DNA of 64,000 nt. Source: Antedon bifida (Eukaryota > Echinodermata > Crinoidea > Comatulida > Antedonidae). The translations under genes were made by a program, and so were the position numbers. Location of the stretch: NCBI GenBank assembly GCA_963402885.1, contig OY727093.1, positions 31,495,409 through 31,559,408 of the forward strand. Direction: 5' to 3'. Positions 1 to 64,000 of this stretch are shown one piece after another. The first letter of the stretch is position 1, and every line of letters starts with the position of its first letter. The notes under the pieces were generated by a model. The model saw nothing but the letters and a program-made list of their open reading frames with translations, ran no database searches and had not been told where the DNA came from.

Positions 1-98
1 CTATAGTGAGATATTTCCCTTCAATAGTATTTCACAATAAATATAATTAAGCGTTTCCCTTAATTTAGATACGAGATATTATAAGGGTGGGTGTTTCC

Positions 99-256
99 CT
101 AAAGGCCAATTTAAACAGAGGAGCGGTAATGGAAAATCGCATAGCCGGGTCAACATAGAATCTGTATCTATCCTGAGCGGAAACTGGTCATAAGGGATAA
201 TATAGATTCTATATTTTCATTACTGTTATATCTCGTCTGTGTAAATTGGCCTTTAG
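99..256. mobile_element. MITE-like inverted-repeat element, about 158 bp
   Basis: The left end (CTAAAGGCCAATTTAAACAG) and the right end (GTAAATTGGCCTTTAG) are inverted copies. Further inside, GGTAATGGAAAAT on the left matches ATTTTCATTACTG on the right. No ORF is present. The form is that of a nonautonomous DNA transposon; the family is unknown. Confidence 0.6.
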
Positions 257-842
257 CCTAAGCTTGAATGGTGAACACAGCCACAGTATTCTAGCTGCTA
301 TCGATTTTTAAAAACACACACATAATTGAATATTTGTGTTTTGACAACAATATAAACCAATGACTAAACCTTCATAGTTTTTATTGCAATTGACAAAAGC
401 ATAATTGAACATACATGGGCTACTAACAAGATCACAAGTGCAACGTTGTATGTTCTAAAATAGAGCAACATGCATTAGGAAAAAACTACATTATACATGG
501 GGTTAGAATGTACCCCCTCCTCCCCACCTTAATGTGGCTTCATCCGTTATTCCAACTGTACATAGCTATGGTGAATTGATGGGTTTAAACATGGTTATTC
601 ACTTCGGTTGCATTTACAGTACTACAAACAAAAGTGATTTAACAGGAATTCAACAAGAAATATAGAGTAAAATGATGTTGTTTCCGATAGTAGGTGTTAA
701 TTTTGTCCCCCTCCCCTCTTCCAATAATAGATGGTGTCTGACCAAACATAACAGTATATTGTTTTATATCAAAATTGTAGTATATTATATAAAGAAAACA
801 GCAGTAAAGCATGTACTCTACAGTATCATATCCAAAAAGGAT

Positions 843-934
843 AATCGCATGACGACGTAATCGCATGACGACGTAATCACATGACGACGTAATCACATGA
901 CGACGTAATCACATGACGACGTAATCACATGACG
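843..934. repeat. 16-bp tandem repeat, about 5.5 copies
   Basis: The unit AATC(G/A)CATGACGACGT repeats head to tail. The first two copies carry G and the rest A at one position, so the array grew after that change. Each unit contains a TGACG core like a CRE half site, probably by chance. Confidence 0.85.
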
Positions 935-1290
935 TGACTATTGAATAGTTACACACATTCAATAAACATACAAATTAAAAACTATCAAATTCATTACAAA
1001 TCTAAAATTAATGACATTCATGAATAGATTTAAAAAATTCACATGCACTTATTTGGTCCTACATTAGGTGCAGGTAAAACTAATACAAACACAAACGGAT
1101 TCTACAATAAAAGCTCTACACTATCTCACGTATTTAAATAATATGTAGAGAGTACAGTAGGTTTATCAATGACAAACACAGACATTCTGTAAATTCTTTT
1201 AGAAAATGGTGTTTTGATAATTATCTGAAAATAAATGTAGCTAAACAAAAGATAAAGGCACAGTAATTAACTTAATTAGAATCAACAACG

Positions 1291-1528
1291 TTGAGTCAAG
1301 GCAATCTAACAACAGGACGCTGAGCTCGCCTTGCCAAGTTAAGAACTCTTTAACAGTCCTTTGATCTTATGTCTGGCTGCAACAAATACCAACAGTACTG
1401 TACTATGTACATATTCTCTGTGGCGTGCGTTGTCTGTTAAGTGGCGTGGAACTGATAGTGTCGCAGCTACAGATAAACCCTTTGATCTCCGTAGCTCAGC
1501 ATCCTGTTGTTAGATTGCCTTGGTTGAA
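1291..1528. mobile_element. MITE-like inverted-repeat element, about 235 bp
   Basis: TCAAGGCAATCTAACAACAG at the left matches, inverted, CTGTTGTTAGATTGCCTTGG at the right. The match continues inward through GACGCTGAGCT/AGCTCAGCATC, giving termini of about 33 bp. The interior has no ORF. Confidence 0.65.
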
Positions 1529-1609
1529 TTAACTTTTATTTCTGAATAGCAAATTAATTTTGTACTGGATGAGCACTGAAAAAAAAGTGATATTTTAAAT
1601 AATTTGAGG

Positions 1610-1790
1610 AACTAAATGGATTCTTCTACGAGGAAGACTATATACTGGTACAAAGTACACTATTATAAAACTCTAATTTTGTTTAGTTTGATGAGGAACG
1701 ACGATCAACAGACAACTGTACATAGTACAAACAATTGCAGAAAGAATCACTTCAGTATAGTCTTCCTATAAATATGGAATCCATTTAGCT
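1610..1790. mobile_element. MITE-like inverted-repeat element, about 180 bp
   Basis: AACTAAATGGATTC, then AGGAAGACTATA about 7 bases on, is mirrored by TATAGTCTTCCT and GGAATCCATTTAG at the right end. There is no ORF. It is a different family from its neighbour. Confidence 0.6.
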
Positions 1791-2492
1791 TTGTTTGATG
1801 AAGATCTTATTAAAAAATTACTGTGTAAATAAAGATTGAAATAAATAACCATTTCGACTACAAATACAACTTGCTAAGCTCTCAATTCAGCAGCCCTGCT
1901 ACTGTAGTGTAGTGTGTACTCTAGTAAATGGTGCTAATTTTGCAGCTTTCTTAGCCATTTCCACATCAGTACAAAAGCCCTATACTGTAGATTAACCACC
2001 ACAATGTGTTGGTTGACATAACATGCCTAAATACACACTATACAGTCTACAGCTATAATGAGATGAAATTACTATTGACATTAAATAAGCAACTGCAGTT
2101 TGGTCAAAATATGGTTGTTGGAATTTGGAAAACATACAGTATTTTCAGTAAATTATCAAAAAGCTTTCAATTTTAGCCAGAATATTTTATTCCAGATGCA
2201 TAAATGAATATCATACAATTTAAAGCTTTACTGTAGATCAATAGTATAAATCAATTTCTTCCATTTAATGTGATTTGAAATTCATAAAAAACAGACTATT
2301 AGGCAAAATCACTTTTTTTTACAACCAACTCGATAAAATGATGCATTTGTACATGAAATAGGAAAACATTAAACTTAAAATATTAAAATAAAAGTCATAA
2401 TTTTCAGTTTAAAATTCCACATATTTTGATAAAAAAAACAGTGAAGCATAATAAGGAATATGAAAGCGGTGATCCATATCAAAACACATAGT

Positions 2493-5400
2493 TCAAAGGT
2501 CAAACATATCCTGTTCAATAGGCTTTTTGATCCAGAGTCCTAAACCTGCTTCTTCAAATCCTTTCACTAGTTGCCTCTTCGTCTCTTGGTACTCGGTAGC
2601 CTGGGCTTTCGCGTCGCAATACATCTTGACCTCTTGTTGGTGGTCAACGTAACTCGGGAGTAAACCGTACAATCGTTTGAACGACGCGTACAAAGCGTAT
2701 TTTGACAACCTAGAATACTGTTCGCTCTCATCCTTCCCGGTCATCGTGTTGATTACCTCGATTCCGCTGTCCCCGCTCGTCCAGTTGATACTAAAATTTG
2801 GCGCCTTCCCAGGCTGCCGAGACTCTGCGTTGCTGATTCCACTTAGCATCGGTTTGTTTAACTTGTACTGGCCTGGCAGATTTTCTGAATTCTTCATACG
2901 TGTGTGGACAGCCCTCAGCAAATGCTCAGCATGGTATAGTGACCCTAATATGATACTGCTTAGGTAGATAGGTTTAACAAAGTGTGACAACAGAGCTCCT
3001 TGTACACCCAGTATATTCCATCTAACAAAACAATAATATAATATTTGTAAATTGATGTTCTTAATTGGATTAAAAAGTAAAAGTTTATTTTATCTTTAAA
3101 ATACAAAAGGCAAATTATTGGGGAGAAAATGACAATGCTGTTGATATTAGTGGCTGGACCTCAATGGAGATACTGTACAAATAAAATGTTGGAATAACAA
3201 AATAATATTTAACATTATTATTTTAGAAAATTCTAACTCACGATCAGTTTTTAAATACTCACAGTATAGTATAGAATTTATGCAAATTAGACATGATAAA
3301 TTACTAACTGATGATGCAGATAAAAAAAAACACACAGAGTGTAAGCCACAGATATTACATAAATCATAATATAATGTTATGCACACAGTAGAGTACTAAT
3401 TATACTAAACTGGTATACACTTCATTGAAGAGGTTCGATTTTAATATTGAAGTTGAAGTACTGTATACTAACATATTCAGCTCATAAGTACTAATACCGA
3501 TTTGGGAGTATGCATGCTTTACACCAGGGTAGTTATAATACTGTACCACCAGTATTTTCTTCCAAATGTGTTTTTCGTACGCAAGAAGTTTTTATTATGT
3601 ACAATAAAAATGAAAAAATATCGATCGTTTAGTATAGAATAGATCAAATAGTACAGTACTAATTGTACTACATGTGACCCAAAATCGTCCAATGAAATGA
3701 CAGGTACTGTACTGTACGTTATATGATTGTAAATAATTTATATACATAAGTCCAATTTCCTTGCAGTAGATTCATTCTTGATATTTCAACAAATTATGTA
3801 ATGATTCAATAATTAGCATAATATTTAAAATGATATTTTTTTGAAATATTGATTATGTTATGTACACTAAGAAACTGTTCAGATGTCACACAAGGATAAT
3901 GCTAATATTTTAATATTCTCTATTTAAAAATAGGGAATAAATAAGTTAGCATTCTGTGTGACTGTGACCACTGTGTGGTTAGATACTAAAACATGAGATA
4001 TGTCACAGTTTTTTGTAATAGTGACATATCTGACGAGCACATCAGAGCACCAAGCATTCCATGTCTAATGAGACACTGGAGGGGGTCACTTTTGTCACTG
4101 GAGGGGTTACTACATTGTCACTGTCACTTGATCTCATATTAATTATCAGATCTTTTAGTGCTAATAGTATTAGTATTAAACTAAGTCTTTTGAATTGTAC
4201 ACCAACTAAAGTGGAAAATGAACAAGTGATTAGGTGATTGGCTGGGTTTTGCTTACTAGTTAGGTGATCATTTAGAATTCTAAATGATCACCTATTGTTA
4301 TTGTATGAAATCTTTATTTTTTTTCTTTTTATTGTTTCTGTACACTATTTTGTGTAACAATTATCTCAAAAAGTTTAATGTCAATGATTACAAAAATTTC
4401 AGAATATCTTTCAAATAATATAACTTAATCCTAATAAGCTTTCCAGCGTGATCACTCATCCGTGACGACATTTATACGCCATTTTGCGAAATCACATTAT
4501 CAATCATATCTCCATAATTCATTATCACATATTAATGAAATTCACTACACGTAAACTTCAGATCAAGGGTAAAAATATTAGCAAATAAAAACGCACGCGC
4601 ACGTAGGTTCATGCGCGTGATATCGCGCGTTAAAAATTTAAAACGCTCAAAATTAAGTTTTGATCAATTTAGAGCATGAATTAGGCCATTTGCGTGTTTC
4701 AAAAAATTACTGCGCAAAAATGCGTTTTTGCGCGCGCGATACTTAAAAAGCGTAAAAAATATGAATTTTTTTTACAAATCTCATTCTACTCACCATCCTT
4801 AGTACATTCACCAAATTTGAGTCAGTTCCGACTTAAAATAACGCTATACGAGCACGTTAAAAATGACAAAATGCGCACATTAATTTTACAAAAGTTCTCA
4901 AAATGGTGAAAAATAGGTCTTTTTTAAAATGAAAATAACTCTTCAGAATGCAAGATGACCCCCAATTTTGTTAACTTATTCTGGAAGCCATTGAGTTGTA
5001 GATATGAATTCATGTACACATTTTACGTACAAAATGTTTTGACGTCATCAAATGGCCACTTGAATTTAAAAATAAGGATTTGTTATCTTTTTGTGTAGAT
5101 TATCACATTCAACAGAGCGCATCTTGGTTATGTGTCCTCAAATTTCACACAACTTTCAGTATGTGCTTGCTTAATTAATTATCTTTATCATGAGTTGACA
5201 CTATTTTCATTTTAATGACGTCATCACGCGTAAACACTTGAATAACGTAGGCCGTGTAATTTCACCTTCGCAGTAAATTTGAATATCTTACAGCTCTTCA
5301 AAATTGAAGGTTACCTTGATGATTATAATTTATTATGAAAGCTGATGAAATGTAGATATTAATTCATATAAAAATTAAGCCTATCGGATGTTGTGACGTT

Positions 5401-8400
5401 AACATATGGCCAGTTGAAGTGAAAAAGTAGTTTTTTTATATTTTTCGTCCAAGTTATACACAATTCAAAGAGCGCGCACAGCGCTTCTACGTGCCAAATT
5501 TTTTTCCAAATCTTATATTTTTTTGCTCAATTAATTATCTTTCGAAATTGTCATCTTAAAGTTTAGTTTGATAACGTCATCATGCCAAAAAATTAGAACA
5601 TGTGTGTCCCGTAATTTCACCTATGCTACACTGTATATAGATATACAGTATATACTGTACATATTGTATATGGCATATAGGCACAACTCAGCACTATAAG
5701 CATATAATAGGATGGCATACATCAACATTTTCCGATCGTATGTTAACGTACGTGCATGTTTAAAAAAAATTAATTTCAGTAAAATGATAAAAATGATCAC
5801 CTATAATTCGTCAAAGTGACGAATTAAATTCTAGTTTTAATTTATCTTTTATTTAAGAAACAAAACCCTCATTTTCAGAGGTTTATTAGGATTTAGTAGA
5901 GACTACAAAGTAGTGGAGCTGTTATAGCTTGGTGGTTAACATGCTTGCCTTCCAATCCCAAGGTCTGGGGTTCAATCCTGACCTTGTTCCAGGGTTGTAC
6001 TGTAACTCACAACTTTTTCAACTCCACTCCTTAAGTATCACATGAGATGTAGTTAGTACAGTAGGCATGATAAACAGATAAATTATAAAAATAGTTTATT
6101 GGTGAGTTACTCGCAGTTGGATATGTATGAAATAAAAACATTTTAAAAAGCAATTGTCTTCCTGTTCTTATAACCCTATACTGTAGGTTATTGACATCAG
6201 TAAACATAGGCTTGTGAAAGTGATTTTGTCTGTGTTAGAAACAATAGAATAAATCTCTATTGCCAATAGTTTAGTCATTGGTTTCGTTTATGCCTGCCAC
6301 CAGTTTCAGTTTCTAGTACTCAGATAGGCGTGCGACACGGCAGAAACTAACCGCACTTCATTTTTACAAACCATGGTTAGCGACAAGGGCGTATCTCACT
6401 TTTCCTCAACCACCTTTCGCTTGTTTTTTGCACTTTATAATTTCACAACCATTAAGCAATTTTTAAAATTAGACTTAGCTGATGTTTTTGGAGATAAACA
6501 TCTTTAGAATTTGAATGTCAGAGTGGTAATAAAGCGTGTACACAGACAACATTAAACCTCTTTCAACAGTTAATGTGTTTAGTTACATTTTCTCTAATAA
6601 CTTTTACATTTCAAGTGTTGTGAGGCATAGCATTGTAGTAAACTATGCTCAATGATATAGGATATAATAAATGGTATAATTACACATTCATTTGGCAGGT
6701 GGAAGAGGGTCTAGGTTTTCTAGAGCAAATCATCGGCGGAAATTAACGGTTGTTATGAAGTAGAGAATAATAAATTATGATAAAAATAGCTTGGTAATTA
6801 TACAATGATGACTACATTTAGTTAAAAAAAAGAGTAAATTATATGCAAAAATAGGAATGTACTGTACTACTACTGTATGCATCTTATGCTGTAGTCAAGT
6901 TCTGCCTGCACTATCAAACTAGTCAAATGTGATGTGCCCAAATATGGTAGTGATATGATGATGTCATCGTGTCAATATATGGGCACATTTTTTTGTCCCA
7001 TAAAGTTTGATAAGTGTAGACAGAGCTTAAGTATACAGTAGTCCAATGCTTGAATACAATCCCAGGCTACATTGAGACAGTTGAATTTGGTAAATTTCAA
7101 GAATTGGTTGTATTATATTATGTAATCAGAGTATACTGTACAGTAACCCCACCCCTCAAATGACACCCCCAGGCCCCTTGGGACTATAGCACTTAGTCAT
7201 ACTGTAGGTGATGTACAGTACAATATACAGTAGGATGTGTACATCCAGAATATAGTGTAACTGTATACTGTACAAAGAAATATAAAACATTACGGAAGAC
7301 ATTAGCTCCTCAGATATACAAGACTAGGCTGAGAGACACATTCCATTATTATCATTTCTTTAAATGTCAACCAAATGTCCAGGATACATTAGACTTTATA
7401 AAACATTCAGTCGTTTAGTCATCAGAATGCATTTTGTAAAAAGAATTAGTATTACTGGAGGACAAAAATATTGGTTCCAAATCTAGATTATAAACTGTAA
7501 AAATGTTGGTAATGACCTTTGACCTTTAGCATCTTAAAACCAACAAATTGACCTTTAGCATGTTGACATTACTAAATGCTGATAAAGAAATATAGTATTT
7601 ACAAAATTACAAATGGCATTTAATTGTATGCGCATTATTGATTGAATTTTGATACTGTACTTTATAATAAGGATATAAGAATATAATAGGATCTACAGTA
7701 GATTTGTTATGCATTTTATTTATTGAAAATTTATAATTATATAATATTGTGTATGATTGAAATTATAATTCAAAGAAGTTCCTTTTGAGAAATTTCATGC
7801 ACTGTAATGATAGATAATTCCTTACTTATAAAAATACATCAGATTTCTCAGATAAATAGAAATAAAATATTTGAAATATTTTTCTTACCTTGCTAGTTTG
7901 TCGCTACATGACATTGTGAGTAACCTTTCACCTCTTAGTACGCCATCCCACGTCTGAATAGTTGATGCCGACTTGACAGGAATCGTACCTTCACCAGATT
8001 CAATCTTGGTTCGAAGCTGCCCTCGTGCTTTGCGATTTGGGTGTTTATCGCTCAAATCCGCCTCACCAGTGGCTTCATGCGGTGAAAAAATACGAGCATC
8101 TCCACACGGAGACGTACTAATGTAGAGATGAAAGCGATGGCCTTCGCGCAGTTGGAATCCGTTGCCTAAGTTTTCAAAAACAGATTGCTCGATGGTTTCT
8201 CTTTCTTTGTGCAATTCAAGTTGTGAATAGAAGAAACGCAACAAGGAACGGCGCGCTACGATCTCTGCATGGCAATCATTAACGGCTAAACCCTTTTCAG
8301 ACATGTATTCACCGCTCACGCATTTCGTTCCTGTTGTAATACACAAAATTTGCGATTTTGAAAGGTCGTCGCCGACCGTCATCACGATACCGGCCAAAAC

Positions 8401-9383
8401 TTTACGCTTTGCATACTGCGAAGAAAAATTGTCGGTTAACTCGCCAAACTTCTGAAGGACGAGCGTGTGTACGTGATCGGCCAGCGTCATAGCAGGAACC
8501 ATGTAGGGGTCTTCACTCTGTATTGGCTGTAAACCAGGTGGATGCATCGGCTGCACGTCAAAAATCTCAGCTAAGGCTAACTGAGCAGCTCGCGCCTTTG
8601 CTTGTTTTTTGTTTCTACCGGATCCCGTAAACGTTTTACCATCTAACTGGACACTAATTACAAAATTCTTCGCATGACTTTCACCCGACTCGGAGATGAA
8701 CTCGTAATCTAGTCCGGGCCGCATCTCATTAAGAATCATAATTGGGTTCTTTCCGCTTGGTTGATCGGGCGGCGTGGGTTGCGTGAGCTTAGAATTTCCA
8801 TTGTTCTCCGGAGGATTCGTTGAAACCACCGTGGAACTTGTTTCAACATTTGGAGGCGGGTTAAAGGGGTCCACACAATCTGATGTGAAATCGCAACTGT
8901 AAATACGCTGCCCCATCGCTAAATGAGCTTCGTTTGGATTTGGAAACTGGATGAACGAACGCAAAGCATTTTCAGCTGCGCTCAGTTTTGCCTTTTTCTT
9001 GGTTGTGCCTTCTCCCTCAAATGATTGTTCGTTAACGGTAACAGACATACAAAACGTTGGGGCGTGTATTGGGCCTTTTTGCGCGACCAATGAGAATTTC
9101 AAACCTGGCTTAATCTCGTGCAATTCCATAAGAGCGTTTTTCGGTAAGGCTGGTTGTTTCATCTTTTTTGGTCGTTTTTTGTTTCTTCGTCGTCTAGGTG
9201 TATTTACGTCTGTAGAATCATCTGTCGTGTCAGCATCCCCTTCAAACTTCCGTTTTATTCCCTTTTGATAATCCTCGCTCACGTCGCCTCCAAAATCTTC
9301 ATTCTGCAACATGGTGTCTAACATGGTGTCCAACATTGTGTTCACATTTTCTTTCATGTCAAATACGTCTTCATTAATATTGT
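2493..9383 (-). CDS. ADARB1-like: ADAR2-like double-stranded RNA adenosine deaminase, two coding exons
   Basis: The enzyme converts adenosine to inosine in double-stranded RNA in the nucleus. Exons run complement(7889..9383) then complement(2493..3021), joined AG|A to make Arg-Trp-Asn, with clean GTAAG and TTAG sites. Starting at Met 9357 the protein is 665 aa. Two dsRNA-binding domains lie near residues 73-137 and 203-266, each ending in a KKxAK-type basic turn. The deaminase domain has the HAE motif (His363, Glu365), Cys418 in PCG and Cys484 in SCSD. Those are the zinc ligands and proton shuttle of the family. The C-terminus ends in the EKP/KKPxEQD-type block of ADAR2. Two dsRBDs and no Z-DNA domain favour ADAR2 over ADAR1. 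The exon starts with a codon remnant at 9383, so an upstream coding exon may exist; Met 9357 precedes KENxN, which resembles vertebrate ADAR2 near its start. One exon carries both dsRBDs and most of the deaminase, unlike the many-exon vertebrate gene. The intron is 4.9 kb. Confidence 0.93.
4240..5830. repeat. Diverged internally repeated noncoding block
   Basis: A palindrome at about 4262-4292 (GTGATCATTTAG / CTAAATGATCAC) opens the block, and GATCACCTATAATTC occurs at its far end. Inside, one segment of a few hundred bases recurs in diverged form. GACGTCATCAAATGGCCAC near 5041 matches GACGTTAACATATGGCCAG near 5396, and the phrase GTAATTTCACCT recurs near 5257 and 5611. No coding potential is seen. 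It may be an old nonautonomous transposon or satellite-like fragment. Confidence 0.4.
5911..6035 (+). mobile_element. tRNA-derived SINE, family 1
   Basis: The head reads as a degenerate tRNA gene. It has a box A-like TAGCTTGGTGGTTAACATG and a box B-like GGGTTCAATCC with roughly tRNA spacing, followed by a non-tRNA body ending near CAACTCCACTCCTTA. A second copy lies inverted at 51520-51640, so this is a dispersed element and not a working tRNA gene. Confidence 0.75.
6897..7030. mobile_element. Palindromic 145-bp MITE (family P), copy 1
   Basis: This copy keeps the family core (GTGATGTGCCCAAATATGGT ... TATGGGCACAT) and the right terminus AAAGTTTGATA..GTGTAGACAGAGCTT. Its left end is worn. Family P ends are inverted copies of GCTCTGTCTACACTATCAAA. 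Confidence 0.85.
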
Positions 9384-9721
9384 CTATAAACAAAAACAAA
9401 ATTGAATGTTACAAATTTACTTTTAAATTATTCACTTATGACTTACTAGAGTACCATTGACATTAATATTTTAAATAAAAATAATATTTTAAAACTAAAA
9501 CAGACAAAGTTCTTGTTTTTGCCTCAAAAGAAAATATTTATTGTACGAGTACTTTGACCATAGGTCATCATCAGGTATTTTAAAACTATTTGCTTTAAAA
9601 TTAATTAATTAAAATTATTATTAATACAAAAATTTAACCTTACTAATTAAAATACAAGTAAAATAAATTACAATATAATAATTACAAAATAATAATTGTC
9701 ATATAATAATAATCATATTCT

Positions 9722-9828
9722 GTATGAGTGAGTTGCCTAGCGGTTAAGACAGTGGAACCGCAATACGTAGCCATAACATCGGCAAGGGTTCAAGGCTCAG
9801 TTGCTCTATGGTTCTGCTGGTAGAACAA

Positions 9829-9862
<34 letters not shown>

Positions 9863-10031
9863 AGTGTACACATCTAGCTCATGTGCATTTTAAAGAACCT
9901 AGTACATCTTTTGAGATGAGTAGTACTAGTTCACACACAGCCACTCATCATAGTACTATACACTGGGACCTCTGGGAGAATAGTCTTTGACTGAAGAGGC
10001 TACCCAGTATAAAGAATAAATAATAATAATA
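9722..10031 (+). mobile_element. tRNA-derived SINE, family 2
   Basis: The head GAGTTGCCTAGCGGTTAAGAC resembles a tRNA box A and GGGTTCAAGGC a box B. The body contains CTGGTAGAACAAGTCTTCT and GGTCCAGTGTA, shared with the copy at 18975-19265. It ends in an AATAATAATAAT tail. Confidence 0.75.
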
Positions 10032-11133
10032 ATGTTGCTTATAGACATTATGCTGATCCTATAATCACATGACATCTTTTGGGTGTGTGCTTCTATTTTA
10101 GTATAAGGGTGAACATATCACCCTAGGCTACTACCTGCTGCTATGGTAACAAAGCTGCGAGTTTGAGGAATGTGCAGTAGTGTACTCAATTCTGTGCTGT
10201 TTGAGTTAATTGATCTCAACAAGTTTTACTCTCTGTTTCAATACATGAACCACTAGAGTAAAGTCATGAGTAAACAGATCAACTCATTGGGGATAGAGAC
10301 ACAGTCTGTCTTCTGTCCACAAATAGGTTTTCATTTGATTATAGTATAATACCACAAAGGAACAACAAAACAGATTAGACTCTGGATTTAGGATAGTATT
10401 TTACTTAATGTAGTACTTATAATTTACACACACTTCTGATCTAAAGTACACTGTAATTTAGTAAAATAAAATTTATTTTGTGTGGTTTACAGCAAATTAC
10501 AATAATTTGTCCCTTCCCCCCACCCCCCCCCCCCCCATGTTATTAGGGACTTTACGAAACAGGATAAGAAGCCACAGGACTGTGCTCATGAATAATTTAT
10601 GCATGAGCTTTAACAAAGTGCGCGGAGCTTAGTGTGAAATTCTGTCGTCTTAACTTTTTGAGGACAATAAAATTGCTATTATCCCGTTTACAGAGAACGA
10701 CTAAAAACAATGTACACTCGCGATAGAAATGTGGTATATTATTAACTACCCTAACAAATCAACCAATTACTATAGCAAGACTTCAAAAGAAATGTTATTG
10801 AAATATTATTTTAGCAATAAATCAGACAACATTTATAGGTAATGTTTGTACAGGTTTACTAACTGTATAACAATACAAAACAAATTTGTAGAAGATCTAC
10901 TGACCTTTACTTTGTTTCCTAAAAAAAGTAAACCTAAAATGAACGTGCTGCAAACAAGAACTGAAATCTACGGTACAATAACAAAACGTTTTAAAACAGT
11001 GTGTTTGTTTAATAATATGCTAAAAACCAACAGTGATTTTCATTGATTGTTCAGACAGACAGGAAGACCACATGAGGAATTAATAATTTCACATTAATAA
11101 TGTTTTTTACATTGAAAATGATTTTGTATGTTC

Positions 11134-11297
11134 AGGGCCATAGCCAGCATAAGGCAGACGAGGTGCTCCCTTCATCTGTAATGTTCAATTTTCACCACCC
11201 ACCCAAATTCCCCAGCAGAGATCGTCATATTTTATATTGATGATTATATTTAATGCATCTTTGCCTCGTCTGTTTTTAACCTCTCGCTACGGCCTTG
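11134..11297 (+). mobile_element. Dispersed short repeat, about 165 bp
   Basis: This stretch (AGGGCCATAGCCAGCAT ... CTCTCGCTACGGCCTTG) recurs as a reverse complement at 15686-15836. Its ends are weak inverted repeats built around GGCCxTAGCC. It is noncoding, probably a MITE. Confidence 0.65.
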
Positions 11298-11493
11298 ATT
11301 GATGCTAAATTCAATGTGTACAGTACATTATTTAATATAAATTTAGCATTAATGAATAAGTTGTGGGTGAATTGTGAATTTTTAAAATACTAAAATTGGA
11401 TACTTAAAAAATAGATTTTAAGTTAGATGAAAAGAAGGGTAAACAAATTTGATTTAGATTTCCAGTCAGTGATAGGCACTTTCACATCTGGTA

Positions 11494-11835
11494 ATGCACT
11501 TGTCAATTGTATGACCCACTATACGAGCCCCGGGAGAGGTGCGTCATTTGTCCGATGTGCGTCATACATTATGAATACCATGACGCACCCATGCGTCAAT
11601 AATGTGACTTACCTTTAGGTGACCATGACACACCCATTTTGACACACTGTGACCATGTTTTTAATGATAATTTGGGTGGTAAAGTGACTGACATTGACAC
11701 ACCATTGGTCATTGATTTGACGTACCATCTAGGTTTTTTGACGCACCCCTGCGTCAGTAATTATTTGTAAATGACGCACCCATGACGCACCTCTCCCGGG
11801 GGTCGTATAGTGGGTCATACAATTGACAAGTGCAT
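11494..11835. mobile_element. Inverted-repeat element with 50-bp termini, about 342 bp
   Basis: ATGCACTTGTCAATTGTATG followed by ACCCACTATACGAGCCCCGG is repeated inverted at the right end with almost no change (GGGGGTCGTATAGTGGGT, then CATACAATTGACAAGTGCAT). The interior carries repeated GACGCACC phrases. Such well kept termini suggest fairly recent activity. There is no ORF for a transposase. Confidence 0.8.
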
Positions 11836-12461
11836 AAGCTTCGATAAGATAAAAGATGGCTTGTGGGCCAACTTGGTTATTTTAATTATAAAAAAATCGT
11901 CTGGATTTATATCCGCAGCAGGCAGTGTGCTTAACTTGGAACCAACAGAAAATCATGCTATTTTTTACCTCCATCCGGTCCATCCATCATGGGAATTCCC
12001 ATCACTGATGCATCATCATGGAATGGCTGCCCAGCCAGATCAACCATCACAATAAATAACCAAAGACCTGTGTGTCAACTACATACAGAATACCGCTCTG
12101 CTGTTCATAAAACAACCATAACTACAGTACCAGACGGTCTAGGCCTAGCTAACAAACTAGCCTAGCTAACAACCTAACCTAGCTAGGCCTCCTCCTCCCC
12201 CTGGAAGGGGGGTAATTCCTCATGAAATATGCCTGGCTAGGCTTACAAACATTATGAAATAATTGATATAATTACATTAAATTAATTAACTAATAACTAC
12301 TAAAATACAACCTACCAGCCTCCATCATGATTACAAGATGGAATACAACAACTTGTTTGTATAAATACAGCTAATAATACTAGCTTTTGAGTTCGTGAAT
12401 CAAGGCTCAAGCTCCTGGAAGAAGCATGTACAAAATCCAGCCAGTTGTGTTGTTCGGGATG

Positions 12462-12500
12462 CTACCGCCGCCGCGCCGCCCCCGCCGCCGCCGCCGCGAG
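12462..12500. repeat. GCC-rich trinucleotide stretch
   Basis: A run of GCC/CCG triplets stands out in AT-rich surroundings. It is a simple repeat that may belong to a promoter or 5' UTR of the minus-strand ADAR gene. Reading frames through it are low-complexity and not convincing. Confidence 0.5.
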
Positions 12501-13164
12501 ATGGAAAAGGAAAAATACCAGCGTGCTTTGTTTGATAGAGGGCTCACCTCCATACAACCAGAAGAAGTTTTATTTTTTTTTTGGAAAATTGTTGTTTTAT
12601 TATTTGCCATTGTGTACGACATTATAAAACAAATATGCATTGTTTAAACAGAATTTATCATATTTGACCACATATACTCTGAATAATAATGTATTTATTA
12701 GACCTACTTTAGTGGTTAACTCTGTGGTATTTACGTAATAATAGTAATCTTTGTAATTATTTGTAACGAATCCTGTTTTTTTTCCCTTTTTTTTTTGGCC
12801 TGCGTCAGTTTTAGTCTGTCGCGAACGACAGTGTCATTTTAGTCTTACATTCTTTGAATGATGACTAAGTCAGGACTGTTTAAAGCACCTTGGTATTACT
12901 TCGATAATAATACACTTTTGTTTCGTTGCTGTGCAGTGATTTAGCTAATACCTGGTATTCAGACTTTTTTTGCCTACATCATTCATTCGGATCGGATTAT
13001 TCAGGTGATTGGGTTTCATTTTTGTTCTTTATATAAATTAATAAAGTTGCCCAGCACGTGACAACCAAATACGGAAACGGCAATTGTTTCCCGACATTGA
13101 AATAATATTTCCAAACCCGGAAAGACGAACATTGTATTCTGAACACCTTTCGGCGAGTTTCATC

Positions 13165-16100
13165 ATGGATAGTTACTTGTTTGGTTTAATTGTGACGACA
13201 ATTTTACTATGTAAAAACTCAGTCGTCTTGTCCCAAGAAGAAGAAAAGCACTTATGCAGGTAAGTCAATGAGAATTTCAATTATTAATTAATGACGCGAA
13301 ATAAGACAGAGGTCTACAGGATAGACCAGACTGTCAAACTACTGTGTAAGAATGTGTCCAGGAAGCCTAGTCTATGACACATCGAATAGTCCTATCCTTG
13401 AAACCAAACTTGAAGTAAGCCTATACTACCCCCAAAGGCTTGTGTAATGATATTATTTTATAGAGGAGGGTATATAGGGGAAACTAGTCAACGCAACTTT
13501 ATTATTTCTAATTTCTTAAAAGGTTGTATTATTGGGAAAATATTACAGAACACAAATGACTCACCACCGAAATTCCTTATACAAATGATCGTGTCCACCT
13601 CACTGTCAACCAAAACCATCGCAAACGGATTATGGTGATTAAGATCGTCGTATGACACATAATGATTAAAGTATACCCTCGATTAAGTACCATTTTATAT
13701 TTAAAATTAACTCAATTATACAAGACTCAACCCAACCATTACACTCAGATATTATTATTAGCAGATCAGGAAGGGCTAGACTGCCAACACTTGAAATCAC
13801 AATACCATAGGCCCACAATTCCGATGATAATTGGATACTTTTTTTTTCTTATTTTAAGTTTTCCTGTCGTAACCCGCTATGATAGATGTTGGAACTTTTT
13901 TAGAGGATATTATAGCTGTGATGTTGTTTATGGGTAATATCATTTGTATATTTTAACATAACGAATGTAATATGTCATGATCACTACAAAATGATGCGAG
14001 AAACAATGAGTGTATTAGAATTAATGATAATATTTAATAATTAATTTAATTCAATTATCATACTGGATAAAAGAACCAATGATGATGAAATAAAGTGGGA
14101 AACCCACAGAAGACAAAAACAAAATCATAATTAAAACGTTGGCAACATAAACCGTGTTTGAGCAAATAATATACTTTAATTTTAGGTATATTGGATGCTG
14201 TAGTGGATGGACAGGGGATGACTGTAAGCAAGGTAGGTTCTCCTCCAATCATAGACCGTAATATAATAATACATTTAAATGTAGATTGAAGAAGAAGATA
14301 CGGTAATTTGTTAACAAGTAAAATATGTTAAGGCTCAGACGACGGAGGGACTGACTGGTTTTATATGAAGCGATTTTTGAAATAAAGTGGACGTTTCTTG
14401 AAGCCGAACGCTGCGACCGATTGACAGATTGACTTGACCAATTTGTTCCCCCTCCCCCTACCTGGGGAATTATGTGTCTGATGAGGACCAAAATTAAGTT
14501 TTTGTAATTATGTTGTGACTCATTATAAAGAGTGTGAATCAGGGCATCATGGTTACAATTGCGAGGAAGATTGTGAATGTGACAGTGAAAGTGAAGAAGA
14601 AGACGTATGCAACCATATTGATGGATCGTGTGGTACGGCACAGTGTATGCACTGCAACACCTACCAACGCTGTAATAGAGATACCAACGAATGTGAGTGT
14701 ATGCCCGGGTGGCAAGGAGAGCGTTGCAATATGCCGTGCGATCAAGGTACCTACGGACAAAACTGTAACCAGACATGTAATTGTGTAAACGGTATGTGTA
14801 GCAACATAGACGGTGAATGTATATGTGAAACGGGATGGTCTGGTACGACCTGCAATATGACATGTGATGCGGGTTTCTATGGTAATCAATGCGACCAACC
14901 ATGCAACTGTTCTAACTCTGCTTCGTGTGATCCTGTCACTGGCACCTGTGATTGTCCACCTGGATTTTATGGTGATAAGTAAGCAAATTTGATTTCAATG
15001 CTATTATTTTTATAATGCATAATATTTAATGCAAATTGGATTATTATTGTTGTTGCCAAGTGTTATATTCCTTACAACAAACTGGTCATTGTATCACAAC
15101 TATAATCTCTGTTTTTTTAATTTACAGGTGTCAAAATGTATGCCCACCTGGATTTTTTGGCAAGAACTGCTCAACTGGTTGTCTCTGTAGCGTCGGTCAA
15201 GATTGTGACGTAGTTACTGGCGCTTGTGAAGGAGGTAGTTATGCCATCATTGACCGTTTTCTCATCATGATCATCATCATCAATTTTTCATCATATACCA
15301 TCATTTTGGTATTTCAATATACTGTTATCATTCTCAACAACACAATTTTAATCGAGATATTCTAACTCCACAGTTCCTTTTTTAATATTACAAATTTTTA
15401 ATCTTTGTAGATGGACTAAAAGACGCCAATTCCAGCATCCAGGACTCCAACAAAGGAGTAGCGATTGGCGTCAGCGTATCTGCAGTATTCTTATGTCTTA
15501 TCATGGTCTGTGTCATGGTGGTGCTGTGGAAGAGAAGACAAAGACGTACGTCGAAATCTGTCGTCGTAGACGAAGCAAGGGAGATAGCAGTATCTCCAGG
15601 TAGTCAAATCAACCTTTAATGTTTCCATATAATCTGGTTCCTCAAAGCTCTATTGATATCGTCACGTTTGGCAACTTTCACTCGCAAGGCCGAAGTGAGA
15701 GGTTAAAAACAGACGAGGCAAAGATGCTTTAAATATAATAATTAATATAAAATATGACGACTGTGCTGGGGAATTAGGGTGGGTGGTGAAAATTGAAAAT
15801 TTCAGAGGAGGCGAGCCTCATGCTGGCTACAGCCCTCAACTTTGATGTCGGAGTAATCACAACTGCTTAGATAATTATCATGGTACGGAACTTAATAAAT
15901 CGAATTCGTCTTTCCATTTTTAGATATTGGTTTACCTGCACAAAGTACCGACAGTAATACTACGTCATCACCCTTACCGACGCACCATACTCTAGAAGTA
16001 AACAATCTTTACCACACAGTTGATCATAACCGACCGCTTCATACTTACGAAAATGACAACAGAGTAAAAACGATCAATGGTCTTGAAGACGATGGGGAAT

Positions 16101-16588
16101 ATGACATGCTCCGAACAAACCAGCAGCCACAGGTTGACCGATTTAATCCTAAAACGAGTACAGACTTAGCTGATGGTAAACCCACGTCCACACAGTACGT
16201 CATTACGCCATTTTCTCATCTGGAGAGTGACACACCAGAGAATTATGAGGAGCCTTCTGAATGTTACGAAACAGTTGGAGACTTTAACCAACTCGGTGAT
16301 ACATCATATGCAATACCAATACAACAACAAAACCAACCCAGTGATACGTCGTATGCGATACCAATGCAACAACAAAAGTCGCCATTAACGCCAAATGACT
16401 ACAGCAAACTCAACAGAGACATTTGTCCGAATGCAGATGAAGACAGTGGCGGTGATTACGGAAAGTTATTGAAAGTTGAAGAATTTAATGAAAGCGACGA
16501 GGAATACGACACACTTGGAGTAGTTAAACACAAACGTACAAACAATAGTAGTAATGATACATACAATGTTTTGAAAGTTGAACTTTAA
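13165..16588 (+). CDS. EGF-repeat single-pass receptor with ITAM-like tail (MEGF/Draper type)
   Basis: Exons are 13165..13259, 14186..14232, 14531..14978, 15128..15234, 15411..15599 and 15924..16588, giving 516 aa. A signal peptide (Met1 to about 24) is followed by a CCSGW motif like the end of an EMI domain. Then come several cysteine-dense laminin/MEGF-type EGF repeats (about 48-232), a transmembrane helix near 249-271, a KRRQRR stop-transfer and a 245-aa acidic tail. Family members such as Draper and MEGF10 bind apoptotic cells or debris and signal engulfment through tail tyrosines. Here YxxL motifs sit at Tyr355, 455, 474, 490 and 509. Tyr474 and Tyr490 are spaced YxxL-x12-YxxL, within the ITAM rule. 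The tail also has a DTSYAIP(I/M)QQQ repeat. The protein is much shorter than MEGF10 and lacks a full EMI domain. The 14531 acceptor has a weak pyrimidine tract. An AATAAA lies at 17168. Confidence 0.8.
13260..14185 (+). other. First intron of the receptor gene
   Basis: The 926-bp intron runs from GTAAGT to TTTTAG. I looked for exons that could complete an EMI domain and saw none with convincing splice sites. No named repeats are recognised. Confidence 0.6.
15686..15836 (-). mobile_element. Dispersed short repeat, second copy
   Basis: It is the reverse complement of the element at 11134-11297, sharing TTAAAAACAGACGAGGCAAA and GCTGGCTAC..GCCCT. It sits in the intron before the last receptor exon. 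Confidence 0.65.
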
Positions 16589-18250
16589 AAGGCATTGCTA
16601 CTGAAATGTTCGTGTACTGAAATATTTGTGTCCTGAAATATTTGTGTCTTGAAATATTTGCGCCTCGAAATGTTTGTGTCTTATTAGTTATGATGTTGAT
16701 GATAGGATAGTTCTTTAGTACCATAGTATGAGCTTCTTGGATGTCTAGACACTTTCAGAAACCAGTTTAAAATCACATAACTTTTATTTAACCGTTGCAT
16801 TAACTACAGACATAACATTGTACCTTACTAATTATCCCATGTTATTCATCCAATATTAACCTGACCATTGTTAGATGAAATGCAGTTATAGAGGTCATGT
16901 CTCTAAACTTGAACCTCCCTTACGATACCATATATTGTTACTATCCCCTTTCTCCCTAAATTCAAACTATTATATAGTGCCCTCTTACTTTACTGATTAT
17001 GTAATATAATTTATATCAGAAGTATTGCTTTTAATTATATATAATATCTATATCATATATTGTACACATTCACATAAAGTACATTTTAATAATTACTGAC
17101 ACCTGCTATGTTTCTATGTTATAATCATGTAAGTTGTTCTTTTGGTAGTATACAACTTACTAAAGTTAATAAACATTCAATTAAAGACATTGTATCTTGG
17201 TCTGATGTTGGTTTTACATTTTTCTGGTTTCGTTTACTCAATTTTAGCCTCTAAATAAACAATATGTGGTAAACCATGGACAATAAAATAACTTTGTTTT
17301 GAATTATAGTAATTAATATTTAAACTTAAAACACATATTTCGTCTTTTGTTATAGCTTAAAAATTAAACGTGAGTTTAAACAAAAAAACTCTTAATAAGT
17401 ATTAACTACATAAGTTAATTACTTAAAAAACATAAATTATATTTAATCAAAACGATGATAAATTAATAATAATTTAATATGACAAAACTATAAATAAATT
17501 ACATTTATTTTCTTAATAATTAACACCCAACTTCTAATACACATACTTCACTTTATGTAAAGACAAAACCTCACATTAGTCAACATATATAAATAATTAT
17601 CCATAAATTTGCACCATTCCATTTAAAACATTTTAGATATAACCACTTAATATATAATAATATATATAATATATCTTGCAAAAACCACAAAATTAGTTTC
17701 AAATATGAAAACAAATTTGGAATAAAGTGAGGCAACCCATTGTGACTCGCTATTTGATGAACAAAACAAGTGTTAAATAGTGATCACAATGGCTTAACTC
17801 ACATCATTCAGAATTTGTTTTATATTATCATATACATGTGTCTTGCAATTGTGTAAGTTTACTGTTATGCAATTACTACAATTGATCCCGTCAGAGGAAT
17901 CATTTTAAACATTGGTAGGAGTTTTGTACGTAATTTCAGATGCTTTACGTTTGGTAACCAATATCAAATGAGTCACAATAATTGATCATTATTTAATTAA
18001 TCAATAACCTTACCAAATAATTACCTTAAAATAATACTTTAATTATAAATAGCAAGGTGAACGCACTACATTAATAGCATTTAATTTGATCATAAAGTAA
18101 TAAATATTACTCCATGATTTGATAGATAGTTGAGTCATGGAGTACTAAATATTACTCCACGGTTGAGTTGATACATCGTAAGTTGTATACATAATAGATT
18201 TCTAGGTTAGATCATATCTTCACAGTAGGTGGATGGATACTGTTTGATTG
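16589..18250. other. Tail-to-tail intergenic region, receptor / V-ATPase A
   Basis: The two 3' ends converge here. A plus-strand AATAAA at 17168-17173 fits the receptor transcript. A minus-strand AATAAA at about 17514-17519 could serve V-ATPase A. The rest is very AT-rich with no credible gene. Confidence 0.6.
17168..17173 (+). terminator. Polyadenylation signal AATAAA (receptor gene)
   Basis: Canonical hexamer 580 bases after the receptor stop codon. Use is inferred from position only. Confidence 0.4.
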
Positions 18251-21200
18251 CTAGACGTCATCATCAGTGTTGAGTATTGGTTCAAAAGAGAAAGGACGGA
18301 ATGGATGGCCTTCTCCTTTGTAGAATTTACTCTGGAACTCAACCCTAAAAGCAAAATATTGTGTTTTATTTGTGTCTAGAACAGTGGCGTAACGGATATG
18401 AGCACTCACTGCTAATGGGGGTCCATGAGCAGTCCCCAGAGGAAAAAAAGGCATTAAAAACAGAAAGAGGCATCCAGCATTGGAGGGCCACTTGGGGTTC
18501 CTAATCCAGGGGCCTCAGGAAATAAATGAAAATAATGTTCTCGACTAAAGTTGTGCAGTTATGTGATGATGTCATCAAGTTAATGACCCTTTTAGTTGGG
18601 ATTGTGGTTTTACATTTGAAGTTATACAGATTATAAAAGATTATCAAGGATTATCAAGGATTATTTAAGATTATAAAAGATAATTAAAGATTATACTAAA
18701 GCCGATGTTCACATTTTATTCCAAAGGAACAAGATAATGTAAAGACTTACCAATGAAGACGAAGAGTATGCAAGAAGGCAGACAAGCCTTCCATAAACAG
18801 TAGAATACCAATGGTAAGCACTGCCCAGAATGCAAACAGCAGGTAAGTGGCAATAGCTCCTATGAACCCTTCCATTCCAAAGCCTAACGCCAACACCATC
18901 GTCCACAGTACCTCTGACAATTCTGTAAACAAAATACAGCAATCAGGTTATGATCAGTGATTCGAACCCCAACCTGTCGAGTGGCCGAGTGGTTAAGGCA
19001 GGGACGCCGCCACAGACCATATCTATACAATTGGCACATGTTTAAGTCACTCCTCGACCATTGTTCTGGTGGTAGAACAAGTCTTCTAACTAAAAACTGG
19101 AGGTCCAGTGTAAACATCTGGCTTTAAAGAACCCAGTACATCTTTCGGAAGAGTAGGGGGTTACCCCGGTGTACTGGTCCATTCAACCCCTGTCGTTGTG
19201 GACAGACGAACGAGCGCCGTTTGGTGGCAGCACTCGACATGAAGAGATACTCACCAGTATGAGTCATAGATGTAGATAGGCTGCTGTGTAAGAGATACAA
19301 CCTAGCTACACAGTCATATACAACCCTTCAAAAACTTACCAGCATGGGCAAGGCTAAGAGCCCATAGACGTAGGTAGGATGCAGTGTGGGAGATGCAGCC
19401 TAGACAGTATTCAATGGTGTGGATTCCTTGGTAGATCAAAACCTCGCCAAGTTCAAACTCTTCCTGTTCAGATTCGTCCGAGCTGGTTGACTGCGATTCA
19501 TCCAGTTCATCGTGGTGGATTATCTCGGCACTGTCATCGCCGAGTTGCTGCGACTTTGTCATTCTTGCACCCTGGTATCTTGATGTCTACGGTAAAATGG
19601 GGTAATTTATGAATTTAATTTCTATATTTTCAATACAGGTGATATAATCTGTACTTACCCACACAAAGTTACAATGCTTAGCATCCAATAAGAAAAAGTA
19701 TCCAATCGAAGTACGATACTTTATAAGGATAGGTAAATTTGAGGCAATCCTTACTTGAATTTTTATTCAAAACTTACTGCCAGGGACATTTAAAGCTCAG
19801 TCTACACTATCAAACTTTATGTGACATATGTGATGTGCCCCTGATGATGTCATATCACTACCATATTTGGGCATATCACACTTTTTTGTCAAACTAGTTT
19901 GATAGTGTAGACAGATGAGATAACTTGTTTTGATGGTCACAAATATGAAATTTGGTTGGCAAGTAAGTTTTTACCACAAAATTAATTATCATTATACGTT
20001 TACTTAAAATCTGATGAAACCTTTCCACAAGTCAGTAGAGTATATCAATACATTTACAACGTTTTAAAAATATATATACTTTGGCATATTGCCAAGAATA
20101 GCTATCTAAGTTAATTCATTCACCTATTCAGGTGGCAATCCCGTTCACATACAAACATAAATCTACTACAGTCAACTCTCCCAATACCGCACTCTCTGAA
20201 AACCAGAAAAACTCTCCCAATACCAGACTTTTTTTTAGGACCAAAAGGTCCCAAATTGATTTTTACCATTAAAAACACATTCCGAATACCAGACTTTCCA
20301 GAAAATCAGACATATTTGGCCAGCCCAAAGGTGTCCGGTATTGGGAGAGTTGACTGTACTTGTGTGAACTTGCTATTGTTTCTGGCTTTCACACCAGTCC
20401 CACCCTTTCCCACTTATATTCCAAGTTTCCTGGACTTCCTGCATTCTCACTCCTGAGGACGATCAAAGCATATTGATCGAAACGTCGAGAAACTCAACAG
20501 TTCTTTTCCGAACTAATATATGTGGTGTACCGCAAAATTGATATCAATAAATCTACTAACTTACGCAATCCATCAGCTATAGTCCTTCTTCATTTGTTAA
20601 TATATTTTTTTATTGTTATCAATGTAAACTATTTCTCACCTTTACTGGGTGTTTGTAACGCCAATACTCGACGCCAGGTTTAGCTACTAACAGCCAGGGG
20701 ACGGCGAGAACGGCTATGACAACCAAGCCGACTTGAACGTAATACTGATGCGACAACAAGGTTAGAACAGAACAAAGCGTTAGAACAACATGCACTAATA
20801 TTATTAAAGTAGCAAACAAGTATAGCTATACTACAGTAAAGCTATGTCTACACTATGTGATGTGCCCATTTATGGACATGATGATGTCATATCACTACCA
20901 TATTTAGCTTATCACTACATCATCACTTTTTTTTGTCAAACTATAGTTTGATAGTGTAGACAGAGCTTTAGACATTAGATTTGGAGGAGAAACATACACA
21001 AGAAAAGATCAACAAATTATACTGCTAGTTCACTACACAGAGAAAGCTGAATTTAAAATACAAAAATGATTAGCGATATTAGTAATATTAGCTGTTTGGT
21101 TGTTTGCTTTGCCATCTCATTTTGTTGTAGTTCTAAATATAAATTAGCAAAAGAAGAAGATATTAATTAAAAGTAAACCTGCTAAAAAAAACAGCAAAAG

Positions 21201-24200
21201 CAATTAGTTGTATCAAAAACCTACAACAAATATGCAAAGAAAAAGTTTGATTATTTCACAATACCCAATGCAAAAAGTTGAAAAGTGAAATGTAGTGTGT
21301 TTATAGATTCACAACATTCAGTGTGAGGAGTGCATTAGTTTAGCTTCACAATATACCATGCAAAATACATACAGTTGTGCAGGGGAAAATTAGATGAAGA
21401 GTGAATTTAATAATTACTAAAAAAAGCAAAGCATGCATACTGTACCTGTACAAGAATGACCTCTGACCCGAGTATGCAACCTCCCTTATTCTTTGTTTAT
21501 ATACATGCTTTCTCTAGATAATACTATCTATTAACTTAAGTCTACTACCAGTAGCCTACCCATTGATTCCACTAAATCCTGCCATCCTAACCTCCTGGGT
21601 TTAAGTCTTCCACGTTACCAATACTGTGTCACTACAGTACTAAGAATCATAACAAACCATAAACCCCATTGTTTATACTAAATGCTCTCTCATTTCAGAA
21701 TCAAATCTTGCACAGTACTATGCCATTACTTAAGCATCGTAACTTAAGTAGCAAGAATTGGTCTCAAGTAAACAAACCACAAAATGATAAATGTGATGAA
21801 ATGTACCTTCCCGTGAGGTGAGTGATGTTCCCGATATGATACAAATGGTTTAGCTAGCAACATCCAGGGCACTGCTAAAACTGCTACGAGAAGAATGAAT
21901 ATTTGAAGACCATACTGTTCAGGAAAAAAGATTAATAATTAAATGTTAATCTCTTATTGAAATTGTACATTATGCTTTTGCACAGCCGCTTCACCTGTAC
22001 CCAATCACAGATTAGCTTAGTTTCAGCTGTAAAGGAATGACTACATTAGGTACCAAACGACCACATTAGGTAACAAATGACCGCATTAGGTACCAAATGA
22101 CCGCATTAGGTACCAAATGACCACATTAGGTACCAAGTACTGCTACGATGAACTGTAGACAAAATATTAAATGTTACTTGGCTGTGACTTGGGGTTGGCT
22201 AATAATATTCATATTCAAAATACTAGTCACTTGAAGCCTGTAAAAATATAATAATGCAAATCAAATATATGAAATCGTTTTGTATTGTAGTAAATAATAA
22301 TTCTGGCTTTTATTATGCAATTAGCACGAGTGTTTAATAACAGCTCCTTACCTGTCCACTGTACATCATGTCTCCATCTGTTAGTAGGAACATGTTAATC
22401 ATAGTAATGATTAAGCTGGGTGCCTGAGCAGATGAGTCACCATCATACTTGAACCATTTGAAGATAATGAGGAAACACATGTAACCAAAGATAAATGTGA
22501 GGAAAATAAACTGAGGGATGAATTCACACCAGATGTTGATGAACTTTCTGAAGTAACTAGAAGAAAAAAGAGAAAAAAAAAATGTTATTAAATATATATT
22601 ATTATAGAGTTTATTTTTCGTCATGTAGAGGTACATAATGCATGCTTACTTTAACTACTTACGAAGTAGCATTTGTTGTATTCGATTGGGAACTTTCGTT
22701 GTTAACATAAAGATTCATTGAGTATTTTTTGTATTCGAATGGTAAATTTTAAACGGATTGTGCTCAACAGAAAATCATCCAAATAGAAAACGTTCTATCT
22801 TGCGCTGATAGCTAGGGTTAGATATGAGCCCAAGGTAGGTACTTCAACAATGCTTGGTTCCTACTGGAGAAGCAATGCAAGGACGTAACGCAATGTACGT
22901 GAGTTGACCAATCACAAGCGATGGATTATTCAAACCCTTGCTTGTCATTGGTCAACACGCTTAGTTTGCGTTTGCGTCGCGTCCTAGTGGGAACCAAGCT
23001 CTACGAATACAAGTGTTTGTATACTTACACATGGTTGAATATACCTAGTATGACACCAAACACCATTTGAGTAACACCAACTATCACAGACATCTTCATC
23101 TTGTATGAGTTGAGGAAGGTGATTTTATTATTAGACACTTGCCAAATCTAACAAATAAGAAATAATAATATTTTATAATAATAATAATAGTATCTAATTT
23201 AACTAGTTTTTAGTGGGCCTCCTCCTATCACAAGCCCCTGGAGTTTCAAGGAATTCATCTTTTTAAAATTTGTTTTACTCCTTTTTTTGTTATGTGTTTT
23301 GTTTATGAGATGAATAAAGAGAAATTGATTTATACAGAGAGTCACTAGCTTGATATTTGATTTGTGAGTAAATTGTCCAATATACTTACTGGATCTAATC
23401 CCAAGGGATAAGGTTCAGCCGAAACGTTAGGATTCAACTGATACATGCCTTCTCCTTTAACGGTCTCATCAAACATGGCCGACACATTCCACTTGGAACC
23501 AAATATATTTATAGCTTTTGAAAATATATCATTATAGATGAATCCACAATACATCGCAAAAGCACCCATCAATAAGATGATATAACGGCCACCAAGGAAA
23601 ATACCAAAAACCTGTCAAAGAATTATTAAGAATATTAAAAATTGTTTGTGTTTAGTGGAATCTTACTGGTTGTACTAAATATCTTTTATTTTTCATTTCT
23701 AGAGAGAATTATTTAAACAATTTTTTATTTAATACGATATATAAAATGTACAAAACGATAGCACTCGCTAAAAATGTTTGTATTACAATAAAAATAGTAA
23801 TTTAAAATCTATAAAAATACAAATATATATACAAATGTTTTCTTAAGTCTTTAAAGTATGAAAATCTTTTAATTAAACAAAGAGACATACCATGGGCCTA
23901 ACAAACCAATCTGGGTGGAACATTTAACAGTCAAATATGCTCAGACTTAGGCAGATCCAAGGGAACCACCCTCAAACCCCCAAAACAAGGTTTTTTAGCA
24001 TTTAATAGGATTTAAACCAAGAGGTATTGTGAGTAATTACAAATGTTACCTCGTCATTTCCGAATGCTTCCTGCAGTTTACGTTCATTCAACACGAGATA
24101 CAAGCCAATCAGAAACATGATAAAGCCGTGACCCAGGTCACCAAACATGACACCAAAAAGGAACGGGAATGTGATGATGGCATATGGAGCTGAGGATAAA

Positions 24201-27200
24201 GATTAATTTAAAATTATTATAATAATAAAGAAATATTGCACAAATTACAAATGTGATCTTCTTTCCAGAATTTAGAAAACAACAAAACACAAAGAAAACG
24301 TATGAAAAAACACCAGACCACAGCGGGGACCGTGGTTCTCTTTCATTCGTGGTTTAATCAATACAGGATTGCCTATTGGTTTTAACATGTTGTTCTCCGT
24401 GCATCAGTGTTAAGCTCTATCTACACTATCAAACTAGTTTGACAAAGTGCGATGTGCCCAAATATGGTAGTGATATGCCCAAATATGGTACTGTAGTGAT
24501 ATGACTTCATAATGTCCATATATGGGCACATCATATTTTGTTGTCACATAAAGTTTGATAGTGTAGACAGAGCTTTAGGCTGTTCAGCTCTGTCTACACT
24601 ATCATATCAAACTTTATGTGAAAAAAAAATGCAATGTGCCCATATATGGACATGATGATGTCATATCACTACCATATAACTAGTTTGATAGTAAAGACAG
24701 CACTTTAAAGGCATAACCAGATATATTTATCAGATAGATTTATTCTTGCTAGATGGAGTATCAAACCAATTGTCTGCCATTACCTGGATTAACTTCTCTG
24801 TAACTTGCGACACCGTATGCATCTACTATACTCTGGAATACAGCGGTGAACTTGTTAGTGTTGTTGTAGGTGGGTGGTTGCTCATTAGAGGTCATTTTAT
24901 TTAGAATCGACGGAACACTGGAACCACTTTTCTCCTAAAAAACAGAACGATTTGAAAAGCTACGTAAGAAAAAGTTGAGAACATGGTGCCAATCTAATTG
25001 GCTATTTCGCATTCTTTAAGCGTGGTTCCCACCAGCGACGCAAAGTAAGAAAATGTCCTTCTAATAATTGTGTTTTCCCCCGCCTGCGTGAAATCAAACC
25101 TGCAATGTTTGCAGCACTGTTGCGTCATCGTCGTTCCCACTTGTGATACAGCACTTTGCGTTGATACGTCACTGCATTGCGTTCTATTGGGAACCACGCT
25201 TTAGAACTACGTTTAATGTTTTATATTCCAAATTGGATAACAAAACTGAAAATAACACAACACTTACAGTTCCACGTCTTAGAGCAGCTTGTATGTGTTC
25301 TAGATCTGCCACGGGACACCAGCACTCACCAATCAGACACTTTTGAGTAACATCAAGATTGAACAAGTTAAGGGTGTGGTAAACCGCTTTAAGTTTGCGT
25401 ACTTTAATGAACCAGAGCCGGATGTTACTGGCTGCGGAGTGGAGTACTCGTTGGCGATGCTCCTCGGTTTGTCCCAATACCTACAAAAGAAATTGATGTA
25501 TATTTTATTGTAGTTTTAACTTTTAAAAATATATGATCATAAACTGTACTAAGCACTACACTGTCAATTCATAGAACTCTGGCTGGAGCTAAACTATTAT
25601 ATTACATAATTATATAGTAAACATTACATAGAATTTAACGAAGTGTCCTCTTAATAAGTGTGTTCCTTGAATAGGGGTTGGCTGTTACTAGTGTTAAAAC
25701 ATATAAATCATATAGCTTTATTTCGTCCACAAAACAAGTGGAAATAATGATGCTTGTCTCATACAAAGATAAAACATAGCTTACTGTGTTAAGATCTTCG
25801 ATCCTTGTCATAACACCCATTGCCATTTCTCTGCGTTCACTTTGCATCTCTGGACATGGGTACAGACTTGCTCGGAATCTAATGCAGAAAATTCAGTGTA
25901 AATATAATGTTCTCTAATGGGTTACCAAATTGTGTATGAGCAACAACAAAACTTGAGTTTAAAAAGTTATAATAGCCCTGTATGTAAAATGTTTAGTATT
26001 TTTGAATTAATACAGTAGAGCCCTATTAAGCTCTGTCTACACTATCAAACTTTATGTGACAACAAAAATGTGATGTGCCCATAAATGGACATGATGATGT
26101 CATATCACTACCATATTTAAGCATATCACTACCATATTTAAGCATATTACTACCATATATGGGCACACATACCCTTCACAGATTTTCTTGACTCTGCTTT
26201 TGAGCTGTTCACCTTGGAAGAAAATAATGAACACAGATTTGTGCACTTGATCTCCCTAAAAAAAAGAAGACAAATATTGATTGAAATCTGAAATATTCTT
26301 TTTTATCTGAGGTCATTAAAATTTGTGTCGTTTACAACTATATATATAATTTTACAGAATTTAAGTGTTGACTTACCGTAGTTGGATCTTCTAATGGAGC
26401 GTCTATTACTGCCTGCCGGAGGAACACGTTTCCGTGACATACTCTCCACAACATCTGTTCAAAGGCTGGTATGCGTTCACGGTTGATTACTCCTGCCAGG
26501 AAGCTACAAATAAAAATATAATTTTGTATTTATTATCTGCATTAGTGTATTTGCATTGCTTAAAAGGTTTCAAATAATTCTTTAAGAACTCTATCTTTGG
26601 CAGTACATTGGTTTTCTTGGTCAAATTGTTTGGTTTATTAAGCTTTTTCCTGATTTACTTAACAATTTTTAACTTTCTTTTTACGTTTGTGTTAAACAGC
26701 ACATAGAGACTATTTGTATTGTGTGCTATACAAATTCAAAACCATTAAGCCATTACTCCTAGTGTCAACCATGACACTTCCCGTGAGAAATTTAGACACA
26801 TATGCTAATCATGATTCCAAAGATACAGCCAGCAAACTAATGGCAGCACAAGCATGGAGTTTATCATTTTAATAATAGAACATTGATTGTATTTCGTATC
26901 TGTTGTTAAGTTCTTACCCAAGCCTCATCGGAACACCCTGTCTAGGCCCGTCATCTCCAAGCAGCTTGTGGTTCTCTTCATCCCGGTCTGCGTCATGCAT
27001 CTGCTGGTGATGCAATTCAGCCTAGTGAGTTGAATCGTACATACGAACAACAAATGATCAACAACAACAGGAGTGCATACCACCACCATGCATGCACGAA
27101 ACAAATAGGGCGCAAAAAAAGAGATAAAAACACAACACTATTTCATACTACTGTGACAAAAGCAGATGCAAAAGCTACTACGCATTACGATATTTACATG

Positions 27201-30200
27201 CAGTGACGGCATCTGGAACGGAACTTGTTTAGTGTTCATTTTAACCAAATTTGTTTTTGTTTAAAGCTCTGTCTACACTATCAAACTAGTTTGTAGTAAG
27301 TGTGATGTGCCCAAGTATCATAGTGATATGACATCATGTCCATATATGGGCACATCACATTTTTTTGTCCACATAAAGTTTGATAGTGTAGACAGAGCTT
27401 TAATAATAATGATTTTATAAGTCTTTATACAGAACAGAACGGACTTAAAATTAATTTAAAACATTGTTGTTCTCTTGCCAATATGCCGCCACTGTTAGCA
27501 TGATCATGTGACAATATGTAAGGAATTGTGGGATTATATTACAATAAAATACAGACATTCAGATGAGCTACATTGGTTTAATGATCATAATAATGGGTTA
27601 CTGTACACTAATAAGGAAATACAGTGTAATTACAGCACACTGGAGTGAAGACATAAATTATGAAGAATTCAGATTTATGAATAAATAAGTAAATGTTAAT
27701 ATTTGACAACAAACATGGAGAATGAAATGATATAAATTCAAAGATGGATATTCTATATTGAATAATTGATTGATTGATTTTTTTTGTCTTTGTCATTGAA
27801 TTAAAATATGTTTAAAAGAAATGTAAAAAAAGTTAAAACAACATTAACAAATTAAAATATTTAACAATAATAGAAAGTTGATGGAAACTGTAGTTACAAT
27901 TGCTAATGTATGATTTAGTTAAAAATGTATTTAAAAACATATCTACATACATGTAAATATGGTATAATAATAATATGATGTAGATAAATAATATGAAAAT
28001 AAATTATAATATTAAGTATGATAAAGAAGAGGTTATATTATTAGTAAAATATGAGCAACATAGTGCTACAATATACAGGGGAGTAGGTAGATTTGTTTTA
28101 ATCAAAATTAAATTAGTTCTTTATTTAGTTCTATAAATATGAGAAAGTAATAAGTTATTTCTTTGGTTTTAATTTTTGTTTAAAATTATTTCATATTAAT
28201 AACTTCATCATTACAGTGAATTTGTTTACGAGAGTTTAGACTTTAATATGAAAATATAAATCATAAACTAAAAAAGCATGACTTTTAAAAAAAAAGTAAA
28301 ACATAGATTTCATGCAAATGATTTGCTGTTTTTAGAGATTTTTAAAATTTACAAAGTGACAATAATTTTAAAATGCGATCACTTCGAAAAATGCTCACTT
28401 ACATGAACGGACAGAAGGGCTGAGAAGGACGACTAAAGAAGGAAAACGAGGAAGTCTTCAAATGTTATCACTTTTTGAAAAATGTGTGTACAATCACAAA
28501 TATTATAAATTTTTGACAAAAAATAGATTCATATACAAACACATTCATCACTATAAAATTAACATTAAAAATTAGTGTTTTTACAGTAAGCAAATTATTA
28601 TATTATATTTTCATAACAATAATTAAAGTGTGATAAATAAATACATATAAAATATAACTGGTTGATAAAAATAATAAACAGCAACATGCTTAATAACAGG
28701 CAAAATATGTGTACTGCCTAAGCCTAATTACAATACACTACTATTTTATAGTTTGATAATTATAATATATACAACTAATTTCTAAATATTGCATGGTCAT
28801 AATTATAATCATTATAACAACTATAAATTTCTAAATATTGTTAGCATGGTGGTGGAAGTTACTATTTTTGTAATTCAAAAATAATGATTGAAATTTATTT
28901 CCAAATGATAGGTTACTGTGTAATAATTGTAGCTACTTAAAATAATTTATTACAAATGATTCGCACAGTATACTTTTCAGTTTTCTTAGTTGTCATCTAT
29001 AAATGTACAGTTAAATGTAGAAATGAATTCATGATATATGCTGCATACAAAACAAATGGCCTTCGAGCAGTTGTAATTTATGTGAGATGTCTCATATCAT
29101 TTTATAACAAATATGATGAAATATGTTTAGGGTATGTAGTCTTGTTCATTGCGGTGTTTAGGTTTAAAAACTATAATACTACCAGTCATTGTCACTAAAA
29201 TAAAGGTATTTGATCTAGTCGTCATAAATTAGAAGGGTTATCATCAAATATTTGTTTCATATTGTTTGTTAGGAATGTTATTAAAGATATTTTGTCCCCT
29301 GAAAAAATAATTTTGTAACATTTTTTGTTGTTGAATATGCATTTTTAATGTTACATATTTACCTTAAAAAACTAAATTTAAAGCAAAAAATAGTCAGATT
29401 GGCTGCCAGCCAATTGGTTTTTGGTAAAATTTAACTGTTTATTTTGTCTTTTTATGAGTGAAAACATGATTTTTTTTGCATTTTTTTTTTCGAAAGTGAT
29501 TAACTGAATTAAAACTGCAAAATGGACTATTCAAAGTCTGATTTTATTTCATTTGTCATGATTTTGGAGGACAATACATCTTTAACAAAACATACATATG
29601 ACTGCATGAGTATGAGATGGGATAACTAGTGCCTTTTGAAAGAAATCTACTAGGTACACAGCAACAACACAATTTATGGAATAACAGTGTACAACAAGCA
29701 TCGCAGCAAATGGCACATTTTAGGGGAAATGTGGGTGGCAGGTAGAAAAGGGATATTTTCAAACGTGAAATTGGGGTCGAAGGTCGATTAAAAACTCAAA
29801 ATAAATATCGATAGATTGATAAAATAATAACTAAACAACAATGTTAAAAAAAGGTTTGGGGAAAAAAGGTTACTATTTAAAAAACCTAAAATGCAAACAT
29901 TGGGATGGAAGTAAAATAAAACTACAGGAGTACTAAAATCAAACGCAAGGATTGGAAAAGGAACGAAGGGATCTACTAACTAATAAAAAACAAAAAGGTT
30001 TTAAAATCTATTATAATCCAAAATTTATGTAAGATTGTTTATTACCGAGGATATAATTTAAATTATCAAACTATTGCAAAACTCGAGGTGGCATAAATCC
30101 TGCCCTCAATTTTAAAACATCACATGTTTAATGGATTACAATAAATGTACATTAAAGAAAACCCCATCAAAATTCAACAAACAAAACTATTATTCTTTTT

Positions 30201-33200
30201 TAAAAAAACCTTTAGAAACTTCTAAAAAAACCAAAAACAATTTAAATGCATTGGTATGGTTAAAAAAGAGACCAAATAAACATAAATTTAAAGAAAAAGA
30301 ACGAAATAAACTAAAAACGTAATCATTTAAAAATACTACCATGAAGCTATGAGCAGTAACAATATCAAACATTAATTGGTCTAAGTTGCTCTAGAAACAA
30401 ATCCAAAATTTATGAGCTATGTAATTGTAATGTATTAGATAATGTTAACATAGAACATCAATTTGGGGGACACCTACAGGACCCAACAAAGTTTCCCAAT
30501 AGGAGTGTCCTCTGAATAGAAATTGGCTGTAGTGTTTATAACAGATATTTTATTTAGTTGCTTAAGGGTTGACTGTAAAGTACATATAGCACATTGTTTG
30601 TCTCAAAAGAAACTGTCCCTTTAATAGAGGTGACACCTGAATAGGAGTGTCCCAAAAAGGAGGTTCTACTGTAATCAATGTATAATACCTACATTGACTA
30701 ATTAGAGATTTTTTATCATTTCATTCATTCTATAATTCCTGTAAATAATTTTAATTACTAAAAAAATGGAATTAAAAAAATATTTTGATGAAGTTTTCTT
30801 TTATAAGATATATAAGATAGATAAGATATATAAGTAGATATAAATAATGTTCACGCACCTCATCAAAGAAATGCTGAGTCTTGCGCAATATATGCTTCAA
30901 TTCAGTAAGCTCAAGGAAGTTACGCTTCAATGCTTCTTGATTCGTGTTCACTTCTTTCATTTCATTCTCAAGTTTCTCAAAGCATGCCTACAAAATAACA
31001 TTAATGAAGAGTTAATGAATTTTCTAAAGCTCTGTCTACACTACTATTTTGAAAAAAAAAAAAAAGATAATGTGCCCAAATATGGTAGTGATATGACATC
31101 ATCATGTCCATATATGGGCACATTGCATTTTTTTGTCACATAAAGTTTGATAGTGGAGACAAGTCAACCCTAATTTTTAATCCATAGTACTATACTGTTT
31201 ATGGAGTGCAAATGCTATTATGTAAGAATTACTAATTATAATTTGTCATGCCTCAAGTTCAGATTGGAAATCTTAATTGTATTATGAAGTCTACGGCTTA
31301 TCTAATTATCTATCTATGTAAGCTGTGAGCTACATCTCATTTTTTTGTAAGTCAAATTACATTCTATAAAAAACTTACCCGAATATCATAATTATCAATG
31401 ATGTTATTACATAATTGTTTAAAACATTTTTTTTTACAGTTTTATGGCTTACCTCTAAATCGATCATTTCTCTTGGGATTGGTGAGTCTGGAACAGAGGG
31501 GGGAATGACTATTGGTATACCAGCACGCTGGATTTCCTTTTCAAGGAAACCTGAAAAGATGACATATTTAAATTTATTTATAACTAATTTTACATTACAA
31601 AAACTTTAAAAAAGACCTTAACTTTATTGTTTATTTCAATTCAATTTATTCTTTATTTTTTTTACATGAACAATAAAACATACATAAAATACACATGCTA
31701 AACTCTAACAGAGAACTTTAACTTAGAATTCATTATTTAAACCATGGATATTAATATTATGAACTTCCCTATATCTCTATGTTTGAATTATCATACTAGG
31801 CTTTTTACTATAAATAATTTAATATTTAAATATGTAACAATTGTATTACTCTTGGGAGGTATACTGTACATTATTAATCATAATTTGCTTTTGGTTGTAA
31901 CCACATTGAATAGATTTATTTCTGATTCATAAATTAAATAATCCTCATCATTATTGCCACCCCTATGAAAGAATGGAATAAGCTCATATTAATATTATGC
32001 GAAGCGTAGTATTGATTTTGACTTAACCTTTAAATGCGTGGGATATTAGACAGCAAGGATATTTTTCAAGATTATTATTATTAATACACATTGATAAAAC
32101 CAGCATACCTTTCATTGGTATAAATCAATTGAAATTCAATTTTAATTTTAAGTGTGATTTCAATAAACAACTTTTAATAGTACTACTATTAACTATAGTT
32201 CTATATCTGCATACTGAATATATACAATATGAACTTTGGTCATAAACCATGTTATTCATACAAATACCAGCACAAATTACAACTGAATTTGCAGGTATGA
32301 CCTGGTTACAGATAAGATGAATACTAGAATGATACTAATACAAAGGCTGGCTAGCAAATGCAGATTAGGCTAGATTAAATTTGTCAACATTCACGGTAGT
32401 AGTACTGTATTACTATATAAGCCAGTGAAATAGGTTACAGTACTTTTTACTATATATTTATGAGGAGGCGGGTGGGGTGTTGACGAGGGCTAAAGCTCTG
32501 TCTACACTATCAAACTGGTTTGACAAAAAAAGTGTGATGTGCTATAACATGGTTGTGATATGACATCATCATGTCCATATATGGGCACATCACATTTTTT
32601 TGTCACATAAAGTTTGATAGTGTAGACAGCTTTAAAGCATTGTGAATTAAGTGCCGAATATAATATTATCTTTTGCATTGTATATTCCGAAATTTATGGT
32701 GTTAACTGTTAGATGATCCGACTATGGTTGCAGTTACATTGCATGCCTATGTACCCTGAGGAAAAATATACCAAACATCATGATTTTTCATACTAAATAA
32801 TCCAAAATCACAACATTCTTTGGACAAAATTCATAGAATACAAAATTTGTTTGACATACGTAGTTTTCTTTCCATCTCATCGCATCGTCTGACTTCATTC
32901 ACAAATTTTCTTTGGAACGCATTTACATCTGGATTAAGCTAGAAGAACAATCAGAAAAGTTGAGTGATTTGATTTTGATAAAATGTTTAATAAATGATAT
33001 AGTTTTAAATTCAACTTTATTGTAAAGTTATTAATAAAAATCAAAGACAAATGAATTTCAGGCATTTTTCCAAGACTTAAATATTTGGAATACTATAGAA
33101 TAACAGCATGATATAAATTATAGGAAATACAATTTTGAATTAAAATGTGTCTTTTTGTATTTACTTACATCTCTAAATTGAACCAATCCAAGTTCTCCAA

Positions 33201-33285
33201 GCTCCGCGACACATGCGTAAGCTGCCTCTGATTGGAGGAACAGCTGTGCAAGGGTCATCTCCTCACTCCTAAACAACGACCCCAT
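18251..33285 (-). CDS. ATP6V0A-like: V-type H+-ATPase V0 subunit a, paralogue A, 18 coding exons
   Basis: Subunit a forms the proton half-channels of the V0 sector and helps place the pump in endolysosomal or plasma membrane. Exons (complement): 33169-33285, 32860-32938, 31453-31550, 30859-30987, 26918-27021, 26377-26503, 26173-26255, 25785-25878, 25268-25480, 24784-24934, 24050-24189, 23390-23611, 23029-23147, 22352-22556, then 21807-21914 or 20640-20744, then 19340-19586, 18751-18922, 18251-18344. With the first option the sum is 2502 nt, 833 aa, the usual family length. The N-terminus has the FRSEEM.LAQLF start and the coiled-coil half ([18 protein letters not shown]). The membrane half has [16 protein letters not shown] and [12 protein letters not shown]. 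The last contains the arginine known to be essential for proton transport (Arg735 in yeast Vph1p). Internal exons have GT/AG sites. A noncoding 5' exon probably ends at 34202. Closest in plan to vertebrate a1/a4; exact orthology is not settled. Confidence 0.95.
18975..19265 (+). mobile_element. tRNA-derived SINE, family 2, second copy
   Basis: The head GAGTGGCCGAGTGGTTAAGG is close to a tRNA-Leu/Ser box A. The body shares GGTAGAACAAGTCTTCT and GGTCCAGTGTA with 9722-10031, and CCAGTACATCTTTCGG follows. It lies in V-ATPase A just before an exon. Confidence 0.75.
19791..19918. mobile_element. MITE family P, copy 2
   Basis: TAAAGCTCAGTCTACACTAT at the left is mirrored by GATAGTGTAGACAGATGAG at the right. 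Intron of V-ATPase A. Confidence 0.85.
20167..20358. mobile_element. MITE with CAGTCAACTCTCCCAATACC termini, about 190 bp
   Basis: TACAGTCAACTCTCCCAATA at the left is exactly mirrored by TATTGGGAGAGTTGACTGTA at the right, flanked by TA. A CAG start and TA target suggest a pogo/Tc1-type nonautonomous element. A truncated relative lies near 39097-39210. Confidence 0.8.
20640..20744 (-). CDS. ATP6V0A-like: V-ATPase A alternative exon 15b
   Basis: This 105-nt exon (35 codons, phase 0 on both sides) has an acceptor CATCAG and donor GTGAGA. It encodes [20 protein letters not shown] followed by a Tyr/Arg/Lys-rich end. It lines up residue for residue with exon 15a and with the single matching exon of paralogue B (42058-42177). 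One membrane helix and the following cytosolic loop are therefore available in two versions. Its VQV-LVVIAVL core is closer to paralogue B than 15a is. Confidence 0.85.
20837..20970. mobile_element. MITE family P, copy 3
   Basis: TAAAGCTATGTCTACACTAT ... ATAGTGTAGACAGAGCTTTA. It sits between the two alternative V-ATPase A exons, about 93 bases upstream of the 15b acceptor. Confidence 0.85.
21807..21914 (-). CDS. ATP6V0A-like: V-ATPase A alternative exon 15a
   Basis: This 108-nt exon (36 codons, phase 0) has acceptor TGAACAG and donor GTACAT. It encodes [20 protein letters not shown] then [16 protein letters not shown], homologous to exon 15b. Either one completes the frame to the next exon. 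Including both would stay in frame but add a second membrane helix, so exclusive use is likely. Confidence 0.85.
22032..22140. repeat. 20-bp tandem repeat, about 5 copies
   Basis: The unit CATTAGGTACCAAATGACCG (with A/G and TACC/TAAC variants) repeats head to tail in the intron between exons 14 and 15a of V-ATPase A. Confidence 0.85.
22851..23000. mobile_element. MITE with GCTTGGTTCC termini (family G)
   Basis: GCTTGGTTCCTACTGG at the left is mirrored by CTAGTGGGAACCAAGC at the right, with GCGACGC-like sequence inside. A relative lies at 25015-25204. Confidence 0.7.
24411..24578. mobile_element. MITE family P, copy 4
   Basis: Both termini are present. The inner GCCCAAATATGGTAGTGATAT phrase is doubled, making this copy longer than usual. 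Intron of V-ATPase A. Confidence 0.85.
24586..24708. mobile_element. MITE family P, copy 5
   Basis: It lies 8 bases from copy 4, in the opposite sense, so the two could pair with each other as well as fold alone. Confidence 0.85.
25015..25204. mobile_element. MITE family G, second copy
   Basis: CTTTAAGCGTGGTTCCCACC at the left is mirrored by GGGAACCACGCTTTAG at the right, with inner GACGCAAAG/CATTGCGTT. Intron of V-ATPase A. Confidence 0.75.
26028..26168. mobile_element. MITE family P, copy 6, truncated at a splice site
   Basis: The left terminus AAGCTCTGTCTACACTATCA is intact but the element stops at ATATGGGCACACA, right beside the 5' splice site of the V-ATPase A exon 26173-26255. The inner CATATTTAAGCATAT phrase is repeated. 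Confidence 0.85.
27262..27402. mobile_element. MITE family P, copy 7
   Basis: This copy is complete: TTAAAGCTCTGTCTACACTA to TAGTGTAGACAGAGCTTTAA. It is a good reference copy for the family. Confidence 0.9.
28403..28432 (-). CDS. ATP6V0A-like: Candidate 30-nt cassette microexon of V-ATPase A
   Basis: A pyrimidine-rich tract ends TTCTTTAG, and 30 bases later a strong donor GTAAGTGAG follows. Flanking exons join in phase 0, so inclusion would add ten residues ([10 protein letters not shown]) between FFDE and AELHHQQ. Vertebrate a1 is known to have short alternative inserts around this place. The splice sites are better than chance in this AT-rich intron, but there is no transcript evidence and paralogue B has no counterpart. 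Confidence 0.5.
29381..29440 (+). repeat. Dispersed repeat with a TTGGCTGCCAGCCAA palindrome
   Basis: AAATAGTCAGATTGGCTGCC and the following AGCCAATTGGTTTTTGGT are found as a reverse complement near 44560-44620, inside paralogue B. Noncoding. Confidence 0.6.
31025..31163. mobile_element. MITE family P, copy 8
   Basis: TAAAGCTCTGTCTACACTAC ... AAGTTTGATAGTGGAGACAA. The left inner part is replaced by an A-run. Confidence 0.85.
32491..32634. mobile_element. MITE family P, copy 9
   Basis: TAAAGCTCTGTCTACACTAT ... GATAGTGTAGACAGCTTTA, nearly complete. Intron of V-ATPase A. Confidence 0.9.
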
Positions 33286-34826
33286 CCTGACTGATTTATA
33301 ATAGACTTGTTTTCTGTTGTAAAAAACAATAAAGAGTTCAATAAAGAGTTGCTATTTCATCATTTTTGTTTTCGGGTAGGAAACACCCAATTTCATGGCC
33401 CGCCATTATTGTGAAAATTTTGTCCATATGTATGGCATGTTTAAAATTGGTCTTCTTTATCAATTGTGTCTTGGTCGCATACTCTATGTCAACTATTATG
33501 CCCGATATCTATAGTATAGTTTAAGATTTATTCAATGCATTTCTAATCAGAATTATAAAATTCTGTCCAGCAGAGAACAGACGATGTACTTAAACTCAGT
33601 TGCGATGAAAGTAATTTTCAGTATTCTGTACGGAGCACAACATTGTCTTCATTGCGTACAGTACGATTTACAAACAACGGTTAGGACGCTGTTATCGTCA
33701 TTTTTCACAAACATCTAGATGGATGTTTTATTTACTTTCTATTCTTACCTCGCAGCACGCCATACAAAATACCGTAAATTTAAGTTGAAATGAATGTATC
33801 GTAACCAAACAAAATAAAACGCAAATTCTTGATTTCATCCTAAACCAAAAAGCTTACTTTACTGGAGCTTACCAACACCATAGATGTTGGTATACACGAT
33901 ACCTCACTACCTATGCCTAGCTTAGGGATAGGATTAAGAATAGAGCACTCTTACACACAGTGAAAGTAGTTCACACACACAAGAGAGCCAAACATAAAAA
34001 GTACATTAAATTGATGTGATACTGATAGATGAGAGTAGGCCTGGGGCTGGGCCTAGACATTTTTCTCCTCATTACAACGACCAAACGAGCTATCAAAATA
34101 GGCTGAAACATTTCTAACAATTACTTCATATATTTATAAAATTCATCAACGTTACCTAAGAGATAAAAAACCTTTATATTCACAAAAAACGATAAAATTA
34201 CCTCAATTGTTTTCCTCCTGCTGCTTCTGCCACATCAGGAAGGTCCGTCAATTACACGACGTGAGGTATAGAGGGCGCTACGCAAATTTCCAATATTTAT
34301 TTTATCATGTGATGTGTGATCGATTACCCATACTGTATGATCACATGATTGAACAGTAAGACTTTGCTTCCGGGGTTGCACATTTCATGCAAGGCGAAAA
34401 GGTCTGTAAAACTTTTTAATTACGATTTGTTTGTTAATTTAGTTCATTCTCATTGTGTTTTCCGTTTTGTGTGTAACCACCAAAGTTATCTTATTCTTTG
34501 TATTCTTCAACTTTCTTCTATCAATTATTTAAATACATGTTTAACATATGATTGTCATTTTTATTTGTGGTATATTGAATGAATGTTCTTCTATTCTTTC
34601 TAGGCTAGTTTTATTTATCATTACTGTAATTGGAACTCCTGTAGGCCTACTCTGGGTGGTGTTTTATAGAGGGCGGTATTAAACCTAATCTCCAATTCCA
34701 TTTTCCTAATAATTGATATTAAAAATATAAAAATAAGGACTAGACTAAACATTTCAATCTAGCCGTCATTTGATTTTACAGTTACAAAAGAAGAGGACCT
34801 AAAAGTAAAACATAGAAATAAAGAAG
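33286..34826. promoter_or_regulatory. Head-to-head promoter region of the V-ATPase a pair
   Basis: The start codons lie 1.54 kb apart and point away from each other, so both promoters must sit here or in 5' exons here. On the minus strand a GTAATT donor at 34201 after TTGAG marks a likely noncoding first exon of A, and ACAACAG near 33320 is its likely acceptor. On the plus strand TTTTACAG at 34780 looks like the acceptor of a 5' UTR exon of B. No TATA box stands out. No long inverted similarity joins the two halves. Confidence 0.5.
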
Positions 34827-37800
34827 ATGGGGTCGTTGTTCAGGAGTGAGGAGATGACCCTTGCACAGCTGTTCCTCCAATCAGAGGCAGCTTACGCATG
34901 TGTCGCGGAGCTTGGAGAACTTGGATTGGTGCAATTTAGAGATTTGAACCCGGATGTTAATGCTTTTCAGCGGAAATTTGTAAATGAAGTGAGACGATGC
35001 GATGAAATGGAAAGAAAACTGCGTGAGTCAAGAAATTAGAAAATCAAGAGTTGGATTTTTACGTTTCATATAACCCAATGAATGTGTTTCAGAACACCTT
35101 TTATAATAGATCCTATAAAAACTGATGGAGTAGGTATCTTTCGTAGTTTTTGATTTTTTTTTTGTGTGTCAATTGCAGGTTACATTGAAAAAGAGGTGAC
35201 AAGTAGTAATATCAAGATTCATGATGTGTCGGAGCACGTCAAAGCACCCGCTCCACGGGAACTTGTTGATCTCGAGGTAAATACATAATTTATGTGATAT
35301 TGATTTCAAGACATCTTAAGCCCTGTCTACACTATCAAACTTTATGTGACAAAAAAATGTGATTTGCCCATATATGGACATGATTCTATCATATCACTAC
35401 CATATTTGGGCACATCACACTTTTTTTGTCACAACGAGTTTGATAGTGTGGACAGAGCTTTAAAAATGAGATTTGTTTGCCATGAGCTAAATATTTAATC
35501 AATGTAAAACAAATTATACCAATTATTTTGTTTTATCAAACTGAATCACTAAAAGCAAGCATATTTATATTTTATATCATATTTGTGTTTTTAAGGCAAA
35601 ATTGGATAAGCTTGAAAGTGAGCTACGTGAGGTGAATTCAAATCAAGAGGCACTGAAGCAGAACTATCTTGAACTGGAAGAACAAATGAGCATTCTGCAC
35701 AACACACAAACATTTTTCCATGTTGTAGGTTATTATTGATAATTACTTGTTTACCGAAGGTCAATGATAACATTTTGCTGATATGATATGCCCAAATATG
35801 ATAGTGATATGTCCAAATATGGTAGTGATATGCCCAAATATGGTATTGATATGACATCATGTCCATATATGGGCACATCACATTTTGTCACATAAAGTTT
35901 GGTAGTGTAGACAGAGCTTTAACATTTGTTTTAGGTGTTTTAGAAAGACAGTTTTTATAATAAATGTCATACAATAGCTTTGTTAGATTGATGTTATACT
36001 GTACTTATCAGTTGACATTTAGCTGTAAGATAAATAATAAATTGTCCTACATATTAATATGCTTTTATTATTTATCAAACAATGTAATATTTAGTATTCT
36101 GTTGGTCGGGGATGATTGAATATGACATACTTACCCCCCTCTGACTGGAGTGAAACTTACAAGTAGTAGACAATGGTGTATTCATAGTTTTTTCAATTTT
36201 AAATTAAATATTATTATCTATATTAATTAGAGTATATCTATATAATTAAGATGATACAATTTAGTATATAATGTTTGCTTTCAGCAAGACCAGTTTAATA
36301 ATAATGCCACATAAGCTAATATTAATAACCTTACCATATTCTTTTTTTTGGTCAAATAATATTACGGTTAATTTTACATGGAAACAGTAGCATCATCAAC
36401 CGCTAAACTTGTTTTTTTGTTGTTTTGTTATTTCAGGGTGATCACCAAGCGCCTTTTGCCGAGGGTAACCCGTTACCTCAACAACCGTCGGTAAATGTTG
36501 GTGGCATCCAATCCTTAGGGTAAGTCATCATTAATGCTGTATTTCTAGACATTTCACTGTAAACCTGTCATACATCAATCAAGTCCATCAATACAAATGC
36601 ATAGTATGTTTCAAATGAGGTTGTTCTATTGCTTTTTCATTTCTAAAGCTCTGTCTACATTATCAAACTAGTTTGACAAAAAAAGTGTGATGTGCCCAAA
36701 TATGGTAGTGATATGCTTAAATAAGGTAGTGATATGCTTAAATAAGGTAGTGATAGGCCCAAATAAGGTAGTGATAGGCCCAAATAAGGTAGTGATAGGC
36801 CCAAATAAGGTAGTGATAGGCCCAAATAAGGTAGTGATAGGCCCAAATATGGTAGTGATAATGTATATTATATTATAATATGTTATATTTTTTGTCACGT
36901 AAAGTTTGATAGTGTAGACAGAGCTTTATGTCATACATAGTCTATCAGCGCTGAGCATAAAGTCATTATAACTACATGGTATATTTAAAATGAGATTGTT
37001 CTATTACTTTTTCATTTCTAATATTTGTTTTTTTGTTTCTAGGTGTTTGTCTGGAGTAATTAACCGAGACAGACTGCCGGCGTTTGAGCAAATGTTGTGG
37101 AGAGTTTCTCGAGGCAACATCTTTCTGCGTCACAACGAAATTGAGCGTCCATTACAAGATCCAGTAACTGTAAATAAAAGTTGTTATTTTCGAAAAATGT
37201 TTTCATCTGGTTTTATATTAACTATCTGTATACAATTCTTTACGTTAAACCATTAATAAATACGTATGTGTGCTAAGTTTCGACTTGTTGTCAGCAAATC
37301 TTCATCTGGCATATCCGAGACCAAGGTTACTAATAGCTGCTCTACAACTAGGAAAGCTACTTCTAGCAACCACTAAGTCATTGCCAAATGAAGATTTGTT
37401 GACAACAAGTGGAAACGTCATACACGTACGTATTTATGAATGGCTTAGCATAAAGAATTATATACAGAAAGTGATGTAGCGAAAATGATTGTCTGAAATT
37501 TTTATTTGGATGATCGATTATCATTTCCATTTATAACAACACTATTTCTTTTTCAGGGCGATGACGTATACAAGTGTGTCTTTGTTTTGTTCTTCCAAGG
37601 AGAACAGCTTGGGATTAGAGCACGTAAGATATGTGAGGGCTTCCGAGCTTCTTTGTATCCCTGCCCTGAAGATGCCAACGAAAGGCAGGAATTGACAACA
37701 GGCATTCGCACACGAATCCAGGACCTGCAAATGGTAGGTTCTTTTCACAAACAATTAAGAGTTTAAAAAAGGAGCCCACCGAAGAGTACTAAAAAAGAAG

Positions 37801-40800
37801 CCCATCAAGGTTTTATGGTAGTATAATTGAGCTTGTAGAAGTGTAGAGTAAATAGTATAAAATTGTTTATATCAAAAATAATGTAGTCTCTATGAATCTG
37901 AACTTTATTTGCATGACAAAGTTCAGATTCATAGTCAAATTGTTTGATTAGATTTATATCTAATAATAATCTCTCTGTGTTAGACAAAAATGCTTGATAA
38001 TAAGCAGAGCAATATAAATAAATAAATGAATGATTCAATTCTTATAATATAGGTTTTGAATAAGACTTATGACCATCGTCAACGCCTGCTGGTGGAGACC
38101 GCCACCACTCTACAAGTTTGGTTCATCAAAGTTAACAAAATGAAAGCCATATATCACACTCTTAACCTGTTCAACTTGGATGTAACCCAGAAGTGTTTGA
38201 TCGCCGAATGCTGGTGTCCTGTCGATGATTTGGAGACCATTCAGCGAGCATTGAGACATGGAACGGTCAGTTTTGAATAAATAAATAAAATATAGTTTAC
38301 CTTTTAAATAATGCATTCCACTACTGTATCCAAAATGTGGTATATGTAGTCCTATTCTAGTGTGATTTTCCATTTGGATATATGGAATTTTTATTGTGAA
38401 ATAAAGTGATCAATTAATCAATAAAGCTGTCCAATTTACAACATTTCTTGAAAACCCATAAATATTAAACCACTATATTCCTCAGTAACTAGGCTGAGTC
38501 TAGAATAAACTCTGAGATGTTAGCTACAGTGCAACCTAAATTGCAGTTAGAATGCTTTTCTGTTTAATATAATTTTTTTGGTCTTTTCCAATTGTGTCAA
38601 AGTTCCTTGTTTATATTCATTTTTTTCTGTATTGAAATTAAAAAAATAAAGTTAAATTGAATTGAATTAGAATAAAAGCATGAGGTCTAAATTCTCAATA
38701 ATATTTTTCTACATTCTTAAGCTCTGTGTACACTGTCAAACTGACAAAAAAAGTGTGAAGTGCCCAAGTACGTAGTGATGTGCCCAAATATGACAGTGGT
38801 ATGACATGATATATGGGCAAATCACATTTTTGTTGTCACAATGTTTGATAGTGTAGACAGAGCTTTAAATGGATTTATGAATATTTCAATGTATAGGAGA
38901 GTAGTGGAGCAAGTGTGCCATCTATTCTGAATCGTGTACAGTCACCACTTCAGCCACCTACATGCAACAAGACAAACAAGTTTACAGCCGTATTCCAAGA
39001 CATCATTGATGCCTATGGTGTCGCTAGTTATAGAGAGGTCAACCCAGGTCAGCAAACCATTTTTAAATCATTCATAATGCAGTTAAAAATCTCCAAATAC
39101 TAGACACCTTTGGCCTAATATGGCTGGTTTTCCGGAAAGTCTGGTATTCGGAATGTGTTTTTAATGTTAAAATTGAATTGGGGACCTTTTGGGATAGTCG
39201 ACTGTATAGTACAAATCTAACCTAATAATAATAATAATGTTCTGTTCTTATATATGTTTTTTAACCATGGAAAAGAATACCTTTTTTTTTTGTAATATAA
39301 TATTTAACCATATGGCTCTTTTTTTCTAGCTCCCTACGCAATTATTACTTTTCCATTTCTTTTTGCTGTGATGTTCGGCGATGCTGGACATGGGCTAATC
39401 ATGGCGTTGTTCGGTCTTTTCTTGGTGGTCAAAGAACGCAAACTTATTCAAGCCTATGGTAACGACGAGGTAATAATAATTCTTCTTAATAATAATATTC
39501 TTTATACATTGACGTATTAAAAATATTTATAAAATAATTGTTAAATTATCTGGTCTGATCTAAAGCTCTGTCTATGCTATCAAACTTCATGTGACAAAAA
39601 AATGCGATGTGTCCATATATGGAAACGATGATGTCATATCACTACCATATTTGGGCACATCACACTAGTTTTTGTCACACTAGTTTGATAGTGTAGAAGG
39701 CTAAAATTATGTGTTATCCTTAGCGGTATTCGTACTATATATTGATGATAATGTTTGTATTATTTTTCTAGGTGTTTGGCATCATTCTCGGAGGGCGTTA
39801 CATCATTTTTCTAATGGGCATGTTTTCTATCTACACTGGCTTGATATACAATGATGTGTTTTCCAAATCACTCAAATTCTTTGATTCCAGTTGGAATGTG
39901 TCCGGTATGGATTTTTCAGATGAGGATTTGATGAAAGCTGATGCTTCCTATTTTTTGGATCCATGTAACACTACTAACGGCGTGCCATACCCGTTTGGAA
40001 TGGACCCTGTGAGTTAAGCTCTGTCCACACTATCAAACTTTATGTGACAAAAAAATGTGATGTGCCCATATATGGACATGATGATGTCATATCACTACCA
40101 TGTTTGGGCATATCACTACCATATTTGGGTACATCACATTTTTTTGTCACATAAAGTTTGATAGTGTAGAGCTTTAGTCTTTTACTTACTTATTTTGTAA
40201 TCTAGATATAATGTTTGCATTTGTATTTTTTGTCTAGAGTTTAAGACATGCCCCTATTGATAGTTATCTCTCCCCAGTGCAACATTTTTATGTTTCAAAG
40301 AAATAAATAAATTTAGGAATTCATGAAAATGTCAAAATTCATACCCCTCCTCTTGTTTATGACTGTGGGCAAGATGCTGCCCTCTCATTGTGTTCTTCAC
40401 AAACAAAATATTCAGTACACTTTTCAAAGGCGGAGTATCATCTCTTGGTGTGGTGGTCATGGGAGGTGCTACATGGGTCTGCTGTGTCGTGGGTCTATAG
40501 AGATCATATTTAATGTAATTGTTGATAAGGTGACCGCACATACCATGGAGGTAAACATTCCTCCATGCACATACTAAATATAGAGGATTATTATTATTAG
40601 ATTTGGCAAGTATCTGGAAACAAGATAAGTTGGCTGAATTCTTACAAGATGAAGATGTCCATTATAGTGGGTATATCTCAGATGGTGTTTGGCGTACTCT
40701 TGAGTGTCTTTAACTATGTGTAAGTACTGCCATGTGTAATAATAATAATGTTCAATTTATATAGAGCAAAATGCAGGGTGCCTTTAAGCACTGAACAATC

Positions 40801-43800
40801 AACAGAAAATGTAAAAAGCACAACAAATAATTAATGACGACATTGCAAATTAAAAAGTTGAATTTGACGAGTGATTCGGCAATGATATGATAATGATATT
40901 GCTGTATAAATGAAAAATAGGGTTATTATTCTGAATCATAGAATCCAACCCCCAACCCCCATACTACTTGTCTCATCAAATTCTTTTCATTTTCAGACAT
41001 TTTAAGAAGTATTCCAGCCTGTTGTTTGATTTCATCCCACAAATCATTTTCCTGCTGTTCATCTTCGGCTACATGGTTGTCCTAATTGTCATAAAATGGT
41101 TCAAATATTCGGCTGAAAATTCAATGGAGGCACCTAGTCTTATTATTACCATTATCAATATGTTTTTACTAACAAAAGATGACGACCTCATGATGTACTC
41201 AAACCAGGTAAAGGGTTTATTATTTACATTATTTATTTTGGCAATTAATTTAATTGTTTTACTTATCCTACTATTGTTACCGTTATTAATGTTATTAACA
41301 TTCAATTGAATTTTTATTTCCAATATTTTGTATTTGTCTTACAGTCGGAAATTTCTTTCAACAAATATCAAATTGTGTTTTAACTTTACTTTAACTATTT
41401 TATTTGCATAGCCCTGGCGTCTCAATGAGTCGAGGAAAGAAAATGAACTCAATTTTTAAAAAAAGCAATTTTTTTAACATTTCATTACTGTATAATCCCA
41501 TAATCAAGTGTTGTCCCATAATCAAGTATAATCCCATAATCAAGTATAATCCCATAACCAAGTATAACCGAGTGTAATCCTATAATCGTGTATCCCATAA
41601 CCAAGTATAACCGAGTGTAATCCTATAACCGTGTATCCCATAACCGTGTATCCCATAACCAAGTATAACCGAGTGTAATCCTATAACCGTGTATCCCATA
41701 ACCAAGTATAACCGAGTGTAATCCTATAACCGTGTATCCCATAACCGTGTATCCCATAACCAAGTTTAATCCCATAACCAAGTTTAATCCCATAACCAAG
41801 TATATTCCCACCCATAATTTGGGGCTAAATTCAGACACAAGCCTTGAAATTCATTGATATGTGCAATCCAAGTACAAACTTAAGCCCAAATTTTTCCAAA
41901 ATACCATACCCGGGCCCCTGGGACTACACTCGGGTCCTATACAGTATTATTACTTTTTTTGTTTTACTTTTATTACTACAACTGATGTATGTTAAACTGG
42001 GTATTGACTATACTTCATATGTATATCATTTTAACACAATTCTGCAACATAATTTAGTATGAAGTACAAGTAGCCCTGGTTGTTATTGCCGTATTATGTA
42101 TCCCATGGATGTTACTTGCAAGACCAGTCTCGCAATTTATCGCCCATCGTGGCCGGATGCGGCAACGCTTATCTACTGTGAGTATCAGCGTAAGTTTTGC
42201 CTTTGCGGCTGCTGCTTTTTTTCGTTTCCTGCATCTAACATTTCATCACCAGTAGAAAAAAAAACAAACAACGCACCAAAGCTCCAGACAACTTTCGTCA
42301 GGATGCTTGTGAGAAGCTTGTCAATTTGTAACCAAGATTAAATTCAAGCTTGGGTTATGAAATTACCTGCTTTTAACAGCAAATAAGCTGTGCTTTGGCT
42401 ATCAAGAAATTAGAAATACCCTGCCTAGAAAAAAATAGAAATTGTGTTGTTTGTGTAGAGCAATTCACTATGCAATTTCAATCCAATTAAAACACCTTTT
42501 ACTAGATGCATGTTGTTACAGTACTAATATTAGCATAATGCTACAAGTATTAACAAATTTACTTGTGTTTTTATGATTATCATTGTTTATTGTTTTTAAT
42601 TTTATCCTTTTTTAACAGTTTAAAATTTTAACGTATAAATAGTAGATACATTGGTCCACTGACCATTATATTTTCTGTTTTAATTTTATCAAGTAAATAA
42701 AACAAATAAATTATTTTTGATAAAAACACTTTTAGCAGACATTTACTAGTGATTTGAAAAATTGATTCAATTTTGGGTATGGGGTTATGGTTACAATATT
42801 TGACAAGTTTCTCAAATTTTTGTTTGTAGTCAACGCACACTCATGTAAGTAAACAAGAAATGGTATAATAAAACAATTTTGATTTTATTATACCATTTGT
42901 AATACTTTGTTATTGTAATATTAGGCACCATGTAAATATAATATAAAATGTCCTTTTCTACATCAGATATACAAAAACATAGATTATTGATAACAAAGAT
43001 TCAATAAAATCTGGAATGCCTAATATTAAATAATGTAATAATATTTGAGTTTCATTTTTTATTCAAATATTTTGTTTTTGATATTAAACATTTGTTTAAT
43101 GCAACATTTTGGTTCTTTTTTAATTTTCTTTAACTGTTTTAATTTTGTTATCTTTTTTTCATTTAATGCAACATTTTTGTTCCATTTTAATTTTCTTTAA
43201 CTGTTGTTATTAAAAAAAAATTAATTTAATGCAACATTTTTGTTCTATTTTAATTTTTTGTTATCTTTTTTGTAAATTCTTATTTCTTCTTAGATAAGTT
43301 TAGTACATAAAAAAGGTACAGAAAAGAATAGTTAATGTTTTTGTACTTATTCCTTTATTTCACTCGTCAGCACTCACTTTTATCAATTTTACTCATCTCA
43401 TCACAACATAGGTGGGGTGGAGCCCCTAGTATATTATAGTAGTAGTTCCTTCACATCTCTTACACCCCGGAATTCAAAAATTACTTCTCATTTAAAAGAC
43501 AATTGTAAGTGTTATACACCACATATATTATACAGCTTATAGGCTATTTTATATGTCAAAACAGGGTGTGTAACAATTACATTTTCATATAAACTTTTAA
43601 TACCAAGGAAGTAATAATTTCACTCTTACCTGGTCATACACAACCTATAGAAAGATATATTGTATCATGTCAAAGTTCAAAGTTGAAATCATGCAATCAT
43701 TGTAAAAACATGTGAAAAGCATCGCAATATTCATCATGCAAATACATTTGATTACAATTGATGTAACACACAATGCATACATTGAACATACAAGTTGTCA

Positions 43801-45960
43801 CTTTCATACATTGGCAAAAAGCTTATAAAAATAAATCACAATAAATCAAGTACCAAAATAGAGTGCCATCAATACCCTATATGTCCGAGTATTATCCCAT
43901 GCTTGAGTAATAGTTCCACCCCCTAATCTAAATATAGACACAAGAGTGGTAAAATTTACTGTTTAATGCCACCACTTATTGTTATGTTGCAAAATTCCAT
44001 ACCCAATGCATAAAATATGATAATATGATTTAAAAAGCACACATATCCACAAAGTGCTCAAGGCATATACTGCAGTATACTGTCATGTACAGTAATTGTT
44101 ATATAACCGAGTATAATCTCATGCTTGATTAATAGTCCCACCCCTTAATCTAAATATAGACACAAGAGAGGTCAAATTTACTGTTAAAATCCTACCTCAT
44201 AATTTCCGCCAAATTTCGTACCCAATACATACTATACTTTGTCATATACAATAATTGTTTTATAAATATAATAATACTGATAATAAATGTGATTTTTAGT
44301 GTCGGGGACGTGATGAAGATGCAGAAATTATAATTAATGATGATGCGTTACAGGCTAATCATGAGGAGTTGGGAGATGTTTTAAATGGATCTTTGAAAGC
44401 CGAAGAAAGCGTAAGGTTTTTGTTTTAATATACTATTTATGTCCCCCTGAAAACATGAAAAATGAAAATTTATTAAATCAGACTTTGAATAGATTATTTT
44501 GTAGTTTTAATAAAGTTAATCACTTAAAAAAATGTTTTTACTTATATAATGACAAAATAAATGATAAATTCAACCAAAAACCCATTGGCTGGCAGCCAAT
44601 TTGACTATTTTTTGGTTTTTGGTTTAAATGATATTTTTTCAGGTAAATACATTTTTTTTAGATTCAACTTTCACCTAATCAGCAATACATAGCCTACTGA
44701 GGTGTTCATTGAGATTTTTCATACGATTATGTAATGGCTTTGGCTTGCCTGATTCCTAAATCTAAGATAATAGAGATTTTAATCCACGGATCACGATAGT
44801 ACCGTCTTGTAGAAGTAGAATAGATAAACAAAGTTTAAAGTTTGTTTTCTACATTTATTATTTTCAGTTTGAATTTGGAGAAGCTTTAATCTATCAAGGA
44901 ATTCACACCATTGAGTACTGTCTAGGCTGCATCTCTCACACTGCATCCTACCTACGTCTATGGGCTCTCAGCCTTGCCCATGCTGGTAAGTTTTTAAGGT
45001 TATCCCAGAGTCTCGCAGTACAGAGCACATCATGGCTCTCAACCAGTGATGTAGCCACAAGAAATAAAGTAGTCCTGTATTCGCAAGAAAAGGGAACAAT
45101 TTCTGTTCAAGCCACTGGGTTGTCAAAATCCTCTGTGAAACAGTGGTGGTGTTTGGTGGTTTGAAACCTTACCAAAAGTACTGGTGACTACGGCCCTGTC
45201 AACACATCGAATAAAGAAAACTTAAAAAGAAACCTACTAACACTGTTTTTCGTTTTGTATTTTTTAGAGCTTTCTGAGGTGCTATGGACCATGGTAATGC
45301 AACAGGGGCTGGGGCAGAACACGTTGTTTGGCAGTGTTATGATATTTGGTGTGTTTGCATTCTGGGCTATTATGACTGTCGCTATTCTACTGATGATGGA
45401 GGCACTGTCTGCCTTCCTGCATACTTTACGTTTGCATTGGTAAGTTTTGCTTGCCTTTGATCTGAGGAGGCCAATTCTGACTAGAATTACGCAGACCACC
45501 ACAAACCATAGCCATAATATCGACATAGGTTCAAGGCACAGGATTCTCAGGATATAAACCCCTTTTGGGGATTAAGTGGGCTATCTCTGTTACTATGTAA
45601 ATGATTGTGTATTTGGTTTGTTATCATCTGTGTTCTGCCTGGATGGTATTGAATGAAATAAAATCGAACTCCTCAACCATAATTCTGATGGTAGACTTGT
45701 GCATATTTTAGAAGAGTTTTACCCAGGGCCGTAAAGTGATGGCTGAGGGAGTCAACCATGATGATTGGATTCGTCTGCTTGATATGAGGTTAAATACAAA
45801 ACATTTAATGAAGTTGTTGTAATGAAAGATTGCCATGTTTAGATAATTTTTGTATCTCTTTTTTTATAGGGTTGAATTCCAGAGTAAGTTTTACAAGGGT
45901 GAGGGCCATCCATTTAAGCCATTTTCATTCCAAGATCTAGCAGCTGAGCAACAGGAGTAG
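34827..45960 (+). CDS. ATP6V0A-like: V-type H+-ATPase V0 subunit a, paralogue B, 17 coding exons
   Basis: Exons: 34827-35022, 35179-35276, 35596-35724, 36437-36519, 37043-37169, 37557-37733, 38053-38265, 38897-39047, 39330-39469, 39772-40008, 40601-40719, 40997-41207, 42058-42177, 44300-44410, 44868-44985, 45268-45439, 45870-45960. They sum to 2493 nt, 830 aa. It has the same architecture and presumed role as paralogue A, with the coiled-coil N-terminal half and the membrane half with [12 protein letters not shown] and its essential arginine. Differences from A: exons 1+2 and 7+8 are each fused, the exon before the SLAHA block is split by an extra intron, the AELHHQQ block is replaced, and there is only one version of the 15a/15b exon. 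The EKEV...REL segment is well diverged, but the first 117 nt are almost identical to A. FGDAGHG replaces the more usual FGD(F/L)GHG. An AATAAA lies at 46263. Confidence 0.95.
35317..35462. mobile_element. MITE family P, copy 10
   Basis: TAAGCCCTGTCTACACTATC ... GATAGTGTGGACAGAGCTTT, in reverse sense to most copies. It starts about 40 bases after a donor in paralogue B. Confidence 0.9.
35781..35921. mobile_element. MITE family P, copy 11, left end missing
   Basis: The inner GCCCAAATATGGTAGTGATA phrase occurs three times in tandem, followed by a normal right half ending AGTGTAGACAGAGCTTT. Confidence 0.85.
36644..36928. mobile_element. MITE family P, copy 12, with expanded core
   Basis: Both termini are normal, but the core phrase has grown into about eight 21-bp units (GCCCAAATAAGGTAGTGATAG) over 36695-36860. 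The middle units are identical. The central half of the palindrome has been lost. Intron of paralogue B. Confidence 0.9.
37278..37416. mobile_element. Short inverted-repeat element, about 139 bp
   Basis: TTTCGACTTGTTGTCAGCAA and ATCTTCATCTGGCA at the left are mirrored at the right by TGCCAAATGAAGAT and TTGTTGACAACAAGTGGAAA. There is no ORF. Intron of paralogue B. Confidence 0.7.
38718..38867. mobile_element. MITE family P, copy 13
   Basis: TAAGCTCTGTGTACACTGTC ... GATAGTGTAGACAGAGCTTT. Worn copy in an intron of paralogue B, ending about 30 bases before the next exon. Confidence 0.85.
39097..39210. mobile_element. Truncated relative of the CAGTCAACTC MITE
   Basis: It shares GGTATTCGGAATGTGTTTTT, GGGACCTTTTGG and the terminus GTCGACTGTA (inverted) with 20167-20358. 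The outer left end is degraded. Confidence 0.55.
39561..39703. mobile_element. MITE family P, copy 14
   Basis: TAAAGCTCTGTCTATGCTAT ... GATAGTGTAGAAGGCTAAA. Intron of paralogue B. Confidence 0.85.
40015..40176. mobile_element. MITE family P, copy 15, abutting a 5' splice site
   Basis: It begins TAAGCTCTGTCCACACTATC directly after the donor hexamer GTGAGT at 40009-40014 and ends AGTGTAGAGCTTTAG. Confidence 0.9.
40738..40800 (-). mobile_element. SINE/LINE 3'-tail fragment
   Basis: AATAATAATAATGTTCAATT followed by TATATAGAGC is the reverse of the (ATT)n plus GCxxTATATAA tail seen at 48375 and 50500. Only the tail end is recognisable. Confidence 0.45.
41490..41812. repeat. Minisatellite, units of about 12-43 bp
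   Basis: The phrases CCCATAACCAAGTATAACCG, AGTGTAATCCTATAACC and GTGTATCCCATAACC recur in ordered blocks. A 43-bp higher-order unit is repeated about three times and is flanked by simpler CCCATAA(T/C)CAAGT units. Intron of paralogue B. Confidence 0.85.
42178..44299 (+). other. Long intron of V-ATPase paralogue B
   Basis: It is AT-rich. A segment near 43880-44000 is repeated in diverged form near 44105-44230 (TAATCTAAATATAGACACAA in both). I searched for a second version of the upstream exon, as in paralogue A, and found none. Confidence 0.6.
45470..45690 (+). mobile_element. Decayed SINE, family 2
   Basis: ACCATAGCCATAATATCGAC followed by ATAGGTTCAAGGCAC and a GGATATAAACC phrase resembles 9722-10031. 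The head is degraded, so the limits are rough. Confidence 0.4.
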
Positions 45961-46881
45961 TAGGTCACGTTTACTACAAGTCTTTCAACAAAATATTGAC
46001 AATTGGAAGTTGTCTTACAATATTAAAAAATATGTATCATTAGTATATTAATATAAGTATATAATAAGTAGCAGTTATTACATTATAAAATTTCAATTAG
46101 TCTATTAAATGAATATATTATGTTATAAATAATAGATTATCATTAATTTGTATCTTATATGTATTATTGTGGTTTACCTGTGCATTGATGTGCTAACAAT
46201 GCTGTGTACACTTTTACATGTTGATGTCAATTACTTTGCAATTATGACCATAATAATTAATTAATAAATAAGCACTCATTAGCAAATATCGGCTGTTGTG
46301 TCGACATGAGTGTTTTTTTAGGGACAGAAATAGTACTTAAATTTAATAGTTCAAATCCATGAGGTACATTTTTGTGGCATATTTATTTTATTACTCGTAT
46401 AAGCATTATATTAAAATGATATTAAACTCAAGATTATTCTAATTTGAAATATGTAAAACTGAAAATACATCTTGTTGGTGTAGTTACAAATAATCCAGAA
46501 TCTCATCATAGAGTTTGCTGCGTGCTATCTATTTTGAATATTTTAGATACAACCGCTACTGTAATTGAAATTTTCGTTTCATTCTTATGTTTTCAAAAAT
46601 ACCGTTTCAGGAGACTTAACAATTTAAATTATAGTGACAAATTGTAGTAACAAAAGTTTATTTTACAGTACTTAGTATATGAAGAGAATGAAATGTAGCC
46701 TTTACTCAGTGCCAATCTATATTTTCATAGTTTATTTGACAATATTGAATAAAAAATTAAAATTTTCTTTGCATGCATGCAAAAATAAGTGTTTGATTTT
46801 ATTGATGTGTTGTTGGATCCAGCTTGCTGAAAGGTGAAATCTCATGAAAGGAATACGTTTTATTCAAGCATAAATACAGTC

Positions 46882-47023
46882 AAGCTCTGTCTACACTATC
46901 AAACTAGTTTTACAAAAAAGTGTGATGTACCCAAATATGGTAGTGATGTGACATCATCATGTCCATATATGGGCACATCACATTTTTTTATCACATAAAG
47001 TTTGATAGTGTAAACAGAGCTTT
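46882..47023. mobile_element. MITE family P, copy 16
   Basis: AAGCTCTGTCTACACTATCA ... GATAGTGTAAACAGAGCTTT, nearly complete. Confidence 0.9.
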
Positions 47024-47340
47024 TTAGACAAGCCAGGTACTGAACAATAACATTTTCTTATTGTAAGCTATAAAGGTATTATCATCCTTGAGCTTAACTG
47101 GAAACTAAGGACAATTGAATTATTATTGTAAGCTATAAAAGGTATTTATTATTGTCCTCAAACTTAACTGGAAATTAAATTTGGATAGGCCCTCTATAGA
47201 CCTATACGGCAAACAGCACCTACTCAAATCAGCACACTGGGAGACGATCTCCTACTCTTTTTGAATAGTGTACCAAGTTCTTTAACATGCACTGTATGTA
47301 TTGCAAAGTATAGTAGAATACGTGTGCCTATATCTGGTAT

Positions 47341-47473
47341 CTAAACCTCTGTCTTCACTATCAAACTTTATGTGATGTACCCATATATGGACATGATGAT
47401 GTCATATCACTACCATATTTGGGCATAGCACCACCATATTTGTCAAACTAGTTGATAGTGTAGACAGAGCTAT
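47341..47473. mobile_element. MITE family P, copy 17
   Basis: CTAAACCTCTGTCTTCACTA ... TTGATAGTGTAGACAGAGCT, in reverse sense to copy 16 about 320 bases away. Confidence 0.85.
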
Positions 47474-47596
47474 AGCACTCGATTACAGAAAGGATGTTTT
47501 GGGTGTCATGAATGTACATTGACTGAACTCTTCAAAACCAGTATAGTCATTGACACAAACAAGAAGGTATGACACAATATAAAATAACACAAACTG

Positions 47597-47602
47597 TTTA
47601 TT
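47597..47602 (-). terminator. Polyadenylation signal AATAAA (KANSL2)
   Basis: Canonical hexamer on the minus strand about 75 bases past the stop codon. Inferred from position. Confidence 0.5.
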
Positions 47603-47675
47603 CTACATCAGTAATACTGTAGCTCAATAAATGTACAAAATATTTGTCTAATTTTTAAAAACTAAACTGAATTAT

Positions 47676-50600
47676 TTAACTTGTTATTTCTTCTTTAACA
47701 GACTTGATCTCGCTCTTATCTCGACTCTTATTCCTCTCGGAACTTTTCTTCTTTTTCTTTGATTTTCGTTTACTGCTTCCGTACGGATTAATGCATCCTT
47801 TGCACTTGCACCAATGAGCGCACGGCTCCTGAGCATGATAGCATTTACATCGACTTGTGTATTTGCCTTTCTTGTAGGAGCAGCTTTCAGGATTGTCCTG
47901 GTTCTGACCACATTTACATATGTACTTCTTGACCGGTGGAAGCACTTTGACGGACGGCATAGATGATGACGACACTTCATCACTTGAATCAGTTGAATCA
48001 GAATCGTCTACGCTCATTGCCTCCTGCCGTTTCCACATCTCTTCAAATTGTTGCTGTTTTAGGAGGAAACAAAACGTGATCATTTTGTATTTTATCATTA
48101 TCAATGTGAATTTGAAAGATTTTAACATATCATATTTGAATTTGTTTTTTTATTTATTACTAGGTAACCTCTTCAGTCAAAGACTGGTCTCCCAGAGGGC
48201 CCAGTGTTATGATCAGTGGCTGTGTGTTTTTATTGAGGGTATAGGTTCAAACAAAACTACGCTGATTACTGGCTGCAACCTTATGGGAGTATGTTTCCAG
48301 ACGTGTTTGATCCAAAACATAACCGGAGTAATAATGTGAAGCACTTAGAGGTTTTGCGCATTAAGATCAACGTATTATTATTATAAATAATAATAATAAT
48401 AATAGTTCATCCTTATATAGCGCATATAAGCAAGCTCTCAATGCACTGAACATTATTACCCCAGTCATTTCCTGATCAAACACCTATGGAAACATACTCC
48501 CATATATGCAGCTAGTAATCAGCGCAAAGTTGTGTCTTGATCTAACCGGGTTCCCAATTATACACCTGGGTTGAGAGAGGCAAACGTAAGTAAAGTATCT
48601 TGCCTAAGGATACAAGCAATGCGGCGAGAGTTGGATTCGAACCTCGGTCTAACGATCAGTAGTCGAACGTCCAACACACAGCGCCACACGCCCTCACAAT
48701 TATTAAATAGCATGTAGATGAAAATCATAAATTATGCCTCAGTTTCCACCATACAATATACCCACAGCATCCACACAGCTTAGGCCCCTAAAACTTACCT
48801 TAATCAATTAAATTTTAATTGGATAATTAGTATATAAACACATTTATCTACAAACTTTCTCAACTCTACAAAAATATAAGTAATGTTAACTTACATCTTT
48901 TTGTTCTTCATCTGTTTCAGTCTCCTCATCATCATATTCTTTTATTTTACTAATAGTGTGCGGCTTTTTAGTGGTCTTCCCCTCAGAAGGTGGTTGTTCC
49001 GACTTACTGCTTGCTGCTTCAGGCTGGGCTGACTTCTGTCCGTAATCATGATCGTCCATGACAAATTTCGGCTTAGCCTTAATTTGGAAATAAACAGTGT
49101 ACAATTATTAGTACTTTTACATTGAATAATTTTTTTCAAACCTATTGAACTCTGTCTACACTATCAAACTAGTTAGACAAAAAAAGTGCTCAAATATGGT
49201 AGTGATATGACATCATCATGTTCATATATATGGGCACATCACATTTTGTTGTCACATAAAGTTTGATAGTGTAGACAAGGCTTTATACCATGTGACAATC
49301 AAATACTGCTTGGTACTGATATTTTTAAAATTTCACTTACCTTATCATATTTAGCGATGACAGGAAGGTTACCCTGACTATGCATTACTGGCATTAATGC
49401 ATGGAAGATGCACGCAATCTCGCCAGACGCTAGCAAGACTGGCCTATCACAGCTCCCATCATCCCCCTCGCATTTCCCATAAAGCACTTGGTGACGGTCT
49501 TCAAGAATATCTAATTGTACTTGTTAAAGAAAGATTTCTAGAGAAAAGTTGCTTTTTTAATTGTTTACATTACATTACAATATTATTTATAACTTACCGA
49601 AACACAGTTTATGTGAAAATTTTCTTGTTAATTCTGGAAGATTTGATTGATATTTTCTTTGCTGTTTTGGAATATTTGTATTTGTTATCTAAACAGTAAA
49701 GATGAGAACATTACAGATTTCTACCTACTTTGTAGTGGAAGAGTCCAAATCTAGGACAATGGTTTAATCTTAATTAGAGTCAACTTTTATGTTTACTTTT
49801 TCGTCTTGATTGTTTAGACATTATTTCAGCATTGTTACTTTGGTTTCAAGTTTTTCTTTAAATTTAAAGTAAATTAAATTTATACACAGAAGGATACGTT
49901 GTTGACAATACGCGATAGCTGGTAAGCGGTTGTTACAACAGTTATTCCCGTCAGCTTCGTATTTACATACCATCAGTGGCTGTTCAGGTTTGACGCCTTC
50001 TCGCATCGCTGTCACCTGTATTCGTCTCTTCTTCGATTTGTCCGCAAGCAAGGCTTCGCATCCTCTGCGCTTGCGGTAACGCTTCATAGCTTGAAGTTTC
50101 TTTAACTTTTTCTTCTCCCTAGGGTCAGTGACCTTACCAATATTCAAACCTAAATGGTCAAGGAATCAGAACACTACTACATCACTATATAATAAAATAA
50201 TTATCTTTTCTGTATTACAAATACAAATACATTGACATTTTTGAGGACACTAACCTTTCACATCAATGAATAAGAATATTTTCAGGTTTTAATGTATCTC
50301 TGTAATCATGTTTCTTTTATGATCCAAAGTTTTAAAGTAGGTCTAAGATATTATTTGCTCGCTTATTGATATACTAATATTGGAATGTAAATTGTTTTAA
50401 CTCTTATGCTAGGCAGTGTATAAAAATTATTTAAATATATGTTTCATATTCTGATTATTACTATGCTAGCTATGTATTGTTAAGCGCTTTGAACAGTTTT
50501 ATTGAAAAGGCGCTATATAAATGTATTATTATTATTATTATTAAATACTATAATACAATACACAGCATATATTACAAACACAATACAATTGTAGTGTAAA

Positions 50601-52520
50601 CATTTAAAACTAAGCATTTACCAATCGTCTGCTCCTCAATGCTGCGTTCAGCTAAGTACTTGCGGCGTTTTTCTCGCATGACATGCTGGAGTCGTTTGAA
50701 CTGGTTTATATAAAGCGACTGCAGTCGAATCAGTTTCTCTTTTGTCGTCAAGGCAACCTCTTCAGCTGTGTACACTCCTGCATGCCTGCAACAAATATCA
50801 AACCATTTATAACATTATTAAGCACAAACATTGTTGTTGTTTACAAGGGTAAAAATGATGTTTAGTAAACAATAACAAATTTACCTGAATATATGATACT
50901 GTAATTCATTCATTCATCAGTCGAAAATCATCATCATGGGTGGTCAGAATGGACACATTCTGTGTTTGTAAGGTGGCTTATTTAATTTATCTGGCAGATG
51001 ATGGGTCATTACCTTTAAGGGTCAAGGGTATGACTGGTATGTAAATAAATAGTAATAATATGGTTTGGAATTGTAATGACTAAAGCTCTGTCTACACTAT
51101 CAAACTAGTTTGACTAAAAAATGATGTGCCCAAATATGGTAGTGATGTGACATCATCATGTCACATGGATCATGTCACATTGTTTTGTCACATAAAGTTT
51201 GATAGTGTAAACAGAGCTTAATGATGACTTACTTGAGCAAATCCTCTTGCTCACTGTCCACACTTTCAGCATCACTCTCATTGTCACCTCTCCATGATTG
51301 GTCCACAAGTAGTGGTTCTACATCACTGCTGCTGTCACTACCATATTCTACCAAAAGAAGCATTGTTGGGTGCCATCTGTTGATTTATTATCTACTGTGT
51401 GGGTGATCTTCTATTTTTGTTTTATTTCATACGCATCCAACAGCAAGTAACTCACCAATTACATGATGGATAGACTATTTTATAATTTATAATGCTTATA
51501 AACTCATTTGAGGCTCAGGGAGTGGAGTTGAAAGAGTTGTGAGTTACAACCCTGGTACTAGGTCAGGATTGAACCCTGGACATTGGGAATGAAAGGCAAG
51601 CATGTTAACCACCAAGCTACAGCTTCATTCCAAATCTAGAACGTTGTTTGACTTGAATTTATTTTAAATAAACATAAAAAGATTGGATTAAAGTGAATTT
51701 AATTCAATACCTAATACTTTAGCGGCTTCTGATGGCAGGCTGTCAGGGAGCTGTTTAGAGGAGCTAGCTCTGTACGGATCAAGATCGTCAAGGATCGTCT
51801 CGGTGCGATTACTCGGACGTCTCTTTAAAATATTTTTATGACGAAGCATGGCGGTTTTCCTTGAGTGTTCAACACAAAATCTGGAGGGAGGAAAACATAG
51901 CATTTGCATTGAAATGATTACAAATTTATTGTTTAAATATTAGTAAATTATTTACTTAGAAAAGCTTATCACACCTAACTTACTTAGTCAAGTTACTAGA
52001 GTTTTGAAATTTTAAATTGACTTCAAAAAGTATGAACAGTTCATCAAACAGAAAGATGAGAGAAAGCCAATGTTAAAATCATCTACACTATCAAACTAGT
52101 TTGACAAAAAGTGCGATGTGCCTAAATACGGTAGTGATATGCCCAAATATGGTAGTGATATGACATCATAAAGTCCATATATGAGCACATCAAATTTGTT
52201 TGTCACATAAAGTTTGATAGTGCAGACAGAACTTGCTAAGTAGGTATGTATGTGGTACTTGCAATAATGTTTTGACACACAAACAATTCATACCCATCTT
52301 TTTTGTCTGATTTAGGTGCAGGATGCGGACAGCGTTTCCCATTCTTTGTAGATATATAATTGCATTGTTTAAATGGTGCATTCTTATCTTCAAGAATGTG
52401 TCGAATACAGTACTCATAGCCATCAAGTCGATTCTGCATACATATACGATGCGAATAGCTGCAAAACAAACTCTCAGAACGCAATGTCCGTCTACTGCTA
52501 GCATTGGATCGCCCTTTCAT
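47676..52520 (-). CDS. KANSL2: KANSL2-like NSL complex subunit with C-terminal CXC domain, 8 coding exons
   Basis: KANSL2 is a subunit of the nuclear NSL histone acetyltransferase complex built around MOF/KAT8. Exons (complement): 52294-52520, 51711-51880, 51233-51347, 50622-50785, 49898-50149, 49341-49510, 48895-49077, 47676-48053; 1659 nt, 552 aa. Two zf-C3Hc3H modules are present. The first (about residues 19-80) includes [20 protein letters not shown], nearly as in human. The second (about 290-350) reads [18 protein letters not shown]. Between them is the signature [20 protein letters not shown] and a basic helix. After a low-complexity acidic exon (61 codons), the last exon holds an SD-rich stretch and nine cysteines: 473, 475, 485, 496, 498, 505, 509, 511 and 514. 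These form CxC..C..CxCY..C..CxCxxC, followed by a Lys-rich tail. That part matches MSL2-type CXC domains and is absent from human KANSL2 as I know it. All junction phases agree. A 5' UTR acceptor lies just above the ATG (TTTTTTCAG at about 52528). Confidence 0.88.
48375..48697 (-). mobile_element. tRNA-derived SINE, family 3
   Basis: Read on the minus strand, the head GAGGGCGTGTGGCGCTGTGT and box B-like GAGGTTCGAATCCAACTC are tRNA-like. The tail ends in TATATAAGGATGAACTATTA and an ATT run. It lies in the last KANSL2 intron. Confidence 0.8.
49147..49286. mobile_element. MITE family P, copy 18
   Basis: GAACTCTGTCTACACTATCA ... GATAGTGTAGACAAGGCTTT. KANSL2 intron. Confidence 0.88.
50480..50542 (+). 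mobile_element. SINE/LINE 3'-tail fragment
   Basis: AAGCGCTTTGAACAG, then GGCGCTATATAAATG and an ATT run. This is a common animal retroposon 3' end. Only the tail is present. KANSL2 intron. Confidence 0.6.
51081..51220. mobile_element. MITE family P, copy 19, close to a 5' splice site
   Basis: TAAAGCTCTGTCTACACTAT ... GATAGTGTAAACAGAGCTTA. It ends about 11 bases from the donor GT of KANSL2 exon 51233-51347. Confidence 0.9.
51520..51640 (-). mobile_element. tRNA-derived SINE, family 1, second copy
   Basis: The reverse complement reads TGTAGCTTGGTGGTTAACAT ... AGGGTTCAATCCTGAC ... AACTCACAACTCTTTCAACT, matching 5911-6035. KANSL2 intron. Confidence 0.78.
52081..52234. mobile_element. MITE family P, copy 20
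   Basis: ATCTACACTATCAAACTAGT ... GATAGTGCAGACAGAACTT, with the core phrase doubled. First coding intron of KANSL2. Confidence 0.88.
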
Positions 52521-53638
52521 TTTAAACTGAAAAAAATGTAAACATATTTCTTGAAATAAAATACAATTAGTATTACAGTAGCTGATAAAGAGAGTAGCAT
52601 TAATTAATCATATGCATTGGTCATAATGGGTTATCATGCGTATGCTCATGAAACATGACCAATGGCTTAACATCCTATCTGAAGGATCATGATGATGCAA
52701 TGAAATTAGAACAGCTGAGTGATAGAGGCAACAAATTACATTTGTTTGTTCATACAATTAAATTACACAAAATAGGTATATGGTAGTATTTTAATTTTAG
52801 GTCTACTCATAACCTATATTTAGTAGTCACGCCTAGACCTCTCTCTAACTGTCTGTATTCTAGGTCACACCATAGAGATATTATAGTGAACCTCTATGCA
52901 CACCAATACTTAGCTAGGCTGACTACACAATAAAAAGCTTTTTTCACACGTACTGCTGGTGGTCACACAGGTTCAACCACGAGACTCCAACACACAATTC
53001 AGCAGTCCTTTCAGATCAAAGACCACATAAATTTAACCTTAGATTTTTAGTATATAATTTAGTATGTATATAAAACTAGGATTTGATCATGTTTAAATTC
53101 GTCATTAATGTTTCATGGCTTGCAGTTTACATTATTAATGAAAGAAAATATAGCAGCCCGCCCGCACATTTCATGAACGAAAGAAGTAAAAACGTGCCCT
53201 CTGCCAGCAACGAATCACTCGACGAAAGAAAGCAGTCGAGGGAGGAACTTAACAGTTCTCTAGAAAAATACAGAGTTTTCGGACATTAATCTTCAGATTT
53301 TGTTGATATTTATATTGCTAACTCGGCCTCAACAAATTGATACAATGTTTACCTGCAAAATTGATTTGAAAACACTTACGGATTTTTATCGAGGACGGAG
53401 AAAATTATTGCTCTACTTGGCGGATTTTGTTACAAGATTTCAGGATGGTTAGGCGCCGACCTTTCTGGTTCAGGAACAACAAAGATAGCTTTTGTTGTGC
53501 AATCAAGCATTGCAAGCTATCCAATTGCGTCATGCAGAAGCTGTTATTTCAAGAAAAGCTATCAGTAACCTTTGACCCTATTTGTAAAATCAAAACGAGC
53601 ATGCGTATACAGCTTGTCTGTTCGTCGTTCCTGGTCTC
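52521..53638. promoter_or_regulatory. Head-to-head promoter region, KANSL2 / cyclin T
   Basis: The two start codons are 1.1 kb apart and point outward. The KANSL2 5' UTR acceptor lies near 52528, so its first exon is further right. No TATA box or CpG island is obvious. Short frames here look like chance. Confidence 0.45.
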
Positions 53639-56600
53639 ATGGCGGTACGGTCCGAGAATTTCACAGAAAATTGGTATTATTCTCGGGAACAAATCGAAAA
53701 TTCTCCATCCCGCAAGTATGGAGTGGACCAGGAAAAAGAGTTGTCCTACCGTCAACAAGCTGCCAACCTTATTCAAGATATGGGACAACGTCTTACAGTG
53801 TATCTTTTTCATGATTCGGATGGCGTCTTTTCTTCTCCGCCATGTTGACGGGGAATTTTTATTTTGTAGTCATTTTTACTCATTAAATCATGTTATTTTT
53901 CTTATAAAAATAAGTAATGTAGGGTCTACAGTTTTTGAAATATAATCATTTATATAGTTTGTAAAATATTATATATTTTTAATCGCAAAATTTACCGTAT
54001 TTTGAATGATGATTGAATGGGGTTCAAGTAGCGTGCGTGTGATGGATGGTTAGCCGCCAAATATCGCAAATGAAGTGATCGCGGTGGGCCTAGCTATCTT
54101 AACTTTCTAATAAGTAGGTCACAGTGTACTGTTATCATATTTTATAATATTATGTACTTTATATTTTTGTAGATATTGTCTTTTTAAATAGAAATTATTG
54201 CATAATAAACATGAAAATCATATCATTATCACAAAGTTCATCAGAGAGGTCACACAGCCAGTTTTCCTAGAAAGTGATGAGTCATACTTTGAATATACCT
54301 ACAGTACTGTCTGTAGCAAGACTAACTTTTTATATTTTAAAGCTTGTGTACAGTAATTCTAGTTAAATTGATTGATTTATGAAATATACATGAATAATAT
54401 GTTAACATATTACATTGAAATCATTTAAATTTAATTATTTTGTTTGTCATGTCAAATAATATTAAATATTTGGTTCATGGATGGGAAATAGTTATTTTAT
54501 ATTATTATTATACAATACAGTGGTTCCCGTCATCTACCCAAAATTTGGCCCTCAAATTTTTCAAGAAATTAAATTACGGAGAATGAGATTGACAGTACAG
54601 TAAATATAAATATGATGATGTCATACTTATTTATTTATTTCAACAATATTTTACGAGGGTTGTCCATCCAGCCGAAGCTGATCATTAAGGACCCTCACAA
54701 AAATACATCATGACATTACAAGACATAAACATGTAACAATAAAAATTTTATTGAAATAAATATAATTTATAAAGATAAAAGAAACAAACAAAAACTATTT
54801 AGAATCATAAATTAAATATAAAATAAACATGAATAGTAATTTGTTAATAACATAATACATTGAAATCATTTAAATTTAATTATTTTGTTTGTCATGTCAG
54901 TTTGAATCATGGTGGGAAATATGTTATTCATATTAATATATACGATTTCAAAAAAGCCCTAGTCTTGTCATATCAATGAAAGTATTTTCCTTAATGCTGT
55001 ATCACAGTAACCAACTATGTATCAATACTGCTATAGTGTACATGCACAGGTTTTACATGGTCCATTCCTTCACAAAGTTTCATCGCAATGTAAGTCATGA
55101 GCTCTGTCTACACTATCAAACTAGTTTTACAAAAATAGTGTGATGTGCCCAAATATGGTAGTGATATGACATCATGTCCATATATGAGCACATCACTTTT
55201 TTTTTCACATAAACTTTGATGTGTAGACAGAGATTTATTTTTTTGATGACTGTATAAATAATTACTTTTATTTTAGTCTGTGTTTTTACTATTTTATAAT
55301 TGCTGTGCTGTTGTATATTTTATCTGGTCTTCCTATTCATAGTGTAATTAACTTTATAAAAATCTATTAAAAAAAAAACCCGATTTTTTTTTTTAAAGAA
55401 GTTTGATGAGAGGCAATTATTTTGTACTGTAAGCACCTGTGCTCAAAGACCATAACACTTCTAGACTTATTGTGACCACCATCTACCTGTATAAATATTT
55501 AATGATTTATTAAGAAAATAATATGTATTATTTGTGGAAACTAATATTAATAAACAACAATAGCTAGCAGACATTAGTCCTGTTTACTAATATTTGAATG
55601 TTTTTCCTTTTTTTTTTAGGTAATCGCGCCAGCCTGTTTATTTTTAGGAGCAAAAGTAGAAGAGCAACCCCGTAAATTAGAACATGTAGTTAGAGTAGCG
55701 TATGCTTGTTTAAATCGTGAATCGCAGCAACAACTAAACCCCAAAACTGAGGTACGTTCTAAATTACATAATCATCTTGTAACTTATGTTAGAAGGCTTA
55801 AATTTATAACAAAATAATTGTCACTTTCTTAATGATATTTTATTCTATTTTTATATATCTGTATTTTTATGATTTTTTTTACATTACATACTGTATATTT
55901 TTATATAACTTTTTAACTTATTCTAAAATGTTTTTATGCTGTTTGTTGCCTTGAGGAAGACAAATTTCAGATTATTTTTTTTTTTCAATATAGTTATCTT
56001 GAATCGTGATATTTTTGAAATTTAAATATTTGAAGCTTTTAACAACCATATTATGTCTATTTACAGCTGTATTCGCAGTTAGCACAAGAACTTGTAATAA
56101 ATGAAAGCATTATACTACAGACATTAGGTAAGTGTGACATGTGTATTTGCTGCTTGCCTTTTGACTATGCATTGTCCTCATATTTTAGTGACAAATTAAT
56201 GGAATAATTGCTGTATTTGTTCCCTATTGTATGTAAATTCTTCCTACTTTTGTTTCTGACCAATCAGAAGATTTGGTACTAACATATTTGTTATCTTTTG
56301 TTAGGTTTTGAAAATGCTGTATTTGTTCCCTATTGAATGTAAATTCTTTCTCCTCTGTTTCTGACCAATCAGAAGATTCAGTATCATAACTAACATGTTT
56401 GTTATCTTTTGTTAGGTTTTGAAATTGCTGTATTTGTACCCTATTTTGTACCTGTTTTCTGACCAATCAGAAGATTCGGTACTAACATTTTCTTTATCTT
56501 TTGTTAGGTTTTGAAATTGCTGTTGACCATCCTCATACCCATGTTGTTAAGTGTACTCAATTAATACGAGGTAAGTGGATAATTAATAAATGGTTAATTG

Positions 56601-59600
56601 GCAAACAATGTCCCAAAAAAAATACATTCAATACACTCATTTCCAATATTGCCCTTTTTATAATAAAAACCAAAGATATGTTTCAATCTGTTAGAAAACC
56701 AATCATGCATAACAGGCATACATTTATTTGAATATTTTATAAGGATATATTGTCCTTTTGCGATTGTTATTAAATATTGATATGTTTAGAATCGTCTACA
56801 GTAGAAATTCTCAATATTACAATTTGTACCGACCGGTCAATATCAAAATAAGATAATGAAGCTGTAGATAATCTAATGTTTTGATTTGGATTACGTTGAT
56901 AAAATGTTACATACAGCAATGAAACCTAGTTTAAATTAACTTTCGGCACAAATTGCATTAAGAATTGAGGCTTTCTACTGTATGTATAAGGATGTTACAT
57001 GCATGACAATTTACGGACTTTGTAGCAGTCAATTGTGTTGAGTGTTGTTTATTCTCCTTGAGGCTAATTTGCTAATAAGTTACTTTTACTTCACTTCCTT
57101 TGGTGACGTTGAAACCTGATTGGCTGACTTACTCGTTGCTGCCTCTTCTCTGTCGGCTTGTCTGTGTGACCACTTCCAGCCAGCAAGGATTTATCTCAGA
57201 CCTCGTACTTCATGGCGACCAACAGGTTGGCTGCCCTTTTGTCTTGTCTCTCAATTGGAAAACTCAAAGCCATGGCATTATTTGCTGATCAAATTTTGTT
57301 AATTTTGGTAACATATATTACTATTATAATTGTCATTGATAAAACAATACGTGTCATATAAAGTACATTTTGCCTTGGTTTACAGTCTTCCTACTAACTG
57401 ACTACATATTTAAACTGGTTGTAATTTTTTGTGCACATCATTAAATGGACCGTTGGTGGTTAATATCAAAACTTGCAAAAGACAATAACCATGCACTGCA
57501 GTATTTACTGGTGGCATTATAAGTAACTAATAACACCTATGGTTAACTAATGATGATGCAACAAAAAGTTACAGCTAGTCAATGTCAGTATTAAATATGA
57601 GGACTAGACATAGAGGTCAAAGGTTAGACTCGTAACAGAGATCACAGAGGTGGTGACCTTAACGGTCATGAGCTGTACGGGTAAGAAAAAAAAAACACAA
57701 ATGGTTCAATAATCTATTAAAATAGGCTAAGGCGAGAATGCCATCAAACTAATTTATTATCTTCTTTATTTTTATTAGAATAACTGCAGAATTTATCTAA
57801 AATCCAGTTTTTGTAATAAAAACCTTGATGAAATTGTTGGAGAAATATCCAGAGACGAAGATTTAAGATTTTTTTATTATTATGCAATTATGATTCTTAG
57901 TGAATAGAGTTTAACATTTAAATTTAATTTTAGGTTTGTAGTATACCCTGTACAGTGTTAAAGAAAGATAAATATCTTCATATTTAATGTATAAAACCTG
58001 GAAGTTCTGTAAATTATTTTTAAATTGTTAAAAAAAATTCAATGCTTAACAAGGTATACTACAAACAATAACATAATTTTAAATTTTGTAAAGAAAGTTT
58101 TTTTTTTAATTTTTACCACAAGTAAACAAGTTTGTTATGTTTATATATAGGATGCTGTGTTATCATATCTATAAACATACAAGATCATAGTTTTAAGTTA
58201 GATGTAATATAAGTTCCTGCAATATGTTATTAACATTAATGAAATGTTATTTGTAATTGTTTGTAATCTAGTCTTCATCTGACGACGTTTTGCCTTCGTT
58301 ATAAACCAACCGCTGTGGCATGTGCTTGTATACATTTGTCTGCAAAATGGTCCAAGATGCAGGTAACTTTTTTATTATATAATGTAATGTAAAGAACATA
58401 TTTGAGCTTTACCTTTGTGGTGTCATAAACCAATCTTGATCTCGTGACCTAATCTCCACTGCCTAAGTAATACACTTTATACGAGTAAAATTCTAGGCCT
58501 TTTTTAAAGTGACAAACTGTATAGAACCTATTGTCACTCCCTGATTTCAGTCACAATGTTACCTTCTCTTACTTAATAAAATGTTGTATGTTTATTTCAG
58601 ATACCCAAATCAAGTGATGGAAAAAATTTCTGGGAGTATGTGGATAGAAATATAACAGTATCAGTTTTAGACGGTAAATTTGTCATCTTTTGTAGTTCCT
58701 GCAATTATTTCATTTACCATAACATGGTTCATACACAATATGCATTTAAATGTTTTGTTTGTTTATTCGACCAGCATAAAATCAATACAATATAAATATA
58801 TTTATATATTTTTTTAAAAGAGATGAAAAAATGCTGGGCAGGGGCAGCTATAACTCAACGAGTCGCCTACCCCTCATATAAATGTTAACAATTTGGCAAT
58901 AAAATTGAATTTAAATTAAATGTATTGTACTTACTTAGTAGAATAGAACCCCTTCGTTAATCATTTTCCTAAAATTGGGGTTCTACTGGACATATTATGT
59001 AACCAGGTGTATTATATGCAGATAAGTGCATGGCCTGTTAATTCCCAATTAGAATTAATATTTGATTACCCTATTTTATTGACTCGTTAAGTGCTAGATT
59101 TTAATTAAAAGTAATTGCATTGTGTATATTGTAATCTTTTCTCTTTTTTTTACAGATATAACTAGGGAATTTATAAAAATTATAGAAAATAGTCCAAATA
59201 GGTTAAAACGGAAGCTGACATTAAAGGTAATTTATTTATTTATCTCCGTCAAAAGGTTAGGCTCATCTAAGTTTCTACACCATAGTGTCCATGGCATTCA
59301 GCACTTGGTGGATATGTGCGCTGTATATATTTTTATTATCTCTCTTTAACCTTGAATCAATTCCAACACCATATCTTTCCACTTAACTGTTAACTATTTT
59401 GTATTGAACATACTCGCTATTAATGTTTACATTTTACAATTGGTTTTATTGTTTAACAGGCGCAAGCTGAAACGGATTCAAAATCAAAAGTAAATGAAAA
59501 TGCATCAACCAGTAGCAGTAGTACTTCAATATTTGATGTCGATCCTGGAAGCTCTATACAAACAGACGCTTTGATGCTGGGTATGAGTGATCAAACGGAT

Positions 59601-62600
59601 GGAAAAAACGTACCTCCTGTAGTTCCTTCAAAATCGACCTTAAATCTGAATGAATATAAGAGGATGAAAGAAAAAGAAGTGAAATGTGAAAAGGAAAAAG
59701 AAAGATCAAGAATAAGAGAAGCCCAAAAACTTGAAGAGCAAAAGCGTTTAAACCACAAACGATTAATGGAGCAAGAAAAACATAAAGAAAGATTGGAGCA
59801 GGAAAAACATAAAGAAAGTAATAGTCGAATGCAAAATGCTGCTAAACACAGTGAAAGCAGGTCGCATGAGATGCAGGTAAAATCACAAGAGGGTCACAGT
59901 AGCAGTAACAAGTCAATTACTGATCAAGTGAAACACGGAGATCATAAATGGTCTAGTTTGCATACTGACAACCCTGAAAAAGTACTTGATAGGTCCCAAG
60001 GACATGGAGATGCACGTCGAACGCATGACCGACCACGTTCCCATCATGTGCAAAATCCACATGCCCCACCTCATAGCGACAGAACGCATAGTGTTAAACC
60101 AAGCAGTAAAGATGTCCGACCACCAGATCATAAAAAAGATATTCGTAATCGTCACCATCACCAAGAGAAGAGACCAAATGAGAATCACAGACATCAAAGG
60201 CCAGTAGAAGAGCCCCGGTCACATTCTGACCAGCGGCACAGAACTGACCATAGACATCCTGATGGAAAAGTGGCCATACCTAAACATAAACATTTACATG
60301 AAAAACCAGTAGACCAAAAATTGCCAGAATTTGAGCAGAAAGAAACATTGTCTATACAAGATAAAACAAAACAAGATTATATACTTATGAAACCAGAAAG
60401 CCTAGTTGAAATGGATATACTTGGAGCGCTAAAAGAGGAGTGTTCTAGTCCATATATACAAAGCTCACAAAAACCAAGTCCTGTACCAACAACGCAATTG
60501 GATTATAAGGCTGCCATAGCAAAAGATTCAAGAGAGTGGTTTAAGCAGGAAAGAGTTCCTGACCACCAGTCGCTAATTCAAGAGTCGATGCAAGGAATAA
60601 GTAAACAAGAATCGGCAACTCAACCAATAGTTTCCAAAGACCGTAGGAAAAAGTCTGCAGAGCACTTAACGGAAGCAAAAACATCAAAGGGGAAACCTGA
60701 TGTTAATGTTAAGTCTGAACATGCTCATGTAAAGTCTGAGCACACTCATGTTAAGTCTGAGCACACTCATGTTAAGTCTGAACATGTTCCTATGAAGTCT
60801 GAGCATGCTCATGTTAAGTCTGAGCATGTTATATCGAAACCCGATTCGCCTAGGATGAAAAAAGAATCAGTAAAGTTGAATATGGATCCTTTACAAGCTG
60901 AAAAGGCAGTCAAAGTGAGGAGAGATTTTCAACAAGAATCTATGTTATTGAAGCCTGAACATTCTGTTCCAACAGTGAAGTCTAGTCCAGTCAAAGTTAA
61001 AAAAGAAGTCAACCATGAACCTATGAAATTGAAGTCTGAGCATCATGCCAGCCCTGTCAAAAATCGAAAAGGAGTTCTTCAAAGTCCAAACAAAACAAAA
61101 AAACGTGTTTCTTCCAGGCCAATTAAAATGGCAGAAACCAGTACATTGGATCTCTCCAGTATCGGCATCAGCAGTATATTGACTCACACGGAGTTGTCGA
61201 TTGGAAAAGAACAAAACAGGGAACAGGCCAAAACTACTCCAAATCCAACAACCACAAAAACAAAAGAGGTGAAGAAAGAAACTGCTGTTAAATTAGATTT
61301 TAATTACTCAAAACCAGTCCTTCAAAAAGGAAAAAGCGAACCAGTTGCACCTCCGAAGAAGCGCATCAAGAACATGATGCAAACTCAATCTCAGCCATCT
61401 AATTTCGATGCTGAACACTTAAGTGTGCCACATCATTCATCTCAACATGCGACGCAGCGTACCACTCAAAAAGTACTACCTGAACAAATGCCAGCAACAA
61501 CGGATATGTCAAAATTGAATTTAATAACGGCAACGCATTCAATTCAGCCACAGAAGACTCAAGCTTTTGTCCAACATGTGCAGCAACCAGCTCGGCAACA
61601 TAAAACCGAATCGGCTTTACCGCAGGTGACGCAACATCAAGCAGTTCATCAACAAGTACCTCAACCAATGTCTACCTTCAGTAATCCAGTGGAACCTTGG
61701 TCTGACATGATGCACCCTGCAGAGATCCTAGATGGGTCAGACTTCATGAATGATATAAAGCAGGACATGTCACAACTGGATGACTTCTCTACTGGAAATT
61801 TATTTGATTTTCCAAGTAGTGAAGCTACAAATCCTGTTGGTATAAATGATTCTTCTAATATACTAGAACAGCAACTGACTGCTTTGACACCAACAGTAGA
61901 CGCTTCACATTTAACAAAGGACAAATCTGTTAAAAAATCAGAAGCAAGAGTGAAAAGAAAAGAAACAAGCCCAGTAAAGCACAGTAATAAACAACACGCA
62001 AGCCCAGTAAAACAAACTAAACAAAAATCGATTCCTAAAGATGTCCATCCTGCTGAAATATTGGGTGATATTCCTGTTAAGAAATCAAAACCTGTTAAAA
62101 AAGAATTAGCGCCACAAACGAACCAGCTAGATTTTGATCTTCATCCAGCTGAATTGTTAGAGTCTGTTTCCATGCAGGCTTCTTCACAACCAAAAGAACC
62201 TTCAGAAGATGGAGAATTAGTTGGCGACGACTCTCTTGTACATCCGACAGAAATCGAGAATCCTGCTCTTTCACGCGTAAGAAATGAAGAACTGGTTACT
62301 TTAAAGACCTCTGAACCAAAAGAACGAGATCATGAACGCAGATCTTCAGAGCATAGGCGGCATTCAAAACACAAGCATTCTAGTGAAAAGAAAAAGAAAG
62401 ATAAAGATAGGGATCGACACAGAAGTAAAGATAGGTCATCAAGTCGCAGCAAGGAAGTCCACCACTCGGAAAGTAAAGAACATTCTAATGGTACTGAGGC
62501 TGGACCGTCTGTACATGATGAACAGCCGACCAGCGTACTAACAACATCTGGAGGAATCAAACTTAAGATTAAATTTGGCAACTCTTTTGACAAACAGGCT

Positions 62601-62942
62601 TCACCATCTGCAGGTAGCTCACCTCTCAGCATGAAAATTGACCTCAAAAAGATCCATTCGTCAAAACATGATCGTGATGGTAAACATGAGAAGGAACGGA
62701 AAAAGGATAAGAGTTCGCGACATCATAAACACAAGTCCCATAAGAGGTCTCACAGTCCTCTGGAGAGCTCTGCCGTGGATCCTCCAGCATCACCGGCGAA
62801 GCGACGAGCTACAAACAGCAGCCATCATAATTCACTGCTTAGTTTACCAATGCCTCCAGCAGATCCAAAAAAGAAAAGTAAGCATTCCTTAAGTAACAGC
62901 AATGGCGACTCACCTGCAAGTAATGTGTACAATTTTAATTGA
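53639..62942 (+). CDS. CCNT-like: Cyclin T (P-TEFb subunit), 10 exons, unusually long tail
   Basis: Cyclin T partners CDK9 in P-TEFb, which releases paused RNA polymerase II. Exons: 53639-53799, 55008-55089, 55620-55751, 56067-56127, 56508-56570, 57180-57225, 58272-58362, 58601-58673, 59156-59226, 59460-62942; 4263 nt, 1420 aa. Residues 1-260 are the two cyclin boxes: [19 protein letters not shown] and [59 protein letters not shown], then NSPNRLKRK. The Tat-binding cysteine region of human CCNT1 is not conserved. The tail (261-1420) comes almost wholly from one 3.5-kb exon. It has a Lys/Glu coiled-coil start, a His-rich segment, seven-residue KSEHxHV repeats, four HPAE/HPTE motifs, and a C-terminal [20 protein letters not shown] block like other cyclin Ts. 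Human CCNT1/2 are about 730 aa. Small exons 2 and 6 were found by matching the expected cyclin helices. Confidence 0.93.
55099..55235. mobile_element. MITE family P, copy 21, close to a 5' splice site
   Basis: GAGCTCTGTCTACACTATCA ... TTTGATGTGTAGACAGAG. It starts about 9 bases after the donor GT (55090) of cyclin T exon 2. Confidence 0.88.
56205..56507 (+). repeat. Three tandem copies of a cyclin T 3' splice site region
   Basis: About 92-111 bp is repeated upstream of exon 56508-56570. Each unit includes CTGACCAATCAGAAGATT(C/T), TTATCTTTTGTTAG (varying slightly) and GGTTTTGAAA(T/A)TGCTGT. The two upstream AG acceptors fall at 56303-56304 and 56414-56415, ahead of the true one at 56506-56507. 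Confidence 0.9.
57226..58271 (+). other. Cyclin T intron between exons 6 and 7
   Basis: About 1 kb of AT-rich DNA from GTTGGC to ATCTAG. I see nothing further in it apart from simple A/T runs. Confidence 0.6.
60712..60835 (+). repeat. In-frame 21-bp repeat in the cyclin T tail
   Basis: The seven-residue unit (KSEHxHV) repeats six times, around residues 678-719. DNA units are close to identical (AAGTCTGAGCACACTCATGT), so the array is young or homogenised. It adds to the His-rich character of the tail. Confidence 0.9.
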
Positions 62943-63223
62943 TGTTGCAGAATAGAAGTGGCAGCAGTGGCAGCATTTGGGTATACAACCATTCCAGAAG
63001 ACTCTATTGCAATTATGAAATGTATTGATACAGTTGACTATAGACAACTTTTACCGACAAAATTATCATGGCTTGATATGAAGAAAGTTACGTTTTCTGT
63101 ACAGATTAATGTACAAAAGAAAATGAAAGAAAAAAAAAGAGAATTTTTAATTTTACTTTCTCTTTACAAATTGTAAAAAAAAAGAATGTTTTCCTAGTGT
63201 ATTCAATTTAATTATGGAAAAAA

Positions 63224-63229
63224 AATAAA
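63224..63229 (+). terminator. Polyadenylation signal AATAAA (cyclin T)
   Basis: Canonical hexamer about 280 bases past the cyclin T stop codon. Inferred from position. Confidence 0.4.
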
Positions 63230-63604
63230 TTTGTATAGTTTCTTTTAAAATTACCAATTTAATATGATTTTTGGTGACGTGTTTATAACGTAAAGTAATT
63301 TTAATTAAACATTTACATATGTTTTGGCTATATATGCTGTATTTCAAAATTGATAGAAGAATATTAAAAAAAATTTAAAACAAAAAAATTTATGAAAAAT
63401 ACAGTAAATGATTTATTAGTTTATCATTGTGCATAATTAGAGATAATACCAGCTGTGGTAGCATTCTTGCATTTTGTATTTGCCAAGATAATTTGTAAGT
63501 TGGTTAATATAAGTGAATTAAACCGATTTATTAAGCTAGTACTGTAAACCAGCCTAATAAAGGGTATATAGTAGGCTTATCCATAGAGAAATAGTATATA
63601 TTTC

Positions 63605-63910
63605 TCTATGGTTTATTTAAGCTAAGTCTTACCTTACTAGGTTAACTAAGCTAAGGCTAACTAAGTTAAGGCTAACTAAGTTAAGGCTTACTTACTAGGT
63701 TAACTAAGCTAAGGCTAAGTTAGTAGGCTAACTAAGCTAAGGCTAACTAAACTAAGGCTAACTTAGTAAGCTAAGGCTAACTTAGTAGGTTAACTAAGCT
63801 AAGGCTAACTTAGTAGGTTAACTAAGCTAAAACTAACTTAGTAGGTTAACTAAGGTAAGGCAAACTTAGTAGGTTAACTAAGCTAAAACTACAGTAAAAC
63901 TAACTTAGTA
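63605..63910. repeat. Minisatellite, about 28-bp units
   Basis: AAGCTAAGGCTAACTTAGTA followed by GGTTAACT repeats about ten times with small changes. Because CTAAG/CTTAG and GTTAAC are partly self-complementary, each unit can fold. Confidence 0.85.
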
Positions 63911-64000
63911 GGCCCGGTTTAAATTTACTTGTAAGAAAAAACTTTCTGTACAGTATCGAACATTAACTGTTGTGCATGAGTCGTTTAACAGTAGTAGTAG

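Follow-up and report, generated by a model that had tools for sequence, protein, structure and literature searches.

A KANSL2-like protein of the crinoid Antedon bifida with a predicted C-terminal CXC domain of divergent MSL2 type

The stretch of Antedon bifida DNA analyzed here (the window, 64 kb in length) carries a KANSL2-like gene on the minus strand (47676-52520), together with several other genes. An ADAR-type RNA editing gene on the minus strand (2493-3089 and 7885-9408) codes for two dsRNA-binding motifs and an adenosine deaminase domain in two pieces. An EGF-repeat receptor-like gene occupies 14485-16588 on the plus strand, with an EGF_laminin match on 14485-14979; a nearby open stretch (15899-16588), which may be its C-terminal exon, holds many tyrosine motifs, YETV and YAIP among them. 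Two genes for the 116-kDa subunit a of the V-ATPase lie in pieces at 19314-25892 (minus) and 37497-45443 (plus), apparently divergent and head-to-head, PF01496 being matched on one open stretch of each gene and the remaining pieces being assigned by eye. Adjoining the KANSL2-like gene in divergent orientation is a Cyclin T-like gene (53080-62942, plus), which was named from sequence motifs and for which the two pieces searched gave no Pfam match at 0.001. KANSL2 and CCNT1 presumably adjoin in human too.

The KANSL2-like gene has eight coding exons separated by GT-AG introns, with phases in agreement at all seven junctions (7/7); joined by splice phase, they give a protein of 552 amino acids. 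The model was assembled by hand, and single exon borders may be off. Coding exon 1 (52294-52520; this and all following exons on the minus strand) holds the start ATG and most of a first zf-C3Hc3H domain (PF13891, E 5.4e-18 for the exon), which ends in exon 2 (51711-51880, placed by phase) and covers residues 20-82 of the joined protein. Exons 3 (51233-51347) and 4 (50622-50785) were placed by phase and by alignment to a provisional human KANSL2 sequence. The first half of a second zf-C3Hc3H domain probably lies in exon 5 (49898-50149), as judged from phase and from PF13891 in the joined protein; exon 5 searched alone against Pfam gave no PF13891 match. The second half is in exon 6 (49341-49510; PF13891 E 0.0037 for the exon alone, under the cut-off). 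Exon 7 (48895-49077), placed by splice phase, codes for an acidic linker and ends at the donor GAT/gtaagt. The terminal coding exon 8 (47676-48053), supported by frame, phase, Pfam match and codon score, comprises an acidic Ser-rich linker, a predicted CXC domain, a Lys-rich tail and the stop codon. An AATAAA polyadenylation-type signal lies at 47597-47602 on the same strand, 74 bases past the end of the stop codon, and a second AATAAA downstream of exon 8 begins at 47150.

KANSL2 is a scaffold protein of the NSL complex, one of two complexes of the MOF acetyltransferase, while MSL2 belongs to the other. We base the name KANSL2 on a Pfam domain and on the provisional human sequence. Two PF13891 stretches were found in the 552-residue protein (E 1.2e-27), and two such domains are common to it and to KANSL2/NSL2 (DGT1). 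Residues 16-350 are identical to human KANSL2 at 165 of 346 positions (48%; of KANSL2 and INO80D, the comparison covered KANSL2), a value that counts as a lead, since the human sequence was provisional and not a database record. The tail of this human sequence, in contrast, does not align with the last third of the Antedon protein, and alignment gave no significant match between the human sequence and the CXC region, in agreement with an initial annotation of this DNA, according to which human KANSL2 has no such domain. In human KANSL2, L411 and V413 mediate binding to WDR5 (PMC6607013); read by eye, the part of the 552-residue protein after the second zinc domain shows no obvious L-x-V motif with acidic surroundings.

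Splice phase predicts that exon 8 is the last exon of this gene. Intron 7 runs for 841 bases, with repeats, from the phase 0 donor after 48895 (GAT/gtaagt) to the acceptor ctcctaaaacag/CAA, and the frame of exon 8, stop codon included, is open and agrees in phase with exon 7. Exon 8 could instead belong to a small gene of its own, or to an unspliced transcript, lying downstream of KANSL2, with the KANSL2 protein ending near exon 7. In favor of such an arrangement are the open frame, which extends from exon 8 back into the intron and contains in-frame ATGs (ORF 48149-47676), the length and repeats of the intron, and the lack of such a C-terminus in the provisional human KANSL2 sequence. However, donor and acceptor are both good and share the same phase, read-through of exon 7 into the intron adds only two codons before a stop, the acidic, Ser-rich composition runs on across the exon 7/8 junction, and a poly(A) signal lies just downstream of exon 8. 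We therefore consider a separate gene improbable and treat exon 8 as the last in-frame exon of the KANSL2-like gene; the same assignment in the initial annotation is supported by the fitting splice phase and by the two zf-C3Hc3H domains of the joined protein.

The core of the predicted domain (47793-47918, minus; residues 473-514, then N516) was delimited by the PF16682 match at residues 469-520, a pattern scan and the cysteine spacing. Its nine cysteines (C473, C475, C485, C496, C498, C505, C509, C511 and C514) follow the order C1xC2..C3..C4xC5..C6..C7xC8xxC9 with a spacing of 1-9-10-1-6-3-1-2, and Cys-9 is followed by I-N-P and then by the Lys-rich tail, so that both the cysteine order and the tail described in the initial annotation are confirmed. 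Across all six frames of the whole 64 kb, a loose nine-cysteine CXC pattern occurs once, in exon 8. The MSL2-CXC profile (PF16682) matched an isolated 60-residue piece at 29.1 bits (E 1.1e-6), which passes the Pfam cut-off of 26.7 bits, whereas exon 8 (26.1 bits, E 9.7e-6) and the full 552-residue protein (26.0 bits, E 1.1e-5) narrowly missed it.

Cysteine-rich sequence may produce such matches by chance, and the exon could be a chance translation or a metallothionein-like stretch. Shuffles of the 60-residue piece with the cysteines held fixed do give weak matches by themselves, to TCR in 2/10 (E 3.4 and 9.6) and to two metallothionein families in 1/10 (E 0.062 and 1.3). The MSL2-CXC match, however, was lost on shuffling, appearing in 0/10 cysteine-fixed shuffles at E up to 10 and in 1/10 full shuffles (E 9.2), which suggests a similarity beyond cysteine content or spacing; the shuffle lists are incomplete at the weak end, as HMMER filters discard most matches above E ~0.1. 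No metallothionein family was among the Pfam matches of the real sequence. Moreover, the codon score of exon 8 in frame (0.333 bits per codon, stop excluded; exons 1-7 and the frame at 59457-62939 served for training) exceeded the scores of all 3000 plus-strand stretches of 375 nt drawn at random from 1-38 kb (maximum 0.229). On the shuffles and the codon score, we rejected a chance origin of the exon 8 cysteines; to chance or a metallothionein-like stretch taken together we assign a very small probability.

Among solved structures, exon 8 matched best to 2cqe, a zinc-finger protein that is unrelated (E 0.34), and second to the fly MSL2 CXC (E 7.5), neither being significant, and the full protein gave no match at E up to 1. 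A single-sequence AlphaFold2 model was uninformative (mean pLDDT 52.6). Viral, bacterial and archaeal contigs yielded no relatives, as expected of collections without animals.

Among CXC families, the predicted domain is closer in profile score to MSL2-CXC than to TCR (PF03638). For the 60-residue piece, TCR reached 14.3 bits (E 0.05) against a cut-off of 23.5, and a tesmin-type CXC identity was rejected on this score. In LIN54, the DNA-reading tyrosine presumably sits before Cys-4. The TCR domains of LIN54/tesmin are in tandem, whereas the KANSL2-like protein has one copy with an Arg before Cys-4. The two profiles belong to one CXC superfamily (Pfam clan CL0809), according to PMC11467057. PMC4974476 describes a tandem arrangement of the LIN54 CXC domains, which read DNA with tyrosines and have a C-terminal helix, and contrasts the tyrosines used by LIN54 in the minor groove with the arginine inserted there by MSL2.

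The predicted domain shares with MSL2 (PF16682) the nine-cysteine order, an Asn after Cys-9, an Arg before Cys-4, an aromatic residue after Cys-5, a location close to the C-terminus and a charged tail. PMC3447885 lists the fly MSL2 cysteines (525, 527, 539, 544, 546, 553, 556, 558 and 561), six highly conserved residues (R526, G528, T538, R543, Y547 and N563) and a conserved cysteine spacing. Matched by their place with respect to the cysteines, the equivalents of these six residues in exon 8 are K474, G476, S484, R495, Y499 and N516, four being identical and two conservative. We take R543 to be the minor-groove arginine of MSL2. The spacing, on the other hand, departs from the conserved one: fly MSL2 has 1-11-4-1-6-2-1-2, so that both gaps around Cys-3 differ (Cys-2 to Cys-3 and Cys-3 to Cys-4 are 9 and 10 in exon 8, compared to 11 and 4 in the fly and to 12 and 4 in Antedon MSL2), and Cys-6 to Cys-7 differs by one. 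We therefore term the domain divergent MSL2-type rather than canonical. The original assignment to an MSL2-type CXC thus holds as far as the nearer profile is concerned (E 1.1e-6 for MSL2-CXC vs 0.05 for TCR), but the full-protein score is borderline and the spacing around Cys-2, Cys-3 and Cys-4 deviates.

Antedon has an MSL2 of its own. A six-frame scan of the whole genome with PF16682 (315.6 Mb, 27 contigs, E<=0.001) gave one match, on another contig; exon 8 was not among the matches at this threshold, which fits its lower score. The matched locus codes for a 413-residue protein with a RING domain (zf-RING_10, E 1.3e-29) and a CXC domain (43.5 bits), which identifies it as an MSL2 that is present and separate from the KANSL2-like gene. 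A displaced MSL2 as the explanation of exon 8 was rejected, as MSL2 sits elsewhere in the genome. The Pfam search of the 552-residue protein found no RING, so that, unlike MSL2, the KANSL2-like protein does not combine RING with CXC. Local alignment of the exon 8 CXC with that of Antedon MSL2 gave a score of 92, which none of 1000 cysteine-fixed shuffles reached (maximum 84); with fly MSL2 the score was 77, a value reached by 5 of 1000 such shuffles (maximum 83).

Taking these data together, we think it likely that the gene is the KANSL2 orthologue, that its last exon codes for a genuine, if divergent, CXC domain of the MSL2 type, and that this domain would act as follows. Judging from the order of the nine cysteines and from the Pfam match, they would bind three zinc ions as a single Zn3Cys9 cluster. 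This cluster would turn a basic face, with the Arg just before Cys-4, to the DNA minor groove, as in MSL2; the acidic Ser-rich linker would join it to the KANSL2 scaffold, and the Lys-rich tail would contribute charge. In an Antedon NSL complex of which the protein may be a member, such a DNA contact could help to keep KANSL2 at promoters, and with it the complex and the MOF acetyltransferase. Through its C-terminal domain, KANSL2 would probably provide the NSL complex with one more contact to DNA. In MSL2, the CXC domain is a monomer with three zinc ions, and substitution of Cys544 and Cys546 impairs DNA binding and male viability, as reported in PMC3447885; on the other hand, PMC8321682 reports the domain to be dispensable for dosage compensation in vivo. 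Because these accounts of its importance differ, the KANSL2 domain could be an auxiliary contact.

A genuine CXC-type zinc cluster in KANSL2 could also serve protein contacts or structure rather than DNA reading. Such roles are attributed to the related pre-SET motifs of methyltransferases. One fold is common to these motifs and the MSL2 CXC (PMC3447885), the unusual loop between Cys-3 and Cys-4 could change the DNA face, and an acidic linker precedes the domain. Nevertheless, the domain remains basic in character through the Arg before Cys-4, the Lys that separates Cys-1 from Cys-2, and the Lys-rich tail, and MSL2-CXC is the best Pfam match of the domain, with no pre-SET family among its matches. 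We regard a purely protein-contacting or structural role as rather unlikely, though less so than a separate gene, and favor DNA contact.

If it is true that KANSL2 carries a DNA reader, this would be a direct route parallel to that of MSL2, and the evolution of targeting modules, shared or partitioned between the two MOF complexes, would become a question. A broader proposal, which we put forward tentatively and at slightly less than even chances, is that in Antedon MSL (through MSL2) and NSL (through KANSL2) both have a C-terminal DNA-reading CXC domain, the NSL complex thereby having its own MSL2-like minor-groove reader, which would either go back to ancestral animals and have disappeared in vertebrates or have arisen in this lineage. 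Should the domain occur in KANSL2 of many invertebrates, vertebrates would be the exception. In full-text literature consisting mostly of papers outside subscription, we found no paper on KANSL2 together with 'CXC domain', on KANSL2 with 'zf-C3Hc3H', or on NSL2 with CXC and MSL2. In the accessible parts of papers naming KANSL2, MSL2 and CXC together, CXC stands for chemokine names, and the term is absent from the available text of an NSL-complex review (PMC6607013). KANSL2 also did not occur in any of 15 papers listed for echinoderms and invertebrates. It should be noted that the combination of KANSL2 with CXC may already be annotated in databases.

A short inverted-repeat element end, CACTATCAAACTTTATGTGAC, occurs at 18 places in the window with <=3 mismatches, compared to a mean of 0.00 in 100 shuffles. 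Copies sit in the introns of the KANSL2-like gene, examples among the 18 places being 49251-49271, 51187-51207 and 52202-52222. By eye, similar ends are also seen beside the genome's MSL2 on the other contig.
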